From NCBI RefSeq assembly GCF_005952805.1, contig NZ_CP040709.1, positions 2,480,001-2,544,000 on the forward strand: 64,000 bases of DNA, written 5' to 3'. Of this stretch, positions 1 to 64,000 are shown one piece after another (positions within the stretch are counted from its first letter, which is position 1; each line of letters begins with the position of its first letter). The stretch comes from Inhella inkyongensis (GTDB lineage Bacteria; Pseudomonadota; Gammaproteobacteria; Burkholderiales; Burkholderiaceae_C). A model generated the notes under the pieces. That model was not told where the DNA came from. It ran no database searches and saw nothing but the letters and a program-made list of their open reading frames with translations. The translations under genes were made by a program, and so were the position numbers.

Positions 1-1668
1 GACGGCGGTGAACAGGCCCTGCAGGTTGATACCTTCGGACAGGCAGTCGGTGGCGACCAGCACGCGAGTCTCGCCCTCGCCCAACTGTTCGACCGCGGCT
101 TCGCGCTCGTCGGGAGTTAGCTCACCGGTCACTGCCTTGATAGTGGCGGTCTTGAACTTCTCCCGCAGTGCCGCTGCCAGGTAGTGAGCCGTGGCGATGT
201 AGCGGCAGAAGACAACCGGCTGGAAGCCATCCTTCAGCAGCAGCGCCACGTGCTCCTGCAGCTTGGCAAGTTTGGGGTCGTTCTGCTGGCCAGCCAGCGC
301 CGCAGCACTAGTCATCAGCGCTTGCAGGCGTTGGCTGTCTTCGGTCTGGGCCCCGGGCTCGATGTCGTCGGTGGACAGTGCATCGTCGGTGCCGTCCAGC
401 ACGCGGTCGCTGGCCTGGGCCTCGAACTCCTCCAGGGACGTCGCTTCAGCGCCCCCGGCCTCGCCAAGCGCGCCTTGCAGCCGGGTTCGCAGTGCGTTGA
501 CGGCTGCAGCGGGTGACGACGAGATGCAGCGCAGCAGTGCGAGGGCCGCCCACCAATTCATGCGCTGTTCGCGCAGACCTTGGCCTTCAGAGCGCTCGAC
601 TAGTTCACGGGCATAGGCAAGCACGTCGTTGAACAGCTGGCCCCAGGCGCCAGTGAGCTTGTAGGTGATTTCGGCGGACTTGCGGTCCGGAAACATCGAG
701 GTGTCTTGCCACTCGGCGATGTCGGGCCGGCGGCGCTGGACGAAGTGCCGCGAAAGGTCTTCGCGCAGGTCGCTTCGTTGGCCGGCGGGCAGGTCCTTCA
801 GCTGCGTGAAGTCGGTGCGCAGCAGGCCCAGTAGGTTGAAGAACGCCTCCTCGTCGCCGCTGTGCGGCGTGGCGGTGAGCAGCACCAGGTGCCGCGTTGC
901 GTCAGCCGCCAGGCCCTTGAGCAGTTGATAGCGCTGCTGACGGCCCTGGCCGGCTTGGGTACAGGTATGGGCCTCGTCGACGATGACGAACTCGGGGCAG
1001 AAGCGCTGGAAGGCTTCACGGCGGCGCTCTGACTTGATGTAGTCCAGGCTGACGACCGTGTAGGGGTGGGCGTGGAACACAGAAGTGCCCGGCGGAAGGT
1101 CGCGCTCCAGCCGGTCGGCGGTGTTGGAGCGCACCACCACGGCGGGAATGTGAAAGCGCTCGGCCAACTCGCGTTGCCACTGCTCGCATAGGTGCGGCGG
1201 GCACAGCACGGTCATGCGCTGGACCTCGCCACGGTCGAGCAGCTCGCGTGCGATGAGCGCACCTTCGATGGTCTTGCCGATACCGACGTCGTCCGCAATT
1301 AGCAGCCGCACCGTCGGCTGCTTCAACGCCATCAACAGCGGCACGAGCTGGTAGGCACGTGGCTCGACGGCAATGTTGCCGAAGCTGCGGAAGGGGCCAG
1401 CGCCGCTGCGCAGCTTGAGCTGCAGTGCATCCAGGAGCAACTGGCTCGCTGAGTGGTTGCGCGCCTGGGCCACAGAGGGCCAGGGGAAAGTGGCCGGCTG
1501 GACCGGCTGGCGTTCCAGGGGCAAGTAGATGAGCGTCTCATCGCGCTCACCGCCGCCCAAGGGGCGCAGGCGCAGGGTCTGCGTGTCGGACTCGGGCAGG
1601 ACTATCCACTCGCGGCCACGGGCCGCAACCAGGCTGCCCGGGAGGAATTCCGGCGTCGGAGCATTCAT
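1..1668 (-). CDS. SNF2-family helicase/translocase, DrmD/DpdE-like (C-terminus beyond window)
   Basis: The frame is open from an ATG at 1668 to base 1, giving 556 residues with the C-terminus missing. Visible motifs are Walker A DDVGIGKT (residues 126-133), a VLCPPHLCEQW block, DEAH in FVIVDEAHTC (231-234), and LLTATPHSGDEE. The second helicase lobe begins around FQPVVFCRYIATAHYL and includes VLVATDCLSEGINLQ. This is the SNF2/HepA-like architecture used by DISARM DrmD and related defence helicases; DNA translocation or remodelling is inferred. The ATG lies 6 bp after the stop of the 1777-residue helicase, so the two are almost certainly co-transcribed and perhaps co-translated. No good Shine-Dalgarno sequence is seen, which fits coupling. 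A downstream methyltransferase gene, if any, would lie left of the window. Confidence 0.85.
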   Translation of the reverse strand, partial: MNAPTPEFLPGSLVAARGREWIVLPESDTQTLRLRPLGGGERDETLIYLPLERQPVQPATFPWPSVAQARNHSASQLLLDALQLKLRSGAGPFRSFGNIAVEPRAYQLVPLLMALKQPTVRLLIADDVGIGKTIEGALIARELLDRGEVQRMTVLCPPHLCEQWQRELAERFHIPAVVVRSNTADRLERDLPPGTSVFHAHPYTVVSLDYIKSERRREAFQRFCPEFVIVDEAHTCTQAGQGRQQRYQLLKGLAADATRHLVLLTATPHSGDEEAFFNLLGLLRTDFTQLKDLPAGQRSDLREDLSRHFVQRRRPDIAEWQDTSMFPDRKSAEITYKLTGAWGQLFNDVLAYARELVERSEGQGLREQRMNWWAALALLRCISSSPAAAVNALRTRLQGALGEAGGAEATSLEEFEAQASDRVLDGTDDALSTDDIEPGAQTEDSQRLQALMTSAAALAGQQNDPKLAKLQEHVALLLKDGFQPVVFCRYIATAHYLAAALREKFKTATIKAVTGELTPDEREAAVEQLGEGETRVLVATDCLSEGINLQGLFTAV

Positions 1669-1674
1669 GTCGTA

Positions 1675-4600
1675 TCAGGCCTTGCCTGGACCAAACAGGT
1701 CGGCGTTGTTCTTAAAAATGTCGGGCCAGCGAGCCTGCTCCTTGGGGAAGCGCACCACCAGATAGCCCAGTTCGTCCAGGGCTCGGTCGATGGCGGCGTC
1801 CGCAGCCCGCTGGGTGTCGGTCTCGTGATGAGGTCCGTCGATGAAGACAGCGAGATTCAGGTCGTCGTAGAAGAAGTCCGCACAGGCGTTGGCGCCGCTG
1901 ACCGTGTGCTGCCCGCGGTCAGGCTTGCGGTAGCCGTGCTCATTGACGTGGTCCAGCCAGGCCTGCTCCAGCGTGCTGCCTGCGGTGCGGGCGAGCTCGG
2001 CGTCGTGCTCTTGCGGCCCGCGACCTTGCGTGCCCTGGTGAGCCCGGGCAGCCGTCAGGCGGCAGAGGATGTCTAGCAGCAGCCCGCCGGCATCCTTGTC
2101 CTTGCGGTCGATGAGTGTGTGGTCAGGCTGGTTGTAATACGACAGCAAGCAGCGGTAGCAGCCGGCCTCGCACAATGGCTTGCCGTCGTGGTCGAGCTCT
2201 TCGGCCAAGGTCTTGCGGGCCCACGGTTGGCCCGCTGGCGGCGGCAGGAAGTGCAGCACCTCCAAGGCTTTGGCAGCCACCGCAGCCAACGCGTCGGGCT
2301 CGGTGGCCAGGCGCGTCAGCACGCCAGCGCCACCCTCGGCTGCCTCGAACAGCAGGATGGACTGGCGGTTGTCACGCGTGGGCAGGGGCTCGGCCATCAG
2401 CTCGCTCTCTTCGAGCTGGTAGACCGCCTCGATACCGCGTTTGAGCGCGTACTGCAGCGTGGTCAGCGTTTCAGCTGCGAGCTCGCCTAGGCGGTAGTGC
2501 GGGCGCACGATGAGGATGTTCCGGCGGTCCTCGACGTAGGGAACGATGCGCTGCGGCGGTGTTTTGTCCGGCGGGGCCTCGCCCTCAGCCTCTTTCTCGC
2601 CGTTGCCATCGTCGACGCCACCAACCCAGTGGCCGGTGACCGGGTTCATCATGAAGCCCTGGATGGCCTTCTCTTTTCGGCGGCGCCAGCCGAAGTTCAT
2701 GCGCCAGACCGTTGCGGCCGGGCCGTACTGCATCTCGAGCAACGGGCCTTCGTCATCCTCGACGACCGTCGTGACCATTTGCAACTTGCCGTCGGCTTCG
2801 GCGAACTGCAACGTGGTCTGCATCTCGTAGCCCTGGCGTACCCGCTCTTCCTCGTTGGCGGTGATGCGCTCGGCGCGCTTGGTGGAGACGTTCTCGATGC
2901 GGTACAGGTTCTTGATTTCCTGAGCACCGGACAGTGACGCCCCGCAGGAAATGCAGCGGTCCGAGTCGCGCTGTGAGCGGAAGTGGCCATAGCCGCACGC
3001 CGGGCACAGGCGGGCGATTTCAGTGGGCAGGCGAGCGCCTTCGCTGACCTGGTCTGACCCGGTGATGGTCAGCAAAGCCTTGGTCACGCGGTACTGGCTG
3101 CCCTCGTGATAGATGAGGCTGTAGGGGCCAAACTCACCGAGCGCCAGGAAGCGCGGCCGTGACAGAAAGCTCTCACGGCCAATGGCGCCACGCCGAGCCG
3201 GCAGGTAGGCCAGCAACGGCAGGCGCGGGAAGTTATAGCCCGGCAGGAAGCCTTGGCTGGCGAGGTAACGGTAGGTGTAAAAGTCGCTGTTGAAGGCGCT
3301 GTCGCCTGCCAGTAGCAAGTCACGCTGCTTGCGGGCTTCGTTGTGACGCTGCTGGGCCTCACGACGCTCGCGTTCGCTGGCAGCGGGGTTGTTCTCGATT
3401 TTGAAGTTCAGCTCGATAGCCTGTGCCGTGGCGCGGTACAGGTCGCGCCAGCGCTGCAGGGCACCGTCGAACTCTTGGTACGCTCGTTGGAACACAGCTT
3501 CGGCCCACTTGTCCGTGTACCAAGGCGCGCTCGTGGGCGTCAGCTCGTTCGTCAACATGCCTAGCACCTTCAGGCCACGCTGATGCGCGCGCTTTTTCGC
3601 TTCTGACTTGTCCAGGTCCGACGCCATCTCTTCGGTCACCGGCAGCACGTCAGGCTGGTTCATGTCCAGCAGGTCGCGCACGCTGTTGCCCAGGCGCTTG
3701 CTGGTCTCGGCCAGCCAAATGGCGTGCATGTGGCTTTTGACCAGTTCGAGGTTGGCCAGGTCCAGCGTCGGGGCGTTCACCTGTCCGTGCACCATGCGGA
3801 CGGGGTCGCGGAAGTAGTACTGGTCGTGCGGGCTTTGCGATGCGCAGTACGTTATGACCAAGGCCGGCTGGCCGGCACGTCCGGCACGGCCACTGCGCTG
3901 GGCGTAGTTGGCCGGCGTCGGCGGCACGTTGCGCATGTAGACGGTGTTAAGCGACGAGATGTCGACGCCGAGCTCCATCGTCGGGGAGCAGAACAGCACC
4001 GGCAGCCACTCGAGTTCGACGCCGTTCTTGCCGCGCCACTCGGCACGGTCCTTGTCGGTGAAACGGAAACGCGCTTCGCGCTCCATCCGGTCTTCCTGCT
4101 CGACCTGGGCCGTGTGCTCGCGGGCCTCGAACTCGAAGAGTTGGTGCACGGGGCTGTCGAGCAGGCCGGCGATGTTCAGGTACAGGCTGCGGAAGAAGGC
4201 GTTGTCCTCGGCCTGACGCTTGCTCTCGCCAGAGCCGAGCTCCCACTGCAACGCGGTGCCGCTCAGCTGCCACCCCAGCACACCGAAATCCGTCTCCTCG
4301 CGCTTGACCATGCCGTAGGACTCGGCAGCCTTCAGCAGCGCCTGGATGACATCCGGATAGGTCTGGTCGTTGATGTGCTTGTAGTAGGGGTTGCCACCGC
4401 CCCAGGTGCTGCCCTGGCGAAGCAGCCTGCCCAGGCGGGAGCGGCTGGAGCCAATGACCAGGAAGTCTTCGACCACCACCCGACGACCGCGACGGTCAGA
4501 CTCTTCGCGCGGTCGCGAAGTGGCGAACCAACGGGACGGCACTGGGCGTTCGTCTTCGGTGAAGCCCCAGGGCTCGCACAGGTTGGCGTAACTCTGGGTG

Positions 4601-7008
4601 CGAAGCTGCTCGAGTTCGGTGCGGTCGAGGTAGCGCGTGGCGATGCACAGGCCCTGGCGCATGAAGTCGAACAGCTCGCGCAACACCTTCGCGCGCTCGG
4701 CCGGGCTGGCCGCCTGGAGCACCTGCGGGGCCTGGGCCCATTCGGCGGCGTCGGCGGCGAGGTCGTCAATGTCTTGGTAGCCAATGCGAATCAGCCCGAG
4801 CTGTTCGAGGTTGGGATTGTTGAATCGCCAGCCTCGGCGCAAGTCAAAGTAGCTGCGGTAGCCCAGGATGCCGCGCATGGCCTCCTGGACCTGCCGTCGG
4901 GTGTTGCCCTTGACCTCCGGCTGCTGCATGTACTCGGCACGCACGGCGGGGTCATCGCGGTGGAACCCCAGGGCTTCGAAGACCGCGTTGGCGACCTCAC
5001 GCTCGGACAGTGCCCGGCCGCCGGCCTTGCGCACCGCCGACAGCAGTGCCGACCGGGTCAGCAGCACCTGGAGGAAGTCGTTGAAGTGCCCGGCTTGCAG
5101 CGCGGCGTCCTGCCGGTTGTCGGAGAAGCCGAGCACCTTCTTGGCATCGGCCGACAACTCCTGGTCCTGCTCGTACAGGTAGCGCAGGGCCGACAACGTC
5201 AGCATCGTCGTCGCCGAGCTGCGACCCTCGCCAGAAAGCGAAGTCAGGCGCAATGCGTCCTTGCCGGACGTTGTGTGCGACACGCCGCAGGCCAGGCAGA
5301 AGCGGAAGGCGCCCGGGATGAACCAGCTTGGCAGGCCGCTGTCGGTGCTGACAACACCATCAGGTCGCACTTTCACCGACTGGGGAAGGAACTTGCGTTG
5401 GCCAGACTTGATGCGCCACTCGCCATCGGCCCGTTCCTCGAGCCAGGACTCCGGATAGCGCTCCAGTGATTCAGGGTCCCACAGGCCGCGGCCATCCGGC
5501 ATCAGGAAGCCGAACTTGACCTGCTCGTCGTCGTGCTGCCGTTCTTCGATGCTGCGAACGTTAAACGTCCGGCCCTCGTGGCCGTCTGTATCCCAAACCG
5601 GGATGTACTCCTGGCCGCAGTCGCGGCAGAAGTGCACGTGGTAGTAGCGGCGCTGCCGCTCGTCATCGCCCGAGACGAACTGCTGACCGTCGAGCGTGAT
5701 GGCACGATGTCCTGGCGCTTCCAAGGTTGTGAAGACCTTGCCACCGCCAGCGATGAACTGGTGGAGCTTGAACGCGAACAGGCTCTTGCCGGCGGCATCG
5801 GTGACGGCGTAGGCCCGCAACATGAACTGCTGCAGGTAGGCCAGGCAAGTCTCGATAGGCTCGCCGGAGGCATCGTGCAGCAGCATGGCGGCGTCGGCCA
5901 GGGTGCGCGGACGTGCGCGCCGTGGCTTGTCGTCTTCGTAGGTCAGGCCCAGCGTCAACTCGACCCAGACCGACATCGGGTGCGCAGCCAGGGCCTCAAA
6001 GCCAAGGCCGGCGGGAACGCCAGACCGGATAGCGGGGCCGAGGCGGCTGCGGATGGATTCGAGCGTCTGGCTCTCGGGCGTCGTGCGCCGCAGGGTCTCG
6101 GTGATGACGTTGCGGTCGGCGATGGCGGTGCCGAACAGCCGGCGAGCCACTCGTGCGACGACGGCGTTGCGTTCCATCTGGCTGCCCTCGGACGCCATGG
6201 TGGCCGAGGTGCCGATGCAGATGAGCTCGTCGGCCAGCGCTTCGCGCACGCGGCGCACCAGCAGCGCCACATCGGCGCCCTGGCGACCACGGTAGGTATG
6301 AAGTTCATCCAGCACCAGGAAGCGCAAGCCCTTGGCGTTGCGCATCACCGCCTTGTCGATGTCGTTCTGCCGGGTCATCAGCAGCTCGAGCATCATGAAG
6401 TTGGTCAGCAGGATGTCCGGTGGCTTGGCCGCCATGGCTTGCCGCTCTTCGTCCGATTCCTGCCCGGTGTAACGGCCGAAGCTCACAGCGCGGGTTGCAG
6501 GGTCAGAGCCAAGAAACTTCTTCAGCTCCTCGAGTTGGGAGTTCGCCAAGGCGTTCATCGGGTAGATGACGATGGCGCGCGTACGCGGGGTGGGGTCGGC
6601 CTTCTTGGCCTTGAGGCAGGCGTCGACGACCGGAATGAAATAGCTGAGCGATTTGCCGGAGCCCGTGCCGGTGGTGAGAACGTAGCTCTCACCGGCCAAA
6701 GCCAAGCTGATGGCCTCGGCCTGGTGCTTGTGCAGCGGCAGTGTCACCCCGACGGAACTGGCCGACTTACCCAGACGGAAGATGTCCGAGCACTCGGCAC
6801 TCAACTGGCCTGCTTGGACCAGCTCATCGACCGTGCCCCCCGAACGGTAGTTCGGGTTGATTTGGATGAGTGGCTCTGGCCAGTAGCGCTGGCTGTCGTA
6901 CTCGCGGTCGACGAAGGCCCGAATGTCATCGGACCGGATGCGTGTGAAGCTGCGGGTGAACTGCTCGTACTCGCCGACGAGGTGCTCCCGGAATTCAAAG
7001 ACGTCCAT
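1675..7008 (-). CDS. Giant DEAD-like helicase with DUF1998 (MZB) region and DUF559-like nuclease-like C-terminus
   Basis: The product is 1777 residues from the ATG at 7008, chosen because AGGAG lies just upstream; a TTG at 7041 is less likely. Lobe 1 has TGTGSGKS (113-120), the DEAD-like LVLDELHTYRGRQG (DELH 234-237) and TSAT (267-270). Lobe 2 has MELGVDISSLN and QRSGRAGRAGQ. Cysteine pairs HFCRDCG, FCLACG, LCPACG and CISCG, plus the late CEAGCYRCLLSYYN, mark zinc binding and the DUF1998/MZB region known from MrfA, DrmB and DpdJ-type proteins. The tail (TLEQAWLDHV, ADFFYDDLNL, then VFIDGPHH, D1711 and D1724) follows the DUF559/Vsr-like PD-(D/E)xK layout, with F where that family usually has an acidic residue before IDG. 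It probably unwinds and possibly cleaves invading DNA; nuclease activity is inferred. An RHH gene lies 47 bp upstream and a SNF2 helicase 6 bp downstream. Confidence 0.87.
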   Translation of the reverse strand: MDVFEFREHLVGEYEQFTRSFTRIRSDDIRAFVDREYDSQRYWPEPLIQINPNYRSGGTVDELVQAGQLSAECSDIFRLGKSASSVGVTLPLHKHQAEAISLALAGESYVLTTGTGSGKSLSYFIPVVDACLKAKKADPTPRTRAIVIYPMNALANSQLEELKKFLGSDPATRAVSFGRYTGQESDEERQAMAAKPPDILLTNFMMLELLMTRQNDIDKAVMRNAKGLRFLVLDELHTYRGRQGADVALLVRRVREALADELICIGTSATMASEGSQMERNAVVARVARRLFGTAIADRNVITETLRRTTPESQTLESIRSRLGPAIRSGVPAGLGFEALAAHPMSVWVELTLGLTYEDDKPRRARPRTLADAAMLLHDASGEPIETCLAYLQQFMLRAYAVTDAAGKSLFAFKLHQFIAGGGKVFTTLEAPGHRAITLDGQQFVSGDDERQRRYYHVHFCRDCGQEYIPVWDTDGHEGRTFNVRSIEERQHDDEQVKFGFLMPDGRGLWDPESLERYPESWLEERADGEWRIKSGQRKFLPQSVKVRPDGVVSTDSGLPSWFIPGAFRFCLACGVSHTTSGKDALRLTSLSGEGRSSATTMLTLSALRYLYEQDQELSADAKKVLGFSDNRQDAALQAGHFNDFLQVLLTRSALLSAVRKAGGRALSEREVANAVFEALGFHRDDPAVRAEYMQQPEVKGNTRRQVQEAMRGILGYRSYFDLRRGWRFNNPNLEQLGLIRIGYQDIDDLAADAAEWAQAPQVLQAASPAERAKVLRELFDFMRQGLCIATRYLDRTELEQLRTQSYANLCEPWGFTEDERPVPSRWFATSRPREESDRRGRRVVVEDFLVIGSSRSRLGRLLRQGSTWGGGNPYYKHINDQTYPDVIQALLKAAESYGMVKREETDFGVLGWQLSGTALQWELGSGESKRQAEDNAFFRSLYLNIAGLLDSPVHQLFEFEAREHTAQVEQEDRMEREARFRFTDKDRAEWRGKNGVELEWLPVLFCSPTMELGVDISSLNTVYMRNVPPTPANYAQRSGRAGRAGQPALVITYCASQSPHDQYYFRDPVRMVHGQVNAPTLDLANLELVKSHMHAIWLAETSKRLGNSVRDLLDMNQPDVLPVTEEMASDLDKSEAKKRAHQRGLKVLGMLTNELTPTSAPWYTDKWAEAVFQRAYQEFDGALQRWRDLYRATAQAIELNFKIENNPAASERERREAQQRHNEARKQRDLLLAGDSAFNSDFYTYRYLASQGFLPGYNFPRLPLLAYLPARRGAIGRESFLSRPRFLALGEFGPYSLIYHEGSQYRVTKALLTITGSDQVSEGARLPTEIARLCPACGYGHFRSQRDSDRCISCGASLSGAQEIKNLYRIENVSTKRAERITANEEERVRQGYEMQTTLQFAEADGKLQMVTTVVEDDEGPLLEMQYGPAATVWRMNFGWRRRKEKAIQGFMMNPVTGHWVGGVDDGNGEKEAEGEAPPDKTPPQRIVPYVEDRRNILIVRPHYRLGELAAETLTTLQYALKRGIEAVYQLEESELMAEPLPTRDNRQSILLFEAAEGGAGVLTRLATEPDALAAVAAKALEVLHFLPPPAGQPWARKTLAEELDHDGKPLCEAGCYRCLLSYYNQPDHTLIDRKDKDAGGLLLDILCRLTAARAHQGTQGRGPQEHDAELARTAGSTLEQAWLDHVNEHGYRKPDRGQHTVSGANACADFFYDDLNLAVFIDGPHHETDTQRAADAAIDRALDELGYLVVRFPKEQARWPDIFKNNADLFGPGKA

Positions 7009-7055
7009 GCTTCTACTCCTCCCTGCCGATCTCGATGCCAACCTCTCTGGTCGGT

Positions 7056-7256
7056 CTAAGTCGATCGATTTGCCTTACTCGCTTTATCCACCGCCTGCAA
7101 TCCGGGAGCTATGCCACGGCTCTTGCAGTAATCCAGCACCATGAACTCGACCATGGAGGCCAAGCTGCGGCGTTCGTGCTCCGCCGCAGCGACCAAGGCC
7201 GCTTTCACGTCGGGCGGAACGCGGACGCTTACGACTTCGGTTTTGGTGACGGCCAA
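7056..7256 (-). CDS. Ribbon-helix-helix (Arc/CopG-like) DNA-binding protein
   Basis: This is a 66-residue protein starting at TTG 7256, preceded by AGGAG (7262-7266 on the complement) with 5-nt spacing. Residues from VVSVRVPPDVK through SLASMVEFMVLDYC fit the beta-strand, helix, helix pattern of RHH repressors and antitoxins (alternating residues in the strand, then two amphipathic helices). The C-terminal tail is basic and polar. It is the first gene of the minus-strand helicase operon, 47 bp before the helicase start. A perfect 16-bp palindrome lies 16 bp upstream of its start codon, so it is most likely an autoregulator of the helicase operon. No toxin gene is adjacent, so a classical toxin-antitoxin role is less likely. 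Confidence 0.75.
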   Translation of the reverse strand: MAVTKTEVVSVRVPPDVKAALVAAAEHERRSLASMVEFMVLDYCKSRGIAPGLQAVDKASKANRST

Positions 7257-7272
7257 GGAAGCTCCTGTGTGA

Positions 7273-7288
7273 AAAACGCTAGCGTTTT
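7273..7288. promoter_or_regulatory. Perfect 16-bp palindrome, candidate RHH operator
   Basis: The sequence AAAACGCTAGCGTTTT is exactly self-complementary and sits 16 bp upstream of the TTG start of the RHH gene. On the minus strand a weak promoter-like pair, TTGGCC then GATACG with 16-bp spacing, lies just before it, so a bound repressor could block initiation or escape. Function is inferred from position and symmetry. Confidence 0.5.
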
Positions 7289-7560
7289 GCCAAGCGTATC
7301 AGTGAAGCTCATTCCGGGCCAAAGAAATCTTCGGAGTTCGTGTGGTCCGCGCACGAGGTGCCATCGCGCAGCTGAGGCACCACCATCAAGTCGCAGCCCC
7401 ACAGGACTGTTCGTTGAACATCCGCAATATGACGCCGAAGCCGCCCTCCGCCTAAGGCCACTCCGAATAAATGAGCAGCGCTTATTAACGACGGCGGCAC
7501 AAAGTCGGAGCGCAACCTGCGCGTCATGAGCTGACCATCGCCAATGATGCGCGACGTTGA

Positions 7561-7590
7561 AATGTGCCCTTGACATGCGCGGGGCACATT
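7561..7590. repeat. Inverted repeat, 9-bp arms, 12-nt spacer
   Basis: AATGTGCCC (7561-7569) and GGGCACATT (7582-7590) are perfect inverted copies around a 12-nt spacer that contains TTGACA. It could be a regulator site or transposase-binding site. It lies in the divergent intergenic region, and no function can be assigned. Confidence 0.5.
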
Positions 7591-7693
7591 ATCAGAGAGC
7601 AGCCGTTGAATCTATTTTTCTTCCGGCATCAAGGACTTAGCGCCGGCGCAATCCTCTTGCGCCCCTAGCGCCCATAACCTAGCATCGACAGTA

Positions 7694-7719
7694 TTTGGCA
7701 ACGTCAATGCGCTGCCAAA
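7694..7719. repeat. Inverted repeat, 7-bp arms, 12-nt spacer
   Basis: TTTGGCA (7694-7700) and TGCCAAA (7713-7719) form a perfect dyad with the same 12-nt spacer length as the repeat at 7561-7590, though the arm sequences differ. It lies about 300 bp before the tnsAB start. Confidence 0.4.
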
Positions 7720-7777
7720 CAGTTGTTCGGTCGAAATTCAAGGAGATTCGCCAACCCAATTACTGATCCGCACTAGC

Positions 7778-7801
7778 GCAGGGGAGCAGCCACTCCCCTG
7801 C
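7778..7801. repeat. Strong hairpin, 9-bp GC-rich stem, 6-nt loop
   Basis: GCAGGGGAG (7778-7786) pairs with CTCCCCTGC (7793-7801) around a CAGCCA loop. No T-run follows on either strand, so it does not look like a standard intrinsic terminator. It lies in the presumed leader or end region of the tns operon. Confidence 0.45.
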
Positions 7802-8017
7802 ACAAGATTGGAGAAAGCAGGGCGCTTTCCGGGGTGACATCTGGAATTTAGCTCTGGTTTCGCCACGGGTCAACTTTTCCCTGGAGAAACTAGATATGCG
7901 CCACACCAGATCAGCGCAGGGGCGTTGCTACGCCGAAAAAGGCCGGTCCGCCTGCCGCCGGCGCGCGAAGGGCAGCGCCGACGAGACGACGACCGCGTCG
8001 CACGAGGTGGCTTCGCC

Positions 8018-10699
8018 ATGCTGACCGACGACGAGCTGGCCGAGCTGTTTGACCGGCTCGCTATGCCAGCGGCTGGTCGCGAGTACATCCGGCGGGTCCG
8101 TGCGGAACCGCCATCGCGCGCAACCAGCACCAACAAGTGCTCAGGCAAGCTGCGCTACACACCGCTCAAGATGCCCTTCGTGGTGGAAGCAGAGGCCGAG
8201 AGCACTGAGTACGTGACCCTCGTCGACATGGACCACGACGAGACCACGCTGGAGTTCTACGGTCAGCCCCCAAAACTGAAGATCTTCTACCTGCTTCCGG
8301 ACGGACGTCGCAAGACATCGGTCTACACGACGCCAGACTACCTGCGCATCACGGCGGATTGCTTCGAGTTCATAGAGTGCAAGCGTGAAGAAGAACTGCA
8401 GCGCTTGGCCCAAAAGATGCCAGGGCGCTACCAGCAGGAGGCTGACGGCACGTGGCGGTCTCGACCTGCCGAAGCTGCTGCGCAAGCCCTCGGCTGCTCG
8501 TTCAAGGTCCGATCCAGCGCACAAAACAACTGGGCTCGCCACGAGAACCTCGAACTGCTCAAGGACTACTTCCTGCAGCAGCCCTCCTCCACCAGGTGCG
8601 CGGCCACTGCTGAGCTGCTGGACCGACTCGCCGGGCAGTGCCGCCTGTGCCTCTTCGACCTAATTCATCTGGAGCCAGCAATTCCGGCGGACGCCATCTA
8701 CTTGGCCATCGCGCGCCGGCAGGTCTTCTTCCCAATCGACACCCAGCGGCTCACTGACCAAGAGCGTGCGTACGTCTACCGCGACGAGACGGCCTTCACA
8801 GCATTTCAGTCATTCCTTCCCTGCGCCACGCCGGCGACCGCCCTGCCAGCCCTTGCAGTAGAGCTCGTGCCCGAGACCAAGTTCCTGTGGGACGGGGTGC
8901 CATGGAAGATCGTCAACGCTGGAGAGACCAGGTTCACCGTCCGATGCCTCGACACCAAGGCACGAGATCAACTGGGAGAACTCTCGCCCACAGAATTTGA
9001 CGCACTGGTTCGGGCAAGGAAGATCTTCGTTGTGTCCGCGAACGAGTTGCTTGAAGCCGTGGACCTTGGTGTCGAGCTTCTGAAGAACGCATCGAAGAGC
9101 GAACTGCAGGAGGGCATCTGGAGGCTTGAGGTCCTAGAGGGCCGAGCCAACATCGAGAACAACCCGCTGGCAAAGCGAAGTACGCGGGCCGTCAAGTACT
9201 GGAAGGCGGCCTTCCGTGAGGCCGAAGCGCTCTACGGCAATGGACTTGCCGGCCTGATCCCGCGACGCAGCGGCAACCGGACGCCAAAGGCATCACACAG
9301 AGCGCTCACGCTGGCGGAGGAGCACATCCACGCCAACTTCGCAACGATCCGGGCGAAGAACCGCATCACGGTCTGGGGTCACTACTGCTTAGCCGCCTCT
9401 GCAGAAGGTGCTCCGCCAGTGTCGTACGAGTGGTTCTGCCGCATGGTGAAGAAGCATTCGGGCCATGCTCAAACGGCAGCTCGGCTTGGGGAGAAGGCGG
9501 CATATGACGAAGAGCCCCACTACCTACAACTGGAATGGACGACACCCAGGCATGGCGTTCGCCCCTGGCACATCGGGCACATCGACCACACACCCATACC
9601 GCTGAAGTTTGTCCACAGCGAGCTGGGCAAGATCGTCGACACGATCTGGCTCACGATCTTGATTGACGGCAACACCCGGAAGGTTCTTGCCTACTACTTG
9701 AGCTTCGACGAACCCAGCTATCGGTCTTGCATGATGGTCATGCGGGACTGCGTCCGACGTCACGGACGCGTCCATCAAAAGCTAGTCGTGGACCAGGGCT
9801 CAGAGTTCAAGGGCGTCTACTTTGAAAAGCTAGTGGCCTCGCTCGGCATCGACAAGCGCGAACGCCGCGCCGGAAAACCCCGAGAGGGCAGTGTCTGCGA
9901 GCGCATCTTCAACACCTCCCAAGAGCAGTTCATCAAGCGGCTGATGGGCAGCACAGAGGTGGTGGAGAACTACTTTAGGCGCGTGAGCCCCGAGGTCGAG
10001 CCCACCCGACACGCGGTCTGGACGATGGATCGATTTGACGAGGGGTTCCAGGCGTATCTGGATGAGGTCTACCACGTCAACCATCACACCGGCCTGGACA
10101 TGTCGCCAAACGAGGCCTGGGCACTGGGCCTCAGATCCCACGGGCAGCGCAAGCACCGCGTCATCCCGTACGACGAGAAGTTCCTGATGGAGAGTTGCCC
10201 CGAAGTGCACAGGGGCCATGCCAAGGTCTGCCCGGCGGGCATCAAGGTGAACTACCGCTGGTTCAGAAGCCCAGTTTTCAATCAACCTGGCGTCCAGGGC
10301 ACATCCGTCCGTGCTCGATACGACCCCTTCAACTGCGGCGTCGCCTATGCGTGTGTCAATGGCTCCTGGCATGCATGCTATTCAGAGCACTTCGCCGTCT
10401 TCTCGATGCTGACGGAGCGTGCTGTTCAGCGAGCCACGGAACAGATCAGGCTAACTGACCGGATCAGCGGACGAAAAGCGCGGCTGAATGCCGCGCGAAT
10501 TGCCGCCTTCCTCTCAGAAAGAGAACTTGAGGAAGACGTCGCGCGACAAGCCCGCAACGATTTGGAGGCTCAAAACCACAGGGCAAAGCTGACCGATTCG
10601 CGGCAGCAGACACCTCCGGCTCCAAAGCCTGGCCCTGTGCCAGCACCTGATTGCAAGTCGACCTCTGCCTTTCAACCCCGCATCCTGGAGGACCTATGA
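8018..10699 (+). CDS. tnsAB: Natural TnsA-TnsB fusion transposase
   Basis: The product is 893 residues from the ATG at 8018, preceded by GAGGTGG; an upstream TTG at 7925 would add 31 basic residues unlike TnsA. The N-terminal ~230 residues match TnsA endonuclease: AESTEY (E61), LEFYGQP, TTPDYL (D107) and IECK (E120, K122) form a PD-(D/E)xK site that would make the 5' cuts. The rest is a TnsB/Mu-type DDE integrase: HIDHTP (D523), VDQGSEF (D592) and SVCERIFNT (E628), a D-D35-E arrangement, plus a C-terminal barrel and a charged tail expected to contact TnsC. Tn7 encodes these as two proteins; fusions are known in some Tn7-like and CAST elements. It overlaps tnsC by ATGA. Confidence 0.88.
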   Translation: MLTDDELAELFDRLAMPAAGREYIRRVRAEPPSRATSTNKCSGKLRYTPLKMPFVVEAEAESTEYVTLVDMDHDETTLEFYGQPPKLKIFYLLPDGRRKTSVYTTPDYLRITADCFEFIECKREEELQRLAQKMPGRYQQEADGTWRSRPAEAAAQALGCSFKVRSSAQNNWARHENLELLKDYFLQQPSSTRCAATAELLDRLAGQCRLCLFDLIHLEPAIPADAIYLAIARRQVFFPIDTQRLTDQERAYVYRDETAFTAFQSFLPCATPATALPALAVELVPETKFLWDGVPWKIVNAGETRFTVRCLDTKARDQLGELSPTEFDALVRARKIFVVSANELLEAVDLGVELLKNASKSELQEGIWRLEVLEGRANIENNPLAKRSTRAVKYWKAAFREAEALYGNGLAGLIPRRSGNRTPKASHRALTLAEEHIHANFATIRAKNRITVWGHYCLAASAEGAPPVSYEWFCRMVKKHSGHAQTAARLGEKAAYDEEPHYLQLEWTTPRHGVRPWHIGHIDHTPIPLKFVHSELGKIVDTIWLTILIDGNTRKVLAYYLSFDEPSYRSCMMVMRDCVRRHGRVHQKLVVDQGSEFKGVYFEKLVASLGIDKRERRAGKPREGSVCERIFNTSQEQFIKRLMGSTEVVENYFRRVSPEVEPTRHAVWTMDRFDEGFQAYLDEVYHVNHHTGLDMSPNEAWALGLRSHGQRKHRVIPYDEKFLMESCPEVHRGHAKVCPAGIKVNYRWFRSPVFNQPGVQGTSVRARYDPFNCGVAYACVNGSWHACYSEHFAVFSMLTERAVQRATEQIRLTDRISGRKARLNAARIAAFLSERELEEDVARQARNDLEAQNHRAKLTDSRQQTPPAPKPGPVPAPDCKSTSAFQPRILEDL

Positions 10700-11877
10700 A
10701 CGACTCCCACCTCGACCCCCGGATCAATAGGTTTCGCGAAAAGATCGTCAAGCACGACCAGCTGGAGGATGTTCTGGATCACGTCATTCGCCTCGTCACG
10801 AGCCCCAGACCGGAAACCGTTGCTGCACTCGTGGGCCCAAGTGGGGTGGGGAAGAGCACCATCATTCGGGCCGTGCAGCGGCATCTTTGTGCCTTGCACG
10901 CCGAGCGCATGGAGCGGGACCCAGGCTTTTTGCCATATCTGTCATTCAAGGCCACGTCTCCGCTGGACGGTAACTTCAGCTGGGGCGACTTCTTCACCCG
11001 AGCCCTTGTAAAGGCCAACGAGGCGCTGGTTCGGAAGAAGTTCATCCCCCAAATGCAGGTGGAACTCGACGGATCCACGGTGAACTCGGCACGGGGCCTT
11101 ATCCCCCAGGAGCTCAGGCGAAGCTTCGAAAGCTTGATCGAAAGTCGTGACGTTCAGGTCATGATCATTGAAGAGGCCAGCGCCCTACTACGCATCAAGA
11201 AGAGCGGCATACCCATCTTGCAGTTCGAGGTGCTGAAATCACTTGCAGTGCAGCTCCGGAAGCCAATCCTTTTGATCGGCGCCTACGACCTCCTCGGTAT
11301 CCTGGATGGCGGAGGCCAGCTACTGCGGCGGTCGGACGTCGTCCATTTCCCGCGCTACAAGCTCGATGCTGGCGCATCCTTGATGACAGGTGCCCAAGGC
11401 CAGGCGCCGCAGGCATTCGTCAACGTTCTGCATACGTTTCTCGAAGCCATTCCTATCGAGAAGGAGGCAGATCTCATTCAGCATGCCGACTACTTCTTGG
11501 CACGGTCAGTAGGTTGCGTGGGCGTCCTCAAAGACTGGCTGGACCGAGCCCTCGTTTCTGTCCTCTCAAAGCCGGGGGCACCGGTCTTGACGAGAGCTGC
11601 CATCAAGGAGGCGGCGCTTCTGAACGGCACTGTTCTGCAACTCACTGAAGAAGCGAAAGCTGGGGAAGCCCGCTTGCTGCAGTGCTCGGACGACGAGCTC
11701 GCGAGGCAGCTCGGCCTCGACAGCATGCCCGCACTTGACGCGCCCTTTCCGCCCCAAACTACCGAGGAGAAAGAGAAGCCCCAAAAGCGTGGCAAATCGA
11801 GCAAGGTCGGCAACCGGGGACCAAGTCGAGATGCAGTGCGTACAGCCTCCGACCCGGCCCCGTCAACGTCCGCGTGA
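10696..11877 (+). CDS. tnsC: TnsC/TniB-type AAA+ transposition regulator
   Basis: The product is 393 residues. The ATG at 10696 overlaps the tnsAB stop (ATGA) and has GGAGG just upstream, so the longer upstream frame is ignored. Walker A is GPSGVGKS (residues 47-54) and the Walker B-like strand is VMIIEEASAL (E159-E160). The length and sequence fit the MuB/TnsC/TniB family, which forms ATP-dependent filaments on target DNA, receives the target choice from TniQ/TnsD and activates TnsA/TnsB. The C-terminal ~40 residues are lysine-rich (EEKEKPQKRGKSSK) and probably contact DNA or a partner. Confidence 0.87.
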   Translation: MNDSHLDPRINRFREKIVKHDQLEDVLDHVIRLVTSPRPETVAALVGPSGVGKSTIIRAVQRHLCALHAERMERDPGFLPYLSFKATSPLDGNFSWGDFFTRALVKANEALVRKKFIPQMQVELDGSTVNSARGLIPQELRRSFESLIESRDVQVMIIEEASALLRIKKSGIPILQFEVLKSLAVQLRKPILLIGAYDLLGILDGGGQLLRRSDVVHFPRYKLDAGASLMTGAQGQAPQAFVNVLHTFLEAIPIEKEADLIQHADYFLARSVGCVGVLKDWLDRALVSVLSKPGAPVLTRAAIKEAALLNGTVLQLTEEAKAGEARLLQCSDDELARQLGLDSMPALDAPFPPQTTEEKEKPQKRGKSSKVGNRGPSRDAVRTASDPAPSTSA

Positions 11878-11890
11878 GGGGAGCGCTGCC

Positions 11891-13297
11891 GTGAGAAATT
11901 GTCCCGATCTCTTTGAGGCTGATGAAGCACAGGATCTTCCGCCAAGAAGCGCGTTGTACCGCCTTGAGCCCGCCGATGCGGGAACCGCGTTGCACGAATC
12001 CTTGCTGAGCTACCTGCATCGACTTGCGGCGAGACACTGCCTCCGCGTCCGCGACTTGATGACAGAGTTCGTGTTGCCGCGCACCGGAATTTGTGAAGTC
12101 AGCTGCGGTCATCGTTTCTCCACAGACTACGCCAAAACGATCAACGGCTTCGGCAAGTACGCGATCGAGGTCTCTGCCGCCCTCAACGCGCTGACGGGGC
12201 GTGATGATCTGCAACGCTGCACGTTCATTCCCTGGCGAGACCTGCTCGACCCAAAAGGCGGAGGGCTGCTGGAGCATTCGATGCGCTGGTGCCCGAGTTG
12301 CCTGGCACAGAACATCGACCGCTCAGAACCGTGCGTGTATCCGCTTCTGTGGTCCTGTCGGAGCGTCAGTCACTGCCCCGTGCACGCCTCGGCCCTTGTG
12401 AACGAGTGCTTGCGTTGCGGCCGCCTCCAGCGAGTCCTTTCGGATAGCAACGCCTACGGAAGATGTTGGGCGTGCAGCGGAAGCCTCGGAGCACGCACCG
12501 GCCTGTGGGAAGAGTCAGAGCCGACGCCGCGACAGCTCTTCGATGCCGATGCCGTCTCCAAGATGATCGCGACGGGGGCCGTGGCCCCCGAGTTTGCGAC
12601 TATCGGCCGCTTCTCTCAGAACCTTCAACAGCTCTGCGAACTGCACGGTTGCAAGTCAGGGGCCGAGTTCGCACGACGCCTCCACATGGACTTTGACACC
12701 ATGCGCGACTGGCTGGCTCGGGGTATGCGGCCAACACTCACCAGCTTCCTGGAGGTCGCGTTTCGACTGAACCTCGATCCAGTTCACCTCTTGTCCGAGC
12801 CGCCGTCGACCAGCCCACCATCCTTACGGACCGGCGCAACGCCGAGAACTCGGAAGTTCCACCGGCTGTCCCGGGAGGACATGGACCGACTGATGGCTGA
12901 AATGGCCGCCTCGCTGGATGTGTCGGATCGCTATTTGGACGCAACCGACCTTGCCGGGAAGTTCGGGACCAGCGTGGCCTACATCCGATATCAGTGTGGC
13001 GACCTTTACAGGGCGTTCGCTGCTCATCGAACCGAGGTCATGGCCGACCTCAGTCGAAAGCGACTAGACGCTCTCCTGCACCAGACTGAGAGCGTTGTTC
13101 GCGCCCTCGTCACCCAAAACACGGTGCCGACGCGCCGAGGGATCTACCGTGCTCTTGAGGCCGAAGGTATCACGATGAAGGACCCGCGCATTCGCAAGAA
13201 AGCCTTCGAGACAGCAGCTGCGATTCGGCAGACAGCGAGGCCTGCGGACCTGAAAACAACGTCTTCCGCCGCCCAGCCCCTGGGGACTATTGGTTGA
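11891..13297 (+). CDS. tniQ: TniQ/TnsD-family target-selection protein
   Basis: The product is 468 residues from GTG 11891, with GAGGGGAG 7 nt upstream and 13 bp after the tnsC stop; an upstream ATG at 11831 lacks this. The start of the domain (ALYRLEPADAGTALHESLLS, then YLHRLAARH) is typical TniQ. Zinc-ribbon cysteines follow: WCPSC (C134, C137), CPVHASALVNECLRCG and RCWACSG. A later HTH-like stretch (DTMRDWLARGMRPTLTSFLE) and a C-terminal helical region resemble the DNA-binding part of TnsD-like proteins. It should choose the target and recruit TnsC. The length is nearer TnsD (about 500) than the minimal TniQ of CRISPR-guided elements, supporting DNA-sequence rather than RNA targeting; this is inference. 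Confidence 0.85.
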   Translation: MRNCPDLFEADEAQDLPPRSALYRLEPADAGTALHESLLSYLHRLAARHCLRVRDLMTEFVLPRTGICEVSCGHRFSTDYAKTINGFGKYAIEVSAALNALTGRDDLQRCTFIPWRDLLDPKGGGLLEHSMRWCPSCLAQNIDRSEPCVYPLLWSCRSVSHCPVHASALVNECLRCGRLQRVLSDSNAYGRCWACSGSLGARTGLWEESEPTPRQLFDADAVSKMIATGAVAPEFATIGRFSQNLQQLCELHGCKSGAEFARRLHMDFDTMRDWLARGMRPTLTSFLEVAFRLNLDPVHLLSEPPSTSPPSLRTGATPRTRKFHRLSREDMDRLMAEMAASLDVSDRYLDATDLAGKFGTSVAYIRYQCGDLYRAFAAHRTEVMADLSRKRLDALLHQTESVVRALVTQNTVPTRRGIYRALEAEGITMKDPRIRKKAFETAAAIRQTARPADLKTTSSAAQPLGTIG

Positions 13298-13788
13298 CGG
13301 GTCTGCGCCGATTGACTCAAGAAGGCGGCACTCACCGAGCGACGCTCTGTTTTCGGGACAAAGAGCCGCTTGAGCGCACTCAAGGCCACGAGTCTGTTTG
13401 TGGACTCCGGGCTCATCAGTTGCGCGTCCTGGTGATGATCGGATCAGTCTGGGTGCTGTCGTTCGTCGTCAATGCTACGAGTGGCGGCTTTGACCGGCAT
13501 CGGTCATTGCTCACGAAGGCGCCGACCGGCCGTTGTTCACGCATCGCCGATCATTCACAGGCGGAAGCGGTGCGTGGACGGCTGCTATTGGCGGAGCCGA
13601 CTTGCTCAATTCGACGCAACGAGGACGCGCGCGGCTAGGAAAAGCGCCCGTCGGTCAAGCCCCAAACCGTTGACGCACCGAAAGCTCTTCTACCCTTCTG
13701 ACCGCTGGCAGTCTTCAAGGATTTGGCTGGCCGCTGACGTCTAGTACGCTGGCGAGAACGACTGTTGATTCATAGGTAAGGACAAGAC
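13298..13788 (+). other. Intergenic region with short degenerate repeats
   Basis: About 490 bp between tniQ and the nSTAND gene, with no credible gene. Three related motifs occur in direct orientation: CGGTCATTGCTCACG (13501-13515), GGCCGTTGTTCACG (13528-13541) and CCGATCATTCACAG (13547-13560). They may be transposase sites left from an internal end or a widespread intergenic repeat. TAAGGA precedes the GTG start at 13789. Confidence 0.5.
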
Positions 13789-16700
13789 GTGAGCAACAAG
13801 AATGCCAAAGCGCCAAGCATGAGGAAAGCCGGCTCCGGCAGTCATTCGATGACCGGTTATGAGTATCAGATCGACGTCTCCGTCTGGTTGGCGCTTGACC
13901 TGGTGCTGTCGAGTGAGTTCGCAAAGGAGGTTGTCCTCGAGCCGGCCTCAGAGGAGGACATCGAAGCAGATCTTGCCGAAACCGAGCCTGGGCGTGTGGT
14001 GACGACCGCCATGGTCGAACAGTACCGACTAATAGTTCAGGCAAAGCTCCGCAGCGGCGACGCTTGGTCTGTCGCTGGGGTGAAAGGGCTGCTCGAGCAC
14101 GGAACAAACCGTCCTTCGGCCGCGAGCCGCTTGGCGGATCCGCGAAATCGATACCTACTGGTGACCTCCGCTGCTGTGAATGGAGGCGCCCGCGGCTTAC
14201 AGGTTCGCAGCGCGGGGCTTTGGCCAAAGGCCATCGATATGGCCGTCTCCATCAAGGATGCGATGCCCGCGGGTTCAGCTGGGCGGGTGGCAATCGTCGG
14301 GAACCAGGATTTCGAGCGGCTCGAGCGCGACATCAAGGCCTTACTCTCGGAGAAGCTACGCGTGCCGAACGCGAAATTGGAAGAGTGCCGCCGGAAGCTC
14401 CGGGACGAAGCCCGGGCCCGCATGGGTGGGGCGGGTGGCGGTCGCTGGACGCGCGCGGAGCTTGAGGAAGTCATCCGTGCTCACGACGGCTACATCGCCA
14501 GTTCTCCTGAGCTCGAGCACTACATAAAGCCAATCAACTGGGGAGAGATCAAAGCGGCAATGCTCGAGCGCAATGCGGCGTTGATCATTGGCCAGTCGGG
14601 CACCGGAAAAACCATGGCCACACTGAAGCTCTACGACGAGCTTCGCAAGGACATTCCAGGGCTTACAAGGGTTCCCATCAAGTTCGGACCTGAACAGATC
14701 AGGGACGACAGGACGCCACCGCCAGTTTTGTATGACATCGAGGACCCATGGGGGCGCTACGACTTCGATCCAAGAAGTCGCCCATGGAACGATCAGCTCG
14801 CCCAGCACTTCGCGCACGCCCGGCCCGATCGGCTGGTCGTTGCAACCTCGCGTTTGGACGTCGCCAGAAGCTCCGGCGCGCTACAAACGGTCAAGCGTTG
14901 GGAAGTGAGCCTTGAGGCCGAGCATTACGGCGTGCGCGAGCGTCAACGCCTCTACCGTACCCGCATCAGCAATCTGCCGCGCAACGTCCAGACGCTGGTT
15001 AAAGAAAACGAGGCGGTCGTGCTGGCTGAGCTTGCAACGCCGCTCGAAATCCAGAAGTTCTTCGACGCGATGGCCACACCTGCGGACAGGGAAAGGCGCT
15101 CAGACTCCCAGTTGATCACCGACGCAATTCAGCGCGCCCACCAGGACTCCATTGAACGGACGGTGGTAGACCAAATTGAGGAGCGCGAAGATGTCCGCGC
15201 CGCAGCCGTGCTATGGGGGCTGCTGAAGGCCAATGACAAGGTGGCGCTACAGCTATTGCGCCAGATCGACGGTGCACTTGCCGACGCGCACGAAGCCTTT
15301 GAAAAGGGAGCGATGCCGCTGGTCAATTTCTTCGTCGCTGCGCGGAACCTGCGCCAGTCCGAGGGCACGGTGTCTTACTATCATCCGCGGGTTGAGGCCG
15401 GGATTGAACAGGCGCTGAAGAGGGCGGAGAACGTTACGGTCAAGTCGCTGCGGCTTTTGATTGAGACGCTCTCTTCGTCGAATGGACCCGACGAGTCGTG
15501 GGGCATTGCCGCGTCGGCCAGGTTGCTCTATGCACTGGATAGGACGCCAGAGCTGCGGCCCAAGCCCTCGTCTGAGGTTCAGGCAAAGATTGATACGTGG
15601 CTGGTCGGCGCGGTCTGCGAGGGTGGCAAGGAGTTCGAACGGAACCTCAGACTTGCTGAGGCAGTCGGATCCAGCACCTGCAATATCGCGGAGGTGGCAC
15701 GCTTTCTTCTGCACCGGCCCGACCGAAGTTTTGGGGGGCACATGACCTGGGGAGAACCCAGCCACCCGGAGGCCTGGTATGAACGTATGCGGGCAGACGC
15801 CTCGGTCAGGATGGTCGTTGAGACTTTCATCCGTGACATGCTACCCCATGGCCGCGATGACTTCCGCGCAGACTTCGTGGCGGCGATCGAGCGCGTGGCC
15901 CCTAACTTGACGCCTGCGTTCCTTGATGCAGCCTCTACGGCGGTGTACTTCGGGTACATCAGCTCGGAGGACGCCATTTCGACAGGCGCGCTGAGGGATC
16001 TTCAGGGGTTCGAGGCGATTGTGGACCTAGCTGTGGCAGAGCTCACCCCGAGCGAGGCAGAGCTGCGGCGGGCTGAGGAGTTTTCGCTCGGTGTCAAGAA
16101 CAAGGAGTTCAACGAGGACTACGTCCAGTACTACTCTGACGATGACAGCGGCTGGACTGCCGGCGAGTTTCTTTCTAGCTACATCGACAAGGTACGTGCA
16201 ACATCGGGGTACCAACTTCTACTTAAGCACCGACATCGCGATCAACTGCTTCCGCGCTGGCTGAATCGCCTTGCTGGGGACGTGCCGGTGCCCGCCGACG
16301 AGCTGAGGGACGTTTATCGGGTCGCACGCCACGGAGACGGCGAGGGCACACTTTGGATCGTCTTGACCAAACATTGGCTACCGGAGGTCGAACAGGATCT
16401 TGTGGATCTGGTATTCACAGGCCATCAAGACCCCGGTGTTCGGATCAGCGCACTAACTTGCTTGGTTGAAAACGCGGCTGCTCGCTTTCCTGGCGTGATT
16501 GACCAGTTGGTCCGGGAGAGCAAAGAGGCCCGATTGGTCGAGATTGCGGTGGAACTTGGCGACCTGCGCGACCGGCGCGATGTCTCCGAGAAGCTTCACA
16601 AGGAAAGCGCAGCGCCCTGGACTGCTCCATCGCTCTTGAGCCCGTTCGACGAAGTCAGCGAGGCCGCCTATGCGCTCGAGAAGAAGCAAGTGCCGGTTCT

Positions 16701-17766
16701 CTCCACCGAAGCGCAGTCCTTGGTCGGTCGAATCAGCTCGTCCAGCGAGGAGGTGCGAGTTTTCCGGATGAAGCTAGACAAGTACATGCCAGTCGGCTCT
16801 GCGGAAGACGCCCGGTGGCTCCTGGCGCATTCTGATGACGAAAAGGCCGCAGAGCTCGCGATTGACTTCGCCATTCGACACAGCATGGCTGAGGATGTTC
16901 AGGCTAGCCTATCCCATCGGTTCGCAGACGTAGTGGCGCCAGCATTGATTGCTGTGGCTACGCCACTGCCGGCTCCGCTGCCACCATCGATACTTGCTCT
17001 TGCCGAGAACAAGGGCAGCCGCGTTTGTCAAACCCTGGTAGCCTTGCTCGACGCGAAGCCGCATCCAGATCATCGCGCTACGCTCTTGCGGCTTGCCAAG
17101 AACGGGTGGTCCACTCGATCAGCCTACTACGGCGAGGAGGAGCACCTCCCGATCGCGCAGGCCGCCATTGAAGCGCTGGGCAAACTGGGCGCACTCAACG
17201 CAGCGACTGCCGATGACGTGTACAGCCTGGCCATTGACACCCGCGACTTGGATCTTCGTTACGCCATCTTCGTCTTGCTGGTCAACCAGGCGGAGGAGCG
17301 CTTCCAAGAGGCACTGATGGACATCGCGCTTAGTCCTGGCGACAAGTGGATTCGGCAGCAGGCAGCGCACGCTTTGATGGTCGCGCACGAGCACATCGCG
17401 CCTTCGGTTCTGCAGCGCATCACGCCGAAGGTCTTGACTGGCAAGATTCCGCGCGTCGCGTCAAGGCTGCTGCTGTTGCTGGCTTACGCGGGCGACACGG
17501 ATGCAATGCTCAAGGCCGCCGAGACACTCTCAACCTTTTCGAGCCGGCGCGTGCTGTTGCTCCTCGCCATCAAGGTGCTTCGGGAGCGGGACCAGCAGTT
17601 GGCAGAACGCGTCGGACGGATGCTGCCTCCCGGCAGTGTGGGGGTTTCCTGGGCGTTGGCCGGGAGCGAGGGCAAGCTGCGCGATACCGCGCTGGATGAC
17701 CTGGGCGACCCGGCTTGTGTCGACCAGGTGCTCCAGTTCATGCAGCCTAAGAACAAGGAAGAGTGA
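13789..17766 (+). CDS. Nuclease-nSTAND NTPase-HEAT-like protein, probable anti-phage effector
   Basis: The product is 1325 residues, starting at GTG 13789 after TAAGGA. The N-terminus (GYEYQIDVSVWLALDL, acidic E51/D57/D61, then LIVQAK with Q84 and K86) resembles the Cap4/DUF4297 restriction-endonuclease fold. The NTPase core has GQSGTGKT (268-275), VLYDIEDPWG (313-322) and VVATSR (350-355); the EDPxG signature is typical of nSTAND3 domains. The C-terminal half is a long all-helical array with HEAT-like units (for example around DPGVRISALTCLVE), the likely sensor. Such proteins recognise phage products and then activate the nuclease. The plan is like Avs proteins, but assignment to a named Avs type is not supported. 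It lies behind tniQ as transposon cargo. Confidence 0.78.
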   Translation: MSNKNAKAPSMRKAGSGSHSMTGYEYQIDVSVWLALDLVLSSEFAKEVVLEPASEEDIEADLAETEPGRVVTTAMVEQYRLIVQAKLRSGDAWSVAGVKGLLEHGTNRPSAASRLADPRNRYLLVTSAAVNGGARGLQVRSAGLWPKAIDMAVSIKDAMPAGSAGRVAIVGNQDFERLERDIKALLSEKLRVPNAKLEECRRKLRDEARARMGGAGGGRWTRAELEEVIRAHDGYIASSPELEHYIKPINWGEIKAAMLERNAALIIGQSGTGKTMATLKLYDELRKDIPGLTRVPIKFGPEQIRDDRTPPPVLYDIEDPWGRYDFDPRSRPWNDQLAQHFAHARPDRLVVATSRLDVARSSGALQTVKRWEVSLEAEHYGVRERQRLYRTRISNLPRNVQTLVKENEAVVLAELATPLEIQKFFDAMATPADRERRSDSQLITDAIQRAHQDSIERTVVDQIEEREDVRAAAVLWGLLKANDKVALQLLRQIDGALADAHEAFEKGAMPLVNFFVAARNLRQSEGTVSYYHPRVEAGIEQALKRAENVTVKSLRLLIETLSSSNGPDESWGIAASARLLYALDRTPELRPKPSSEVQAKIDTWLVGAVCEGGKEFERNLRLAEAVGSSTCNIAEVARFLLHRPDRSFGGHMTWGEPSHPEAWYERMRADASVRMVVETFIRDMLPHGRDDFRADFVAAIERVAPNLTPAFLDAASTAVYFGYISSEDAISTGALRDLQGFEAIVDLAVAELTPSEAELRRAEEFSLGVKNKEFNEDYVQYYSDDDSGWTAGEFLSSYIDKVRATSGYQLLLKHRHRDQLLPRWLNRLAGDVPVPADELRDVYRVARHGDGEGTLWIVLTKHWLPEVEQDLVDLVFTGHQDPGVRISALTCLVENAAARFPGVIDQLVRESKEARLVEIAVELGDLRDRRDVSEKLHKESAAPWTAPSLLSPFDEVSEAAYALEKKQVPVLSTEAQSLVGRISSSSEEVRVFRMKLDKYMPVGSAEDARWLLAHSDDEKAAELAIDFAIRHSMAEDVQASLSHRFADVVAPALIAVATPLPAPLPPSILALAENKGSRVCQTLVALLDAKPHPDHRATLLRLAKNGWSTRSAYYGEEEHLPIAQAAIEALGKLGALNAATADDVYSLAIDTRDLDLRYAIFVLLVNQAEERFQEALMDIALSPGDKWIRQQAAHALMVAHEHIAPSVLQRITPKVLTGKIPRVASRLLLLLAYAGDTDAMLKAAETLSTFSSRRVLLLLAIKVLRERDQQLAERVGRMLPPGSVGVSWALAGSEGKLRDTALDDLGDPACVDQVLQFMQPKNKEE

Positions 17767-18280
17767 CCGTGCGCCTCAGGGCAAATCGCTCTGGGGTTTC
17801 GTAGACAGGTTTCAGCCCTGCACCGAGCCCGAAGGGAATGCGACGATTCGAGCCGACACTGCTTAGTCACCAGTGCGGCACTGACTCCCGCTAGCGTCGC
17901 CTTCAGCCGGTAGGCTGCGGACAGGTCGCCTTCGCGCTCGCCCCTGTCTGCCATCGTCAACGACCGCTTGATGATCATCAGCGTGAGTTTGCTCCGCTGC
18001 AGCGACCGGTCACAACAGCTACACAGCACCCCTTCGGCAAAACGAGCGGCGGTCAATCAAAGCGAGCGCTGCTGGTCAGTGCAGGCTAGCGACAGCGTCC
18101 GTCATCGAGCGCTGCGCATGATGGCCGATTCTCAGGGTGGAGATCGAAGCGGCACCCTCGATTGCTGCCGGCGATAGTCGAGCGAATTGAGCTCAGTACC
18201 GCCATTGGAGTCTGCGAGGGCGTCATGAGGCAAGGGTGTGTCGAAGGCCTGCGGAACGAGTAGCGTGCCCTTGGCAAACC
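17767..18280. other. Gene-poor stretch beyond the transposon cargo
   Basis: About 510 bp without a credible gene. Scattered copies of a CGGTC-like motif occur, including CAACGACCG at 17958-17966, the inverse of the CGGTC(A/G)TTG core seen upstream of the nSTAND gene. The second transposon end probably lies here or a little further right; it was not located. Confidence 0.4.
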
Positions 18281-18508
18281 CTATGGGCGCTTTGTGATGT
18301 TCGTGGCGAGTACTGGATCGAAAATGCCCTGACGCAGGCGATAGTCCTCTTCCATCAGGCGATCAAAATCCGGGCTGCCGAACTCGCGTCCGACAGCGCG
18401 CATGCGATCCCAGATCTGGCCTTCCAGCGAGCCGAGCAAACGCCGCATCAAGAGCATTCCGATGCGCCGATTGAGCTCGGTTCGGCGCCTTCTCTGAGAT
18501 GTCACCAT
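18281..18508 (-). CDS. Small basic hypothetical protein
   Basis: The product is 75 residues from the ATG at 18508. AAGGTGATC lies immediately upstream and matches the 16S anti-Shine-Dalgarno well, which is the main reason to favour this start over a longer frame. The protein starts with an Arg-rich helix (SQRRRRTELNRRIGMLLMRR) followed by an acidic segment (DFDRLMEEDYRLRQGIFD). It is not recognised as a family member. It could be a small accessory-element protein or the remnant of a larger gene. Confidence 0.4.
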   Translation of the reverse strand: MVTSQRRRRTELNRRIGMLLMRRLLGSLEGQIWDRMRAVGREFGSPDFDRLMEEDYRLRQGIFDPVLATNITKRP

Positions 18509-18930
18509 TTCTAGATCACCTTGCTGGATGCAGCGCGAGAACGGGCGGAACCTCGTGTCCGCGAGGCCTACGCAGATGCTACGCGGGTTATGGACTTCTG
18601 CACGCATCCAACTGTCAGGCTCGCGGACGGCCGCGTCCCGCCTTTCAATCGCCCGGCCGGACGTGCCGGGCGCTGGTTCCCCATGCAGCTCACCACGCTG
18701 GCCCGAGCCTTGAGGTAGTTCGCCTGAGCGGCAACTGGTGGATCGCCAACCGGCCGCACGATGCGAACGACAAAGTGCAAGGGCAGCCAAAGCCTTTGTG
18801 CAAAGTGCAGCGCGTTGATTCACCTAACAGACGGGGCCGCATGCAAATCTCGGCAGCAGATCTGGCCTTCGCGGGCCAGAAGTGCAATCCGTTGCTGCAC
18901 CGTCAGTGCAACTTGATGCTCCATGTCGCA
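18509..18930. other. Gene-poor island/core junction
   Basis: About 420 bp between the small basic protein and the terminator before truD. No convincing ORF and no tRNA cloverleaf were seen. CAAAGTGCA occurs twice around 18770-18810, forming a short direct repeat. Confidence 0.4.
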
Positions 18931-18963
18931 GGCTTGGCTTCGCGCCAGGCCCTTTTTGTTTTG
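18931..18963 (+). terminator. Rho-independent terminator with no identified upstream gene
   Basis: GGCTTGGC (18931-18938) pairs with GCCAGGCC (18944-18951), allowing one G-U pair, around a TTCGC loop and followed by CTTTTTGTTTT. The plus strand upstream holds no convincing gene, so it probably terminated a transcript now lost, or an unrecognised small RNA. Confidence 0.65.
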
Positions 18964-19010
18964 CGCCTCGAGCGCTCGGCTCTTTCTGTCGCCATTGCCA
19001 CATCTTCCTC

Positions 19011-20033
19011 ATGACCGAAGCTCTCTACACCAGCCTTCCGCAGTGGCCCAAGGCCTATCCAGACAGTGGCGCCAGCGGCCGGCTGAAGGTCCTGAACGAG
19101 GACTTCCAGGTAACGGAACTGCCTTTGCAGTTGCCCTCCGGGGCTGGCGAGCACCTTTGGCTGGATGTTGAGAAGAACGGCGCCAACACCGCCTTTGTCG
19201 CGCAGCAGCTGGCCGAGGCGGCCGGGGTGAAGGACTGGGATGTGGGCTATGCCGGACTGAAGGACCGCTACGCCGTGACTCGGCAGTGGTTCAGCATCTA
19301 TCTGCCCACCGGCAAGGCCGGCGAGACGCCCGACCTGACGCAGCTGCAACACCCGGAATTCAAGGTCCTGAGCCAAAGCCGGCATGTCAAGAAGCTACGC
19401 CCCGGCGATCTGCAGGGCAACCGCTTTCGCATCGTGCTGCGGGATGTCGCTGGCGAGCGCGCAGCGATCGAGGCCAATTTGCAGGCCGTGGCCTCAAGGG
19501 GCGCCCCCAACTATTTCGGCGCACAGCGATTCGGCTTTGACGGCGGCAACGTCGAGCAAGGCCGGGCCATGCTGGCGCGCGAGATTCGCGTGCGCAACCC
19601 GAAGAAAAAGGGCATCTATCTCTCAGCGGTGCGCTCCTTTGTCTTCAATGAAGTGCTGGCGCTGCGAATTCAGCAAGGACTCTGGGGCAAGCCCCTACCA
19701 GGTGACGTGATGGACGCTGCAGGCCGGCCCACCGGCCCCTTGTGGGGTCGCGGCCGGGTGACGAGCACCGACCAAGCGCAGGCCCTGGAGAACAGCGTGG
19801 CCGAGCGGCACGCCGTCCTGTGCGATGGACTGGAGCACGCCGGTCTGGACCAGGAGCGACGCCCCCTGGTGGCCTCTGCGGTGGACATGACCTGGGAGTG
19901 GCCGCAGGCTGACCAGTTGGTGCTCAGCTTTTCCCTGCCTGCGGGCACGTACGCAACGGCTTTGCTGAGCGAAATCCTGCAGACCACCGAGCCGGAGCGA
20001 CAGGCCGAAGGCGACCCTCCAGCGCTTGAATGA
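19011..20033 (+). CDS. truD: tRNA pseudouridine(13) synthase TruD
   Basis: The product is 340 residues, about the E. coli length. It converts U13 of tRNA-Glu to pseudouridine. The TruD signature GYAGLKDRYAVTRQWFS is present, with catalytic Asp at D85. Further conserved blocks are NYFGAQRFG and the late LPAGTYATALLSE. The frame is open upstream, but the ATG at 19011 begins a normal TruD N-terminus (MTEALYTSLPQWPKAY). It is the first core gene to the right of the accessory island, lies 48 bp after an intrinsic terminator, and ends at a bidirectional terminator. Confidence 0.95.
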   Translation: MTEALYTSLPQWPKAYPDSGASGRLKVLNEDFQVTELPLQLPSGAGEHLWLDVEKNGANTAFVAQQLAEAAGVKDWDVGYAGLKDRYAVTRQWFSIYLPTGKAGETPDLTQLQHPEFKVLSQSRHVKKLRPGDLQGNRFRIVLRDVAGERAAIEANLQAVASRGAPNYFGAQRFGFDGGNVEQGRAMLAREIRVRNPKKKGIYLSAVRSFVFNEVLALRIQQGLWGKPLPGDVMDAAGRPTGPLWGRGRVTSTDQAQALENSVAERHAVLCDGLEHAGLDQERRPLVASAVDMTWEWPQADQLVLSFSLPAGTYATALLSEILQTTEPERQAEGDPPALE

Positions 20034-20056
20034 AGTCGGCTGAGGCCCGATAAGAA

Positions 20057-20090
20057 CAAAAGGCCGCATCACCCGATGCGGCCCTTTTTG
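20057..20090. terminator. Bidirectional intrinsic terminator between truD and TRAP gene
   Basis: GGCCGCATC (20062-20070), loop ACCC and GATGCGGCC (20075-20083) form a perfect 9-bp stem. An A-run lies before it and CTTTTTG after it, so it can terminate both converging genes. Confidence 0.9.
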
Positions 20091-20114
20091 TTGCGTCAGC
20101 CCTTACGCCAACCC

Positions 20115-21200
20115 TTAAAGCTGCGTCACCTTGCTCTGCATGTACCGATCGAAGATGGCCTCGGTGTAGCGGAACCAGCGGTTGCTTTCCTTGCGGAAGG
20201 CGGCGTAGTCCTCATAGACCTTCTTCCAGTTCGGGTTCTTGGCTGCGATCTCGCTATAGAGCGCCATCGACTCCTTGAAAGCCAGATCCATCACCGGCGT
20301 GGGCATTTGCACCAGCTTGGTCTTGTTGGCCAGGAGCTGAGTCAGCGCGGCCGGGTTGCGGGCGTCGTAGCGGGCCTGCATCTCGGTGTGCGCAAAGGCT
20401 GAGGCCGCTTCAACGATGGCCTTGTACTCAGCCGGCAAACCGGCATAGGCCTTGGTGTTGATGTAGAGGTCGAGCTGCGGGCCGCCCTCCCACCAGCCGG
20501 GGTAGTGATAAAAGGGCGCGACCTTGAAGAAGCCCAGCTTCAGATCGTCATAGGGGCCGACCCACTCGGCGGCGTCGATGGTGCCCTTTTCCAGCGCCTG
20601 GTAGATCTCGCCGCCCGGGATGTTCTGGGGCACTCCGCCCATGCGCTCCAGCACCTTGCCGGCGAAGCCACCAATACGCATCTTCATGCCCTTGATGTCG
20701 TCGACGCCCTTGATTTCCTTGCGATACCAGCCGCCCATCTGGGCACCGGTGTTGCCCATGGGGAAATGGATGATGTTGTAGTTGGCGTAGAACTCACGCA
20801 TCAGCTTCAGGCCATTGCCCTCGTACTGCCAGGCCGTCATCTGGCGGCTGTTCAAGCCAAAGGGAATGGCACACCCAAGAGCAAAGGTCTCGTCCTTGCC
20901 AAAGAAGTAATAGGGCGCGGTGTGGGCCATCTCGACGGTGGCGTTCTGCACCCCATCCACCACGCCAAAGGCGGGCATCAACTCGCCACCGGCATGCACC
21001 GAGATCTGGAACTTGCCGCCCGACATCTCGGCGACCTTCTTGGCGAACACCTCGGCCGCCCCATAGATGGTGTCCAACGCTTTGGGAAAGCTGGAGGCCA
21101 GCCGCCAACGCAGGGCGGTCTGGGCCTGCACGGCCGGGGCCATGCCGGCGGCCAGGATGCCAGCCAAACCGGCCTGGCCGACAAAGGAACGACGCTCCAT
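20115..21200 (-). CDS. TRAP transporter solute-binding protein, TakP/DctP-like
   Basis: The product is 361 residues from the ATG at 21200, with AAGGAG upstream; a TTG 15 bp earlier is rejected. The N-terminus MERRSFVGQAGLAGILAAG looks like a Tat-type signal ending near VQAQT, so the mature protein is periplasmic. The core (LASSFPKALDTIYGAAEVFA, WVGPYDDLKLGF, YYHPGW-like region) fits the TakP branch that binds 2-oxo acids or related carboxylates. The membrane subunits (DctQ/DctM) are not adjacent, so it is an orphan binding protein here. The substrate is not resolved. Confidence 0.85.
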   Translation of the reverse strand: MERRSFVGQAGLAGILAAGMAPAVQAQTALRWRLASSFPKALDTIYGAAEVFAKKVAEMSGGKFQISVHAGGELMPAFGVVDGVQNATVEMAHTAPYYFFGKDETFALGCAIPFGLNSRQMTAWQYEGNGLKLMREFYANYNIIHFPMGNTGAQMGGWYRKEIKGVDDIKGMKMRIGGFAGKVLERMGGVPQNIPGGEIYQALEKGTIDAAEWVGPYDDLKLGFFKVAPFYHYPGWWEGGPQLDLYINTKAYAGLPAEYKAIVEAASAFAHTEMQARYDARNPAALTQLLANKTKLVQMPTPVMDLAFKESMALYSEIAAKNPNWKKVYEDYAAFRKESNRWFRYTEAIFDRYMQSKVTQL

Positions 21201-21288
21201 CAAGGACTCCTTCAACGGTGAATGATCAGCGGGCGCAGTCTAGAGAGACCCACCCAATCTGACACCGCGCAGGGGTCCGCGTTTTCCC

Positions 21289-22662
21289 TCAGCTGCCGGC
21301 CAATTTCATCCGCGAAACCAGCACCGAACCCACGGTCTTGGTACCCAAGGTGTAGCGGTCGTTGCCGATGGCCACGATGTCCTGGAACATCTCGCGCAGA
21401 TTGCCGGCAATCGTCACCTCCTGCACCGGGAAGGCAATCTCGCCGTTCTCGACCCAGTAACCGCTGGCGCCACGCGAGTAATCGCCGGTGACGTAATTGA
21501 CGCCCTGCCCCATCAACTCGGTGACGAACAACCCCCGGTGCAAGCGTCGGATCAGGGTGGGCAGGTCATCACCCGGCGCGGTGCAACGGCTCTTCATCGC
21601 CAGATTGTGCGAACCGCCAGCGTGGCCGGTGGTCTTCATGCCGAGCTTGCGCGCCGAGTAGCTGGAGAGGAAATAGCCCGACAGCACCCCGCCCTGCACG
21701 ACCTTGCGCGCGCACGTGCGCACCCCCTCATCGTCAAAGGCCGAGCTGCCCTTGCCACGCGGCAACAGGGGGTCTTCCTCCACATCGATGTGCGAGGCCA
21801 GAACCGGCTGACCCAGGCTGTCCAGCAAGAAGCTGGCCTTGCGGTAGAGCGCCCCACCGCTGGTGGCCTGCACCAAGGCGCCCAGCAAGCCGGCCGCCAC
21901 GGTGGACTCGAACAGCACCGGCACTTCCGCCGTGGCCACGCGGCGCGCTTTCAGGCGCGAAAGCGCGCGCTCGGCGGCATAGCGGCCGATGGCCTCGGGT
22001 GCCGCCAGATCCTCGGCGCGGCGCTCGCTGCTGTACCAGGCATCGCGCTGCATGCCCGCCCCGCGCCCGGCAATCGGGGCCACCGACACCGAATGACGGC
22101 TGCTGGCATAGCCGCCGCGAAAGCCGCGTGAGTTGCCCGCAAAGAAGTGCGACTGCTGCGCCGACACCGCCGCGCCCTCGCTATTGCTGATGCGCCGATC
22201 CGTCTGCAGGGCCGCCGCTTCGCAGCGCAGGGCAATCTCCGCCGCCGCAGACGCGTCGACGCTCCAGGGGTGGAAAAGGTCCAGATCCGGGGCCGGCTCC
22301 AGCAGCAGATCCTCGGCATCGGGCAGGCCGGCGGCCGGGTCTTCAGCGGTGAAGCGGGCGATGTCGTAGGCGGCCTGCACGGTGTCGCTCAGCGCCCGAT
22401 CGGAAAAGTCAGAGGTGCTGGCATGACCTCGGCGCTGCCCCAGATAGACCGTGACGCCCAGGGACTTGTCGCGATTGCGCTCCACGTTTTCCAGCTTGCC
22501 CAGGCGGGCCGAGACAGACAGGCCGGCGCCCTCGCTGACCTCGGCGGCCGCATCGCTGGCGCCACGCTCGCGGGCCTTTTGCAGAGTGCGTTCCACCAGG
22601 TCCTGGAACTCGTCGCGCGAATGCGCAAAGCCTTGGGCTGCGGTCATGGGTGAGTCTGTCAT
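21289..22662 (-). CDS. pmbA: TldE/PmbA, metalloprotease partner subunit
   Basis: The product is 457 residues from the ATG at 22662; an in-frame ATG at 22647 is an alternative. Conserved PmbA blocks are NSRGFRGGYASSRHSV-like, LFESTVAAGLLGALVQATSG, DDEGVRT, GYFLSSYSARKLGM and MGQGVNYVTGDYSRGASGYW. PmbA forms a heterodimer with TldD that degrades unfolded peptides and matures microcin B17 and CcdA; the metal site is in TldD, which is not in this window. The gene is divergent from darP with only 26 bp between starts. Confidence 0.93.
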   Translation of the reverse strand: MTDSPMTAAQGFAHSRDEFQDLVERTLQKARERGASDAAAEVSEGAGLSVSARLGKLENVERNRDKSLGVTVYLGQRRGHASTSDFSDRALSDTVQAAYDIARFTAEDPAAGLPDAEDLLLEPAPDLDLFHPWSVDASAAAEIALRCEAAALQTDRRISNSEGAAVSAQQSHFFAGNSRGFRGGYASSRHSVSVAPIAGRGAGMQRDAWYSSERRAEDLAAPEAIGRYAAERALSRLKARRVATAEVPVLFESTVAAGLLGALVQATSGGALYRKASFLLDSLGQPVLASHIDVEEDPLLPRGKGSSAFDDEGVRTCARKVVQGGVLSGYFLSSYSARKLGMKTTGHAGGSHNLAMKSRCTAPGDDLPTLIRRLHRGLFVTELMGQGVNYVTGDYSRGASGYWVENGEIAFPVQEVTIAGNLREMFQDIVAIGNDRYTLGTKTVGSVLVSRMKLAGS

Positions 22663-22688
22663 CAAGGGGCGCTCATTATGATGAGCCC

Positions 22689-23258
22689 ATGGCAAACCCT
22701 GATCGACCCAAGCGCGCCCGGCCCGGACCGCCCTCGCACCTGCTGCACACCGACGACGAAGACGAGTACGGCCCCAGCAAGACCCAACTCAAGCGCGAAA
22801 GCGATGCGCTGCAAAAGTTGGGCGAAGACTTGCTGAGCCTGCCCGACTCGCGCCTGAACGCGCTGGAGATGGGCGAAACCCTGCGCATCGCCCTGCGCGA
22901 CGCCAAGAAGATCACCGCCCATGGGGCGCGGCGCCGGCAGCTGCAATACATCGGCAAGCTGATGCGCCAGGTCGACCCCCAGCCCTTTGAAGAGGCGGTG
23001 GCGGCTTTCCGACTGGGCCATGCGCAGGACCAGCTGCGCCTGCACCAGCTGGAATTCGTGCGCACCGAGCTGATCGCCAGCGACGAGGCCCTGCAAACCT
23101 ATATCGCCGAACACCCGGGCGTCGATGTGCAGCAGCTGCGCAGCCTGGTGCGCTCGGCCCGCAAGGACGCGGCGGCCAACCCGGAAGCCCGCAGCGGCCG
23201 TGGCTTTCGCGAACTGTTCCAGTTCTTGAAGGAACAACCCGCACCGGAGCAGGCCTGA
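22689..23258 (+). CDS. darP: Ribosome biogenesis factor DarP (YjgA family)
   Basis: The product is 189 residues from the ATG at 22689. The DUF615 family features are an N-terminal charged region (SKTQLKRESDALQKLGEDLL), then LPDSRLNALEMGETLRIAL and RRRQLQYIGKLMRQVD. The E. coli protein binds late 50S precursors and helps peptidyl-transferase centre maturation. The stop overlaps the start of mog (TGATG), so the two are co-translated. Its position divergent from pmbA is common in proteobacteria. Confidence 0.93.
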   Translation: MANPDRPKRARPGPPSHLLHTDDEDEYGPSKTQLKRESDALQKLGEDLLSLPDSRLNALEMGETLRIALRDAKKITAHGARRRQLQYIGKLMRQVDPQPFEEAVAAFRLGHAQDQLRLHQLEFVRTELIASDEALQTYIAEHPGVDVQQLRSLVRSARKDAAANPEARSGRGFRELFQFLKEQPAPEQA

Positions 23259-23845
23259 TGGACGGTGTGCGCATCGGCATCGTCAGCTGCTCCGACCGCG
23301 CCAGCAGCGGCGTCTACGAGGACAAGGGCCTGCCTGCGCTGCAGGAGTGGCTCAGCCGCGCGCTGCGCAACCCCATCGAGTTCGAGCCCCGGCTGATTCC
23401 GGATGAGCGCGCCACCATCGCCGCCACCCTGCGCGAGTTGGTGGACGAGGCTGGCTGCGACCTGGTACTGACCACCGGCGGCACCGGCCCGGCACCACGC
23501 GATGTGACACCCGAAGCCACCCGCGATGTGTTGGAGCGCGAGCTACCCGGCTTTGGCGAGCAGATGCGCCAGATCTCGCTGCGCTTTGTACCCACAGCCA
23601 TCCTGTCGCGACAGACGGCGGGGGTGCGCGGCCGCAGCCTGATCCTGAACCTGCCCGGCCAACCCAAGGCCATTGCCGAAACTCTGGGCGGGCTGCCCGA
23701 GGTGCCCGGCATCTTCGCCGCCGTGCCCTACTGCATCGACCTGATCGGTGGGCCCTACCTGGAAACCGACGAATCGGTCTGCAAGGCGTTTCGGCCCAAA
23801 TCGGCGCAGAAGCCCGCGCTGACGCCTACTTCACCAGCCGGCTGA
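23258..23845 (+). CDS. mog: Molybdopterin adenylyltransferase Mog
   Basis: The product is 195 residues, normal for Mog. It adenylylates molybdopterin before molybdate insertion in molybdenum cofactor synthesis. The MoCF-binding fold is visible: [39 protein letters not shown] and [16 protein letters not shown]. The start shares a base with the darP stop. Its 3' end overlaps the convergent cysE gene by 20 bp. Confidence 0.95.
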
Positions 23846-24590
23846 GCTGCTCGGCGTCGAAGTGCTCGGTGGCCTGGGCGTCGGCCGGCACGCAGTCACC
23901 CAGACCTTTTTCCAGGCGCTGCAAGGCTTGCCACAGCAGTGCGATCTGGTGCTCGTGGCCGGCGGCGTTGTCGATCAACCCCTTCATGGCCTGCGCCACC
24001 GGATCGTCCCCCTGCGTCACGGCATAGGCCGAGAAGCCCATCTTGCTGGCAGCGTCCTCGCGCATCTGGGCCTGGCTGGCCTCGATGATGCGGGCCGGGT
24101 TGCCCACCGCCGTGGCCCCGGGGGGGACCGGCTTGGTCACCACGGCGCCGGAGCCGATCTTGGCGCCCTCGCCCACCGTGAAGCCGCCCAGCACACAGGC
24201 GTTGGCCCCCACCACCACGCCCTTTGAAAGCGTGGGATGGCGTTTGGCACCTTTGACCAGGGTGGTCCCGCCCAAGGTCACACCCTGGTAGATCGTGACG
24301 TCGTCATGGATCTCGGCCATTTCGCCGATCACCACGCCCATGCCGTGGTCGATGAAGACCCGGCGGCCGAACTGAGCGCCGGGATGGATCTCGATGCCGG
24401 TCAAGAAGCGCCCCAGGTGCGAGACAAAACGCGCCAGGGTGCTGAAGCCGCGCCGCCACAGCCAATGGGCGCGCCGATGAATGATCAGCGCGTGCAGACC
24501 CGGATAACACCAAAACACCTCCCAGCCGCTGCGCGCGGCGGGGTCGCGCTCGAGGATGGTGGCGATGTCTTCACGCAGGCGGGCAAACAT
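23826..24590 (-). CDS. cysE: Serine O-acetyltransferase CysE
   Basis: The product is 254 residues from the ATG at 24590. It makes O-acetylserine from serine and acetyl-CoA, the first step of cysteine synthesis. Present are [31 protein letters not shown] and left-handed beta-helix hexapeptides through [20 protein letters not shown] to VGNPARI. The N-terminal helical domain is short, as in EpsC-like enzymes. It overlaps mog tail-to-tail by 20 bp. Confidence 0.94.
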
Positions 24591-24649
24591 GGGCAATCAG
24601 AGTCCGGAGAGGGTCGGCGAGTGTAGGGAAGACGGCTCTGGAGCGCGCC

Positions 24650-25399
24650 TCAACGGTCTTTCGGCGCGGCCTGCATGGCACGGGCAATGCCGCGCAGGAT
24701 ATGGATCTCTTCGCTTTGCAGCCCGGCGCGGTTGAAGAGCTGATTCAGGCGTGGCATCAGTTTGCGAGGCGCGGCCGGGTCCAGAAAGCCCACGGCTTCC
24801 AGCGCCTGCTGCCAATGGGTCAGCAAACCCTGCACGGCCTGGGCATCGGCCAGATCGGGTGCCTTGGTGCGCCCCTGGACCGCAAAGCCCCCCAAGGCCT
24901 GGCGCCATTCATAGGCCAGGATCTGCACCGCCTGGGCCAGATTGAGCGAACCGTAGTCGGGCGCGGTGGGAATGGAGACCACCGCATGGCAACGATAGAC
25001 ATCCTCATTGGCCATGCCATAGCGTTCGCTGCCGAACACCAGCCCCAGGCTGGGCGGCTCGGGCCGCGCGGCCAGCTCTTCGAACAGGGCGCGTGGCGCA
25101 TGACAGGGGGGGCCGAAGTCGCGTGGCGTCATGGCCGTGCCCACCACGAACTGCACACCATCAAGCGCGTCTTCCAGGCGCCCCACCACGCGGGCGCGCT
25201 CCAGCACCTCGGTGGCACCGCTGGCGAAGGCCAGGGTCTCGTCCTGTGTCAGCACATCGGCAAAACGGGGCTGCACCAGCACCAATTCACCAAAGCCCAT
25301 CACCTTGATGGCCCGGGCGACGGCGCCGACATTGCCCGGATGGCTCGTATTCATCAAGATGAAGCGTGTGGAATGCACGACAGAAGGCCTCGTCAACAT
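24650..25399 (-). CDS. trmJ: tRNA (cytidine/uridine-32-2'-O)-methyltransferase TrmJ
   Basis: The product is 249 residues from the ATG at 25399, chosen because TrmJ proteins begin shortly before the RFILMNTSHPGNVGAVARA block; an ATG at 25417 adds six residues. SPOUT knot motifs are LGLVFGSERYGMANEDV and SIPT...SLNLAQAVQILAYEW. It methylates the ribose of position 32 in tRNAs. A C-terminal helical extension is present, as in the E. coli protein. It is divergent from suhB. Confidence 0.92.
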   Translation of the reverse strand: MLTRPSVVHSTRFILMNTSHPGNVGAVARAIKVMGFGELVLVQPRFADVLTQDETLAFASGATEVLERARVVGRLEDALDGVQFVVGTAMTPRDFGPPCHAPRALFEELAARPEPPSLGLVFGSERYGMANEDVYRCHAVVSIPTAPDYGSLNLAQAVQILAYEWRQALGGFAVQGRTKAPDLADAQAVQGLLTHWQQALEAVGFLDPAAPRKLMPRLNQLFNRAGLQSEEIHILRGIARAMQAAPKDR

Positions 25400-25402
25400 C
25401 AG

Positions 25403-25408
25403 TAGAAT
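25403..25408 (+). promoter_or_regulatory. Possible -10 box for suhB
   Basis: TAGAAT lies in the trmJ/suhB divergent region, 125 bp before the suhB ATG. No good -35 match is seen at 16-18 bp upstream, so this is weak. Confidence 0.22.
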
Positions 25409-25532
25409 CCCGGGCATTATTGCGGCCGGTCTGATGGATACATGGGCCGGCCTTGCTTTTGCCGCGTCGCACGATGCGGCTGCTCTTTCTCATCGCCAGC
25501 CCACCCCTTAACCAGATCCAGGAATCTGTCGC

Positions 25533-26459
25533 ATGTCTTCTGCTGCTTTGCACCCCATGCTGAACGTGGCCATCAAGGCCGCCCGTGCCGCCGGCGCGCT
25601 CATCAATCGCGCCTCGCTGGATCTGGACATCATCAAGGTGGGCGCCAAGGCGTACAACGACTTCGTCACCGAAGTCGACCACGCGGCAGAAGCCGTCATC
25701 ATCAAGACCCTGCTGGAAGCCTATCCCCAGCACGCCATCCTGGCCGAAGAATCGGGCAAGGAGCATGGCAACCAGTCGTCCGACTATCAGTGGATCATCG
25801 ATCCGCTGGACGGCACCACCAACTTCATCCACGGCCTGCCGATCTATGCCGTGTCGATTGCGCTGGCCTTCCGCGGCCAAGTGCAGCAGGCGGTCGTGTA
25901 TGACCCGACGCGCAACGACCTCTTCCACGCCAGCAAGGGCCGCGGCGCCTTCCTGAACGACCGCCGCCTGCGCGTCTCGCGCCGCACCCGCTTGTCCGAT
26001 TCCCTGGTGGGCACGGGCTTCCCCTTCCGCCGCGGCGACAACTTCAAGCGCTACCTGAAGCTGTTCGAGGACGTGATGCAGCAGACCGCCGGTGTGCGCC
26101 GCCCGGGCGCGGCCTCGCTGGACCTCTGCTATGTAGCGGCCGGCTATTACGACGCCTTCTTCGAGACCGGCCTGTCGCCCTGGGATGTGGCCGCCGGCTC
26201 GCTGATCATCACCGAGGCCGGTGGCCTGGTGGGCAACTTCACCGGCGAATCCGACTTCCTGCACCAGCGCGAAGTGCTGGCCGGCACGCCCAAGATCTAC
26301 GCCCAGCTGGTGCCGCTGCTCACGCCCTACTCGCGTGTCATCCAGACGGCCGAAGAGGCTGAAGCCCCGGCGCCGGCCGCAGCTGCGGTGGCCCAGCCGA
26401 AGTCGCGCCGCGCCACCCTGGTGCGGGCGCAAGACGGTGCAGCCAGCGCCTCAGAGTGA
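25533..26459 (+). CDS. suhB: Inositol-1-monophosphatase family protein SuhB
   Basis: The product is 308 residues. It hydrolyses inositol monophosphates with Mg2+; in enterobacteria it also joins the rRNA antitermination complex. Signatures are EVDHAAE, ILAEESG, the metal site [15 protein letters not shown], and [15 protein letters not shown]. An Ala/Pro-rich C-terminal tail of about 40 residues goes beyond the E. coli length (267). The 3' end overlaps the convergent EAL gene by 9 bp. Confidence 0.94.
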
Positions 26460-28883
26460 GCCGCCGGCTGGAGTCAGATAGCGCTGTTTGAACTCGGCCG
26501 GCGCAACCGGCCGACCAAACAACCAGCCCTGCCCCACCTCGCACCCCAAGGCCGTCAGGAACGCGGCCTGCTCGGCCGTCTCCACGCCTTCGGCCACCAC
26601 GGTCAGCTTGAGCGCATGGGCCATGCCGGCAATGGCGCGCACCAAGGCGTCATGGTCAGCGCCCTGACCCAAATCGTGGATGAAGCTGCGATCCACCTTG
26701 AGCACATCAACCGGGAAACGCCGCAGATAGGACAGCGACGAGTAGCCGGTGCCAAAGTCGTCAATCGCCAGGCTGACGCCCAGATCCTTGAGGGCGAACA
26801 GCATCTCGCGCGTGCGGCCCTCGCGCTCCAGCAGCACCGACTCGGTGACCTCCACCTCCAGCGCACTGCCCGGCACACCGCAGCGCTCCAGCTCACGCGC
26901 CAAGCGCAACACCAACTCGGCATTGCGGAACTGTCGACCGGATAGATTGGCGGCCAGTCGCAGGCGACTGTGCCCCTGAGCCTGCCAGTCCTGCAGCAGC
27001 TCACAGCACTGCGCCAGCACCCAGTCACCGATGGGTTCGATCAGGCCCGTTTCCTCGGCGAGCGGAATGAAACGATCCGGTCCGACCGGCCCGAGGGCGG
27101 CACTGTTCCAACGCAAGAGCGCCTCCGCGCCCAGCACGGTCCGATCACTCAATCGCACCTGGGGCTGAAGGTGCAGACTGAGCTCGCGCTGCGGCATGGC
27201 TCGGCGCAGATGATTGAGCAGCTGCACCCGCTCCAACGAACGTTCGTTCATTTCAGCGCGGAAGAACTGATGCAAGCCGCGGCCGTACTCCTTGGCCCGG
27301 TGCAAGGCCGTCTCGGCGTGCTGCATCAGGCCCTCAGCCCCTTCGCCATCCTCTGGATAGAGCGTCAGGCCTAGGCTGGCCCCCAGGAAGTGCTCCTGGT
27401 CGCCCAGTGAAAACGGCTGACGGAATAGACCCAGCAGCATGCTGCCCAGGGTTTCGGCCTCTTCGGCGTCCCGCACCCCTTCGAGCACCACGCCGAACTG
27501 ATCACCGTTCAGTCGCACCACCAAGTCCTGCCCACGCAGCCGGTTGCGCAGGCGCTCGGCGCAACCATTGAGCAAGGTATCCCCCGCAGCCATTCCGAAG
27601 GATTCATTGACCAGGCGGAACTGATCCAAACCCAGGCAGCCGACCAGAACCTTGACGCCCATATTGGCAGCCCGCGCAATGGCCTCTTCCAGCCGCTCGC
27701 GCATCAGCAGGCGATTGGGCAGGCCCGTCACTGGATCGAAATGGACCAGGCGGTCGATGCGAGAAGCGGCGTCCTTGCTCTCCGTGATGTCCATCAAAGT
27801 GCCCGTGCGGCTCTGCCCCTTTTCGGGGTCAGCGGCCTCCACATGGAGCAAGAAGTGGCGCTCGCCCCCCGGGCCGTGATGGCGCAACTCGGCATCCAAA
27901 GCGCCCATGCCCTGATTCAGACGCTGCCAGATTCCTTCAAGCTGTCGACGCGACTCCAGTGGCAAGGCCTGCAACAGCGCCTGACGCTGGATCTGCCCGG
28001 CCTCGGGGTGGCCGAAACACTGCCCCAACTCGGCCGACCAACTCAAGCTGTCCGTCTCGGCATGCCACTCCCACCAGCCTACCCGGCTGGCTTGGCTGAT
28101 GAGCCGCAGCTGCTGCTCACGCTGGCGTCCCTCCACAGCGGCCTGGCGCTGCGCGCGCAGATCCACGTCAATGCAATACATCTCAGGGTCGCCCCAGCCA
28201 TTGCGCAGCATCACATGGCTGGAAAACACCGGCACCGCATGCCCATCTTTGTGCAGCAACTCCAGCTCAGCGGCAGGAATCGCCTCGTCCCGCTCCACCC
28301 AGGCGGTGTGGAGCGCCACCACGGCATCGCGCATCGGTGGCGGAATGATCAGGTCTTCCAATTGCCGGCCCATGGCTTCGAAACGGCTCCAGCCATAGAG
28401 CGCCTCGCTGGCGGCATTCCAGTAGATGACCCGCCGTTGTCTGTCATAGCCCTGCACTGCCGTGGTGGGCGTCTGGTCAAAAGCATGGCGAAAGCGCTGC
28501 TCGGAGTCGCGCCAATGATCCATCCGCGAGCCCTCGCCCGGCAGGTCCGTCAGCGCACCCTCAAGGGCCTCAGGCGTGGCCAGTGCCGTCAGCCGGGCCC
28601 ATTGACCGGCCGCCGGACCACCAATCAGCTTGAAGCGCCGGTTGATGCGCCCGCCTTGGGCCTGAGCCGCCTCGACGGCAGAACGCACCGAGACCCGATC
28701 TTCCGAATCGATGACGGCGTAGAACTCTGCCAAATCAGCTTCGATGGGCAGTCCCAATGCGGCCGCCACATCGGCCGCGCAATGCAGCCTACCGCTCGGC
28801 AATTCCAGGCGCCACAACCCTGCAAAGCCCCCGCCCGCCCAGCGAGGCACACCCACAATAGGTGGAAAAGGAGCTGCCTTCAC
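26451..28883 (-). CDS. PAS-GGDEF-EAL protein, probable c-di-GMP phosphodiesterase
   Basis: The product is 810 residues. GTG 28883 is chosen because GGAGGT lies a few bases upstream; a TTG at 28943 has no ribosome site. PAS-like domains lie in the first ~370 residues ([39 protein letters not shown]). The GGDEF motif is replaced by NGDQF ([13 protein letters not shown]), so cyclase activity is unlikely. The EAL domain looks complete: [31 protein letters not shown] and VVAEGVE. Net effect is probably c-di-GMP breakdown, possibly with GTP regulation through the GGDEF domain. It lies 87 bp downstream of the sensory operon on the same strand. Confidence 0.9.
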
Positions 28884-28970
28884 GCGAACACCTCCGACTT
28901 GAGCACGCCCTGACGTTCTACGGGGATTGACATCAGCGGTCAATCGCCATTACGAAGGAAGCCCGCTCGT

Positions 28971-29663
28971 TCAAATCGCGCAGAGCTGCAGATGCACATG
29001 CTGGCGCACTTCGTCGAGGCACTCGGCCGCATCAGCCGCCGTCGGCTCGCCCTCGGCGCAGCGCTTGAACAGCTGTGCCGCACGCCAAAGTCCCAATGGC
29101 GCCAGGCCGGTTTCCAGCAGCGCCATCCGCTCCCGCGCAGTCTTGAGGGCCTCGGCATTCAGCGCGTTCGCAAACTCAGCGACCAGCAGTTCCAGTTGGC
29201 GTTGCAGGCTGAGCAAATAAGCCCGGTAGCGATCCGGCATCAGCTTCATGCGCGCCATGGTGGACTCGGGGGCCTCCAACATGCGGGCATGGCATTGGCT
29301 GAGCACCTTGTCCAGGCGCGCCCGGGCATCGCCCTGGGTGAAGGGCTTGACGATGTAGCCACTGACGCCAAACTGGATTGCGCTCTTGATGGTGTCGGCG
29401 TCATTGGCCATCGAAATCAGCACGAAGGGCAGGTCTTTGAAGGCCGGATTGGCGCGCGCGCGCTGCAGCAGCTCGATGCCCGACATCACCGGCATGCGAA
29501 TGTCACAACAGACCAACATGGGTGGAATCAAAGCGGCATTGAGCTGAGTCCAGGCCTCTTCGCCACTGCTGGCCTCCTGCACGCGGTAGTTGCCCGCGCT
29601 TTGAATCACGTCCATCAAGGCCATGCGCGAGATGGCCTCGTCGTCCACCACCAAAATCTTCAT
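28971..29663 (-). CDS. Response regulator with unclassified helical C-terminal domain
   Basis: The product is 230 residues. Residues 1-125 are a CheY-like receiver: VVDDEA, phospho-acceptor D54 in VCCDIRMPVMSG, SMAND near the conserved Ser/Thr, and the Lys in GYIVKPF. The remaining ~105 residues (SLQRQLELLVAEFANALNAE, then ALLETGLAPLGLWRAAQLF) are all-helical and show no DNA-binding, GGDEF or HPt histidine motif. The ATG overlaps the kinase stop (ATGA), so it is its co-expressed partner. Output is probably by protein contact. Confidence 0.88.
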   Translation of the reverse strand: MKILVVDDEAISRMALMDVIQSAGNYRVQEASSGEEAWTQLNAALIPPMLVCCDIRMPVMSGIELLQRARANPAFKDLPFVLISMANDADTIKSAIQFGVSGYIVKPFTQGDARARLDKVLSQCHARMLEAPESTMARMKLMPDRYRAYLLSLQRQLELLVAEFANALNAEALKTARERMALLETGLAPLGLWRAAQLFKRCAEGEPTAADAAECLDEVRQHVHLQLCAI

Positions 29664-32062
29664 CGTCCCCCCTCGATCGCCTCGATGCAGACTGCTTCGA
29701 TGGCAGCCCTGAAGTGCTCGAACTGTTGCACAAAGGCCGGGCCTTGCCCGGCATCGGCCAATTCCTCCAGCAGCCGGGCCAAGCGAAAGGCTTCACTGTC
29801 GGGGGCCACATAGGCCAAACTGCCCTTGAGCCCGTGCGAAATCACGGCGGCGTTCTCCCAGTCGCCGGCACGCATCGCCGCCTCGATCTCCACCAAACGC
29901 AGCGGCGCCTGCTCGACGAACACGGCCCGCATGCGGGCGCTCAGGTCGGCCGACATCAAGCCTCGGCGCGGCTCCATCGTTGGAGGCGGACTTGTCGGCG
30001 CAGGAGCCGGCGCCTGAATCTCCCCACCCGCGGGCGGCAGCAGCAAGGCATCCAACTGCGCCAGCAGGTCGGGGCCGCCGGACACGCCGGCATCGGACGA
30101 ACGCTGGGGCCGCAGCACATGCCCTGCCAGCCGGTGCTGGGCGATCACCTGGCTCAATACCCGGTGCAGGGCAGCCTCCTCAAGCGGCTTGGTGAGAAAG
30201 TCGTCCATGCCGGCGGCCAGAAAGCGCACGCGATCCTGGTCCGAAGCATTGGCCGTCAAAGCCACCACCGGGATGTGGGACTGCTCAATGATTTGATCGC
30301 GCCAGATGCCCGCACGAATGTGCTGGGTCGCCTCCAGCCCATCCATCACAGGCATGCGCCCATCCATCAAGATCAGGTCAAAGGACTCCTGCAACAAGGC
30401 CTGCAAGGCCTGCTCGCCGTTCTCCACCAAGCGCACGGTGTGGCCCATCTCCTGCAGCAGCGCCTCCACGATGAGCTGGTTGGTCGGCGCGTCCTCGGCC
30501 ACCAGCACATGCAGGCTGGCGTCGTGCTGGCCCAAGGTCGGGTCAGCGTCCTGGGCCGGCGCCTCGCCGCGCGGCAGGGGCAGCTCAAAGTAAAAACGGC
30601 TGCCCTGCCCGGGCCGGCTGTGCAAACCGATCTGGCCGCCCATCAACTCCACCAACTGCTTGCAAATGGAAAGTCCCAGGCCAGTGCCGCCAAAGCGGCG
30701 GGTGGTGGACTTGTCGGCCTGCTCAAACTTGCGGAACAAGCGATGCTGGGCCTGCGCATCGATGCCGACCCCGCTGTCTTCGACTTCGAAGTGCAGACGC
30801 AGGGCGCTGTCCGGGGCGACACCCGAGAGCCGGTTCACCCGCAGGCTGACGTGACCGCGCTCGGTGAACTTGAGCGCATTGCCCACCAGGTTCAGCAGCA
30901 CCTGGCGCAGCCGGGTCGGATCGCCCTGGACATAGGGCGGGATGGCCGGGTCCCAATCCAGGGTGAAAGCGATGCTCTTTTGCGCGGCTCGGTCGCGCAT
31001 CAGGTCCATCACCTCGGTCACCATGGGCTGCAGCCCAAAACTCAATCGCTCCAGCGTGAGCTTGCCAGCTTCGATCTTGGAGACATCCAGCAGGTCGTTC
31101 ACGATCTGCACCAGCACCGAGGCATTGCGGCAGGCCAGCTCCACGCGCTCGCGCGCCACCGCGTCCATCTGCCCGCGCAGGCTGAGCTGGAGCATGCCGA
31201 GCACACCGGCCATCGGCGTGCGCAACTCGTGGCTCATCAGGGCCAGAAACTCGGTCTTCAAGGTGGAGGCCTGTTCGGCTGCGTCCTTGAGCGCCAGCAG
31301 ATTGGTGCTCTTCTCAGCCAGCTGGGCATCGCGCAGCGCGATCTGGTCAAGCATCTGGTTGAAACCCAGGGTCAGGGCACCCACCTCGTCGGGCGCCTGG
31401 ATCGGCGCGCGCAGATCCAACTGGCGCCCCGCGGCCACCTGCTCCACCACCTGCTTGAGATCGCCAATCGGTGCCAGTGCGCGGTGCAGATAGCGCCGCG
31501 CCGCCAAGGCCGCGGCCAAACCCGCGCCGCCCAGCACCAACAGCAGAGACAGCCCGAACTCCGCCACCGAGCGCCACATGGGCCGCAAGTCCACCTGCGC
31601 AGCCACTTCACCCACGCGCTCCTGCGAGACCCAAACGGGCGTGCGCAAATAGAGCGCATCGGAAAACAGGTCGCTGCGATTGCTGGCTGCCTGAGTCAGC
31701 CGCGGGTCGTCAACCTGACCGCGCGCCAGATGCTGCGCCAAGCGACTGCCATCGGGCCGCAGGATGAATGCGGCCTGCAGACCGGGATAGATGCTGGCGG
31801 CGCCCAAGATGTCGGCGCCCCCACGCGGATCGTCAAAGGCCAGCGGCGAGGCCGCCTGCACGGCCAGGGTGTTGAGCCAGGCCTGCGCAGCGGTGAGCTG
31901 TGCCGCGCGCTGCACATAAAACTCCTTGGCCGTGATCAACAGCAGCGCGGCCAAAAGCGCCGCACCAATGGTGGAGACCAGGATGGATTCCAGGCGCCGC
32001 ACCAGGGAGCGCTGGCGCCGCGCACCGCGCGCCGCTGGGACCAGGCTTTGCTGCGTCTTCAC
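29660..32062 (-). CDS. Hybrid sensor histidine kinase (sensor-HAMP-HisKA-HATPase-REC-HPt)
   Basis: The product is 800 residues. A first membrane helix lies near residues 28-45, a periplasmic CHASE8-like sensor about 46-165 and a second helix 168-188, followed by HAMP. HisKA contains SHELRTP (H278). The ATPase has N-, G1- and G2-boxes (LRQVLLNLVGNALKF, VEDSGVGIDAQ, GGTGLGLSICKQLV). The receiver has FDLILMDGRMPVMDG, and the C-terminal HPt has ISHGLKGS. This BarA-like order supports a His-Asp-His phosphorelay to the overlapping response regulator. Its own ATG overlaps the stop of the YfiR gene. Confidence 0.93.
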   Translation of the reverse strand: MKTQQSLVPAARGARRQRSLVRRLESILVSTIGAALLAALLLITAKEFYVQRAAQLTAAQAWLNTLAVQAASPLAFDDPRGGADILGAASIYPGLQAAFILRPDGSRLAQHLARGQVDDPRLTQAASNRSDLFSDALYLRTPVWVSQERVGEVAAQVDLRPMWRSVAEFGLSLLLVLGGAGLAAALAARRYLHRALAPIGDLKQVVEQVAAGRQLDLRAPIQAPDEVGALTLGFNQMLDQIALRDAQLAEKSTNLLALKDAAEQASTLKTEFLALMSHELRTPMAGVLGMLQLSLRGQMDAVARERVELACRNASVLVQIVNDLLDVSKIEAGKLTLERLSFGLQPMVTEVMDLMRDRAAQKSIAFTLDWDPAIPPYVQGDPTRLRQVLLNLVGNALKFTERGHVSLRVNRLSGVAPDSALRLHFEVEDSGVGIDAQAQHRLFRKFEQADKSTTRRFGGTGLGLSICKQLVELMGGQIGLHSRPGQGSRFYFELPLPRGEAPAQDADPTLGQHDASLHVLVAEDAPTNQLIVEALLQEMGHTVRLVENGEQALQALLQESFDLILMDGRMPVMDGLEATQHIRAGIWRDQIIEQSHIPVVALTANASDQDRVRFLAAGMDDFLTKPLEEAALHRVLSQVIAQHRLAGHVLRPQRSSDAGVSGGPDLLAQLDALLLPPAGGEIQAPAPAPTSPPPTMEPRRGLMSADLSARMRAVFVEQAPLRLVEIEAAMRAGDWENAAVISHGLKGSLAYVAPDSEAFRLARLLEELADAGQGPAFVQQFEHFRAAIEAVCIEAIEGGR

Positions 32063-32568
32063 TGCGTGGAACGCGCCAACTGCAGCACTTTGGAGGACAG
32101 CTCCACCCCGCTGCGCTTGACCCGGCTCAGGCTGACATCAAACACCAGGCGCTTGCCCTCGACCGCCAGCACGATGCCCAAGCCCGGCGCTGGCGTGTCC
32201 GCCACGGTCAGCACCGGCGCCTCACCCAATGCGCTATGGATCAGGCTGAGATTCGGGATCTCGCCCTCGGCGATGAAGAGCAGGTGGCAGCGTCGCACGC
32301 CCGCATAGCCGCGCAGGCGCTGCACCTGCAGGCGGCGCCCATTCACCGGCTTGCCCTGCAGGCCATCCAGGGCCGAACCGAAGGGGTCACTGCCCAGCAC
32401 GCACAGGTTCAAGGGCTCGCCCGGCTCGGGCGCGGGCCACTGCGCAAACACCATGAAGTTGTAGAGATAGGTCGCCTTCATCGTGTATTCGGGCACGGCT
32501 TGGGCCCAGACCCTGTCCCCACCCCAAAGCAGGGTGCTGAACAGGATCAGGCGCAGCCAGGCGGACAT
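32059..32568 (-). CDS. YfiR family (DUF4154) periplasmic protein
   Basis: The product is 169 residues from the ATG at 32568, with a signal peptide (LRLILFSTLLWGGDRVWAQA). The YfiR/DUF4154 hallmarks follow: MKATYLYNFMVFAQWP, LNLCVLGSDPFG, CHLLFIAE, PVLTVADTPAPG and the C-terminal FDVSLSRVKRSGVELSSKVL. In Pseudomonas, YfiR is the periplasmic repressor of the cyclase YfiN. Here no YfiN is adjacent, and the gene lies between a TonB receptor and a hybrid kinase, so it likely modulates that kinase's sensor. It overlaps the kinase by ATGA and starts 2 bp after the receptor stop. Confidence 0.88.
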   Translation of the reverse strand: MSAWLRLILFSTLLWGGDRVWAQAVPEYTMKATYLYNFMVFAQWPAPEPGEPLNLCVLGSDPFGSALDGLQGKPVNGRRLQVQRLRGYAGVRRCHLLFIAEGEIPNLSLIHSALGEAPVLTVADTPAPGLGIVLAVEGKRLVFDVSLSRVKRSGVELSSKVLQLARSTQ

Positions 32569-32570
32569 GG

Positions 32571-34643
32571 TCAGCGACCCCACCCAACAACCCACTGCAA
32601 CCAGACACTGCGACCGTCCTGCTGCAGGCTGTCCATGAAGGCGCCGCTGTCGTCCCAGCGTACCGGGGCGGTGGGCAGCTCGGCGCGCCGGTTCAGCAGG
32701 TTCTTGACGGACAGGCTCAGCTGCCCCAGCTGCGGCCAGCCGGGGATGCCCGCCGGCGGGGTGCTGAGCGTCAGGTTCAGGAGGGTCATGGCCCCCAGGC
32801 GGCGCCCTGAGCGCAGCAAAACCTCGTCGTCACCACGCAGCGGCAGGGTCAGCCGGCTGCCGTAATGCAGGGCCTCCACACCAACGCGCAGCAGGTCCTC
32901 GGCCAGCGGCGCGCTGAGCTGCAGCTTGGCCATGTGGCGGGGTGAATTCACCAGCGGCCGCCCCCCGGGGTCGCGAGCGCGCTGCCAGGCACCGCTCAGT
33001 CGCAACTGCCAGCCCGGATCCCAGCGCCCTTCGTACTGCAGCTCCAGGCCCCGGGTATGGCTGCGGCCATCAAAGTGCTCCAGGCCCGCATCGCTGCGGT
33101 GGCGCAGATCGCTCAGGTGGTAGTCGTAGAGCGAGGCCACCATTCGGCTCTGTGGGCCCAACTCCTGCTGCAGGGCCAGCTCGGCGGCCCGGATCTGCTC
33201 GGCACGGTAGAGATCCGACTGCGTGGAACTGCTGATTTCGCTCGGATTGGGCAGCCGGAAGGCGCGGCTGAAGGAGGCCTTGATGCTGCGCTGGCTGTCG
33301 CTCTGGTAGGCCAGGGCCAAGCGCGGGCTCAGCCGGTGCTGAGTGGCGTAGGCAATACAGGGCGCCACCGAGCAGTCGATGGCATGGGCTTGATCGGCGC
33401 GCAGGCCCAGATTGGCGCTCCAATCCGAACTGAGCTGAACTTCGTCGGCCAGGTACAGGCTGCGGGTGCGGTTGGTATAGGGATACCGGAAGTACTCCGA
33501 GCTCCACTCCCCCGCGTCGTTCAAGCCGATGGCGGACAGGCGCTGCTCAAAATCGCGCCGCAGCTCGGCCCCGAGCACCAGGGTGTGGCCGCGCCAACCG
33601 GTGTAGACCCATTTTTGGTCCAGCCCCCACCATTGCCCCCGGTTGGCATTGCGGCTGAACTGGTCGATCGGATCGATCGTGACATAGCGGCGCAGCGTGC
33701 GGTCCTCGTAGCGCCCGTAGTACAGGCGGGACACCGACTTGAGCGAGGGCCCAAGGTCGAAGTCGTACTTGAGCTGGAACTGGCCCGACTCGTCCACCAC
33801 CTCGTAGCGCAGGCCAAAGGCGTTTTGCCGGCGCGGCAGCGGCGACACCTTGGTGCGGCTGACATGGGCTGCCTGCAGGCTCAAGCCCTCCCACTCCAGC
33901 TTGGCCAGATAGCGCCGGCTGCGCTCTGTGTCCAGACCGCGAGCCCAGCCCCCATTGATGCCCAGCGCCTCGAAGTAGGGGAAATGCAGATCCTGCCCGT
34001 CGCTGTGCAGGCCCGAGGCGGAGAGCAACACATCGAGCCCGCTGTCAAAGCGCTGCCCCCAGCTCAGGCGCAGCTTGCGTCCGCCAAAGCTGCCGCCTTC
34101 AAGCGCCAACTGCGCGCCGCCGAGCTGTGTTCCCTTCTTGGTCACCACATTGATGATGCCCAGCAAGGCGTTGTTGCCATAGCTGACCGAGCCGGTGCCG
34201 GGCACGTACTCCACGCGCTCGATAAGTTCCAGATCGATCAGCCCGGAGTGATCCAAAAAGGCCTGGTTGTAAAGGTTGTCCTGCACCGCCGTGCCGTCCA
34301 CCAAGAGCATGATGCGGCCGGTGTAGTCACCGGGTGCGCCAAAGCCGCGCCCGCCCAGGTATTCATAGCGTCGATCGCCCGTGGTGTAGAGCCCGCGCAT
34401 GCCGTGGATCACATCGGCCAGGCTGCGGTAACCAAAGCGGCGGATCTCGTCGGCAGTGACGATGGAAACGGCGGCCGGCGACTCGCTGACCTGCTTGGCC
34501 AGGCGCGAGGCGGTCAGCACCTCGGTCTGCAGCAGTTGCTCGAAAGGCAGCTGGGTCAAGTCCTGTGCGCCGACCGTCTGGGCCATTTGGGCCCACAGCA
34601 GTGCGAGGGCGGCTCCCCACTCCCTCATCGTTGTCGAATGCAT
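32571..34643 (-). CDS. TonB-dependent outer-membrane receptor
   Basis: The product is 690 residues from the ATG at 34643; an ATG at 34628 is also possible. A signal peptide is followed by a plug domain (ESPAAVSIVTADEIRRFGYR, LADVIHGMRGLYT, RIMLLVDGTAVQDNLYNQ, ERVEYVPGTGSVSYGNNALL, GIINVVTKKGT) and a 22-strand-type barrel. The end (LSLSVKNLLNRRAELPTAP) is followed by a Trp-rich terminus. The ligand is unknown. As first gene of the operon with YfiR, kinase and regulator, it may sense rather than only import. Confidence 0.91.
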   Translation of the reverse strand: MHSTTMREWGAALALLWAQMAQTVGAQDLTQLPFEQLLQTEVLTASRLAKQVSESPAAVSIVTADEIRRFGYRSLADVIHGMRGLYTTGDRRYEYLGGRGFGAPGDYTGRIMLLVDGTAVQDNLYNQAFLDHSGLIDLELIERVEYVPGTGSVSYGNNALLGIINVVTKKGTQLGGAQLALEGGSFGGRKLRLSWGQRFDSGLDVLLSASGLHSDGQDLHFPYFEALGINGGWARGLDTERSRRYLAKLEWEGLSLQAAHVSRTKVSPLPRRQNAFGLRYEVVDESGQFQLKYDFDLGPSLKSVSRLYYGRYEDRTLRRYVTIDPIDQFSRNANRGQWWGLDQKWVYTGWRGHTLVLGAELRRDFEQRLSAIGLNDAGEWSSEYFRYPYTNRTRSLYLADEVQLSSDWSANLGLRADQAHAIDCSVAPCIAYATQHRLSPRLALAYQSDSQRSIKASFSRAFRLPNPSEISSSTQSDLYRAEQIRAAELALQQELGPQSRMVASLYDYHLSDLRHRSDAGLEHFDGRSHTRGLELQYEGRWDPGWQLRLSGAWQRARDPGGRPLVNSPRHMAKLQLSAPLAEDLLRVGVEALHYGSRLTLPLRGDDEVLLRSGRRLGAMTLLNLTLSTPPAGIPGWPQLGQLSLSVKNLLNRRAELPTAPVRWDDSGAFMDSLQQDGRSVWLQWVVGWGR

Positions 34644-34780
34644 GGGCATCAATATAGAGCAGGCCGCCCCGCTAAACTGCCCAGCCTTTCCCCGACCCAA
34701 GCCCTCCAACGCCGAGTACGCGCCCCTCTCGCGCCGCTCTTGCGCCCCTATCGCGAGGGCTTCTCCATCCCCCGGTTCCC

Positions 34781-37357
34781 ATGAGCGACGACTTCAGCGC
34801 CCACACCCCTTTGATGGCGCAATACCTGCGCATCAAGGCTGAGCACCGTGAGCTGCTGGTGTTCTTCCGCATGGGCGACTTTTACGAAGTCTTCTACGAC
34901 GACGCACGGCGCTGCAACGCACTGCTGGACATCACCCTGACGGTGCGGGGACAAAGTGGCGGTGAACCCGTGGTGATGGCCGGGGTGCCCGTCTCAGCGC
35001 TGGAGAACTACCTGGCCAAGCTGCTCAAGCTGGGCGAGTCGGTGGCCATTGCCGAGCAGGTGGGTGAGGTGGGCGTCGGCAAGGGACCGGTGGAGCGCAA
35101 GGTCGTGCGCATCGTCACCCCGGGCACGGTGACCGACGCCGAGTTGCTGGCCGACAAGCAAGATGCCCCACTCCTGGCCCTGCACGCTCAAGGCCAGCGC
35201 TTCGGCCTGGCCTGGGTCAGTCTGAGCCAGGGCGAAATCGGCCTGCTGGAATGCGGCCGCGCCGAGTTGCCCGGTTGGTTGGTGCGCCTAAACCCGGCCG
35301 AAATCCTGCTGGCACGTGACCACAGCGTGCCCGGCCTGCCCGAATCCCTGTCCACGGTGCGCGCCCCGCTGACCCAGCGTCCGCCCTGGCAGTTCGACGC
35401 CGCGCTGGGCCAACGCCGCCTGTGCGAACAACTGGGCGTGGCCAGCCTGCAAGGGCTCAACGCCCAGGACCTGACCCTGGCCCAGACCGCCGGCGGCGCG
35501 CTGTTGGCCTATCTGGAGCACACCCAGGGCCGCGCCCTGGCCCACATCAAGCGCCTGGCCGTGCTGCGCGCCAGCGAGCTGATCGATCTGCCCCCCGCCA
35601 CCCAGCGCAATCTGGAACTGACCCAGACCCTGCGCGGCGAAGAGGCCCCCACCCTGCTCTCCTTGCTGGACAGCTGCCGCACCGGCATGGGCAGCCGTGC
35701 GCTGCGCCAGTGGCTGCTCACCCCCGCCCGTGAACGCACCCAGGCCCGCGAGCGCTTGGCCTCGATCGCCACCCTGATCGAACTGGGCTACTCCCCACTG
35801 CGCGAGGCCCTGCGCCAGGTTTCGGATGTCGAGCGCATCAGCAGCCGCGTGGCCCTGCGCCAGGTGCGGCCGCGCGAGCTGGCCGGTCTGCGCGAGACCC
35901 TGGCCCAGATGCCCACCCTGCAGGCCGCGCTGCCGCCCGGCGCGCCGCTGCTCGAGCGCCTGCGCCAGGATCTGAATGCCCCACCGGCGGTGCGCGAACT
36001 GCTGGCCGCCGCCGTGGCCGAGCAACCCGCCGTGTGGCTGCGCGATGGTGGCGTCATCGCAGCGGGCTTTGACGCCGAGCTCGACGAGCTGCGCGCCATC
36101 AACGCCAACTGCGACGCCTTCCTGCTGGACCTGGAGGCGCGCGAACGCGAACGCACCGGCATTGCGAACCTGCGCGTGCAGTTCAACAAAGTACACGGCT
36201 TCTACATCGAGGTCACCCAGGGCCAGAAGGACAAGGTGCCGGACAACTACCAGCGCCGCCAGACCCTGAAGAACGCCGAACGCTTCATCACGCCCGAGCT
36301 CAAGGCCTTCGAGGACAAGGCCCTGTCCGCCAGCGAACGGGCCCTGGCCCGTGAGAAGTTCCTGTTCGAGCGCCTGCTGGATGAGCTGGCGGCCTTCATC
36401 GACCCCTTAAGCCGCCTGGCCCGCGCCCTGGCCGCGCTGGATGCCCTGGCCGCCCTGGCCGAGCGGGCCCAGGCGCTGAACTGGTGCGCCCCCGAGTTCG
36501 TCAGCCACCCCGCCATCGACATTCAGGCCGGCCGCCACCCGGTGGTCGAGGCCCGCCTGGCCGAGACCCGCGGCGTTCCGTTCCAGGCCAACGACTGCCG
36601 GCTGGATGCCAAGCGCCGGCTGCTCCTGATCACCGGCCCGAACATGGGGGGCAAGAGCACCTTCATGCGCCAAGTGGCCCTGATCGCCCTGCTCGCCAGC
36701 ATGGGCAGCTATGTGCCCGCACGCGCCTGTCGCCTGGGGCCGCTGGATGCCATCCACACCCGCATCGGTGCCGCCGACGACCTGGCCAATGCCCAGTCCA
36801 CCTTCATGCTGGAGATGACCGAGGCCGCCGCCATCCTGCACGCCGCCAGCGAGCAAAGCCTGGTGCTGATGGACGAGATCGGCCGCGGCACCTCGACCTT
36901 TGACGGTCTGGCCCTGGCCGGCGCCATTGCCACCCATTTGCACGACAAGAACCGCGCGCTCACGCTCTTTGCCACCCACTACTTCGAGCTGACCGAGCTG
37001 CCGGCGCAAAAGCCGCAGGCGCACAACATGCATGTCTCGGCGGTCGAGGCCGGCGAGGACATCGCCTTCCTGCACGAACTGCAGCCTGGCCCCGCCAGCC
37101 GCAGCTATGGCGTGCAAGTGGCCCGCCTGGCCGGCATGCCCGCGCCCGTGCTGCGCCAGGCGCGCGCCAGCCTGGAGGCGCTGGAGGCCCAGAAAGCCGG
37201 CGCGCAAGACCAGGTCGATCTGTTTGCCGCGCCGCCCGCACCGCCCCCCACGGAAGACAGCCCGGCGCTGCGAGCACTGCGCGAACTCGATCTGGACAGC
37301 TGCAGCCCGCGCGAGGCGCTGGAGCAGCTCTACCGGCTCAAGCAGCTCGCACGCTGA
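34781..37357 (+). CDS. mutS: DNA mismatch repair protein MutS
   Basis: The product is 858 residues, close to E. coli (853). The mismatch-probing motif is present in [11 protein letters not shown] (F34, E36). The ATPase has GPNMGGKS (619-626), a signature [11 protein letters not shown], Walker [18 protein letters not shown] and [11 protein letters not shown]. The C-terminal tail includes the short helical region implicated in tetramer formation. It recognises mispairs and recruits MutL. The 3' end overlaps the convergent PEP-CTERM-like gene by 20 bp. Confidence 0.96.
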
Positions 37358-38216
37358 AGCCGCAAACAAGCCGCCAGGCCAGCAGACCCACGGCCACCAA
37401 GGCCAGGCTGGCCGGGGCTGGCACCGGCTGAGGCTGGGTTTGACGCGCGAAGTCGTGCCCACTGGCGCCCATCAGGTTCATGCCAGCCACCGAACTGCTG
37501 AGCTCGAACAGGGCCGAGTGGCCGAAGTCGGCAAAGGTGCTGCGAGCGGTCTGCGCGTAGTCACTCACAGACGCAGCGGCATAGAGCATGCCGTTCAGGC
37601 CCAGTTCGTGGCCGACAAAGGTGTCCAGGCTGAGCAGGTACTGGCCCACCGCGTCCTGCTTGGCATTCCAGCTCAGGATCGAAGATTGGCGGGTGGTCAG
37701 GTCGGTCAGACGCACCTCGGCCAGTCCGTCGGCGCTCAGAAAGCCCCCCATTTCCCCATTGGGCTGGCTCAGTCGCCCACTGATGTCCAGGTGCACCGTG
37801 TAGCGCACCGCCGTGCCGAATGCCAGGCCGCCCCCGAACACCGAGATGGTGTCGTAGAACTGGCCTTGCACCGAGGTGTGGGTGTAGCCCTGGTTGATGC
37901 GGTGGCCGGCGATATCGCAGCAATAGGGGTAGGAGGCCGAAGCGGTGGCACGCAACAGGCCGATGCGACCTTCGAAATGCCCCTCGGTGCGGCCGCCGTT
38001 GGGCGTGGCCCCCATCACCTCGTGGCGTTGCAGCAGCCGCGCCTCGGGCTTGTTGAACAGGTCAAAGCTTTCGTTGTCCTGAAAGGAATAGACCGGCCCT
38101 GGGGCGGCCTGCACGGCGGTGGACTGCAGCAGGCCGCGCAGCTGCCAGGTGCTGGCACTGAGCTCGGCGGACAGGCTCAGGCCCAAGATCCACAACAATG
38201 ATCGAATGACTTTCAT
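37338..38216 (-). CDS. PEP-CTERM-like secreted/sorted protein
   Basis: The product is 292 residues from the ATG at 38216, with AGGAGAG upstream; the frame continues further upstream but without a ribosome site. A signal peptide ([20 protein letters not shown]) and a C-terminal [18 protein letters not shown] followed by a basic tail match the exosortase sorting pattern, with PAP instead of PEP. The middle is beta-rich and low in motifs ([17 protein letters not shown]). Exosortase-dependent surface or EPS attachment is inferred; the exosortase is not in the window. Confidence 0.78.
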
Positions 38217-38309
38217 CTGGCTCTCCTGTTGGCCTCCCCGTGAGGCTCTACTGGCACCAACGGCCTGGCGCGGCGCAACCGGACACGGGCAGCCCCCAGG
38301 GAAACCCGC

Positions 38310-38807
38310 ATGAGCCTGCCTCCGGCCTGGGAGCAGGCCTACCCGGAGCTCAAGCGCATTGCGCGGGCTCGGCTCTATGCCAGCGGGCGGGCGGCCGGGC
38401 TGAACACCACCGCCCTGGTGCATGAGAGTTTTCTCAAGCTGGCGGGCGGCAGCCTCGAGTTCCCAAGCCATGGGCACTTTTATGCCTATGCGGCCCGGGT
38501 GATGCACTCGGTCATCGTCGACAGCCTGCGCCAGCAACAGGCCCAGCGCCGGGGCGGCGAGGCCAGCCTGCTGCCCCTGGACACAGCCATCGAGGCCGAT
38601 CTGGCCGCGCCCGAGCCCGAGGGCCTGCAAGTGCATGCCGCGCTGGCCCAGTTGGCGGCATTGGAGCCGCGCCTGGCCCAGGTCGTCGAAATGCGCTACT
38701 TCGGCGGTTTCAGTGAGGCCGAGATCGGCGAGGCCCTGGGACTGAACGAACGCACCGTGCGGCGCGACTGGGACAAGGCCCGCGCCCTGCTGCGCACCTT
38801 GCTATGA
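38310..38807 (+). CDS. ECF-type RNA polymerase sigma factor
   Basis: The product is 165 residues. Region 2 is seen as LVHESFLKLAGG and HFYAYAARVMHSVIVDSLRQ, and region 4 as PRLAQVVEMRYFGGFSEAEI with HTH residues ALGLNERTVRRDWDKARALL. This is the subgroup commonly next to Ser/Thr kinases, and a kinase gene begins 34 bp downstream. In ECF43-type systems the sigma factor is activated by kinase phosphorylation; such control here is inference. No anti-sigma gene is seen. Confidence 0.9.
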   Translation: MSLPPAWEQAYPELKRIARARLYASGRAAGLNTTALVHESFLKLAGGSLEFPSHGHFYAYAARVMHSVIVDSLRQQQAQRRGGEASLLPLDTAIEADLAAPEPEGLQVHAALAQLAALEPRLAQVVEMRYFGGFSEAEIGEALGLNERTVRRDWDKARALLRTLL

Positions 38808-38841
38808 GCCGCTTTGCGTTCCTGATTGCGTTGGCTGAGGC

Positions 38842-40947
38842 ATGAGCACCCTGCCCTGCCCGCCCGAGCGTTGGGCCGTCTTCAGCCCCTTGATCGATGC
38901 CCTGCAGGCCCTGCCCGCCACGGAGCGCGCGGGCTTTGTCGAGTCCTGTACCGAACTCGACCTGCGCCCCGCCCTGCGCCGCGTGCTGGCGGCCCTGGCG
39001 CAGCAGGAGGACAGCTTCCTGAGCCATCCCGGCGCAGGCCTTGGCGCGCCGCTGCAGCCCGGCGACACCCTGGGCCCTTACGCGTTGCTGCGCCCCTTGG
39101 GCCAGGGCGGCATGGCCGAAGTGTGGCTGGCGCGGCGGGCCGACGGCGCCTTCGAGCGCGAACTGGCCCTCAAGCTGCCCCACCCCGAGCTGTGCAGCCC
39201 TGCGGCCTTGCAGCGCTTTGTGCGCGAGCGCGACCTGCTGGCCCGACTGGAGCACCCGCACATCGCGCGCTTCTACGACGCGGGCGTGGCCAGCGACGGC
39301 CGCCCCTATCTGGCGCTGGAGTATGTGGACGGGCAGCCGCTGACGCTGCATTGCATCGGATTGAGCCCGCGGGACAAGGTGCGCCTGCTGCTGCAGGCCT
39401 GCGACGCCGTGGCCCACGCCCATGGGCTCTTCATCGCCCACCGCGACCTCAAACCGGCCAATGTGCTGGTCACGCCAGCCGGCCAGGTGCGTCTGCTGGA
39501 CTTCGGCATTGCCACGCTGCTGGCCACCGAGGGCGGACCGGAAACCACCCAGCTGCGCGCCGGCACGCCGCGCTACGCCGCGCCCGAGCAGCGCCTGGGC
39601 CTGCCCTGCAGTGCCGCCACCGATGTGCATGCGTTGGGCTTGTTGCTTTGCGAACTCATCAACGAACAGCCACCCTTGCCCGGGCCTGCGGCCCCCGCGC
39701 CCCTGCGCCCTCCCGGCCCCGCAGCCCGGCGCGGCCTGCAAGACCTGCAGGCCATCGCAGCGCGCTGCCTGGCCGAGGACCCGGCGCAGCGCTATGCCTC
39801 GGCCGCGCTGCTGGGAGCCGAGCTGCGCGCCTGGCTGGATGGCCGCCCGACCCTGGCCCGTCCGATCGGACCCTGGCGGCAGCTGGCCCGACTGCTGCGC
39901 CGGCACTGGCTGGCCACCGCCCTCTCCCTGGGCCTGCTGCTCAGCCTGTTGCTGGGCGGCAGCCTGGCGCTACGGCAGGCGCGCGAGGCCGAACGCCAGG
40001 CACGACGCGCCGAACTGGCGCAGCAGGAACTGATGAGCGTCTTCCTGGGCGCCGACCCCCGGCGCGCCGACCGCAAGCCGGCCAGCGAACGCACCCTCAA
40101 GGAGCTGCTGGACGGCCGCCTGCAGGCCCTGCTCAAGCAACCGACCCAGGACGCCGAAGTGCTGGAGCCCTGGCTGCGCAAGGTCAGCAACCTCTACGCC
40201 TATATGGGCGAGCCGGTGCAGGCGGCACAGATCGAGGCCCGGCGCATCCAGTTGATGGCGGCACGCGGCCCGGCCGACCCCGCCGTGCTGGACGCCCGGC
40301 TGGCCCTGGTCTGGGCCCTGCAGGGTCAGGGCGATTGGCGCGCCGCCCAAGCGCAAATCACCGAGTTGGCGCGCTGGCTCGACCCCCCGACCACCAGCAG
40401 CCTGCAAAGGGCGGAACTGGACCTGGCGCGCCACGATCAACTGGGCGCACCCGAGGCCCCGGGCGGCGACCTCAAAGCGCAGCGCCTCCACTGGCTGGCT
40501 CGCGCCCGCCAGGGCTACCAGGCCCATGCGCCGGGCGATGCTGGCCACGGCGCCGTGCTGATGCACCTGGGGCAAGGGGCGCTGGTCGACGGACACGCCG
40601 CGCAGGCCCTGGAACTCGCCGACGAAGCCCTGCAACGCGCACCCGGCCCCGCCCCACAGGAAGCCCGGCTGCTCGCCCTGCGCGCCCGCGCCCATCAGGC
40701 CCTTGGGCACAACGAGGAGGCGCTGCAGGACCAGTTGCGGGCCGCCGAGCTCATGCGGGGCTCCATCGGTTGGAGCAATCCGGGCGCCTGGGACGTGCTG
40801 GCACAGGTTCTGGCGTCCCTGTGCCGCACCGACCCCGCCCGGGCCCTGGCCTGGAACGCCCAGGTGGACCGTTTGGCGCGTCAACGCCACCCCACTCGCG
40901 CCGCGCTGCTGGACCAGGCGCTGCAGCGCAACTGCCCCGCGCCATGA
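38842..40947 (+). CDS. Membrane-anchored Ser/Thr protein kinase with TPR-like C-terminus
   Basis: The product is 701 residues. The kinase core lies at about residues 75-330: G-loop LGQGGMAEVWLARR, Lys in LALKLPHPE, catalytic HRDLKPANVL (D about 200), DFGIATLL (D about 220) and GTPRYAAPEQR. A membrane helix near 352-375 (LATALSLGLLLSLLLGGSLA) precedes a coiled segment and an alpha-helical, TPR-like extracytoplasmic region. It lies between an ECF sigma gene and a hydrolase gene that overlaps its stop (ATGA), forming one operon. The likely substrate is the adjacent sigma factor. Confidence 0.9.
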   Translation: MSTLPCPPERWAVFSPLIDALQALPATERAGFVESCTELDLRPALRRVLAALAQQEDSFLSHPGAGLGAPLQPGDTLGPYALLRPLGQGGMAEVWLARRADGAFERELALKLPHPELCSPAALQRFVRERDLLARLEHPHIARFYDAGVASDGRPYLALEYVDGQPLTLHCIGLSPRDKVRLLLQACDAVAHAHGLFIAHRDLKPANVLVTPAGQVRLLDFGIATLLATEGGPETTQLRAGTPRYAAPEQRLGLPCSAATDVHALGLLLCELINEQPPLPGPAAPAPLRPPGPAARRGLQDLQAIAARCLAEDPAQRYASAALLGAELRAWLDGRPTLARPIGPWRQLARLLRRHWLATALSLGLLLSLLLGGSLALRQAREAERQARRAELAQQELMSVFLGADPRRADRKPASERTLKELLDGRLQALLKQPTQDAEVLEPWLRKVSNLYAYMGEPVQAAQIEARRIQLMAARGPADPAVLDARLALVWALQGQGDWRAAQAQITELARWLDPPTTSSLQRAELDLARHDQLGAPEAPGGDLKAQRLHWLARARQGYQAHAPGDAGHGAVLMHLGQGALVDGHAAQALELADEALQRAPGPAPQEARLLALRARAHQALGHNEEALQDQLRAAELMRGSIGWSNPGAWDVLAQVLASLCRTDPARALAWNAQVDRLARQRHPTRAALLDQALQRNCPAP

Positions 40948-41783
40948 AACCCACTCTGGTCTTTGCCCACGCCAACAGCTACCCGGCGGCCTGCTACCGC
41001 CGGCTGTTCGCGCATTGGCAGGCCGCCGGCTACCGCGTGCTGGCACTGCCGCAGTTCGGCCACCACCCCGACCATCCGGTGGACCGCAATTGGCAGTCCT
41101 TGGTGGACGAGTTGTTGGCTTTCATGACGGCCGAGCTCGACCCTGACGCTCCGCGCATCCTGGTCGGCCACTCGCTGGGCGGCCTGCTCAGCCTGATGGC
41201 AGCAGCCCGCCGCCATCAGGCTGTACAAGCCGTGCAGGGCGTGCTGATGCTGGACTCGCCCTATGTCAGCGGCTGGCGTGCGACCCTGCTGCGCCTGGCC
41301 CAGCTCAGCGGCCGCACTCAGCGCCAACCGCCGGCCTCGGTGGCGCGCCAGCGTCGTGCCCACTGGCCCGACACCGACGCCCTGCAAGCCCACTTTAGCG
41401 CCAAACCCCTGTTCCAAGCCTGGCATCCCGAGGTGTTGCAGGACTATCTGCATCACGGCTTCGAACCCGACCCGCAGCGCGGTGGGCTGCGCCTGGTGTT
41501 TCGCCCCGAGGTCGAGGCGCAGATCTATGCCACCGTGCCCGCCGAACTGCCCCGCCTGACGGCTGCGCTGACGCGGCCTATGGCCTTCATAGCCGGACAA
41601 CACAGCCGTGAGATGCGCATGGGCGGCATCCAGGCCACGCGCCGCCGCGTGGGCGCGCTCTACCGCGAGATCGAAGGCAGCCACCTGTTCCCCTTCGAAC
41701 ACCCCGACCGAACGGCCGCGCTGAGCCTGGAGTTGCTACGCGCGCTTTCCGAAGCGGGAGGGCCCGACCGCAGACCCGGGTAA
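40944..41783 (+). CDS. Alpha/beta hydrolase
   Basis: The product is 279 residues, with the ATG overlapping the kinase stop. The fold is shown by an early TLVFAHANSYPAACYRRLF oxyanion region, the nucleophile elbow LVGHSLGG (S77), and a late His in EGSHLFPFEHP. An acidic residue is expected around the PMAFIAGQHS strand. The substrate is unknown; similar proteins are annotated as esterases or lysophospholipase-like. Co-translation with the kinase suggests a shared response. Confidence 0.85.
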   Translation: MKPTLVFAHANSYPAACYRRLFAHWQAAGYRVLALPQFGHHPDHPVDRNWQSLVDELLAFMTAELDPDAPRILVGHSLGGLLSLMAAARRHQAVQAVQGVLMLDSPYVSGWRATLLRLAQLSGRTQRQPPASVARQRRAHWPDTDALQAHFSAKPLFQAWHPEVLQDYLHHGFEPDPQRGGLRLVFRPEVEAQIYATVPAELPRLTAALTRPMAFIAGQHSREMRMGGIQATRRRVGALYREIEGSHLFPFEHPDRTAALSLELLRALSEAGGPDRRPG

Positions 41784-41794
41784 ACCCGCGCCGC

Positions 41795-41800
41795 TATACT
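41795..41800 (+). promoter_or_regulatory. Possible -10 box for pyrG operon
   Basis: TATACT lies 75 bp before the pyrG ATG in a short intergenic gap, a good -10 match. The -35 region is poor, so confidence is limited. Confidence 0.35.
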
Positions 41801-41842
41801 CCGGCTTTCCTCTTGAGCGTTCTTAGCCCGCTGGCTCCTTAA

Positions 41843-44382
<2,540 letters not shown>

Positions 44383-44387
44383 ATCCC

Positions 44388-44693
44388 GTGAGCACCCCCG
44401 CCTACGCCCTCATCACCGTCAAGATCGTCGACCCCGAGATCTTCAAGGCCTATATGGCCGCCGCGCCCGCCACCATTGCGGCCTGCGGCGGCGAGTACTT
44501 GGTGCGTGGCGGCGCCTTCGAGACGGTCGAGGGCGAGTGGAACCCGGCCCGCATCACCGTGCTGCGCTTTCCCAGCATGGAACAGGCGCGTGCCTGGTAC
44601 TTTGGCGAGGGCTATACGCAGGCGCGCGCACTTCGCCAAAGTGCCACCGAGTATTTCAATGTCACGCTGGTCGAGGGCTACGCACCCGCCTGA
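44388..44693 (+). CDS. DUF1330 family protein
   Basis: The product is 101 residues starting at GTG 44388, 5 bp after kdsA. The DUF1330 ferredoxin-like dimeric alpha-beta barrel pattern is visible: AYALITVKIVDPEIFKAYM, GEYLVRGG and RITVLRFPSMEQARAWYFG. The function is unknown; its place between kdsA and eno is common in Burkholderiales. Confidence 0.87.
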   Translation: MSTPAYALITVKIVDPEIFKAYMAAAPATIAACGGEYLVRGGAFETVEGEWNPARITVLRFPSMEQARAWYFGEGYTQARALRQSATEYFNVTLVEGYAPA

Positions 44694-44715
44694 GAACGGC
44701 CGGTTACCGCCCTAG

Positions 44716-46041
<1,326 letters not shown>

Positions 46042-46308
46042 ATGCGCTTCATCGCCGTGCTGCTGGCACTGGGCCTGCTCTGGGTGCAGGCCCAGACCTG
46101 GTTCGGCCAGCGCTCGGCCGCGCGCGTGGCCGAGCTGCGCACCCAGCTGCAGCAGCAGGAGCAGGCCAATGCCCAGGCCAGAGAGGCCCAGACCCGCGCG
46201 CGCGCCGAACTCAAGGACCTGCGCGAAGGCCTGGAGATGGTCGAGGAAAAGGCCCGCTCCGAGTTGGGCATGGTCAAGCCCGACGAGATCTACGTCAAAC
46301 TGAAGTGA
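46042..46308 (+). CDS. ftsB: Cell division protein FtsB
   Basis: The product is 88 residues. A single N-terminal membrane helix (FIAVLLALGLLWVQAQTWF) is followed by a coiled coil (AELRTQLQQQEQANAQAREA) and a short conserved tail with EEKARSELGMVKPDEIY. It bridges FtsL and FtsQ in the divisome. The ATG follows the eno stop with no gap. Confidence 0.93.
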   Translation: MRFIAVLLALGLLWVQAQTWFGQRSAARVAELRTQLQQQEQANAQAREAQTRARAELKDLREGLEMVEEKARSELGMVKPDEIYVKLK

Positions 46309-46443
46309 CCCCCCGAAGCGGCCTCGGCCGCATCCTCCTGCGAGCGACACCAAGGGCTCGGCTCAGCCGCTTCCACGGTGTCCGCTCGATCGACGGGTTG
46401 ACTGCGCTGGTTTGCGCGCCTTTGCCGAATACGACCCGCTGAG

Positions 46444-47058
46444 ATGGATCTCCTTCTTTCCCCCGCCTTCACGGCCTGGGGCGCACCCTTCACGTGGCTG
46501 GAGCTGCTGGCCTTTGTGCTCTCCATCGCGATGGTGCTGGGCAATATGCGGCAGTGGCTGATGGCCTGGCCGCTGGCGGCGGCTTCCTCGCTGCTCTACG
46601 CCTTGCTCTTTTGGAACGGCAAGCTCTATGGCGAGGCGGCGCTGCAGCTTTTCTTCGTGGCCATGGCGGCTTGGGGTTTTGCGCAGTGGTGGCGTGGGCG
46701 CACGCAGCTTGAGATGACCGTGCGCCGCATGGGCGCGCGGGCCTGGGCCTGGAGCCTGGCCACCATCGCGCTCGGCGCCCCGGCCCTGGGTTACTGGCTG
46801 GACCAGCGCACCGACTCCCCCCTGCCCTATTGGGACGCCCTGCCCACCGTGGCCAGTGTGGTGGCCACCGTGCTGCTGGGGCGCAAGTACATCGAGAACT
46901 GGCCCTTCTGGGTTGCCATCAATGCGGTCTCGGTGGTGCTCTTCGTGCTCAAGGCCTATTGGCTGACGGTCATCCTCTACGCCGCCTTCATCCCCCTGGC
47001 CCTTTGGGGCTGGCGCGAGTGGGCGCGTGCCTCGCGCGGCACGGCAGCTTCGGCATGA
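46444..47058 (+). CDS. pnuC: Nicotinamide riboside transporter PnuC
   Basis: The product is 204 residues with about seven hydrophobic helices. PnuC features include the WLELLAFVLSIAMVLGNMRQ start, the SLLYALLFWNGKLYGEAALQ segment with a conserved Trp/Asn region, and GRKYIENWPFWVAINAVSVV. It allows diffusion of nicotinamide riboside, trapped by phosphorylation. The stop overlaps the NadR-type kinase gene (ATGA), which fits that role. Confidence 0.92.
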   Translation: MDLLLSPAFTAWGAPFTWLELLAFVLSIAMVLGNMRQWLMAWPLAAASSLLYALLFWNGKLYGEAALQLFFVAMAAWGFAQWWRGRTQLEMTVRRMGARAWAWSLATIALGAPALGYWLDQRTDSPLPYWDALPTVASVVATVLLGRKYIENWPFWVAINAVSVVLFVLKAYWLTVILYAAFIPLALWGWREWARASRGTAASA

Positions 47059-47699
47059 GTTGGAAGATCGCGCTGCTGGGCGCTGAGTGCACGGGCAAGA
47101 GCAGCCTGACCCAGATGCTGGGCCAGCGGTTGGCGGATCTGCGTGTCGCCACGGTGGCTGAATATCTGCGCGAGTGGTGCGACAGCACGGGCCGCACGCC
47201 CCTGCAGTCTGAACAGGCGCTGATCGCCGCTGAGCAGCGCCGCCGCATCACGCTGGCCTCGGCCGCCCACCCCCTGGTGGTGGCCGACACCACGCCGCTG
47301 ATGACGGCGCTCTACAGCATCCACTACTTCCAAGACGACAGCGCGCTGGACGCCGCCGTAGAAGAACAGCGCGGCTTTGACCTGACCCTGCTGTGCAGCC
47401 CCAGCGGCGTGCCCTGGCAGGCCGATGGGCACCAGCGCGAATCCCCCCATGTGCGCGCCGCCACCCATGCCGAGCTGCACCAGCTGCTGCGCGACCGCGG
47501 CCTGCCCTTCACCGTGCTGGCCGGCCCACTGGCGGAGCGTGCGGCCTTGGCCGAGGCCTTGATCCGGGCCCTGCCCCGGCGCGATCAGAGGCAAGGCGCC
47601 CCCACTGAGGCCCAAGAGCTCCAAGGGCTTTGGGCCTGCGCCTGCTGCGACTGGCCGCACGCCGAACAGCGCCTGCGCCAGACTGCCCCTACGGGCTGA
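47055..47699 (+). CDS. NadR-type nicotinamide riboside kinase domain protein
   Basis: The product is 214 residues. Walker A is GAECTGKSSL at residues 8-17, followed by VATVAEYLREW, EQALIAAEQ and PLVVADTTPLMTALYS, as in the C-terminal kinase domain of NadR. The NMN adenylyltransferase and HTH domains of full NadR are absent, so it should only convert nicotinamide riboside to NMN. Co-translation with pnuC strongly supports this. Confidence 0.87.
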   Translation: MSWKIALLGAECTGKSSLTQMLGQRLADLRVATVAEYLREWCDSTGRTPLQSEQALIAAEQRRRITLASAAHPLVVADTTPLMTALYSIHYFQDDSALDAAVEEQRGFDLTLLCSPSGVPWQADGHQRESPHVRAATHAELHQLLRDRGLPFTVLAGPLAERAALAEALIRALPRRDQRQGAPTEAQELQGLWACACCDWPHAEQRLRQTAPTG

Positions 47700-47753
47700 A
47701 GCCCCCACTGCCAAGACTGAACGAGAATCTCGCCCCCGCCCGAGAGTCCATCC

Positions 47754-49421
47754 ATGCGCCTGCTGCCCGTCCTGACCGCCCCCCTGCTGATCGCTGCTCT
47801 TTTGGCAGGCTGCGCCACGCCGCCGCCGCCGTCCGGCCCGCTGAAGGTGCAGGTGCTGGCCATCAACGATCTGCACGGCAATCTGCTGCCGCCCAAGGGC
47901 CTGCGCCTGCCCGATCCGGCCGAGCCGAGCAAGACGGTGGTGATGGAAGTCGGCGGCGTCGAGGCCCTGGCCACGGCCGTCAAGCAGCTGCGCAAGGATC
48001 AGCCCAACCACATTTTTGTGGCCGCCGGCGACTTGATCGGTGGCACCCCCCTGCTCTCGGCCCTGTTCCGCGACGAGCCCACCATCGAGTCCCTGTCCAC
48101 CATGGGCCTGCATGTTTCGGCCGTGGGCAACCATGAGTTCGACCTCGGGCGCGATGAATTGCTGCGCCGCCAAAAGGGGGGCTGCCACCCGGTGGATGGA
48201 TGCAAGGGCCCGCAGCCCTTCAAAGGGGCGCAGTTTCAATACCTGTCCGCCAGCACCATCGACACCGCCACCGGCAAGACCCTGCTGCCGGCCTACCTGA
48301 TCCGCCGCTTTGAGGGCATCCCGGTGGCCTTCATCGGCCTGACCCTGGCCGGCACCCCCGGCCTGGTGATGCCCACCGGCATCCAGGGCCTGCGTTTTGA
48401 CGACGAGGCCCAGACCGTCAACCGCCTGGTGCCGGAGTTGCGCGCGCAAGGGGTTGAGTCCATCGTCGTGCTGATTCACGAAGGCGGCTACACCACCGGC
48501 AATGTGGACGAGTGCCCGGGCCTGACCGGGCAGATCGAAGCCATCGTCAAGAAATTCGACCGCGCCGTGGACCTGGTGGTCACCGGCCACACGCACTGGG
48601 CCTACAACTGCATGATCAATGGCATGCGCGTGACCAGCGGACACAAGTTCGGCTCCATGGTCACCGACATCACGCTGACCATCGACCGCCAGACTCGCGA
48701 CGTCATCGACAGCCAGGCCAGAAACATCCTGACCCGCCTCGATCAGTTCGCCAAGGACCCCGAGCAAACCGCGTTGGTGGCCGGCTATCTGGACCGCGCC
48801 CAGCCGCTGATCGAGCGGCGTGTCGGCCGCCTGGAGCAAGAGATCCGCCAGACCGTGAACGACCCGGCCGGCAATTGGCCGATGGGCCTGCTGCTGGCCG
48901 ATGCCCATTGGGCCGCCACCCGCGCGCCCGAGGCCGGCGGTGCTGAAATGGCTTTCACCAACAAAGAAGGCGTGCGCGCCGGCCTGACCCCGCGCGCCGA
49001 CGGCAGCGTCACCTACGGTGATCTGTTCACGGTGCAGCCCTTCTCCAACGAGCTGATCACCATGACGCTTAGCGGGCGCGAGATTCTTGAGATCTTGGAG
49101 AGCCAGTGGCGCTCGCGCCTGGGCTTCGACCCCCTGCAGCCCTCCGCCGGCTTCACCTATCAGTGGGACCCCAAGGCCCCGGTAGGCGCCAAGGTGGTGC
49201 CGGGCTCGGTGCGCTTGAACGGCCAGCCGCTGCAGATGGAACGGGATTACCGCGTCACCGTGAATTCCTTCGTGGCGGCCGGGGGCGATGGTTTTTCGCT
49301 CTTTGTGCGCGGTCGCAATCGCCAAACCGGCATGCTCGACGTGCAAGCCCTAGAGCGCTACGTCGCCAGCCAGCAGGTGCTGCGGGCCCCGGCGCTGGAC
49401 CGCATCCAGCGCCTCAACTAA
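47754..49421 (+). CDS. UshA/NadN-family 5'-nucleotidase lipoprotein
   Basis: The product is 555 residues. The signal ends in a lipobox (LLAGC). Metallophosphatase motifs are LAINDLHGN, AAGDLIGG, VGNHEFDLG, and GHTHWAY. The C-terminal nucleotide-binding domain has TYGDLFTVQPFSNEL, YQWD and AAGGDGF. It would dephosphorylate nucleotides outside the cytoplasm. Next to pnuC and the NadR-type kinase, NMN to nicotinamide riboside is a plausible reaction, as for NadN in Haemophilus; other nucleotides are possible. Confidence 0.9.
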   Translation: MRLLPVLTAPLLIAALLAGCATPPPPSGPLKVQVLAINDLHGNLLPPKGLRLPDPAEPSKTVVMEVGGVEALATAVKQLRKDQPNHIFVAAGDLIGGTPLLSALFRDEPTIESLSTMGLHVSAVGNHEFDLGRDELLRRQKGGCHPVDGCKGPQPFKGAQFQYLSASTIDTATGKTLLPAYLIRRFEGIPVAFIGLTLAGTPGLVMPTGIQGLRFDDEAQTVNRLVPELRAQGVESIVVLIHEGGYTTGNVDECPGLTGQIEAIVKKFDRAVDLVVTGHTHWAYNCMINGMRVTSGHKFGSMVTDITLTIDRQTRDVIDSQARNILTRLDQFAKDPEQTALVAGYLDRAQPLIERRVGRLEQEIRQTVNDPAGNWPMGLLLADAHWAATRAPEAGGAEMAFTNKEGVRAGLTPRADGSVTYGDLFTVQPFSNELITMTLSGREILEILESQWRSRLGFDPLQPSAGFTYQWDPKAPVGAKVVPGSVRLNGQPLQMERDYRVTVNSFVAAGGDGFSLFVRGRNRQTGMLDVQALERYVASQQVLRAPALDRIQRLN

Positions 49422-49482
49422 GACGGCAACGCAGAGCCCACGGGCATGCACGCGGCCGCCTGCGCAGCGAGGCTGGCGGCAC

Positions 49483-49830
49483 TTAGTCTTCATCGGGCAC
49501 CATCGCCGTGAACACGGTGAAGCCCAGCCCAAAGATCAGGCCCAGCCCCCACATCCAGCGCGGCAGGGTGGGAAAGATGGTGCCGACCAGGGTCAGCACC
49601 ACCATGGGCATGAGGACACGTTGAACCACCGTGCCCTCTGCGGCCCAGCCGCCCAACAAACCCGACAGCACGGGCGTGCCCACCAGGGCCACCCCCCCCC
49701 CGGCCAGGACCGGAAACAGGCTGGTGCCGGGCAGTGCACGGTACAGGCCATGCGCCAGCGCCAAGGCCAGCACCGCCCCTGCCACAAAGGCCAACACACC
49801 CGCCATGGCGGATGGTCGGTCCTCGCTCAA
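49483..49830 (-). CDS. Small membrane protein, unknown function
   Basis: The product is 115 residues with three or four hydrophobic helices (AGVLAFVAGAVLALALAHGL, VLAGGGVALVGTPVLSGLLG, a C-terminal one near MWGLGLIFGLGFTVFTA). The start is TTG 49830, which overlaps the hslO stop (TTGA) and has GGAGGGG just upstream; an ATG at 49806 is a weaker choice. The family is not recognised. Confidence 0.7.
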   Translation of the reverse strand: MSEDRPSAMAGVLAFVAGAVLALALAHGLYRALPGTSLFPVLAGGGVALVGTPVLSGLLGGWAAEGTVVQRVLMPMVVLTLVGTIFPTLPRWMWGLGLIFGLGFTVFTAMVPDED

Positions 49831-50795
49831 TGCACCCCTCCGGGCGAGGCCGCCACGCTGCCCTCAGCCTGGAAAAGCTGCGCGCAGTCCACCGCATCGA
49901 AGCGATAGGGCGCGCCGCAGAAGTTGCAGGCGATCTCGACCTCGGCGCGCTCGGTGAGGATGGACTCCACCTCCTCACGCCCCAAGCCCACGAGCATGCG
50001 GCCCACGCGCTCACGCGAGCAGGTGCAGGCAAAGCGCGGCGCAGCGGGTTCGAAGTGCCGCAGCGGCTCTTCCCAGAACAGGCGGTGCAGCAAATCGTCC
50101 ATGGGCAACTGCAGCAACTCCTCGCGGGTCAGGGTGCCAACTTTCAGCGCCAGGCGTGGGAAGGCATCGGCCAGTTCGGCCGCGCGTTCGGCGTCCAATC
50201 CCCCCCCCTCGAGATTGCCCTCACCCGCCAGCGGCATGCGCTGAATCAGCAAACCCGCCGCGCTGTGGCCATCGGCAGCCAGCATGATCTTGGTGTCGAG
50301 CTGCTCGGACAGCTTCATGTATTGCTCGACCGCCTCGGCCAGGCGGCCAAAGCGCCCGGCTTGCTCGTCGTTGAGCGGCACCACCCCTTGGTAGGGCTGC
50401 ACACCCTGAGGGCGATCGTCCGGGTCCAGGGTGATGGCGCAACGCCCGCCGCCATGCACATTGAGCAGATCCGCCAGATTGAAGCCTTGCGCGCCCAACT
50501 GCGGCACGGCGCCGGTGACGTTGGCGGTGGCCCGGTAGCTCAGGTCAGTGCGTGCCTCGGCCACGGCCAGCTTGACCGGTCCATCGCCCGCCATCTGCAG
50601 GATCAGCGCGCCCTGGAACTTCAGATTGCCCTGCAGCAGCAGCGCACAGGCACTCATCTCGCCCAGCAGGGCCGTCACAGCCGCCGGCAGAGGCTGCTCG
50701 CGCCGGCCTTGCAACTCCTGCCAACTGTCGGTCAGGCGCACCACGACGCCGCGCACGGGCAGACCTTCAAACAAGAACTTTCTGAATTCACTCAT
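49827..50795 (-). CDS. hslO: Redox-regulated chaperone Hsp33
   Basis: The product is 322 residues. The N-terminal Hsp33 domain runs through LLQGNLKFQGALILQMAGDG and the redox switch has FACTCSRERV and ACNFCGAPY, the CxC...CxxC zinc site. Oxidation releases zinc and activates holdase function under oxidative and heat stress. The gene lies 7 bp after the gamma-carbonic anhydrase stop and overlaps the downstream membrane protein start. Confidence 0.95.
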   Translation of the reverse strand: MSEFRKFLFEGLPVRGVVVRLTDSWQELQGRREQPLPAAVTALLGEMSACALLLQGNLKFQGALILQMAGDGPVKLAVAEARTDLSYRATANVTGAVPQLGAQGFNLADLLNVHGGGRCAITLDPDDRPQGVQPYQGVVPLNDEQAGRFGRLAEAVEQYMKLSEQLDTKIMLAADGHSAAGLLIQRMPLAGEGNLEGGGLDAERAAELADAFPRLALKVGTLTREELLQLPMDDLLHRLFWEEPLRHFEPAAPRFACTCSRERVGRMLVGLGREEVESILTERAEVEIACNFCGAPYRFDAVDCAQLFQAEGSVAASPGGVH

Positions 50796-50802
50796 GCTTC
50801 AT

Positions 50803-51327
50803 TCATTCCATCTTTTCCAATTCAGCCCCGTACCGCAGGCCGTTGCGCGCATAGTGCGCGGCCGAATGCAGCAGGCGCGCACTCTCTTCCTCGGTCAGCT
50901 CCCGCAGCAGCTTGGCCGGACTGCCCACGATCAGGCTGCGCGGCGGGAAGACCTTGCCCTCGGTCACCAAGGCGCCGGCGCCCACCAGGCTGCCCGCTCC
51001 AATGCGCGCACCATTCAGCACCACGGCTTGGATGCCGATCAAGCAGCCCTTCTCGACATGGCAGCCATGCACCATGGCCTGGTGGCCGATGGTGACATCG
51101 TCCTCGATCACCAGCGGGAAGCCGGTGTCGGCATGGAGCACCGCGTTGTCTTGCACGTTCACACGCGCGCCCAAGGTCAGGGTGTCGGAGTCGCCGCGCA
51201 ACACGGCGCCAAACCACACCGAACACTGCTCACCCAGAGAAACGCGCCCCACCACCGTGGCACTCGGCGCCACCCAGGCGCTGGCTGGCACATCAGGCTC
51301 GTGCTCGCCCAGTCGGTAGATGCTCAT
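50803..51327 (-). CDS. Gamma-carbonic anhydrase family protein (YrdA/PaaY-like)
   Basis: The product is 174 residues. A left-handed beta-helix is shown by hexapeptide runs from VAPSATVVGRVSLGEQ to VGAGALVTEGKVFPP. Metal-binding His residues lie in VLHADTG, TIGHQAMVHGC. Carbonic anhydrase activity in this branch is variable. It is the first gene of a minus-strand operon with hslO, and divergent from the DUF455 gene with 23 bp between starts. Confidence 0.9.
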   Translation of the reverse strand: MSIYRLGEHEPDVPASAWVAPSATVVGRVSLGEQCSVWFGAVLRGDSDTLTLGARVNVQDNAVLHADTGFPLVIEDDVTIGHQAMVHGCHVEKGCLIGIQAVVLNGARIGAGSLVGAGALVTEGKVFPPRSLIVGSPAKLLRELTEEESARLLHSAAHYARNGLRYGAELEKME

Positions 51328-51350
51328 CGCCGCCCTCGATAATCAAAAAC

Positions 51351-52157
51351 ATGATTGTCGAGCTTCGCCAACAGGCGCTGGAACTGCTGGTCGAGTCAGA
51401 CCCCAAAACCAAGGCCGCCGGGGCGCAGGCACTGCGGCGTCGCTGGCTGGCAGGAGGCGTCAGCCTGGACCCGCAGGCCACACCGCAAAGCCCCCTCCCC
51501 CTGCCGGGCCGCCCACCCAAGCCCGAACTCAAGCTCGCACTGACTTCCAAAAGCCGCAGCGCGTTCACCCCGGAGGGCCGCGCCGCACTGCTGCATGCCA
51601 TCGCGCACATCGAGTTCAACGCCATCAATCTGGCACTGGACGCCGTGCAGCGCTTTGCCGGCCTGCCTTCGGCGTTCTACGCCGACTGGCTGCAGGTGGC
51701 CGCCGAGGAAGGTCTGCATTTCGAGTTGCTGAGCGCCCACCTGCAAGAGCAAGGCAAGTCCTATGGCGACTTCGACGCCCACGATGGCCTGTGGCAGATG
51801 TGCGAACGCACTGCGCAGGACTTCCGCGCCCGCATGGCCCTGGTGCCGCGCACACTGGAGGCGCGCGGACTGGATGCCACGCCGCCCTTGCAAAAAAAAT
51901 TGGCCCAGGCCGGCGACACGCGTGCGGTCGAGATCCTCGACATCATCCTGCGCGACGAAATTGGCCATGTGGCGATTGGCAACCGCTGGTACCGCTGGGC
52001 CTGCGAACGCGACGGGGTGGACCCCGAGACCGATTTCCCGGCCCTGTGCCAGCTCTACCAGGCGCCGCGCCCACGCAAACCGCTGAACTTGGGCGCGCGC
52101 GCACTGGCTGGCTTCACCGATGACGAACTGGCCGCGCTGAACGCGCAGGCACAGTAA
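51351..52157 (+). CDS. DUF455 ferritin-like domain protein
   Basis: The product is 268 residues. Metal-ligand-like motifs typical of DUF455 are AHIEFNAINLALDA, AAEEGLHFELL and RDEIGHVAIGNRWY, consistent with a di-iron four-helix bundle. The reaction is unknown. The gene is 5 bp upstream of an EamA transporter gene. Confidence 0.88.
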   Translation: MIVELRQQALELLVESDPKTKAAGAQALRRRWLAGGVSLDPQATPQSPLPLPGRPPKPELKLALTSKSRSAFTPEGRAALLHAIAHIEFNAINLALDAVQRFAGLPSAFYADWLQVAAEEGLHFELLSAHLQEQGKSYGDFDAHDGLWQMCERTAQDFRARMALVPRTLEARGLDATPPLQKKLAQAGDTRAVEILDIILRDEIGHVAIGNRWYRWACERDGVDPETDFPALCQLYQAPRPRKPLNLGARALAGFTDDELAALNAQAQ

Positions 52158-52162
52158 AGCCA

Positions 52163-53059
52163 ATGACCCGACTACAAGCCGACCTCCTCCTCACCTTCGT
52201 CGCCATCATCTGGGGCTCGGCCTTTGTCTTCCAGGCCCATGGCATGCAGCACTTGGGCCCCATGGCCTTCACCGGCGTGCGCTTCCTGCTGGGCGCGCTG
52301 GTGGTGCTGCCGCTGGCGCTGTGGGAAGCCCCGCGCCGCCGGCCGGAGTCCCGCCAGCGACCGATGGCACCCACCTTGCTGCTGCTGGGGAGCCTGATGG
52401 CAGTGGGCGCGGCCTTTCAGCAAATCGGCATCGTCACTACGAGCGTCACCAACGCCGGCTTCCTGACCGCCCTCTATGTCCCCCTGGTGCCCGTGCTGGG
52501 CGCCCTGCTGCTGAAAGAATCACCGCACTGGAGCGTCTGGCCCTGCGCGCTGGCCTGCGTGGCCGGCGCCTACCTGCTATCGGGTGTGCAGACCCTGCAA
52601 CTCCATGTCGGCGACGCCTGGGTGATTGCCTCGGTCTTCCCCTGGGCCCTGCACGTGCTGCTGGTGGGCCGCATGGCCGACAAATTCGATGCCCCCTTCG
52701 CGATTGCGAGCGGCCAGTTCGCAGTGGTTGGCGCCCTGTGCCTGGCCTATGCGTTCCTGTTCGAGCCCTTCACCTGGGCACAGGTGCAGGCGGCGGCCAT
52801 TCCGATCGCCTACACCGGCATGCTGAGCGCCGGGGTGGCCTTCACCGCGCAGGTGGTGGCGCAGCGCACCGCACCGGCCAGTGACGCCGCCATCATCCTC
52901 AGCAGCGAGACCCTGTTTGCCGCCGGCTTTGGCTACTGGCTGCTGGGTGAACGGCTCAATACCCAGGGCCTGTTGGGCTGCGCGCTGATTCTGGCCGCGC
53001 TGCTGGCAGTGCAACTGCTGCCCTTGCTGCATCCGGCGCTCAAGCGCAAAACGGCATGA
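52163..53059 (+). CDS. EamA/DMT-family transporter 1
   Basis: The product is 298 residues with ten predicted helices in two EamA repeats; the first starts LLLTFVAIIWGSAFVFQAHG and the second near AWVIASVFPWALHVLLVGRM. It is probably an exporter of small metabolites; the substrate is unknown. The stop overlaps the next EamA gene (ATGA). Confidence 0.9.
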   Translation: MTRLQADLLLTFVAIIWGSAFVFQAHGMQHLGPMAFTGVRFLLGALVVLPLALWEAPRRRPESRQRPMAPTLLLLGSLMAVGAAFQQIGIVTTSVTNAGFLTALYVPLVPVLGALLLKESPHWSVWPCALACVAGAYLLSGVQTLQLHVGDAWVIASVFPWALHVLLVGRMADKFDAPFAIASGQFAVVGALCLAYAFLFEPFTWAQVQAAAIPIAYTGMLSAGVAFTAQVVAQRTAPASDAAIILSSETLFAAGFGYWLLGERLNTQGLLGCALILAALLAVQLLPLLHPALKRKTA

Positions 53060-53952
53060 GCGCTGTGATCGGAAGACCACAGGCCTATCTCTGCCTGGCC
53101 GCCAGCATGGCCCTGGTGGGCAGCTATGTGGGTCTGTCGAAATGGCTGGTGGCGGTGTTCCCCGTTTTCTTGCTGGCGGGGCTGCGCTTTGCCTTGGCCG
53201 CTGTGGCCATGGTGGGCTGGATGCGCCGTCCGGCGGAAGAGCCGGCGCTCGATGCACGCGACCACCTGGTGCTCTTTCTGGGCAGCTTCTTCGGCAACTT
53301 CCTGTTCTCGATCTGCATGCTGTTCGGCGTGCAGGCCACTTCGGCCTTGGCGGCCGGGGTGGTGATGGCAGGCATTCCGGCAGCGGTGGCCCTGCTCTCC
53401 TGGGCCTTCCTGGGTGAGCGGCTCAACGCCCGCATCGTCGCGGCCATTGCCTGCGCCGGCCTGGGGGTGGCCCTGTTGGCCTTCTCGCGCCACGCGCCGG
53501 GTGCAGAAGAAGCCCCGTGGTGGGGCTATGCGTTGCTGCTGGCCGCCGTGGGTTGCGAGGCCGCCTATGTGGTGGTGGGCAAGCGCCTGACCGCCAAGCT
53601 CTCGGCCAAACGCATCAGTGCGCTCATCAATCTTTGGGGCCTGGCCCTGGTGGCCCCGCTGGCCCTGTGGCAGGGCTGGGGCTTTGAGTTCTCGGGCGTG
53701 GGCCAGAGCACCTGGACCCTGCTGCTCTTCTACGCCCTGGCGGCCAGCATGGGCACAGTGTGGCTGTGGATGCGCGGCATGCCCGCCGTGCCGGCTCAGC
53801 AAGCCGGCCTGTTCACCGTGCTGCTGCCCATCAGCGCGGCGGGGGTGGGCATCGTGCTGCTGGGCGAACAGGCCACCGCCCTGCATGGGCTGGCCTTGGG
53901 CCTGGCGCTGGCGGGCATCTATTTGGCAACAAGAACGGCCAGCCCTCAGTAG
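53056..53952 (+). CDS. EamA/DMT-family transporter 2
   Basis: The product is 298 residues with ten helices, starting AYLCLAASMALVGSYVGLSK, with the second repeat from WWGYALLLAAVGCEAAYVVV. It is only moderately similar to the preceding transporter, so the pair could work separately or together. The substrate is unknown. The 3' end overlaps the convergent lipoprotein gene by 7 bp. Confidence 0.9.
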   Translation: MSAVIGRPQAYLCLAASMALVGSYVGLSKWLVAVFPVFLLAGLRFALAAVAMVGWMRRPAEEPALDARDHLVLFLGSFFGNFLFSICMLFGVQATSALAAGVVMAGIPAAVALLSWAFLGERLNARIVAAIACAGLGVALLAFSRHAPGAEEAPWWGYALLLAAVGCEAAYVVVGKRLTAKLSAKRISALINLWGLALVAPLALWQGWGFEFSGVGQSTWTLLLFYALAASMGTVWLWMRGMPAVPAQQAGLFTVLLPISAAGVGIVLLGEQATALHGLALGLALAGIYLATRTASPQ

Positions 53953-54749
53953 TGCGTGAGCACCAAGGGACCGACCCGGTAGATGGTGCGGCAGTCAAAC
54001 GCCGCTGGCGGCGCCGCGCTGCGCACGGCCTCGTCGCTTCCGGCGATGGCAAATTGGATCGCACCCGCACCGTTGTCCAAGGCCTGCACCACGTCCTGGG
54101 TCACATCAACAGAAAAGCTGGCGCGCTGGCCGCCCCCATCAAAGCTGGTGGCACCGCCGGGCAGGCTGCCGGAGATCCAGGGCTGGGGGAAGTTGACCCT
54201 TCGCGCACCGCTCAGAAAGCGCACGCGCGCGGTCGCTGGCATTTCTGTGAAGGCGGCCGCAGGCAGCGCCTGCCCCAAAGATAGACGCACCAAGCCACCG
54301 CCACCACCCGTAAAGGGTTCGCACAGAAAGCCCGGGCGCTGTGGCGGCAAGATCTCGGCATGGACGCTCAGCATGGCCTTGACGACCAGGCCCTTGAGCG
54401 CCTGCTGGGCAAGCAGTGAATAGCCGAACTCGGTTCGGTATAGATCCTGGCGGAATCCAGCGCAGCCGGGCCGCGGGTTGGGGGTCAGATGGAAACCCAC
54501 CAGACCCTGATTCACCAGTTTGGGCGGCTGCTGAGGCGGCAGACTGTTCCACCAGCTCTGCGGTGCGGGGACGATGGGCCCCTGGCAGGACTGCACGGCG
54601 TCGGGCTGGCCTTCAATCAGGGCGATGCTGCGCACTTCTGGATCGATCTGACGGCTCAGGGGCTGGGGCGGGCTGCCCGGGCAGGCGCTCAGAAGGGGCA
54701 GCACGGCGGCCGCGCTCAAGAGACGAAACTTCGACGGCAGGGAGTGCAT
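53946..54749 (-). CDS. Hypothetical lipoprotein
   Basis: The product is 267 residues from the ATG at 54749. The signal ends at LLSAC, a lipobox. The mature protein is Pro/Gly-rich with several Cys (QSCQGPIV, PGCAGFRQDLY, GFLCEPF, FDCRTIY) that could form disulfides. No family is recognised. It lies 62 bp after the DUF2145 gene on the same strand. Confidence 0.72.
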   Translation of the reverse strand: MHSLPSKFRLLSAAAVLPLLSACPGSPPQPLSRQIDPEVRSIALIEGQPDAVQSCQGPIVPAPQSWWNSLPPQQPPKLVNQGLVGFHLTPNPRPGCAGFRQDLYRTEFGYSLLAQQALKGLVVKAMLSVHAEILPPQRPGFLCEPFTGGGGGLVRLSLGQALPAAAFTEMPATARVRFLSGARRVNFPQPWISGSLPGGATSFDGGGQRASFSVDVTQDVVQALDNGAGAIQFAIAGSDEAVRSAAPPAAFDCRTIYRVGPLVLTHY

Positions 54750-54811
54750 AGCGGGCTCTCGGATGCAGGCCAAGATCGGCGGCGCCGATGCTGCGCGTTT
54801 GTGCCGGCGCG

Positions 54812-55753
54812 TCAATCCCCTGGCGTTGCGGCGTCCAGTGCCATCACCCGGTCACCGGCCTGCGTTAAGCAGCCCTCGCCCAGCGGGGCGCCGTTTTCTC
54901 GTCGAATCGCCCGGCTCTGCACATGACACCACTCCACCCGTTGCAACTGCGGGTGCTGACGCTGCAACAGGGCGTGGAGATCGCGCGGCAAGGTGGTGCG
55001 CAACTGCAGCGCCGCACGATCTTCTGGCGGGTGGCCCTGTTGACTCAGCCAAGGCACAAAGGCAGCGGCCACAAACCAAAGGCCGGTGGACAGCTGCACC
55101 GGCTGCACCGCATGCCCCTGATCGCGCAGCCAGGCCTGCGCGCGCTCGCGCGGCGTGGGCTCGGGGCGGCCGGCCGCGCCCCAGGCCTCGGCCAAAAGCT
55201 CGGCCAGCCACTGGTTGCAGTTCTGGCGCAAAGCGTCGTCGGGGTGGGCATTGGCCACGTACTGCGGGCCCATCAGGGCCAACGCACGCTCGCGGTCCAG
55301 GGCGGCTTGCTCCAGCAGTCCTTCAGCCTCGGCGGGCAGCAGCAGCACCAGCAAGCGCCCTTGGTCCGCCCCTTCGCTGCCAAGCAAAAAGCCCGTCAGG
55401 CCTTGATCAAACAGCGCCGACTGGCGGGCTTCGCAGTCGTAGTAAAGCTGGCGCACAGCCCAGGGGCCTTGCGGGTTGTGGCGCAACGCTAGACCGGCGT
55501 GGCTGTAGTCCACGCCGAAGCGGCGCAGATCAGTGCCCGCGCGTGCCACCACGGCCAGGCGGGCGCCGCGCGCTTCCAGGTCCTGCTGGATCAACTGGGA
55601 GAGCTGCAACAGCCGGTCCTGCTGCCGCAGACTGGGCGGCGGCCCGGGGTTGCAGGCGCGCAGGGCTTCGGCCTGGGCTGTGCCACACAGCAGCGCCAGG
55701 GCTAAGCCGCGTATGACTGCCCTCAAAGTCGCGGCCGCGTCAGCGGCCTTCAA
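54812..55753 (-). CDS. DUF2145 family secreted protein
   Basis: The product is 313 residues, starting at TTG 55753, which overlaps the upstream stop (TTGA) with AGGA before it. A signal peptide (IRGLALALLCGTAQA) precedes the DUF2145 pattern: ARAGTDLRRFGVDYSHAGLA, WAVRQLYYDCEARQSALFDQ and RQNCNQWLAELLAEAWG. The conserved His and Cys recall NlpC/P60-like papain-fold enzymes, but activity is unproven. Confidence 0.82.
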   Translation of the reverse strand: MKAADAAATLRAVIRGLALALLCGTAQAEALRACNPGPPPSLRQQDRLLQLSQLIQQDLEARGARLAVVARAGTDLRRFGVDYSHAGLALRHNPQGPWAVRQLYYDCEARQSALFDQGLTGFLLGSEGADQGRLLVLLLPAEAEGLLEQAALDRERALALMGPQYVANAHPDDALRQNCNQWLAELLAEAWGAAGRPEPTPRERAQAWLRDQGHAVQPVQLSTGLWFVAAAFVPWLSQQGHPPEDRAALQLRTTLPRDLHALLQRQHPQLQRVEWCHVQSRAIRRENGAPLGEGCLTQAGDRVMALDAATPGD

Positions 55754-56187
55754 AGCTTCCTGTTGGCGAGCTCGCGCGGATCCTGCAGGGCCAGGAAGAA
55801 GGGCTCCGGGGCCGGGCCCGCCGCATTCCAGCGCGCCAGCGCCAGGCCGTAGGCGCGGTTTTGCACATGCAGGGTCTGGCCAGCCTGCAGAGCTTGGGCT
55901 GCCACCACGGATTCGGGCAGGTCCAGCGCCACGGTGGGGGTCGCTTCGTCAGCGTCCAGGCGCCGTAGCACCAGGCGCTGCTGGCCCGGCGCCTCGGGTA
56001 GCGGCTGCAGCCGCACCAACACATAGGGGCCGGTGGCCACCTCGGTGCCGGTGGAACTGTCGCTGGACTTGCTCACAGAGTTCGACAGGCTGCCCACCGA
56101 ATCCGAGGCCGAGCTGGCGGCGGTCGAACTGGCCTGGACAGCGCCCAGGCTGAGCATCAAAGCAAGAAGGGTGAGAGGGGTCTTCAT
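55750..56187 (-). CDS. Small secreted protein co-encoded with DUF2145
   Basis: The product is 145 residues from the ATG at 56187. A signal peptide (TLLALMLSLGAVQA) is followed by a Ser-rich linker (SDSVGSLSNSVSKSSDSSTG) and a compact beta-rich C-terminal part (YVLVRLQPLPEAPGQQRLVL). It is unrecognised. Overlap with DUF2145 suggests they work together in the envelope. Confidence 0.7.
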   Translation of the reverse strand: MKTPLTLLALMLSLGAVQASSTAASSASDSVGSLSNSVSKSSDSSTGTEVATGPYVLVRLQPLPEAPGQQRLVLRRLDADEATPTVALDLPESVVAAQALQAGQTLHVQNRAYGLALARWNAAGPAPEPFFLALQDPRELANRKL

Positions 56188-56200
56188 GGGGTGCAGGGGC

Positions 56201-56752
56201 TTAGAACGACGAACCGGGCTGCTGCAGGAACTGCAATTCTTCCTCGGTGGAGGCACGGCCAAGGATGGCATTGCGGTGCGGGTAGCGCCCGAAGCGGTCG
56301 ACGATGGCCTTATGGCGCAGCGCGAAATTCAAGGTATCAGGCCGGCCCAGGGCTTCAAAGTGGGGCAAGGCCCAGGCATGGATGGCGGCGGATTCGCTGT
56401 GCATGAAGGGCATCAACAAAAAGGGTTGCTGCACCGCCGGCAAGGCGGCCAGGGCCCCGGCCGCCAGCGCCTCCTGTGCCAGCACCAGGGCCATACCGTC
56501 CTGCGCAAAGGCCAGGGGACTGCCGCGATGGATGTTGCGCGAGAACTGGTCGAGCACGATCACCTCGGCCAATCGCCCACCTGCGGTGGCGCGCCAGGGC
56601 AGCAACTCGCCGGCAGCCGCCTGCCGCAACAGCGGGCCGAACCGCTCGGCCAGCCGCGCGTCAAAGGCCGGATTCACACGCCAGTGCTGGGCCGGCTCGA
56701 TCTCGTCGAACCAGAAACCCAGCACCGCCTCGGGACTGTGCGGCAAGCTCAT
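56201..56752 (-). CDS. DUF924 family protein
   Basis: The product is 183 residues with an all-helical TPR-like fold. The DUF924 marks are VLGFWFDEI, VIVLDQFSRNIHRG, FLLMPFMHSE and FGRYPHRNAILGR. The function is unknown. The ATG overlaps the aroG stop (ATGA). Confidence 0.92.
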   Translation of the reverse strand: MSLPHSPEAVLGFWFDEIEPAQHWRVNPAFDARLAERFGPLLRQAAAGELLPWRATAGGRLAEVIVLDQFSRNIHRGSPLAFAQDGMALVLAQEALAAGALAALPAVQQPFLLMPFMHSESAAIHAWALPHFEALGRPDTLNFALRHKAIVDRFGRYPHRNAILGRASTEEELQFLQQPGSSF

Positions 56753-57879
56753 GCGCTGAGAGATCGGCGCTGGCGCACCGCGGCGGCCAGCTCATGCAGC
56801 AGCGGCTCGGTCTGGGCCCAGCCCAGGCAGGCATCGGTCAGCGACACGCCGGGCTTGAGTGCACTCTTGGGCGTACCTTCCACATGGTCCTGGCGCCCGG
56901 GTTGCAGATGGCTCTCGATCATCACGCCGCAGATGCGGCGCTCACCGCCGGCGATCTGGGTCGACACATCGCGCCCGACCTCGATCTGGCGCTCGTACTG
57001 CTTGCTGCTGTTGCCGTGACTCAGGTCCACCATCACCTGCTCGTGCACGCCGCTGGCCTTCAGGGCCTGGCAGGCGGCGGCGATGCTGGCGGCGTCGTAA
57101 TTGGGCGCCTTGCCGCCGCGCAGGATCAGGTGGCAGTCCTCGTTGCCGCGCGTCTCAAAAATGGCCGCAGCGCCCATCTTGGTCATGCCCATGAAGGCGT
57201 GGCCGCTGCGCGCCGCCAACACGGCATCGGCCGCAATCTTGATGCTGCCATCGGTGCCGTTCTTGAAGCCCACCGGGCAGGACAGGCCGCTGGCCAGCTG
57301 GCGGTGGCTCTGGCTCTCCGTGGTGCGCGCGCCAATCGCGCCCCAGGCGATCAGGTCGGCGATGTACTGGGGTGAGAGCAGGTCCAGGAACTCGGTGCCG
57401 GCCGGCAGGCCCAGGGCCGTCACGTCCAGCAGCAGGCGGCGCGCCAGGCGCAGGCCCTCGTTCATGCGGAAGCTGCCATCGAGCTGCGGGTCGTTGATAT
57501 AGCCCTTCCAGCCCACCGTGGTGCGCGGCTTCTCGAAGTAGACGCGCATCACCACGATCAAGTCCTCACGCAGGGCGTCCGCCGCCTTCTTCAGCAGACG
57601 TGCGTAATCCATCGCCTGGTCGTGGTCGTGGATGGAGCAAGGGCCGACCACCACCACCAGGCGGTCGTCGCTGCCGCGCAGCACCCGGCCAATGGCCTGG
57701 CGGGTGCCTTCCACCAATTGCAGCTCGCCTTCGCTCACCGGCATCTCGTCCTGCAACAGGGCGGGGCTGATCAGCGGGCGCACCGCGCGGATGCGGGTGT
57801 CGTCGGTGCGGGTGGCGTCCAGGGTGGCGTCGGCATGGCCCACTTCGCGGTCGTGGGCGGGGTTGTCTAGTTGTTGCAT
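56749..57879 (-). CDS. aroG: Class I DAHP synthase (AroG type)
   Basis: The product is 376 residues from the ATG at 57879; the frame runs much further upstream but that part has no aroG similarity and overlaps divergent pyrD. It joins PEP and erythrose-4-phosphate at the start of the shikimate pathway. Signatures are VVVGPCSIHDHDQAMDYA, FEKPRTTVGWKGYINDP, RTTESQSHRQLASGLS, PVGFKNGTDG and MVDLSHGNSSK. Feedback inhibition by an aromatic amino acid is expected; which one is not clear. Confidence 0.95.
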   Translation of the reverse strand: MQQLDNPAHDREVGHADATLDATRTDDTRIRAVRPLISPALLQDEMPVSEGELQLVEGTRQAIGRVLRGSDDRLVVVVGPCSIHDHDQAMDYARLLKKAADALREDLIVVMRVYFEKPRTTVGWKGYINDPQLDGSFRMNEGLRLARRLLLDVTALGLPAGTEFLDLLSPQYIADLIAWGAIGARTTESQSHRQLASGLSCPVGFKNGTDGSIKIAADAVLAARSGHAFMGMTKMGAAAIFETRGNEDCHLILRGGKAPNYDAASIAAACQALKASGVHEQVMVDLSHGNSSKQYERQIEVGRDVSTQIAGGERRICGVMIESHLQPGRQDHVEGTPKSALKPGVSLTDACLGWAQTEPLLHELAAAVRQRRSLSA

Positions 57880-57939
57880 GGCATGAGCAGGGAGAATCCG
57901 GACCATTGTTGCCCGTATTGAGCCCCCCAGTCCGCCGCC

Positions 57940-58983
57940 ATGTCTTTTCTGCCCTACGCCTTTGCCCGCCCTGCCCTGTTTGCGCTCGACCCTGAGCACG
58001 CCCATGAGTTGACGCTGGGCGCCCTGGAGCGCTTCCAGCACAGTCCACTGGCCTGCCTGTGGGGCGAGCGCCGGGTGGACGACCCGGTGACGGTGGCCGG
58101 CCTGCGCTTCCCCAACCGCGTGGGCCTGGCCGCCGGCCTGGACAAGAACGGCCGCGCCATCGACGGCCTGGGCGCTATGGGCTTTGGTTTCATCGAGGTG
58201 GGCACCGTCACCCCCAAGGGTCAGCCGGGCAACCCCAAGCCACGCATGTTCCGGCTGCCCGAGCACCAGGCCCTGATCAACCGCCTGGGCTTCAACAACG
58301 AAGGCCTGGACAGCTTTCTGGCCAATGTGCAGCGCGCCACGCGCTTTCGCGCCCACGGCGGCATCTTGGGCCTGAACATCGGCAAGAACGCCGCCACGGC
58401 CATTGAAGACGCCGCCAGCGACTACCTCAAGGGACTCGAGGGCGTCTACCCGCACGCCGACTATGTGACGGTCAACATCTCCAGTCCCAACACCGCCAAT
58501 CTGCGCAGCCTGCAAAGCGATGAGGCCCTCAAAGCCCTGCTGGACGCCCTGATGGCGCGCCGCGAACAGCTGGCCGCCCGCCTGGGCCGCAAAGTGCCGC
58601 TATTCGTCAAGATCGCCCCCGATCTGGATGCCGACCAGGTCGCCGTGATTGCCCGCACGCTGAAAGAGAGCGGCGTGGACGGCGTGATTGCCACCAACAC
58701 CACCTTGTCGCGCGAGGCCGTCAAGGGCCACCCGCATGAGGGCCAGGCTGGCGGCTTGTCGGGTGCGCCGGTGCTACAAGCCAGCAACCGCGTCATCGGC
58801 CAGTTGCGCGCCGCCCTGGGGGCCGACTACCCCATCATCGGCGTGGGCGGCGTGCTCAGCGGCGCCGACGCCGCCTCCAAACGCGCCGCCGGAGCCGATC
58901 TGGTGCAGATCTACACCGGGCTGATCTACAAGGGCGCCGGCTTGGTGCGCGAGTCCGCGCAGGCCCTGAAGGCGGCAAGCTGA
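57940..58983 (+). CDS. pyrD: Dihydroorotate dehydrogenase (quinone), class 2
   Basis: The product is 347 residues. The N-terminal membrane-associating helices ([20 protein letters not shown]) are typical of class 2. Flavin and substrate regions are [30 protein letters not shown] with the catalytic Ser, and [12 protein letters not shown]. It oxidises dihydroorotate in pyrimidine synthesis. It is divergent from aroG with 60 bp between starts. Confidence 0.96.
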
Positions 58984-59094
58984 TTCACAGGGCCTGATTT
59001 GGCAGGAGCCCGCGGCGCCTCGCCAGCATTAGGGCAGCCCCGGGGTCGAGTGAGGCGCCATCTGTGTCACCGTGCGCCCCACAAGGGAGCAACG

Positions 59095-60909
59095 ATGTCC
59101 GAAGGCCTGCCATCCACGGATCAGATGCACCAGGTGCTGCGCACCAGCGCCCGCTTTGGCGCGTTGGATGAAGCCCATCTGGCCCTGCTGGTGCAGCAAC
59201 TCAGGCCCGCCTTCGTCCAGGCCGGTGCCCATGTGTATCGCGAGGGCGATGCCTCCGACGGCCTGGTGCTGGTCATCGATGGGCGGCTGCGTGTCACCCG
59301 CACTGACCCGCGCGGCAGCCTGCTGCTGTACAACGAACTCTGCCCGGGCGAGAGCCAGGGTGAGGCCGGGCTGATCCTGGGCCAGCGCCGCCAGGCCAAT
59401 CTGATCGCATTGCGCGACACCCAAATCGCCCGCCTGGACCGCGCCGGCTTCGAGGCCCTGCTGCGTGCCGAGCCGGTGCTCTTCAACCAGCTGTTCTCGC
59501 AGGCCCTGCACGACTACCTGCGGCATGTACAGCAACTGCAGGAGCGTCGGCGCGCCCAGACCATCGCCGTGCTGCCCCTGCATCCCGGCCCCGAAGGCCA
59601 AATGCTGGCCCAGGGTCTGCTGCAGGCCTTTGGTGAACGCGCACGGCTGCTGGCCCCCAGTGGGGAACTGGCCAGTGAGGCCGATCTGGCCCACGCCATG
59701 AATGGGCTGGAACGCCTGGAGACCGAGGCCGAGCTGCTCTTGATCCAGGCCGAGGCGCAGTTCAGCCCCTGGACCCGCTTTGCCCTGCGCCATGCAGACC
59801 AACTGGTGTTTGTGAGCGGCCCCAAGCAGGCCCCGCTACCCAGCGCCTTCGAGCGGCGCCTGCGCGAAGAAGCCGGCTTTGAATACAAGCGCCAGCACCT
59901 TGTGCTGCTGCACCCGGCCGACAGCCAGCGTCCCGCCGCCCCCGGCCCCTGGCGCAAGGAGCGTCAGGCGCTGGAGCGCGTGTTGCTGCTGCGCCAGGAT
60001 CGCCGCCCCGACTTTGAGCGCCTGGCGCGCTTCCTGACCGGCCGCGCTGTCGGTGTGGTGCTGGGCGGCGGCGGGGCGCGCGGCTTTGCGCATCTGGGCG
60101 TGCTGCGCGCGCTGGATGAAGCCGGCATCCCCATCGATCTGATGGGCGGCAACAGCATGGGCGCACTGATCGGCTCACAGTTCGCGCTGGGTGCCTCGTT
60201 GGATGAAATCCGCGAGCGCATCGTGCGTTTCGCGGCCGGGGGCGAGCGGCCCACGGTGCCGGTGGTCTCGCTCTTGAGCGGCCGGCGCATGGAGCGCGAC
60301 CTGAAACTCATGTGCCAGCTCGGCCACGCCGAAGCGCAGGTCGATGCGCTGTGGCTGCCCTTCTTCACCGCCGCCTGCAACCTCAGCCGCGCCTGCACCA
60401 CGGTGCTGGACCACGGCCCGCTGTGGCGCGCGGTGCTGGCCTCCAACAGCCCGGCCGGCCTGCTGCCCCCCGTGCTCTACAACGGCGATCTGCTGGTGGA
60501 CGGCGCCATCCTGGACAACGTGCCCGTCGAAGCCATGCGCCAGCGCCTGGGCACGCCGCTCGAACGCCGGCGAGGTAACGGCACCGTGATCGCCATCGAC
60601 GTGGACGTGCGCGAGCCCCTGAGCGTGCAAAGCGATATGGAGCGCCTCTCGCCCTGGGCCAAGCTGCGGGGCGTGCGCTCCGAAGGCCAGGCCCTGCCCG
60701 GCATCGGCGAAATCCTCTATCGCGCCGGACATATGGGTGGGCTGACCCAACGCGGCAAGACCATCGGCCTGTCCGACTTCTATCTGGAGCCCCCGGTCGC
60801 CGACTTCTCGCTGATGGCCTACAAGCGCGCCGCCGAGGTGGCACAGCGCGGCTATGAATACGCACAAACCGAGATCGCGCGCTGGGACCTGAGCCGGGTG
60901 CTGGCTTGA
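59095..60909 (+). CDS. Cyclic-nucleotide-binding patatin-like phospholipase
   Basis: The product is 604 residues from the ATG at 59095, with AAGGGAG upstream. The N-terminal Crp/cNMP-binding fold spans residues 15-140 (HVYREGDASDGLVLVIDGRL, GESQGEAGLILGQRRQANLI). The patatin domain has GGGGARGFAHLGV, nucleophile GGNSMGALIG, and the Asp in VDGAILDNVP. This order resembles neuropathy-target-esterase proteins. It is a likely lysophospholipase controlled by ligand binding. The NRPS gene starts on its stop (TTGA). Confidence 0.9.
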   Translation: MSEGLPSTDQMHQVLRTSARFGALDEAHLALLVQQLRPAFVQAGAHVYREGDASDGLVLVIDGRLRVTRTDPRGSLLLYNELCPGESQGEAGLILGQRRQANLIALRDTQIARLDRAGFEALLRAEPVLFNQLFSQALHDYLRHVQQLQERRRAQTIAVLPLHPGPEGQMLAQGLLQAFGERARLLAPSGELASEADLAHAMNGLERLETEAELLLIQAEAQFSPWTRFALRHADQLVFVSGPKQAPLPSAFERRLREEAGFEYKRQHLVLLHPADSQRPAAPGPWRKERQALERVLLLRQDRRPDFERLARFLTGRAVGVVLGGGGARGFAHLGVLRALDEAGIPIDLMGGNSMGALIGSQFALGASLDEIRERIVRFAAGGERPTVPVVSLLSGRRMERDLKLMCQLGHAEAQVDALWLPFFTAACNLSRACTTVLDHGPLWRAVLASNSPAGLLPPVLYNGDLLVDGAILDNVPVEAMRQRLGTPLERRRGNGTVIAIDVDVREPLSVQSDMERLSPWAKLRGVRSEGQALPGIGEILYRAGHMGGLTQRGKTIGLSDFYLEPPVADFSLMAYKRAAEVAQRGYEYAQTEIARWDLSRVLA

Positions 60910-63900
60910 GCACGCTCGTCGACACGCTCGCCTACACCCAGGCCCAAACCGAAGTCTGGATGGACCAGCGTGCCTGGCCGCAGAGCTCGCACCTGTGGGT
61001 CGGCGGCAGCGCCAAACTGATCGGCCCGCTGGACCTGCCCAAACTGCGCCAGGCCCTGCAGCAGCTCAGCGACGAGCAACTGGCCCTGCGCCTGGTGCCT
61101 CAGCCCGATCACGAGCAGCAAGTGCTGCTGGCCCAGCGCCCGGTGGAGCTGCGCGAACTGCCCCTGCCCGCCGGGCTGAGCCTGGACGAGGCCCTGCAGG
61201 CCCACTGGACAGCCCTCACCCAGACCCCGGCCACGCTGGGCCAGGAACCGCCCTGGGCCATGCACCTGATCCGCCCGGCCCCTGAAGGCCCGCAGGCGCT
61301 GGAGCACGGCCTGCTGCTGGTGGCCCATCACCTGGTGCTGGACGGCTGGGCCACCGCGCAATTCATGCGCCGCTGGGCCGAGCTCTACACCGCCCTGGTG
61401 CTGGACCAACCCGCGACCCCCAGCGATGGCGAGGCTTATCGCGAGGCCATCGAAGCCAGCCTGTCCTACCGAGGGAGCAAGGCCCAGGCCGAGGACACCG
61501 CCTTCTGGCGCCAGCAGTGGCCCGAGGCCCCGCCCGCGCTGCTGCCGCGCCGCCAGTCCCCGAACGAGCACCTGCTCAAGGCCCAGTTGCCCGCCGCCCT
61601 GCTGCACGCAGCCCGGCTGCCGCGCGAGCGCTACGTCGCCTGGGGGCAGGCCGCGCGCACCGCCGGTCAGACCGAGTTCGCCCTGCTGGCCGCCGCGCTG
61701 GCGCTCTACTACGCCCGGGTGCAGGGCCTGAGTGAAATCTGCCTGGGCGTGCCCACCCTGAATCGCAGCGGCCGCAGCCACCGCCAGGCCCTGGGCATGT
61801 ATGCCGGCGTGCTGCCGCTGCGCATCGCCGTGGACCCCGAACAGAGCGGCCAGGCGCTGATGGCGCATGTAGGCGCCCAGCTGCGCGCCGCCATGCGCCA
61901 CGCCCGATTTCCGCTCAGCGACCTGGCACGCGAACTGCAGCTGATGCGCGCCGGCCGCGACAGCCCCTTTGACCTGCTGTTGTCCTTCGAGCGCCAGGAT
62001 TACGCGCTCAGCTTCGGTCTGGCACGGCTGGTGGAAACGCGCCAGATGTTCGCCGGCCGGGCTCGCTTCCCGCTCTCGCTGACCCTGTGCGAGTTCGGCC
62101 CCGAGCGCGACATCGAGTTGGTCTTCGAGGGCTCCAGCGCCTGCCTGGAGCAGCGCGAACTGGACCTGCTGGCGCGCCGCCTGCTGAGCCTGATGCAGCA
62201 TCTGGCCGAACGCCCCGAGCGGCCCGTGGGCCAGCTGCCGCTGCTGGACGAAGCCGAGCGCGAGGCCCTGATCGAGGGCACGCATCGCGACCTGGCCCGC
62301 CTGGACGCCGCCCCCTCCTTTGTGGAGCGAGTGCTGGATCAGGCCACCCTGCACCCCGAGTCCCTGGCGCTGATTTGGGACGGCGGTGCGCTGCGCTATG
62401 GCGAGCTGGCCGCCCAAGCGCTTGCGCTGGCCGGCCGCTTGATGGCGCGCGGCGTACAGCCGGGCTCACGCGTGGCCCTGGCCCTGCCCCGCGGCGCCGC
62501 CCTGGGTGTGGCCCTGCTGGCCGTGGCGCGCTGCCGCGCCGCCTTCCTGCCACTCGACGTCGAACATCCCGATACCCATCTGTGCCAGATCGTGCAGGAA
62601 TCCGGCGCCGTGCTGATCCTGGGCCTGGCGGAACAGACCGCGCGCTGGCAGGCCCTGAACCTGCCCCATCTGGGCCTGAGCCCGGACCTCAACAGCAGCG
62701 CCATGGCGCCGCTGATCGAACTGCCCCCTCTGCCGACCGAGAGCGATCTGGCCTACGTGCTCTACACCTCGGGCTCCAGCGGCCGACCCAAGGGCGTGGC
62801 CATGTCGCACGGTGCGCTGGCGCGCCGCCTGGCCTGGCTCAGCCGGGTCTGGGACATCAGCCCTGGCGACCGCAGCCTGCAAGGCACCCAACCCTGCTTC
62901 GACCCGGCCCTGATCGAGTGGCTGCTGCCGCTGGTGAACGGCGGCAGCGTGGCCCTGCCGCCCCCAGGCCGCCAGGCGCCCGAGACCTGGGGCCCGTTTG
63001 CCGCCCGCCACGGCTGCAGCTTCAGCGCCCTGGTGCCCACCACCCTGCAGCGTCTGCTCGATGGCATCGAGGCCCTGAGCGAGACCGAGCGCGCCCGCCT
63101 GCGCCTGCGCGTGGCCTGCTGCGGCGGCGAAGTGCTCAGCCCCAATCTGGCGGCACGCTGGCACCGGCTCACCCGGGCGCAGCTGTGGAACGTCTATGGC
63201 CCCACCGAGGCCTGCATCTTTGCCACCGCCTGGGCCTGCCGGCCCGAGGACCAAGGCGTGCTGTCCGTGCTTCCGATTGGCGTGCCGGTGGACGACACCC
63301 GCGTCTATGTACTGGATGCCCAGGGCCAGCCCCTGCCCTATGGCGCGGTGGGCGAGCTGTGGATCGGCGGCGCCACCCTGGCCCAGGGCTATCTGAACCG
63401 CCCCGACCTGGATGCCAAGGCCTTTGCGCCGGACCCCTTTGTGGAAGGCGGGCGCATCTACCGCAGCGGCGACCGCGCCTGGTGGGACGGCGAGGGCCGC
63501 CTGCAGTTCGCCGGCCGCGGCGACCGCCAGATCAAGCTGCGCGGCTACCGCATTGAGCTGGCCGAAGTGGAAGCCGCCATCCTGCAACTGCCGGGCGTGC
63601 GCGAGGCCTGCGTGCAGGTGGCCGAGTTGCACGGTCGGCGCGCGCTGCAAGCCTGGGTCAGCCCGCGCGAGCTCGACCCCCACCATCTGCAAGGCCTGCT
63701 GCGCGAGCGCCTGCCCGACTACATGCTCCCCGCGCATTGGCAGCCCATGGTGGCCCTGCCCCTGCTGCCCGGCAGCCTGAAGGTGGACCTCAAGGACCTG
63801 CCCAAGGCCCAGCTGGAGCATCTGCCGGCACGCGCCCCGGCCAGCCGGCTGGAGGCCGAGCTGCTGCAGCTGATGCGCGAGGTGCTGCAGGACCCCGAAC

Positions 63901-64000
63901 TGGGCGTGGACGACGACTTCTTTGACGAAGGCGGCGACTCCCTGGCCGCGTTGGACCTGCTGTTGGGCGTGGAAAAGCGCCTGGGCCAGCGCCCCACGCT
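60906..64000 (+). CDS. Non-ribosomal peptide synthetase, C-A-T module (C-terminus beyond window)
   Basis: 1031 residues are visible. The start is TTG 60906, overlapping the patatin stop; no later start would keep the YTQAQTEVW motif of the condensation domain. The C domain spans about 1-430 with AHHLVLDG near residue 140. The A domain has A3 LYTSGSSGRPKGVAMSH (about 617), FDPALIEW, NVYGPTEACIF and the late YRSGDRAWW and KLRGYRIE. The aspartate after F in FDPAL suggests an alpha-amino acid. The T domain Ser is in DEGGDSLAAL near 1011. A leading C domain may accept an acyl starter or an upstream chain. Confidence 0.9.
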   Translation, partial: MSTLVDTLAYTQAQTEVWMDQRAWPQSSHLWVGGSAKLIGPLDLPKLRQALQQLSDEQLALRLVPQPDHEQQVLLAQRPVELRELPLPAGLSLDEALQAHWTALTQTPATLGQEPPWAMHLIRPAPEGPQALEHGLLLVAHHLVLDGWATAQFMRRWAELYTALVLDQPATPSDGEAYREAIEASLSYRGSKAQAEDTAFWRQQWPEAPPALLPRRQSPNEHLLKAQLPAALLHAARLPRERYVAWGQAARTAGQTEFALLAAALALYYARVQGLSEICLGVPTLNRSGRSHRQALGMYAGVLPLRIAVDPEQSGQALMAHVGAQLRAAMRHARFPLSDLARELQLMRAGRDSPFDLLLSFERQDYALSFGLARLVETRQMFAGRARFPLSLTLCEFGPERDIELVFEGSSACLEQRELDLLARRLLSLMQHLAERPERPVGQLPLLDEAEREALIEGTHRDLARLDAAPSFVERVLDQATLHPESLALIWDGGALRYGELAAQALALAGRLMARGVQPGSRVALALPRGAALGVALLAVARCRAAFLPLDVEHPDTHLCQIVQESGAVLILGLAEQTARWQALNLPHLGLSPDLNSSAMAPLIELPPLPTESDLAYVLYTSGSSGRPKGVAMSHGALARRLAWLSRVWDISPGDRSLQGTQPCFDPALIEWLLPLVNGGSVALPPPGRQAPETWGPFAARHGCSFSALVPTTLQRLLDGIEALSETERARLRLRVACCGGEVLSPNLAARWHRLTRAQLWNVYGPTEACIFATAWACRPEDQGVLSVLPIGVPVDDTRVYVLDAQGQPLPYGAVGELWIGGATLAQGYLNRPDLDAKAFAPDPFVEGGRIYRSGDRAWWDGEGRLQFAGRGDRQIKLRGYRIELAEVEAAILQLPGVREACVQVAELHGRRALQAWVSPRELDPHHLQGLLRERLPDYMLPAHWQPMVALPLLPGSLKVDLKDLPKAQLEHLPARAPASRLEAELLQLMREVLQDPELGVDDDFFDEGGDSLAALDLLLGVEKRLGQRPT

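Follow-up and report, generated by a model that had tools for sequence, protein, structure and literature searches.

An operon of Inhella inkyongensis that probably encodes an anti-phage system from a modular sub-lineage of ARMADA Type I

Two large helicase genes behind a small RHH gene, cut off by the edge of the sequence, raise the question of which system they belong to and whether that system serves defence or DNA repair. The window, by which we mean the whole 64,000-nucleotide stretch analysed, starts at position 2480001 of the 4.08-Mb single-contig genome of Inhella inkyongensis, and its edge splits the operon, with about 12 kb and five further genes lying left of base 1. Open reading frames were called mechanically, and their coordinates agreed with the initial annotation, which had described the RHH gene, the large helicase and the SNF2 helicase as one minus-strand operon with gaps of 47 bp (RHH/YprA) and 6 bp (YprA/SNF2). 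The operon comprises eight closely packed, co-directional genes, namely, RHH, YprA, SNF2, methyltransferase (MTase), SMC-like ATPase, HEPN-RES, GmrSD, and HNH, with spacings of 9, 14, and 6 bp from the MTase through GmrSD and a 4-bp overlap of HNH with GmrSD (Table 1). The suggestion that the system might be compact does not hold, because left of the window the operon goes on with an MTase and another four genes; of the two candidates proposed for that side, a methyltransferase and a PLD protein, the former is present and the latter is not in the operon. Past tRNA-Ala(CGC) come the chromosomal genes for rubrerythrin, a CCG-domain protein, DNA polymerase III alpha, and patatin.

Table 1. Features of the operon and its surroundings, in window, contig (C1), or locus (L004) positions
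Feature	Position	Strand	Description
RHH gene	window 7056-7256	minus	66 aa, first gene of operon
YprA/MZB helicase ORF	window 1675-7041	minus	1788 aa from TTG
YprA/MZB helicase from ATG	window 1675-7008	minus	1777 aa
RecA1 (DEAD) domain	window 6190-6729	minus	helicase residues 105-284, Pfam
Helicase_C part of RecA2	window 3871-4134	minus	residues 970-1057, Pfam
MZB (DUF1998) zinc-binding domain	window 2146-2457	minus	residues 1529-1632
DUF559/Vsr-type nuclease domain	window 1714-1989	minus	C-terminal; DUF559 21.4 bits, cut-off 20.6
SNF2/RapA (BrxHII-like) helicase	window 1-1668, on to C1:2478819	minus	N-terminal 556 of 949 aa in window
SNF2 helicase, full gene	L004:6819-9668		949 aa
PglX/DrmMI-like MTase	C1:2473841-2478850	minus	1669 aa from first ATG
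SMC-like ATPase	C1:2471837-2473831	minus	664 aa
HEPN-RES	C1:2470626-2471822	minus	398 aa; HEPN_RES_NTD1 + RES
GmrSD	C1:2468856-2470619	minus	587 aa; GmrSD_N
HNH endonuclease	C1:2468137-2468859	minus	240 aa from likely ATG; HNH_2
tRNA-Ala(CGC)	C1:2467919-2467994		beyond HNH end of operon
TniA/TnsB-like, TniB, TniQ	window 7925-13297	plus	divergent, ~670 bp from RHH gene

The reading of the large protein as a helicase fused to a DUF1998/MZB part and a nuclease-like tail held, as DEAD, Helicase_C, MZB, and DUF559 domains were all found. In an alignment of 68 helicases, Walker A and B and motifs V and VI were nearly invariant, and the three MZB cysteines, like the CxxC cysteines between motifs III and V, were 100% conserved at the sequence level. 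The best PADLOC model for this protein was DruE1 (309 bits, a partial match). The SNF2 protein carries SNF2-rel_dom and Helicase_C domains and matched DpdE (713 bits), DrmD (300), and BrxHII (207), while the MTase, with Eco57I/N6_Mtase domains, matched DrmMI (211 bits), type IIG (117), and PglX (38.5). The motor parts are related to those of DISARM, as first noted.

ARMADA is a class described in 2025 (Bell et al. 2025), with experiments on its Type II (PMC12458937). In its Type I, a YprA helicase is generally followed by a BrxHII-like helicase and a PglX-like MTase, and the YprA protein has a BrxA-like insert after RecA1, a Zn beta-barrel in RecA2, and a predicted active Vsr-type nuclease at its C-terminus (PMC12458937). 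The Inhella operon has the same gene order and, at the end of YprA, a Vsr-type domain identified by its DUF559 match and residue set; MZB domains and conserved CxxC motifs are shared as well. The helicase-helicase-MTase core fits the published Type I definition by gene order and domains, so that the YprA-SNF2-MTase arrangement is, as a class, not the undescribed variant that had been proposed.

Neighbouring systems agree less well. ARMADA Type II (E. coli ATCC 8739, L141) shares the three core families but is ordered SNF2-MTase-YprA-UvrD; no UvrD occurs among the Inhella operon genes, and YprA precedes SNF2 and MTase. E. coli ArmC (Type II) aligns to the Inhella helicase in parts only, at 24-35% identity, the best segment scoring 132 bits, compared with 102 bits for DruE and 36 bits for a DrmA from Nocardioides, whereas a Nocardioides Type I-like helicase aligns at 1181 bits and 41%. 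In the helicase tree, this Nocardioides homologue falls inside the Inhella group, and ArmC and DruE fall outside on very long branches. DISARM class 1 shares the SNF2 helicase, the YprA-type helicase, and a DrmMI-type MTase; it was rejected because MZB is here fused to the helicase with no separate DrmB, and no DrmC PLD gene lies in the eight-gene operon. Druantia was set aside since the DruE1 match is partial and no DruH or DruA-D partner was seen among the scanned operon genes, and Dpd since, despite the best SNF2 match being DpdE, no 7-deazaguanine gene occurs among them. Hma/DUF499 BREX-related systems share the theme of helicase, MTase, and ATPase (PMC12839542), but the Inhella ATPase is LmuB-like without a Pfam DUF499 match, and the operon has a YprA helicase.

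To place the operon among its relatives, a set of genomes with a single representative per species (84,980 species) was scanned for the MTase, which gave 158 relatives, and the best 79 loci were kept; none of the six search patterns falls in the MTase extension described below. Annotation of these 79 loci returned MTase in 79, SNF2 in 75 (two of them fragments), YprA in 71, HNH in 57, SMC-like ATPase in 34, GmrSD in 15, and RHH in 7, contig ends explaining some of the misses. All three core genes were present in 71 of the 79 loci, spread over several phyla, and their order and strand were the same in 71/71, which argues that the arrangement did not arise by chance. Seven of the eight loci lacking YprA are cut by contig ends, and L077 is uncut. 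Plasmid records of Deinococcus, 16 in number, also have YprA relatives, which among those listed align in two to five pieces.

RapA is a transcription factor, which counts for a reading of the two helicases as housekeeping DNA repair proteins (the MrfA/YprA repair branch and RapA) with no part in defence. The YprA family does include a repair branch (PMC12458937). Against this, the best profile matches are to DruE, DpdE, DrmD, and DrmMI, the neighbours are defence genes, and the distribution is patchy: the MTase was found at E <= 1e-100 in 7 of 369 genomes of the class, Inhella included, and nothing above 21 bits to the helicase was found in the five other genomes of the genus. We consider housekeeping repair highly improbable and the proposed defence role likely.

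Two further elements of the initial annotation fared less well. The first gene matches RHH_5 at 22.2 bits (E 1.1e-4), below the Pfam cut-off of 26, and its product is probably an autoregulator. Of 62 relatives, 6 had an RHH homologue as the immediate upstream neighbour of YprA and one had it at a greater distance upstream (the 7 of 79 counted above are a different set, in which the L050 match lies downstream), so that the RHH gene was rejected as a general part of the system. Of the RHH-helicase-SNF2 order whose conservation had been proposed as a check, the YprA-SNF2 part, with the MTase, is conserved (71/71) and the RHH leader is not (7/62). The neighbouring transposon, cited as support for defence, contributes little, since the ends of the element were not located: the genome has one TniA copy, leaving no second copy from which the transposon ends could be set; the tRNA-Ala 3' end has no copy in the window within three mismatches; and inverted matches between the island edges amounted to one of 12 bases and one of 10. 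On the rubrerythrin side, four relatives were compared, two of which (L122 and L124) have tRNA-Ala(CGC) no farther than 2.7 kb from rubrerythrin; the right flank found no match, so no empty site is claimed. Elsewhere in the window, TniQ is followed at 13294-17766 (plus strand) by an ORF of 114 aa and by one of 1325 aa whose product resembles nSTAND3 (25.5 bits, under the cut-off) and has no PADLOC match, possibly an undescribed STAND defence gene. TruD, at 18882-20033 (plus strand), has a second genome match at C1:378929 that is 85% identical, with one copy in each of five genus mates.

We next considered what might cut DNA in this system. The Inhella helicase has a complete Vsr-type candidate set, E1692, D1722, D1735, H1738, and H1739, residues that we take as candidates for catalysis from their motif. 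Scoring the set as present when four of the five residues are kept, we found it retained in 33 of 67 relatives and lost in 34 of 67 (loci from the best 79 of 158), with a single change of state on the SNF2 tree. Judged by these residues, the published prediction of an active Vsr nuclease fails to extend to half of the sampled relatives. The terminal HNH gene was evaluated as compensation for the lost residues and rejected, its frequency in the two Vsr groups not differing significantly (28/30 versus 21/26, p 0.23). Since HNH is common within the sample both with and without the Vsr residues, it is a candidate cutter in the sampled lineage. The SMC-like ATPase was likewise not tied to Vsr state (15/32 versus 18/30, p 0.32), which differed in none of the 15 independent pairs of the SNF2 tree used for the SMC test.

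Among the loci (best 79 of 158) in which the sequence beyond the MTase exceeds 8 kb, the HNH gene was present in 51 of 57, the six without it being L044, L058, L059, L074, L079, and L116. As 93 other genomes of the class held only five HNH matches at E <= 1e-10, chance is excluded. In the 79 loci, all HNH and SMC matches above 50 bits lay downstream of the MTase on the same strand. In this sub-lineage, both genes accompany the system much more often than chance would allow. Four loci outside the sample were also inspected, namely, L126 (G015), L127 (G205), L136 (an Acidithiobacillus caldus plasmid), and L137 (a Nocardioides plasmid). HNH was found in one of them, L136 (294 bits), and was absent from L137, from L126 (over the 9.4 kb that follow its SMC gene), and from L127 (3.4 kb); it was thus rejected as a part of all ARMADA I systems and marks part of them only. 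Two of these loci have further particularities. In L136, the SM-1 megaplasmid, an IS21 pair lies between YprA and SNF2 of the ARMADA I operon and a Phd/VapC pair between SNF2 and the MTase. In L137 (pNOCA01), a conjugative plasmid, an ARMADA I-like YprA-SNF2-MTase series is followed by McrB-like and McrC genes and lies downstream of a drmA-drmB pair.

HNH directly followed the MTase or SMC gene in 18 of the 57 HNH-bearing loci, and at least one ORF of at least 80 aa lay between them in 39, with a co-directional one at least 150 aa long in 37. Of 111 ORFs in this slot, 10 and then 56 were scanned, the other 45 being mostly GmrSD or cluster mates, minus-strand, or short. The 56 included PADLOC matches to Drt1a (5) and to HEC-01A, AbiLi, and HEC-05 (3 each), the HEC models presumably representing genes embedded in Hma loci, and single Pfam cases such as McrBC, Fic, and DUF7380; the scan of 10 returned a reverse transcriptase, an RNA ligase, a kinase-helicase, and SIR2 proteins. 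These defence matches indicate that the slot before HNH carries defence-type cargo, which in Inhella is HEPN-RES and GmrSD. One cargo set recurs before HNH in L049, L066, L068, L082, L084, L086, and L106, combining an AAA_15/DUF3696 ATPase with an RNA ligase and, in most cases, a small protein of unknown kind.

The SMC-like ATPase of Inhella had no Pfam match and matched LmuB in PADLOC at 25.6 bits; relatives matched LmuB at E 2e-13 and 2e-8 and DUF2326 at E 9e-4, below the Pfam cut-off. Fold matching of the L044 protein placed YydD and Lamassu LmuB best, so that both fold and profile matches identify an LmuB SMC-like ATPase of the Lamassu kind. At the Walker B position, none of 35 SMC-like sequences has a glutamate (C in 23, S in 10, G in 1, gap in 1). 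As this usual residue is missing, the ATPase is likelier to work as a switch than as a motor.

This gene is strictly paired with a C-terminal winged-helix extension of the MTase. No more than 200 bp separate the start of the SMC-like ORF from the end of the MTase in 34/34 SMC-bearing loci, and an HMM of the extension (MTase residues 1510-1669) matched the MTase in 34/34 of these loci and in 0/38 others. The 72 loci scored have more than 1.5 kb after the MTase; seven of the 79 were dropped (L063, L073, L090, L102, L103, L105, and L117). Because the sequences behind the HMM came from extension-bearing MTases of the same loci, an out-of-sample check matters, and outside the sample the pairing holds 4/4, L126 having both the SMC gene and the extension (97 bits) and L127, L136, and L137 having neither. 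In most extension-free MTases, no more than about 25 residues follow the motif GEYRTRRLVLEAWD, the exceptions being L063 and L109, with tails of up to about 50 residues, and L102, which runs off its contig. A split by MTase length (at least 1560 aa) gave 24 long with SMC, 1 long without, 9 short with, and 32 short without; since MTases are sometimes shorter elsewhere or split, it was replaced by the alignment and HMM tests. On the SNF2 tree (73 rows, traits scored in 69; a quick IQ-TREE run with SH-aLRT only and some long branches), the two traits undergo no fewer than 16 changes, and SMC gene and extension agree in 16/16 independent pairs (sign p 3e-5). As the extension adjoins the SMC gene, one event can move both, and the co-change shows a module and not contact.

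Individual loci illustrate such exchange. The L059 MTase body resembles that of L053, whereas its extension and SMC protein are 66% and 81% identical to those of Inhella versus 33% and 51% to those of L053; on these identities, L059 is a cassette swap at the extension boundary, moving extension and SMC together. The first 600 residues of the L047 MTase are 88-100% identical to L070 in 60-residue windows and the rest is closer to Inhella, which marks this protein as a mosaic. When 11 close kin are compared with Inhella, identity in the MTase is 48-61% over residues 1200-1490 versus 85-93% over residues 1-700, a variability that a target-recognition region might show.

These data bear on two other explanations. 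The operon could be a plain three-gene ARMADA I, with SMC, HEPN-RES, GmrSD, and HNH as separate genes accumulated in a defence island; HEPN-RES and GmrSD are clearly variable, the SMC gene is missing in about half of the loci, and HNH is missing in 6/57 sampled loci and in 3/4 outside the sample. We nevertheless regard this as rather unlikely, given that HNH is rare in the background, that the SMC gene sits at the MTase end and tracks the extension without exception, and that the class survey found the SMC family (E <= 1e-20) in 2 of 369 genomes, both times beside an ARMADA MTase. Alternatively, the SMC gene and the extension might form a built-in second system of the Lamassu type, giving abortive infection independently of the helicases, with the extension as LmuC and a downstream nuclease as LmuA. 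Lamassu comprises an LmuA effector, an LmuC middle component, and LmuB (PMC10586767). The LmuB-like fold, the size of about 660 aa, the missing Walker B glutamate, and the extension, modelled as a winged helix in the predicted structure, agree with such a system; Lamassu/ABC-3C and YydD share the SMC-like ATPase fold and size. In contrast to Lamassu, no separate LmuA or LmuC gene was matched in the Inhella operon by the Pfam and PADLOC scan, and the SMC gene is part of the MTase operon. By sequence, the extension gave chance-like matches to solved structures (best E 0.006), one member matching a CARF model in PADLOC (E 0.047), and none to LmuC, which was also absent among the fold matches listed, an absence that does not speak against LmuC. 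The middle-component role would then fall to the extension, whose covalent place in the ARMADA MTase points to one machine and makes a separate Lamassu-type system, in our view, quite improbable.

We thus favour the explanation that the operon probably represents a modular sub-lineage of the ARMADA Type I anti-phage systems, a view held slightly less firmly because HNH occurs in 1/4 loci outside the sample. In the mechanism that we infer, the SNF2 and YprA helicases would move along phage DNA as it enters or replicates, the PglX-like MTase would read its site and mark host DNA as self, and the LmuB-like ATPase would sense DNA structure, docked on the MTase through the winged-helix extension and acting as a switch. 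A non-self verdict would lead to cutting by the Vsr-type domain on YprA, the HNH nuclease, or both, and HEPN-RES and GmrSD would be exchangeable cargo adding independent defences. A bolder form, which we hold tentatively and at a little short of an even chance, is a chimeric machine in which a Lamassu-type sensor is plugged into the MTase by its C-terminal winged helix, so that one complex would read methylation and DNA structure before the two helicases and one or two nucleases come into play, sensor and domain travelling as a cassette from operon to operon.

Relative to published ARMADA Type I, the lineage studied here adds a common HNH gene and a variable cargo slot, about half of its loci add an LmuB-like ATPase paired with an MTase extension, and half of its sampled relatives lack the Vsr residues. 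The terminal HNH, the cargo slot before it, the SMC/extension pairing, and the Vsr loss in 34/67 seem to be new. The terms SMC, ABC, and Lamassu are absent from the main text of PMC12458937, where HNH occurs in the reference list only, and a literature search on ARMADA with these parts returned that paper alone, which leaves us with the impression that the HNH and SMC-like additions are unpublished.

Taken together, this work proposes a fuller parts list for an ARMADA Type I lineage. Half of the sampled helicases lack the residues of the nuclease predicted to cut, and HNH is offered as a candidate cutter in this lineage. The operon also presents a testable case of an SMC-like defence sensor seemingly wired into a methylation-based system, and the modular exchange of MTase parts, of the sensor cassette, and of the cargo slot would go some way towards explaining the diversification of these systems.
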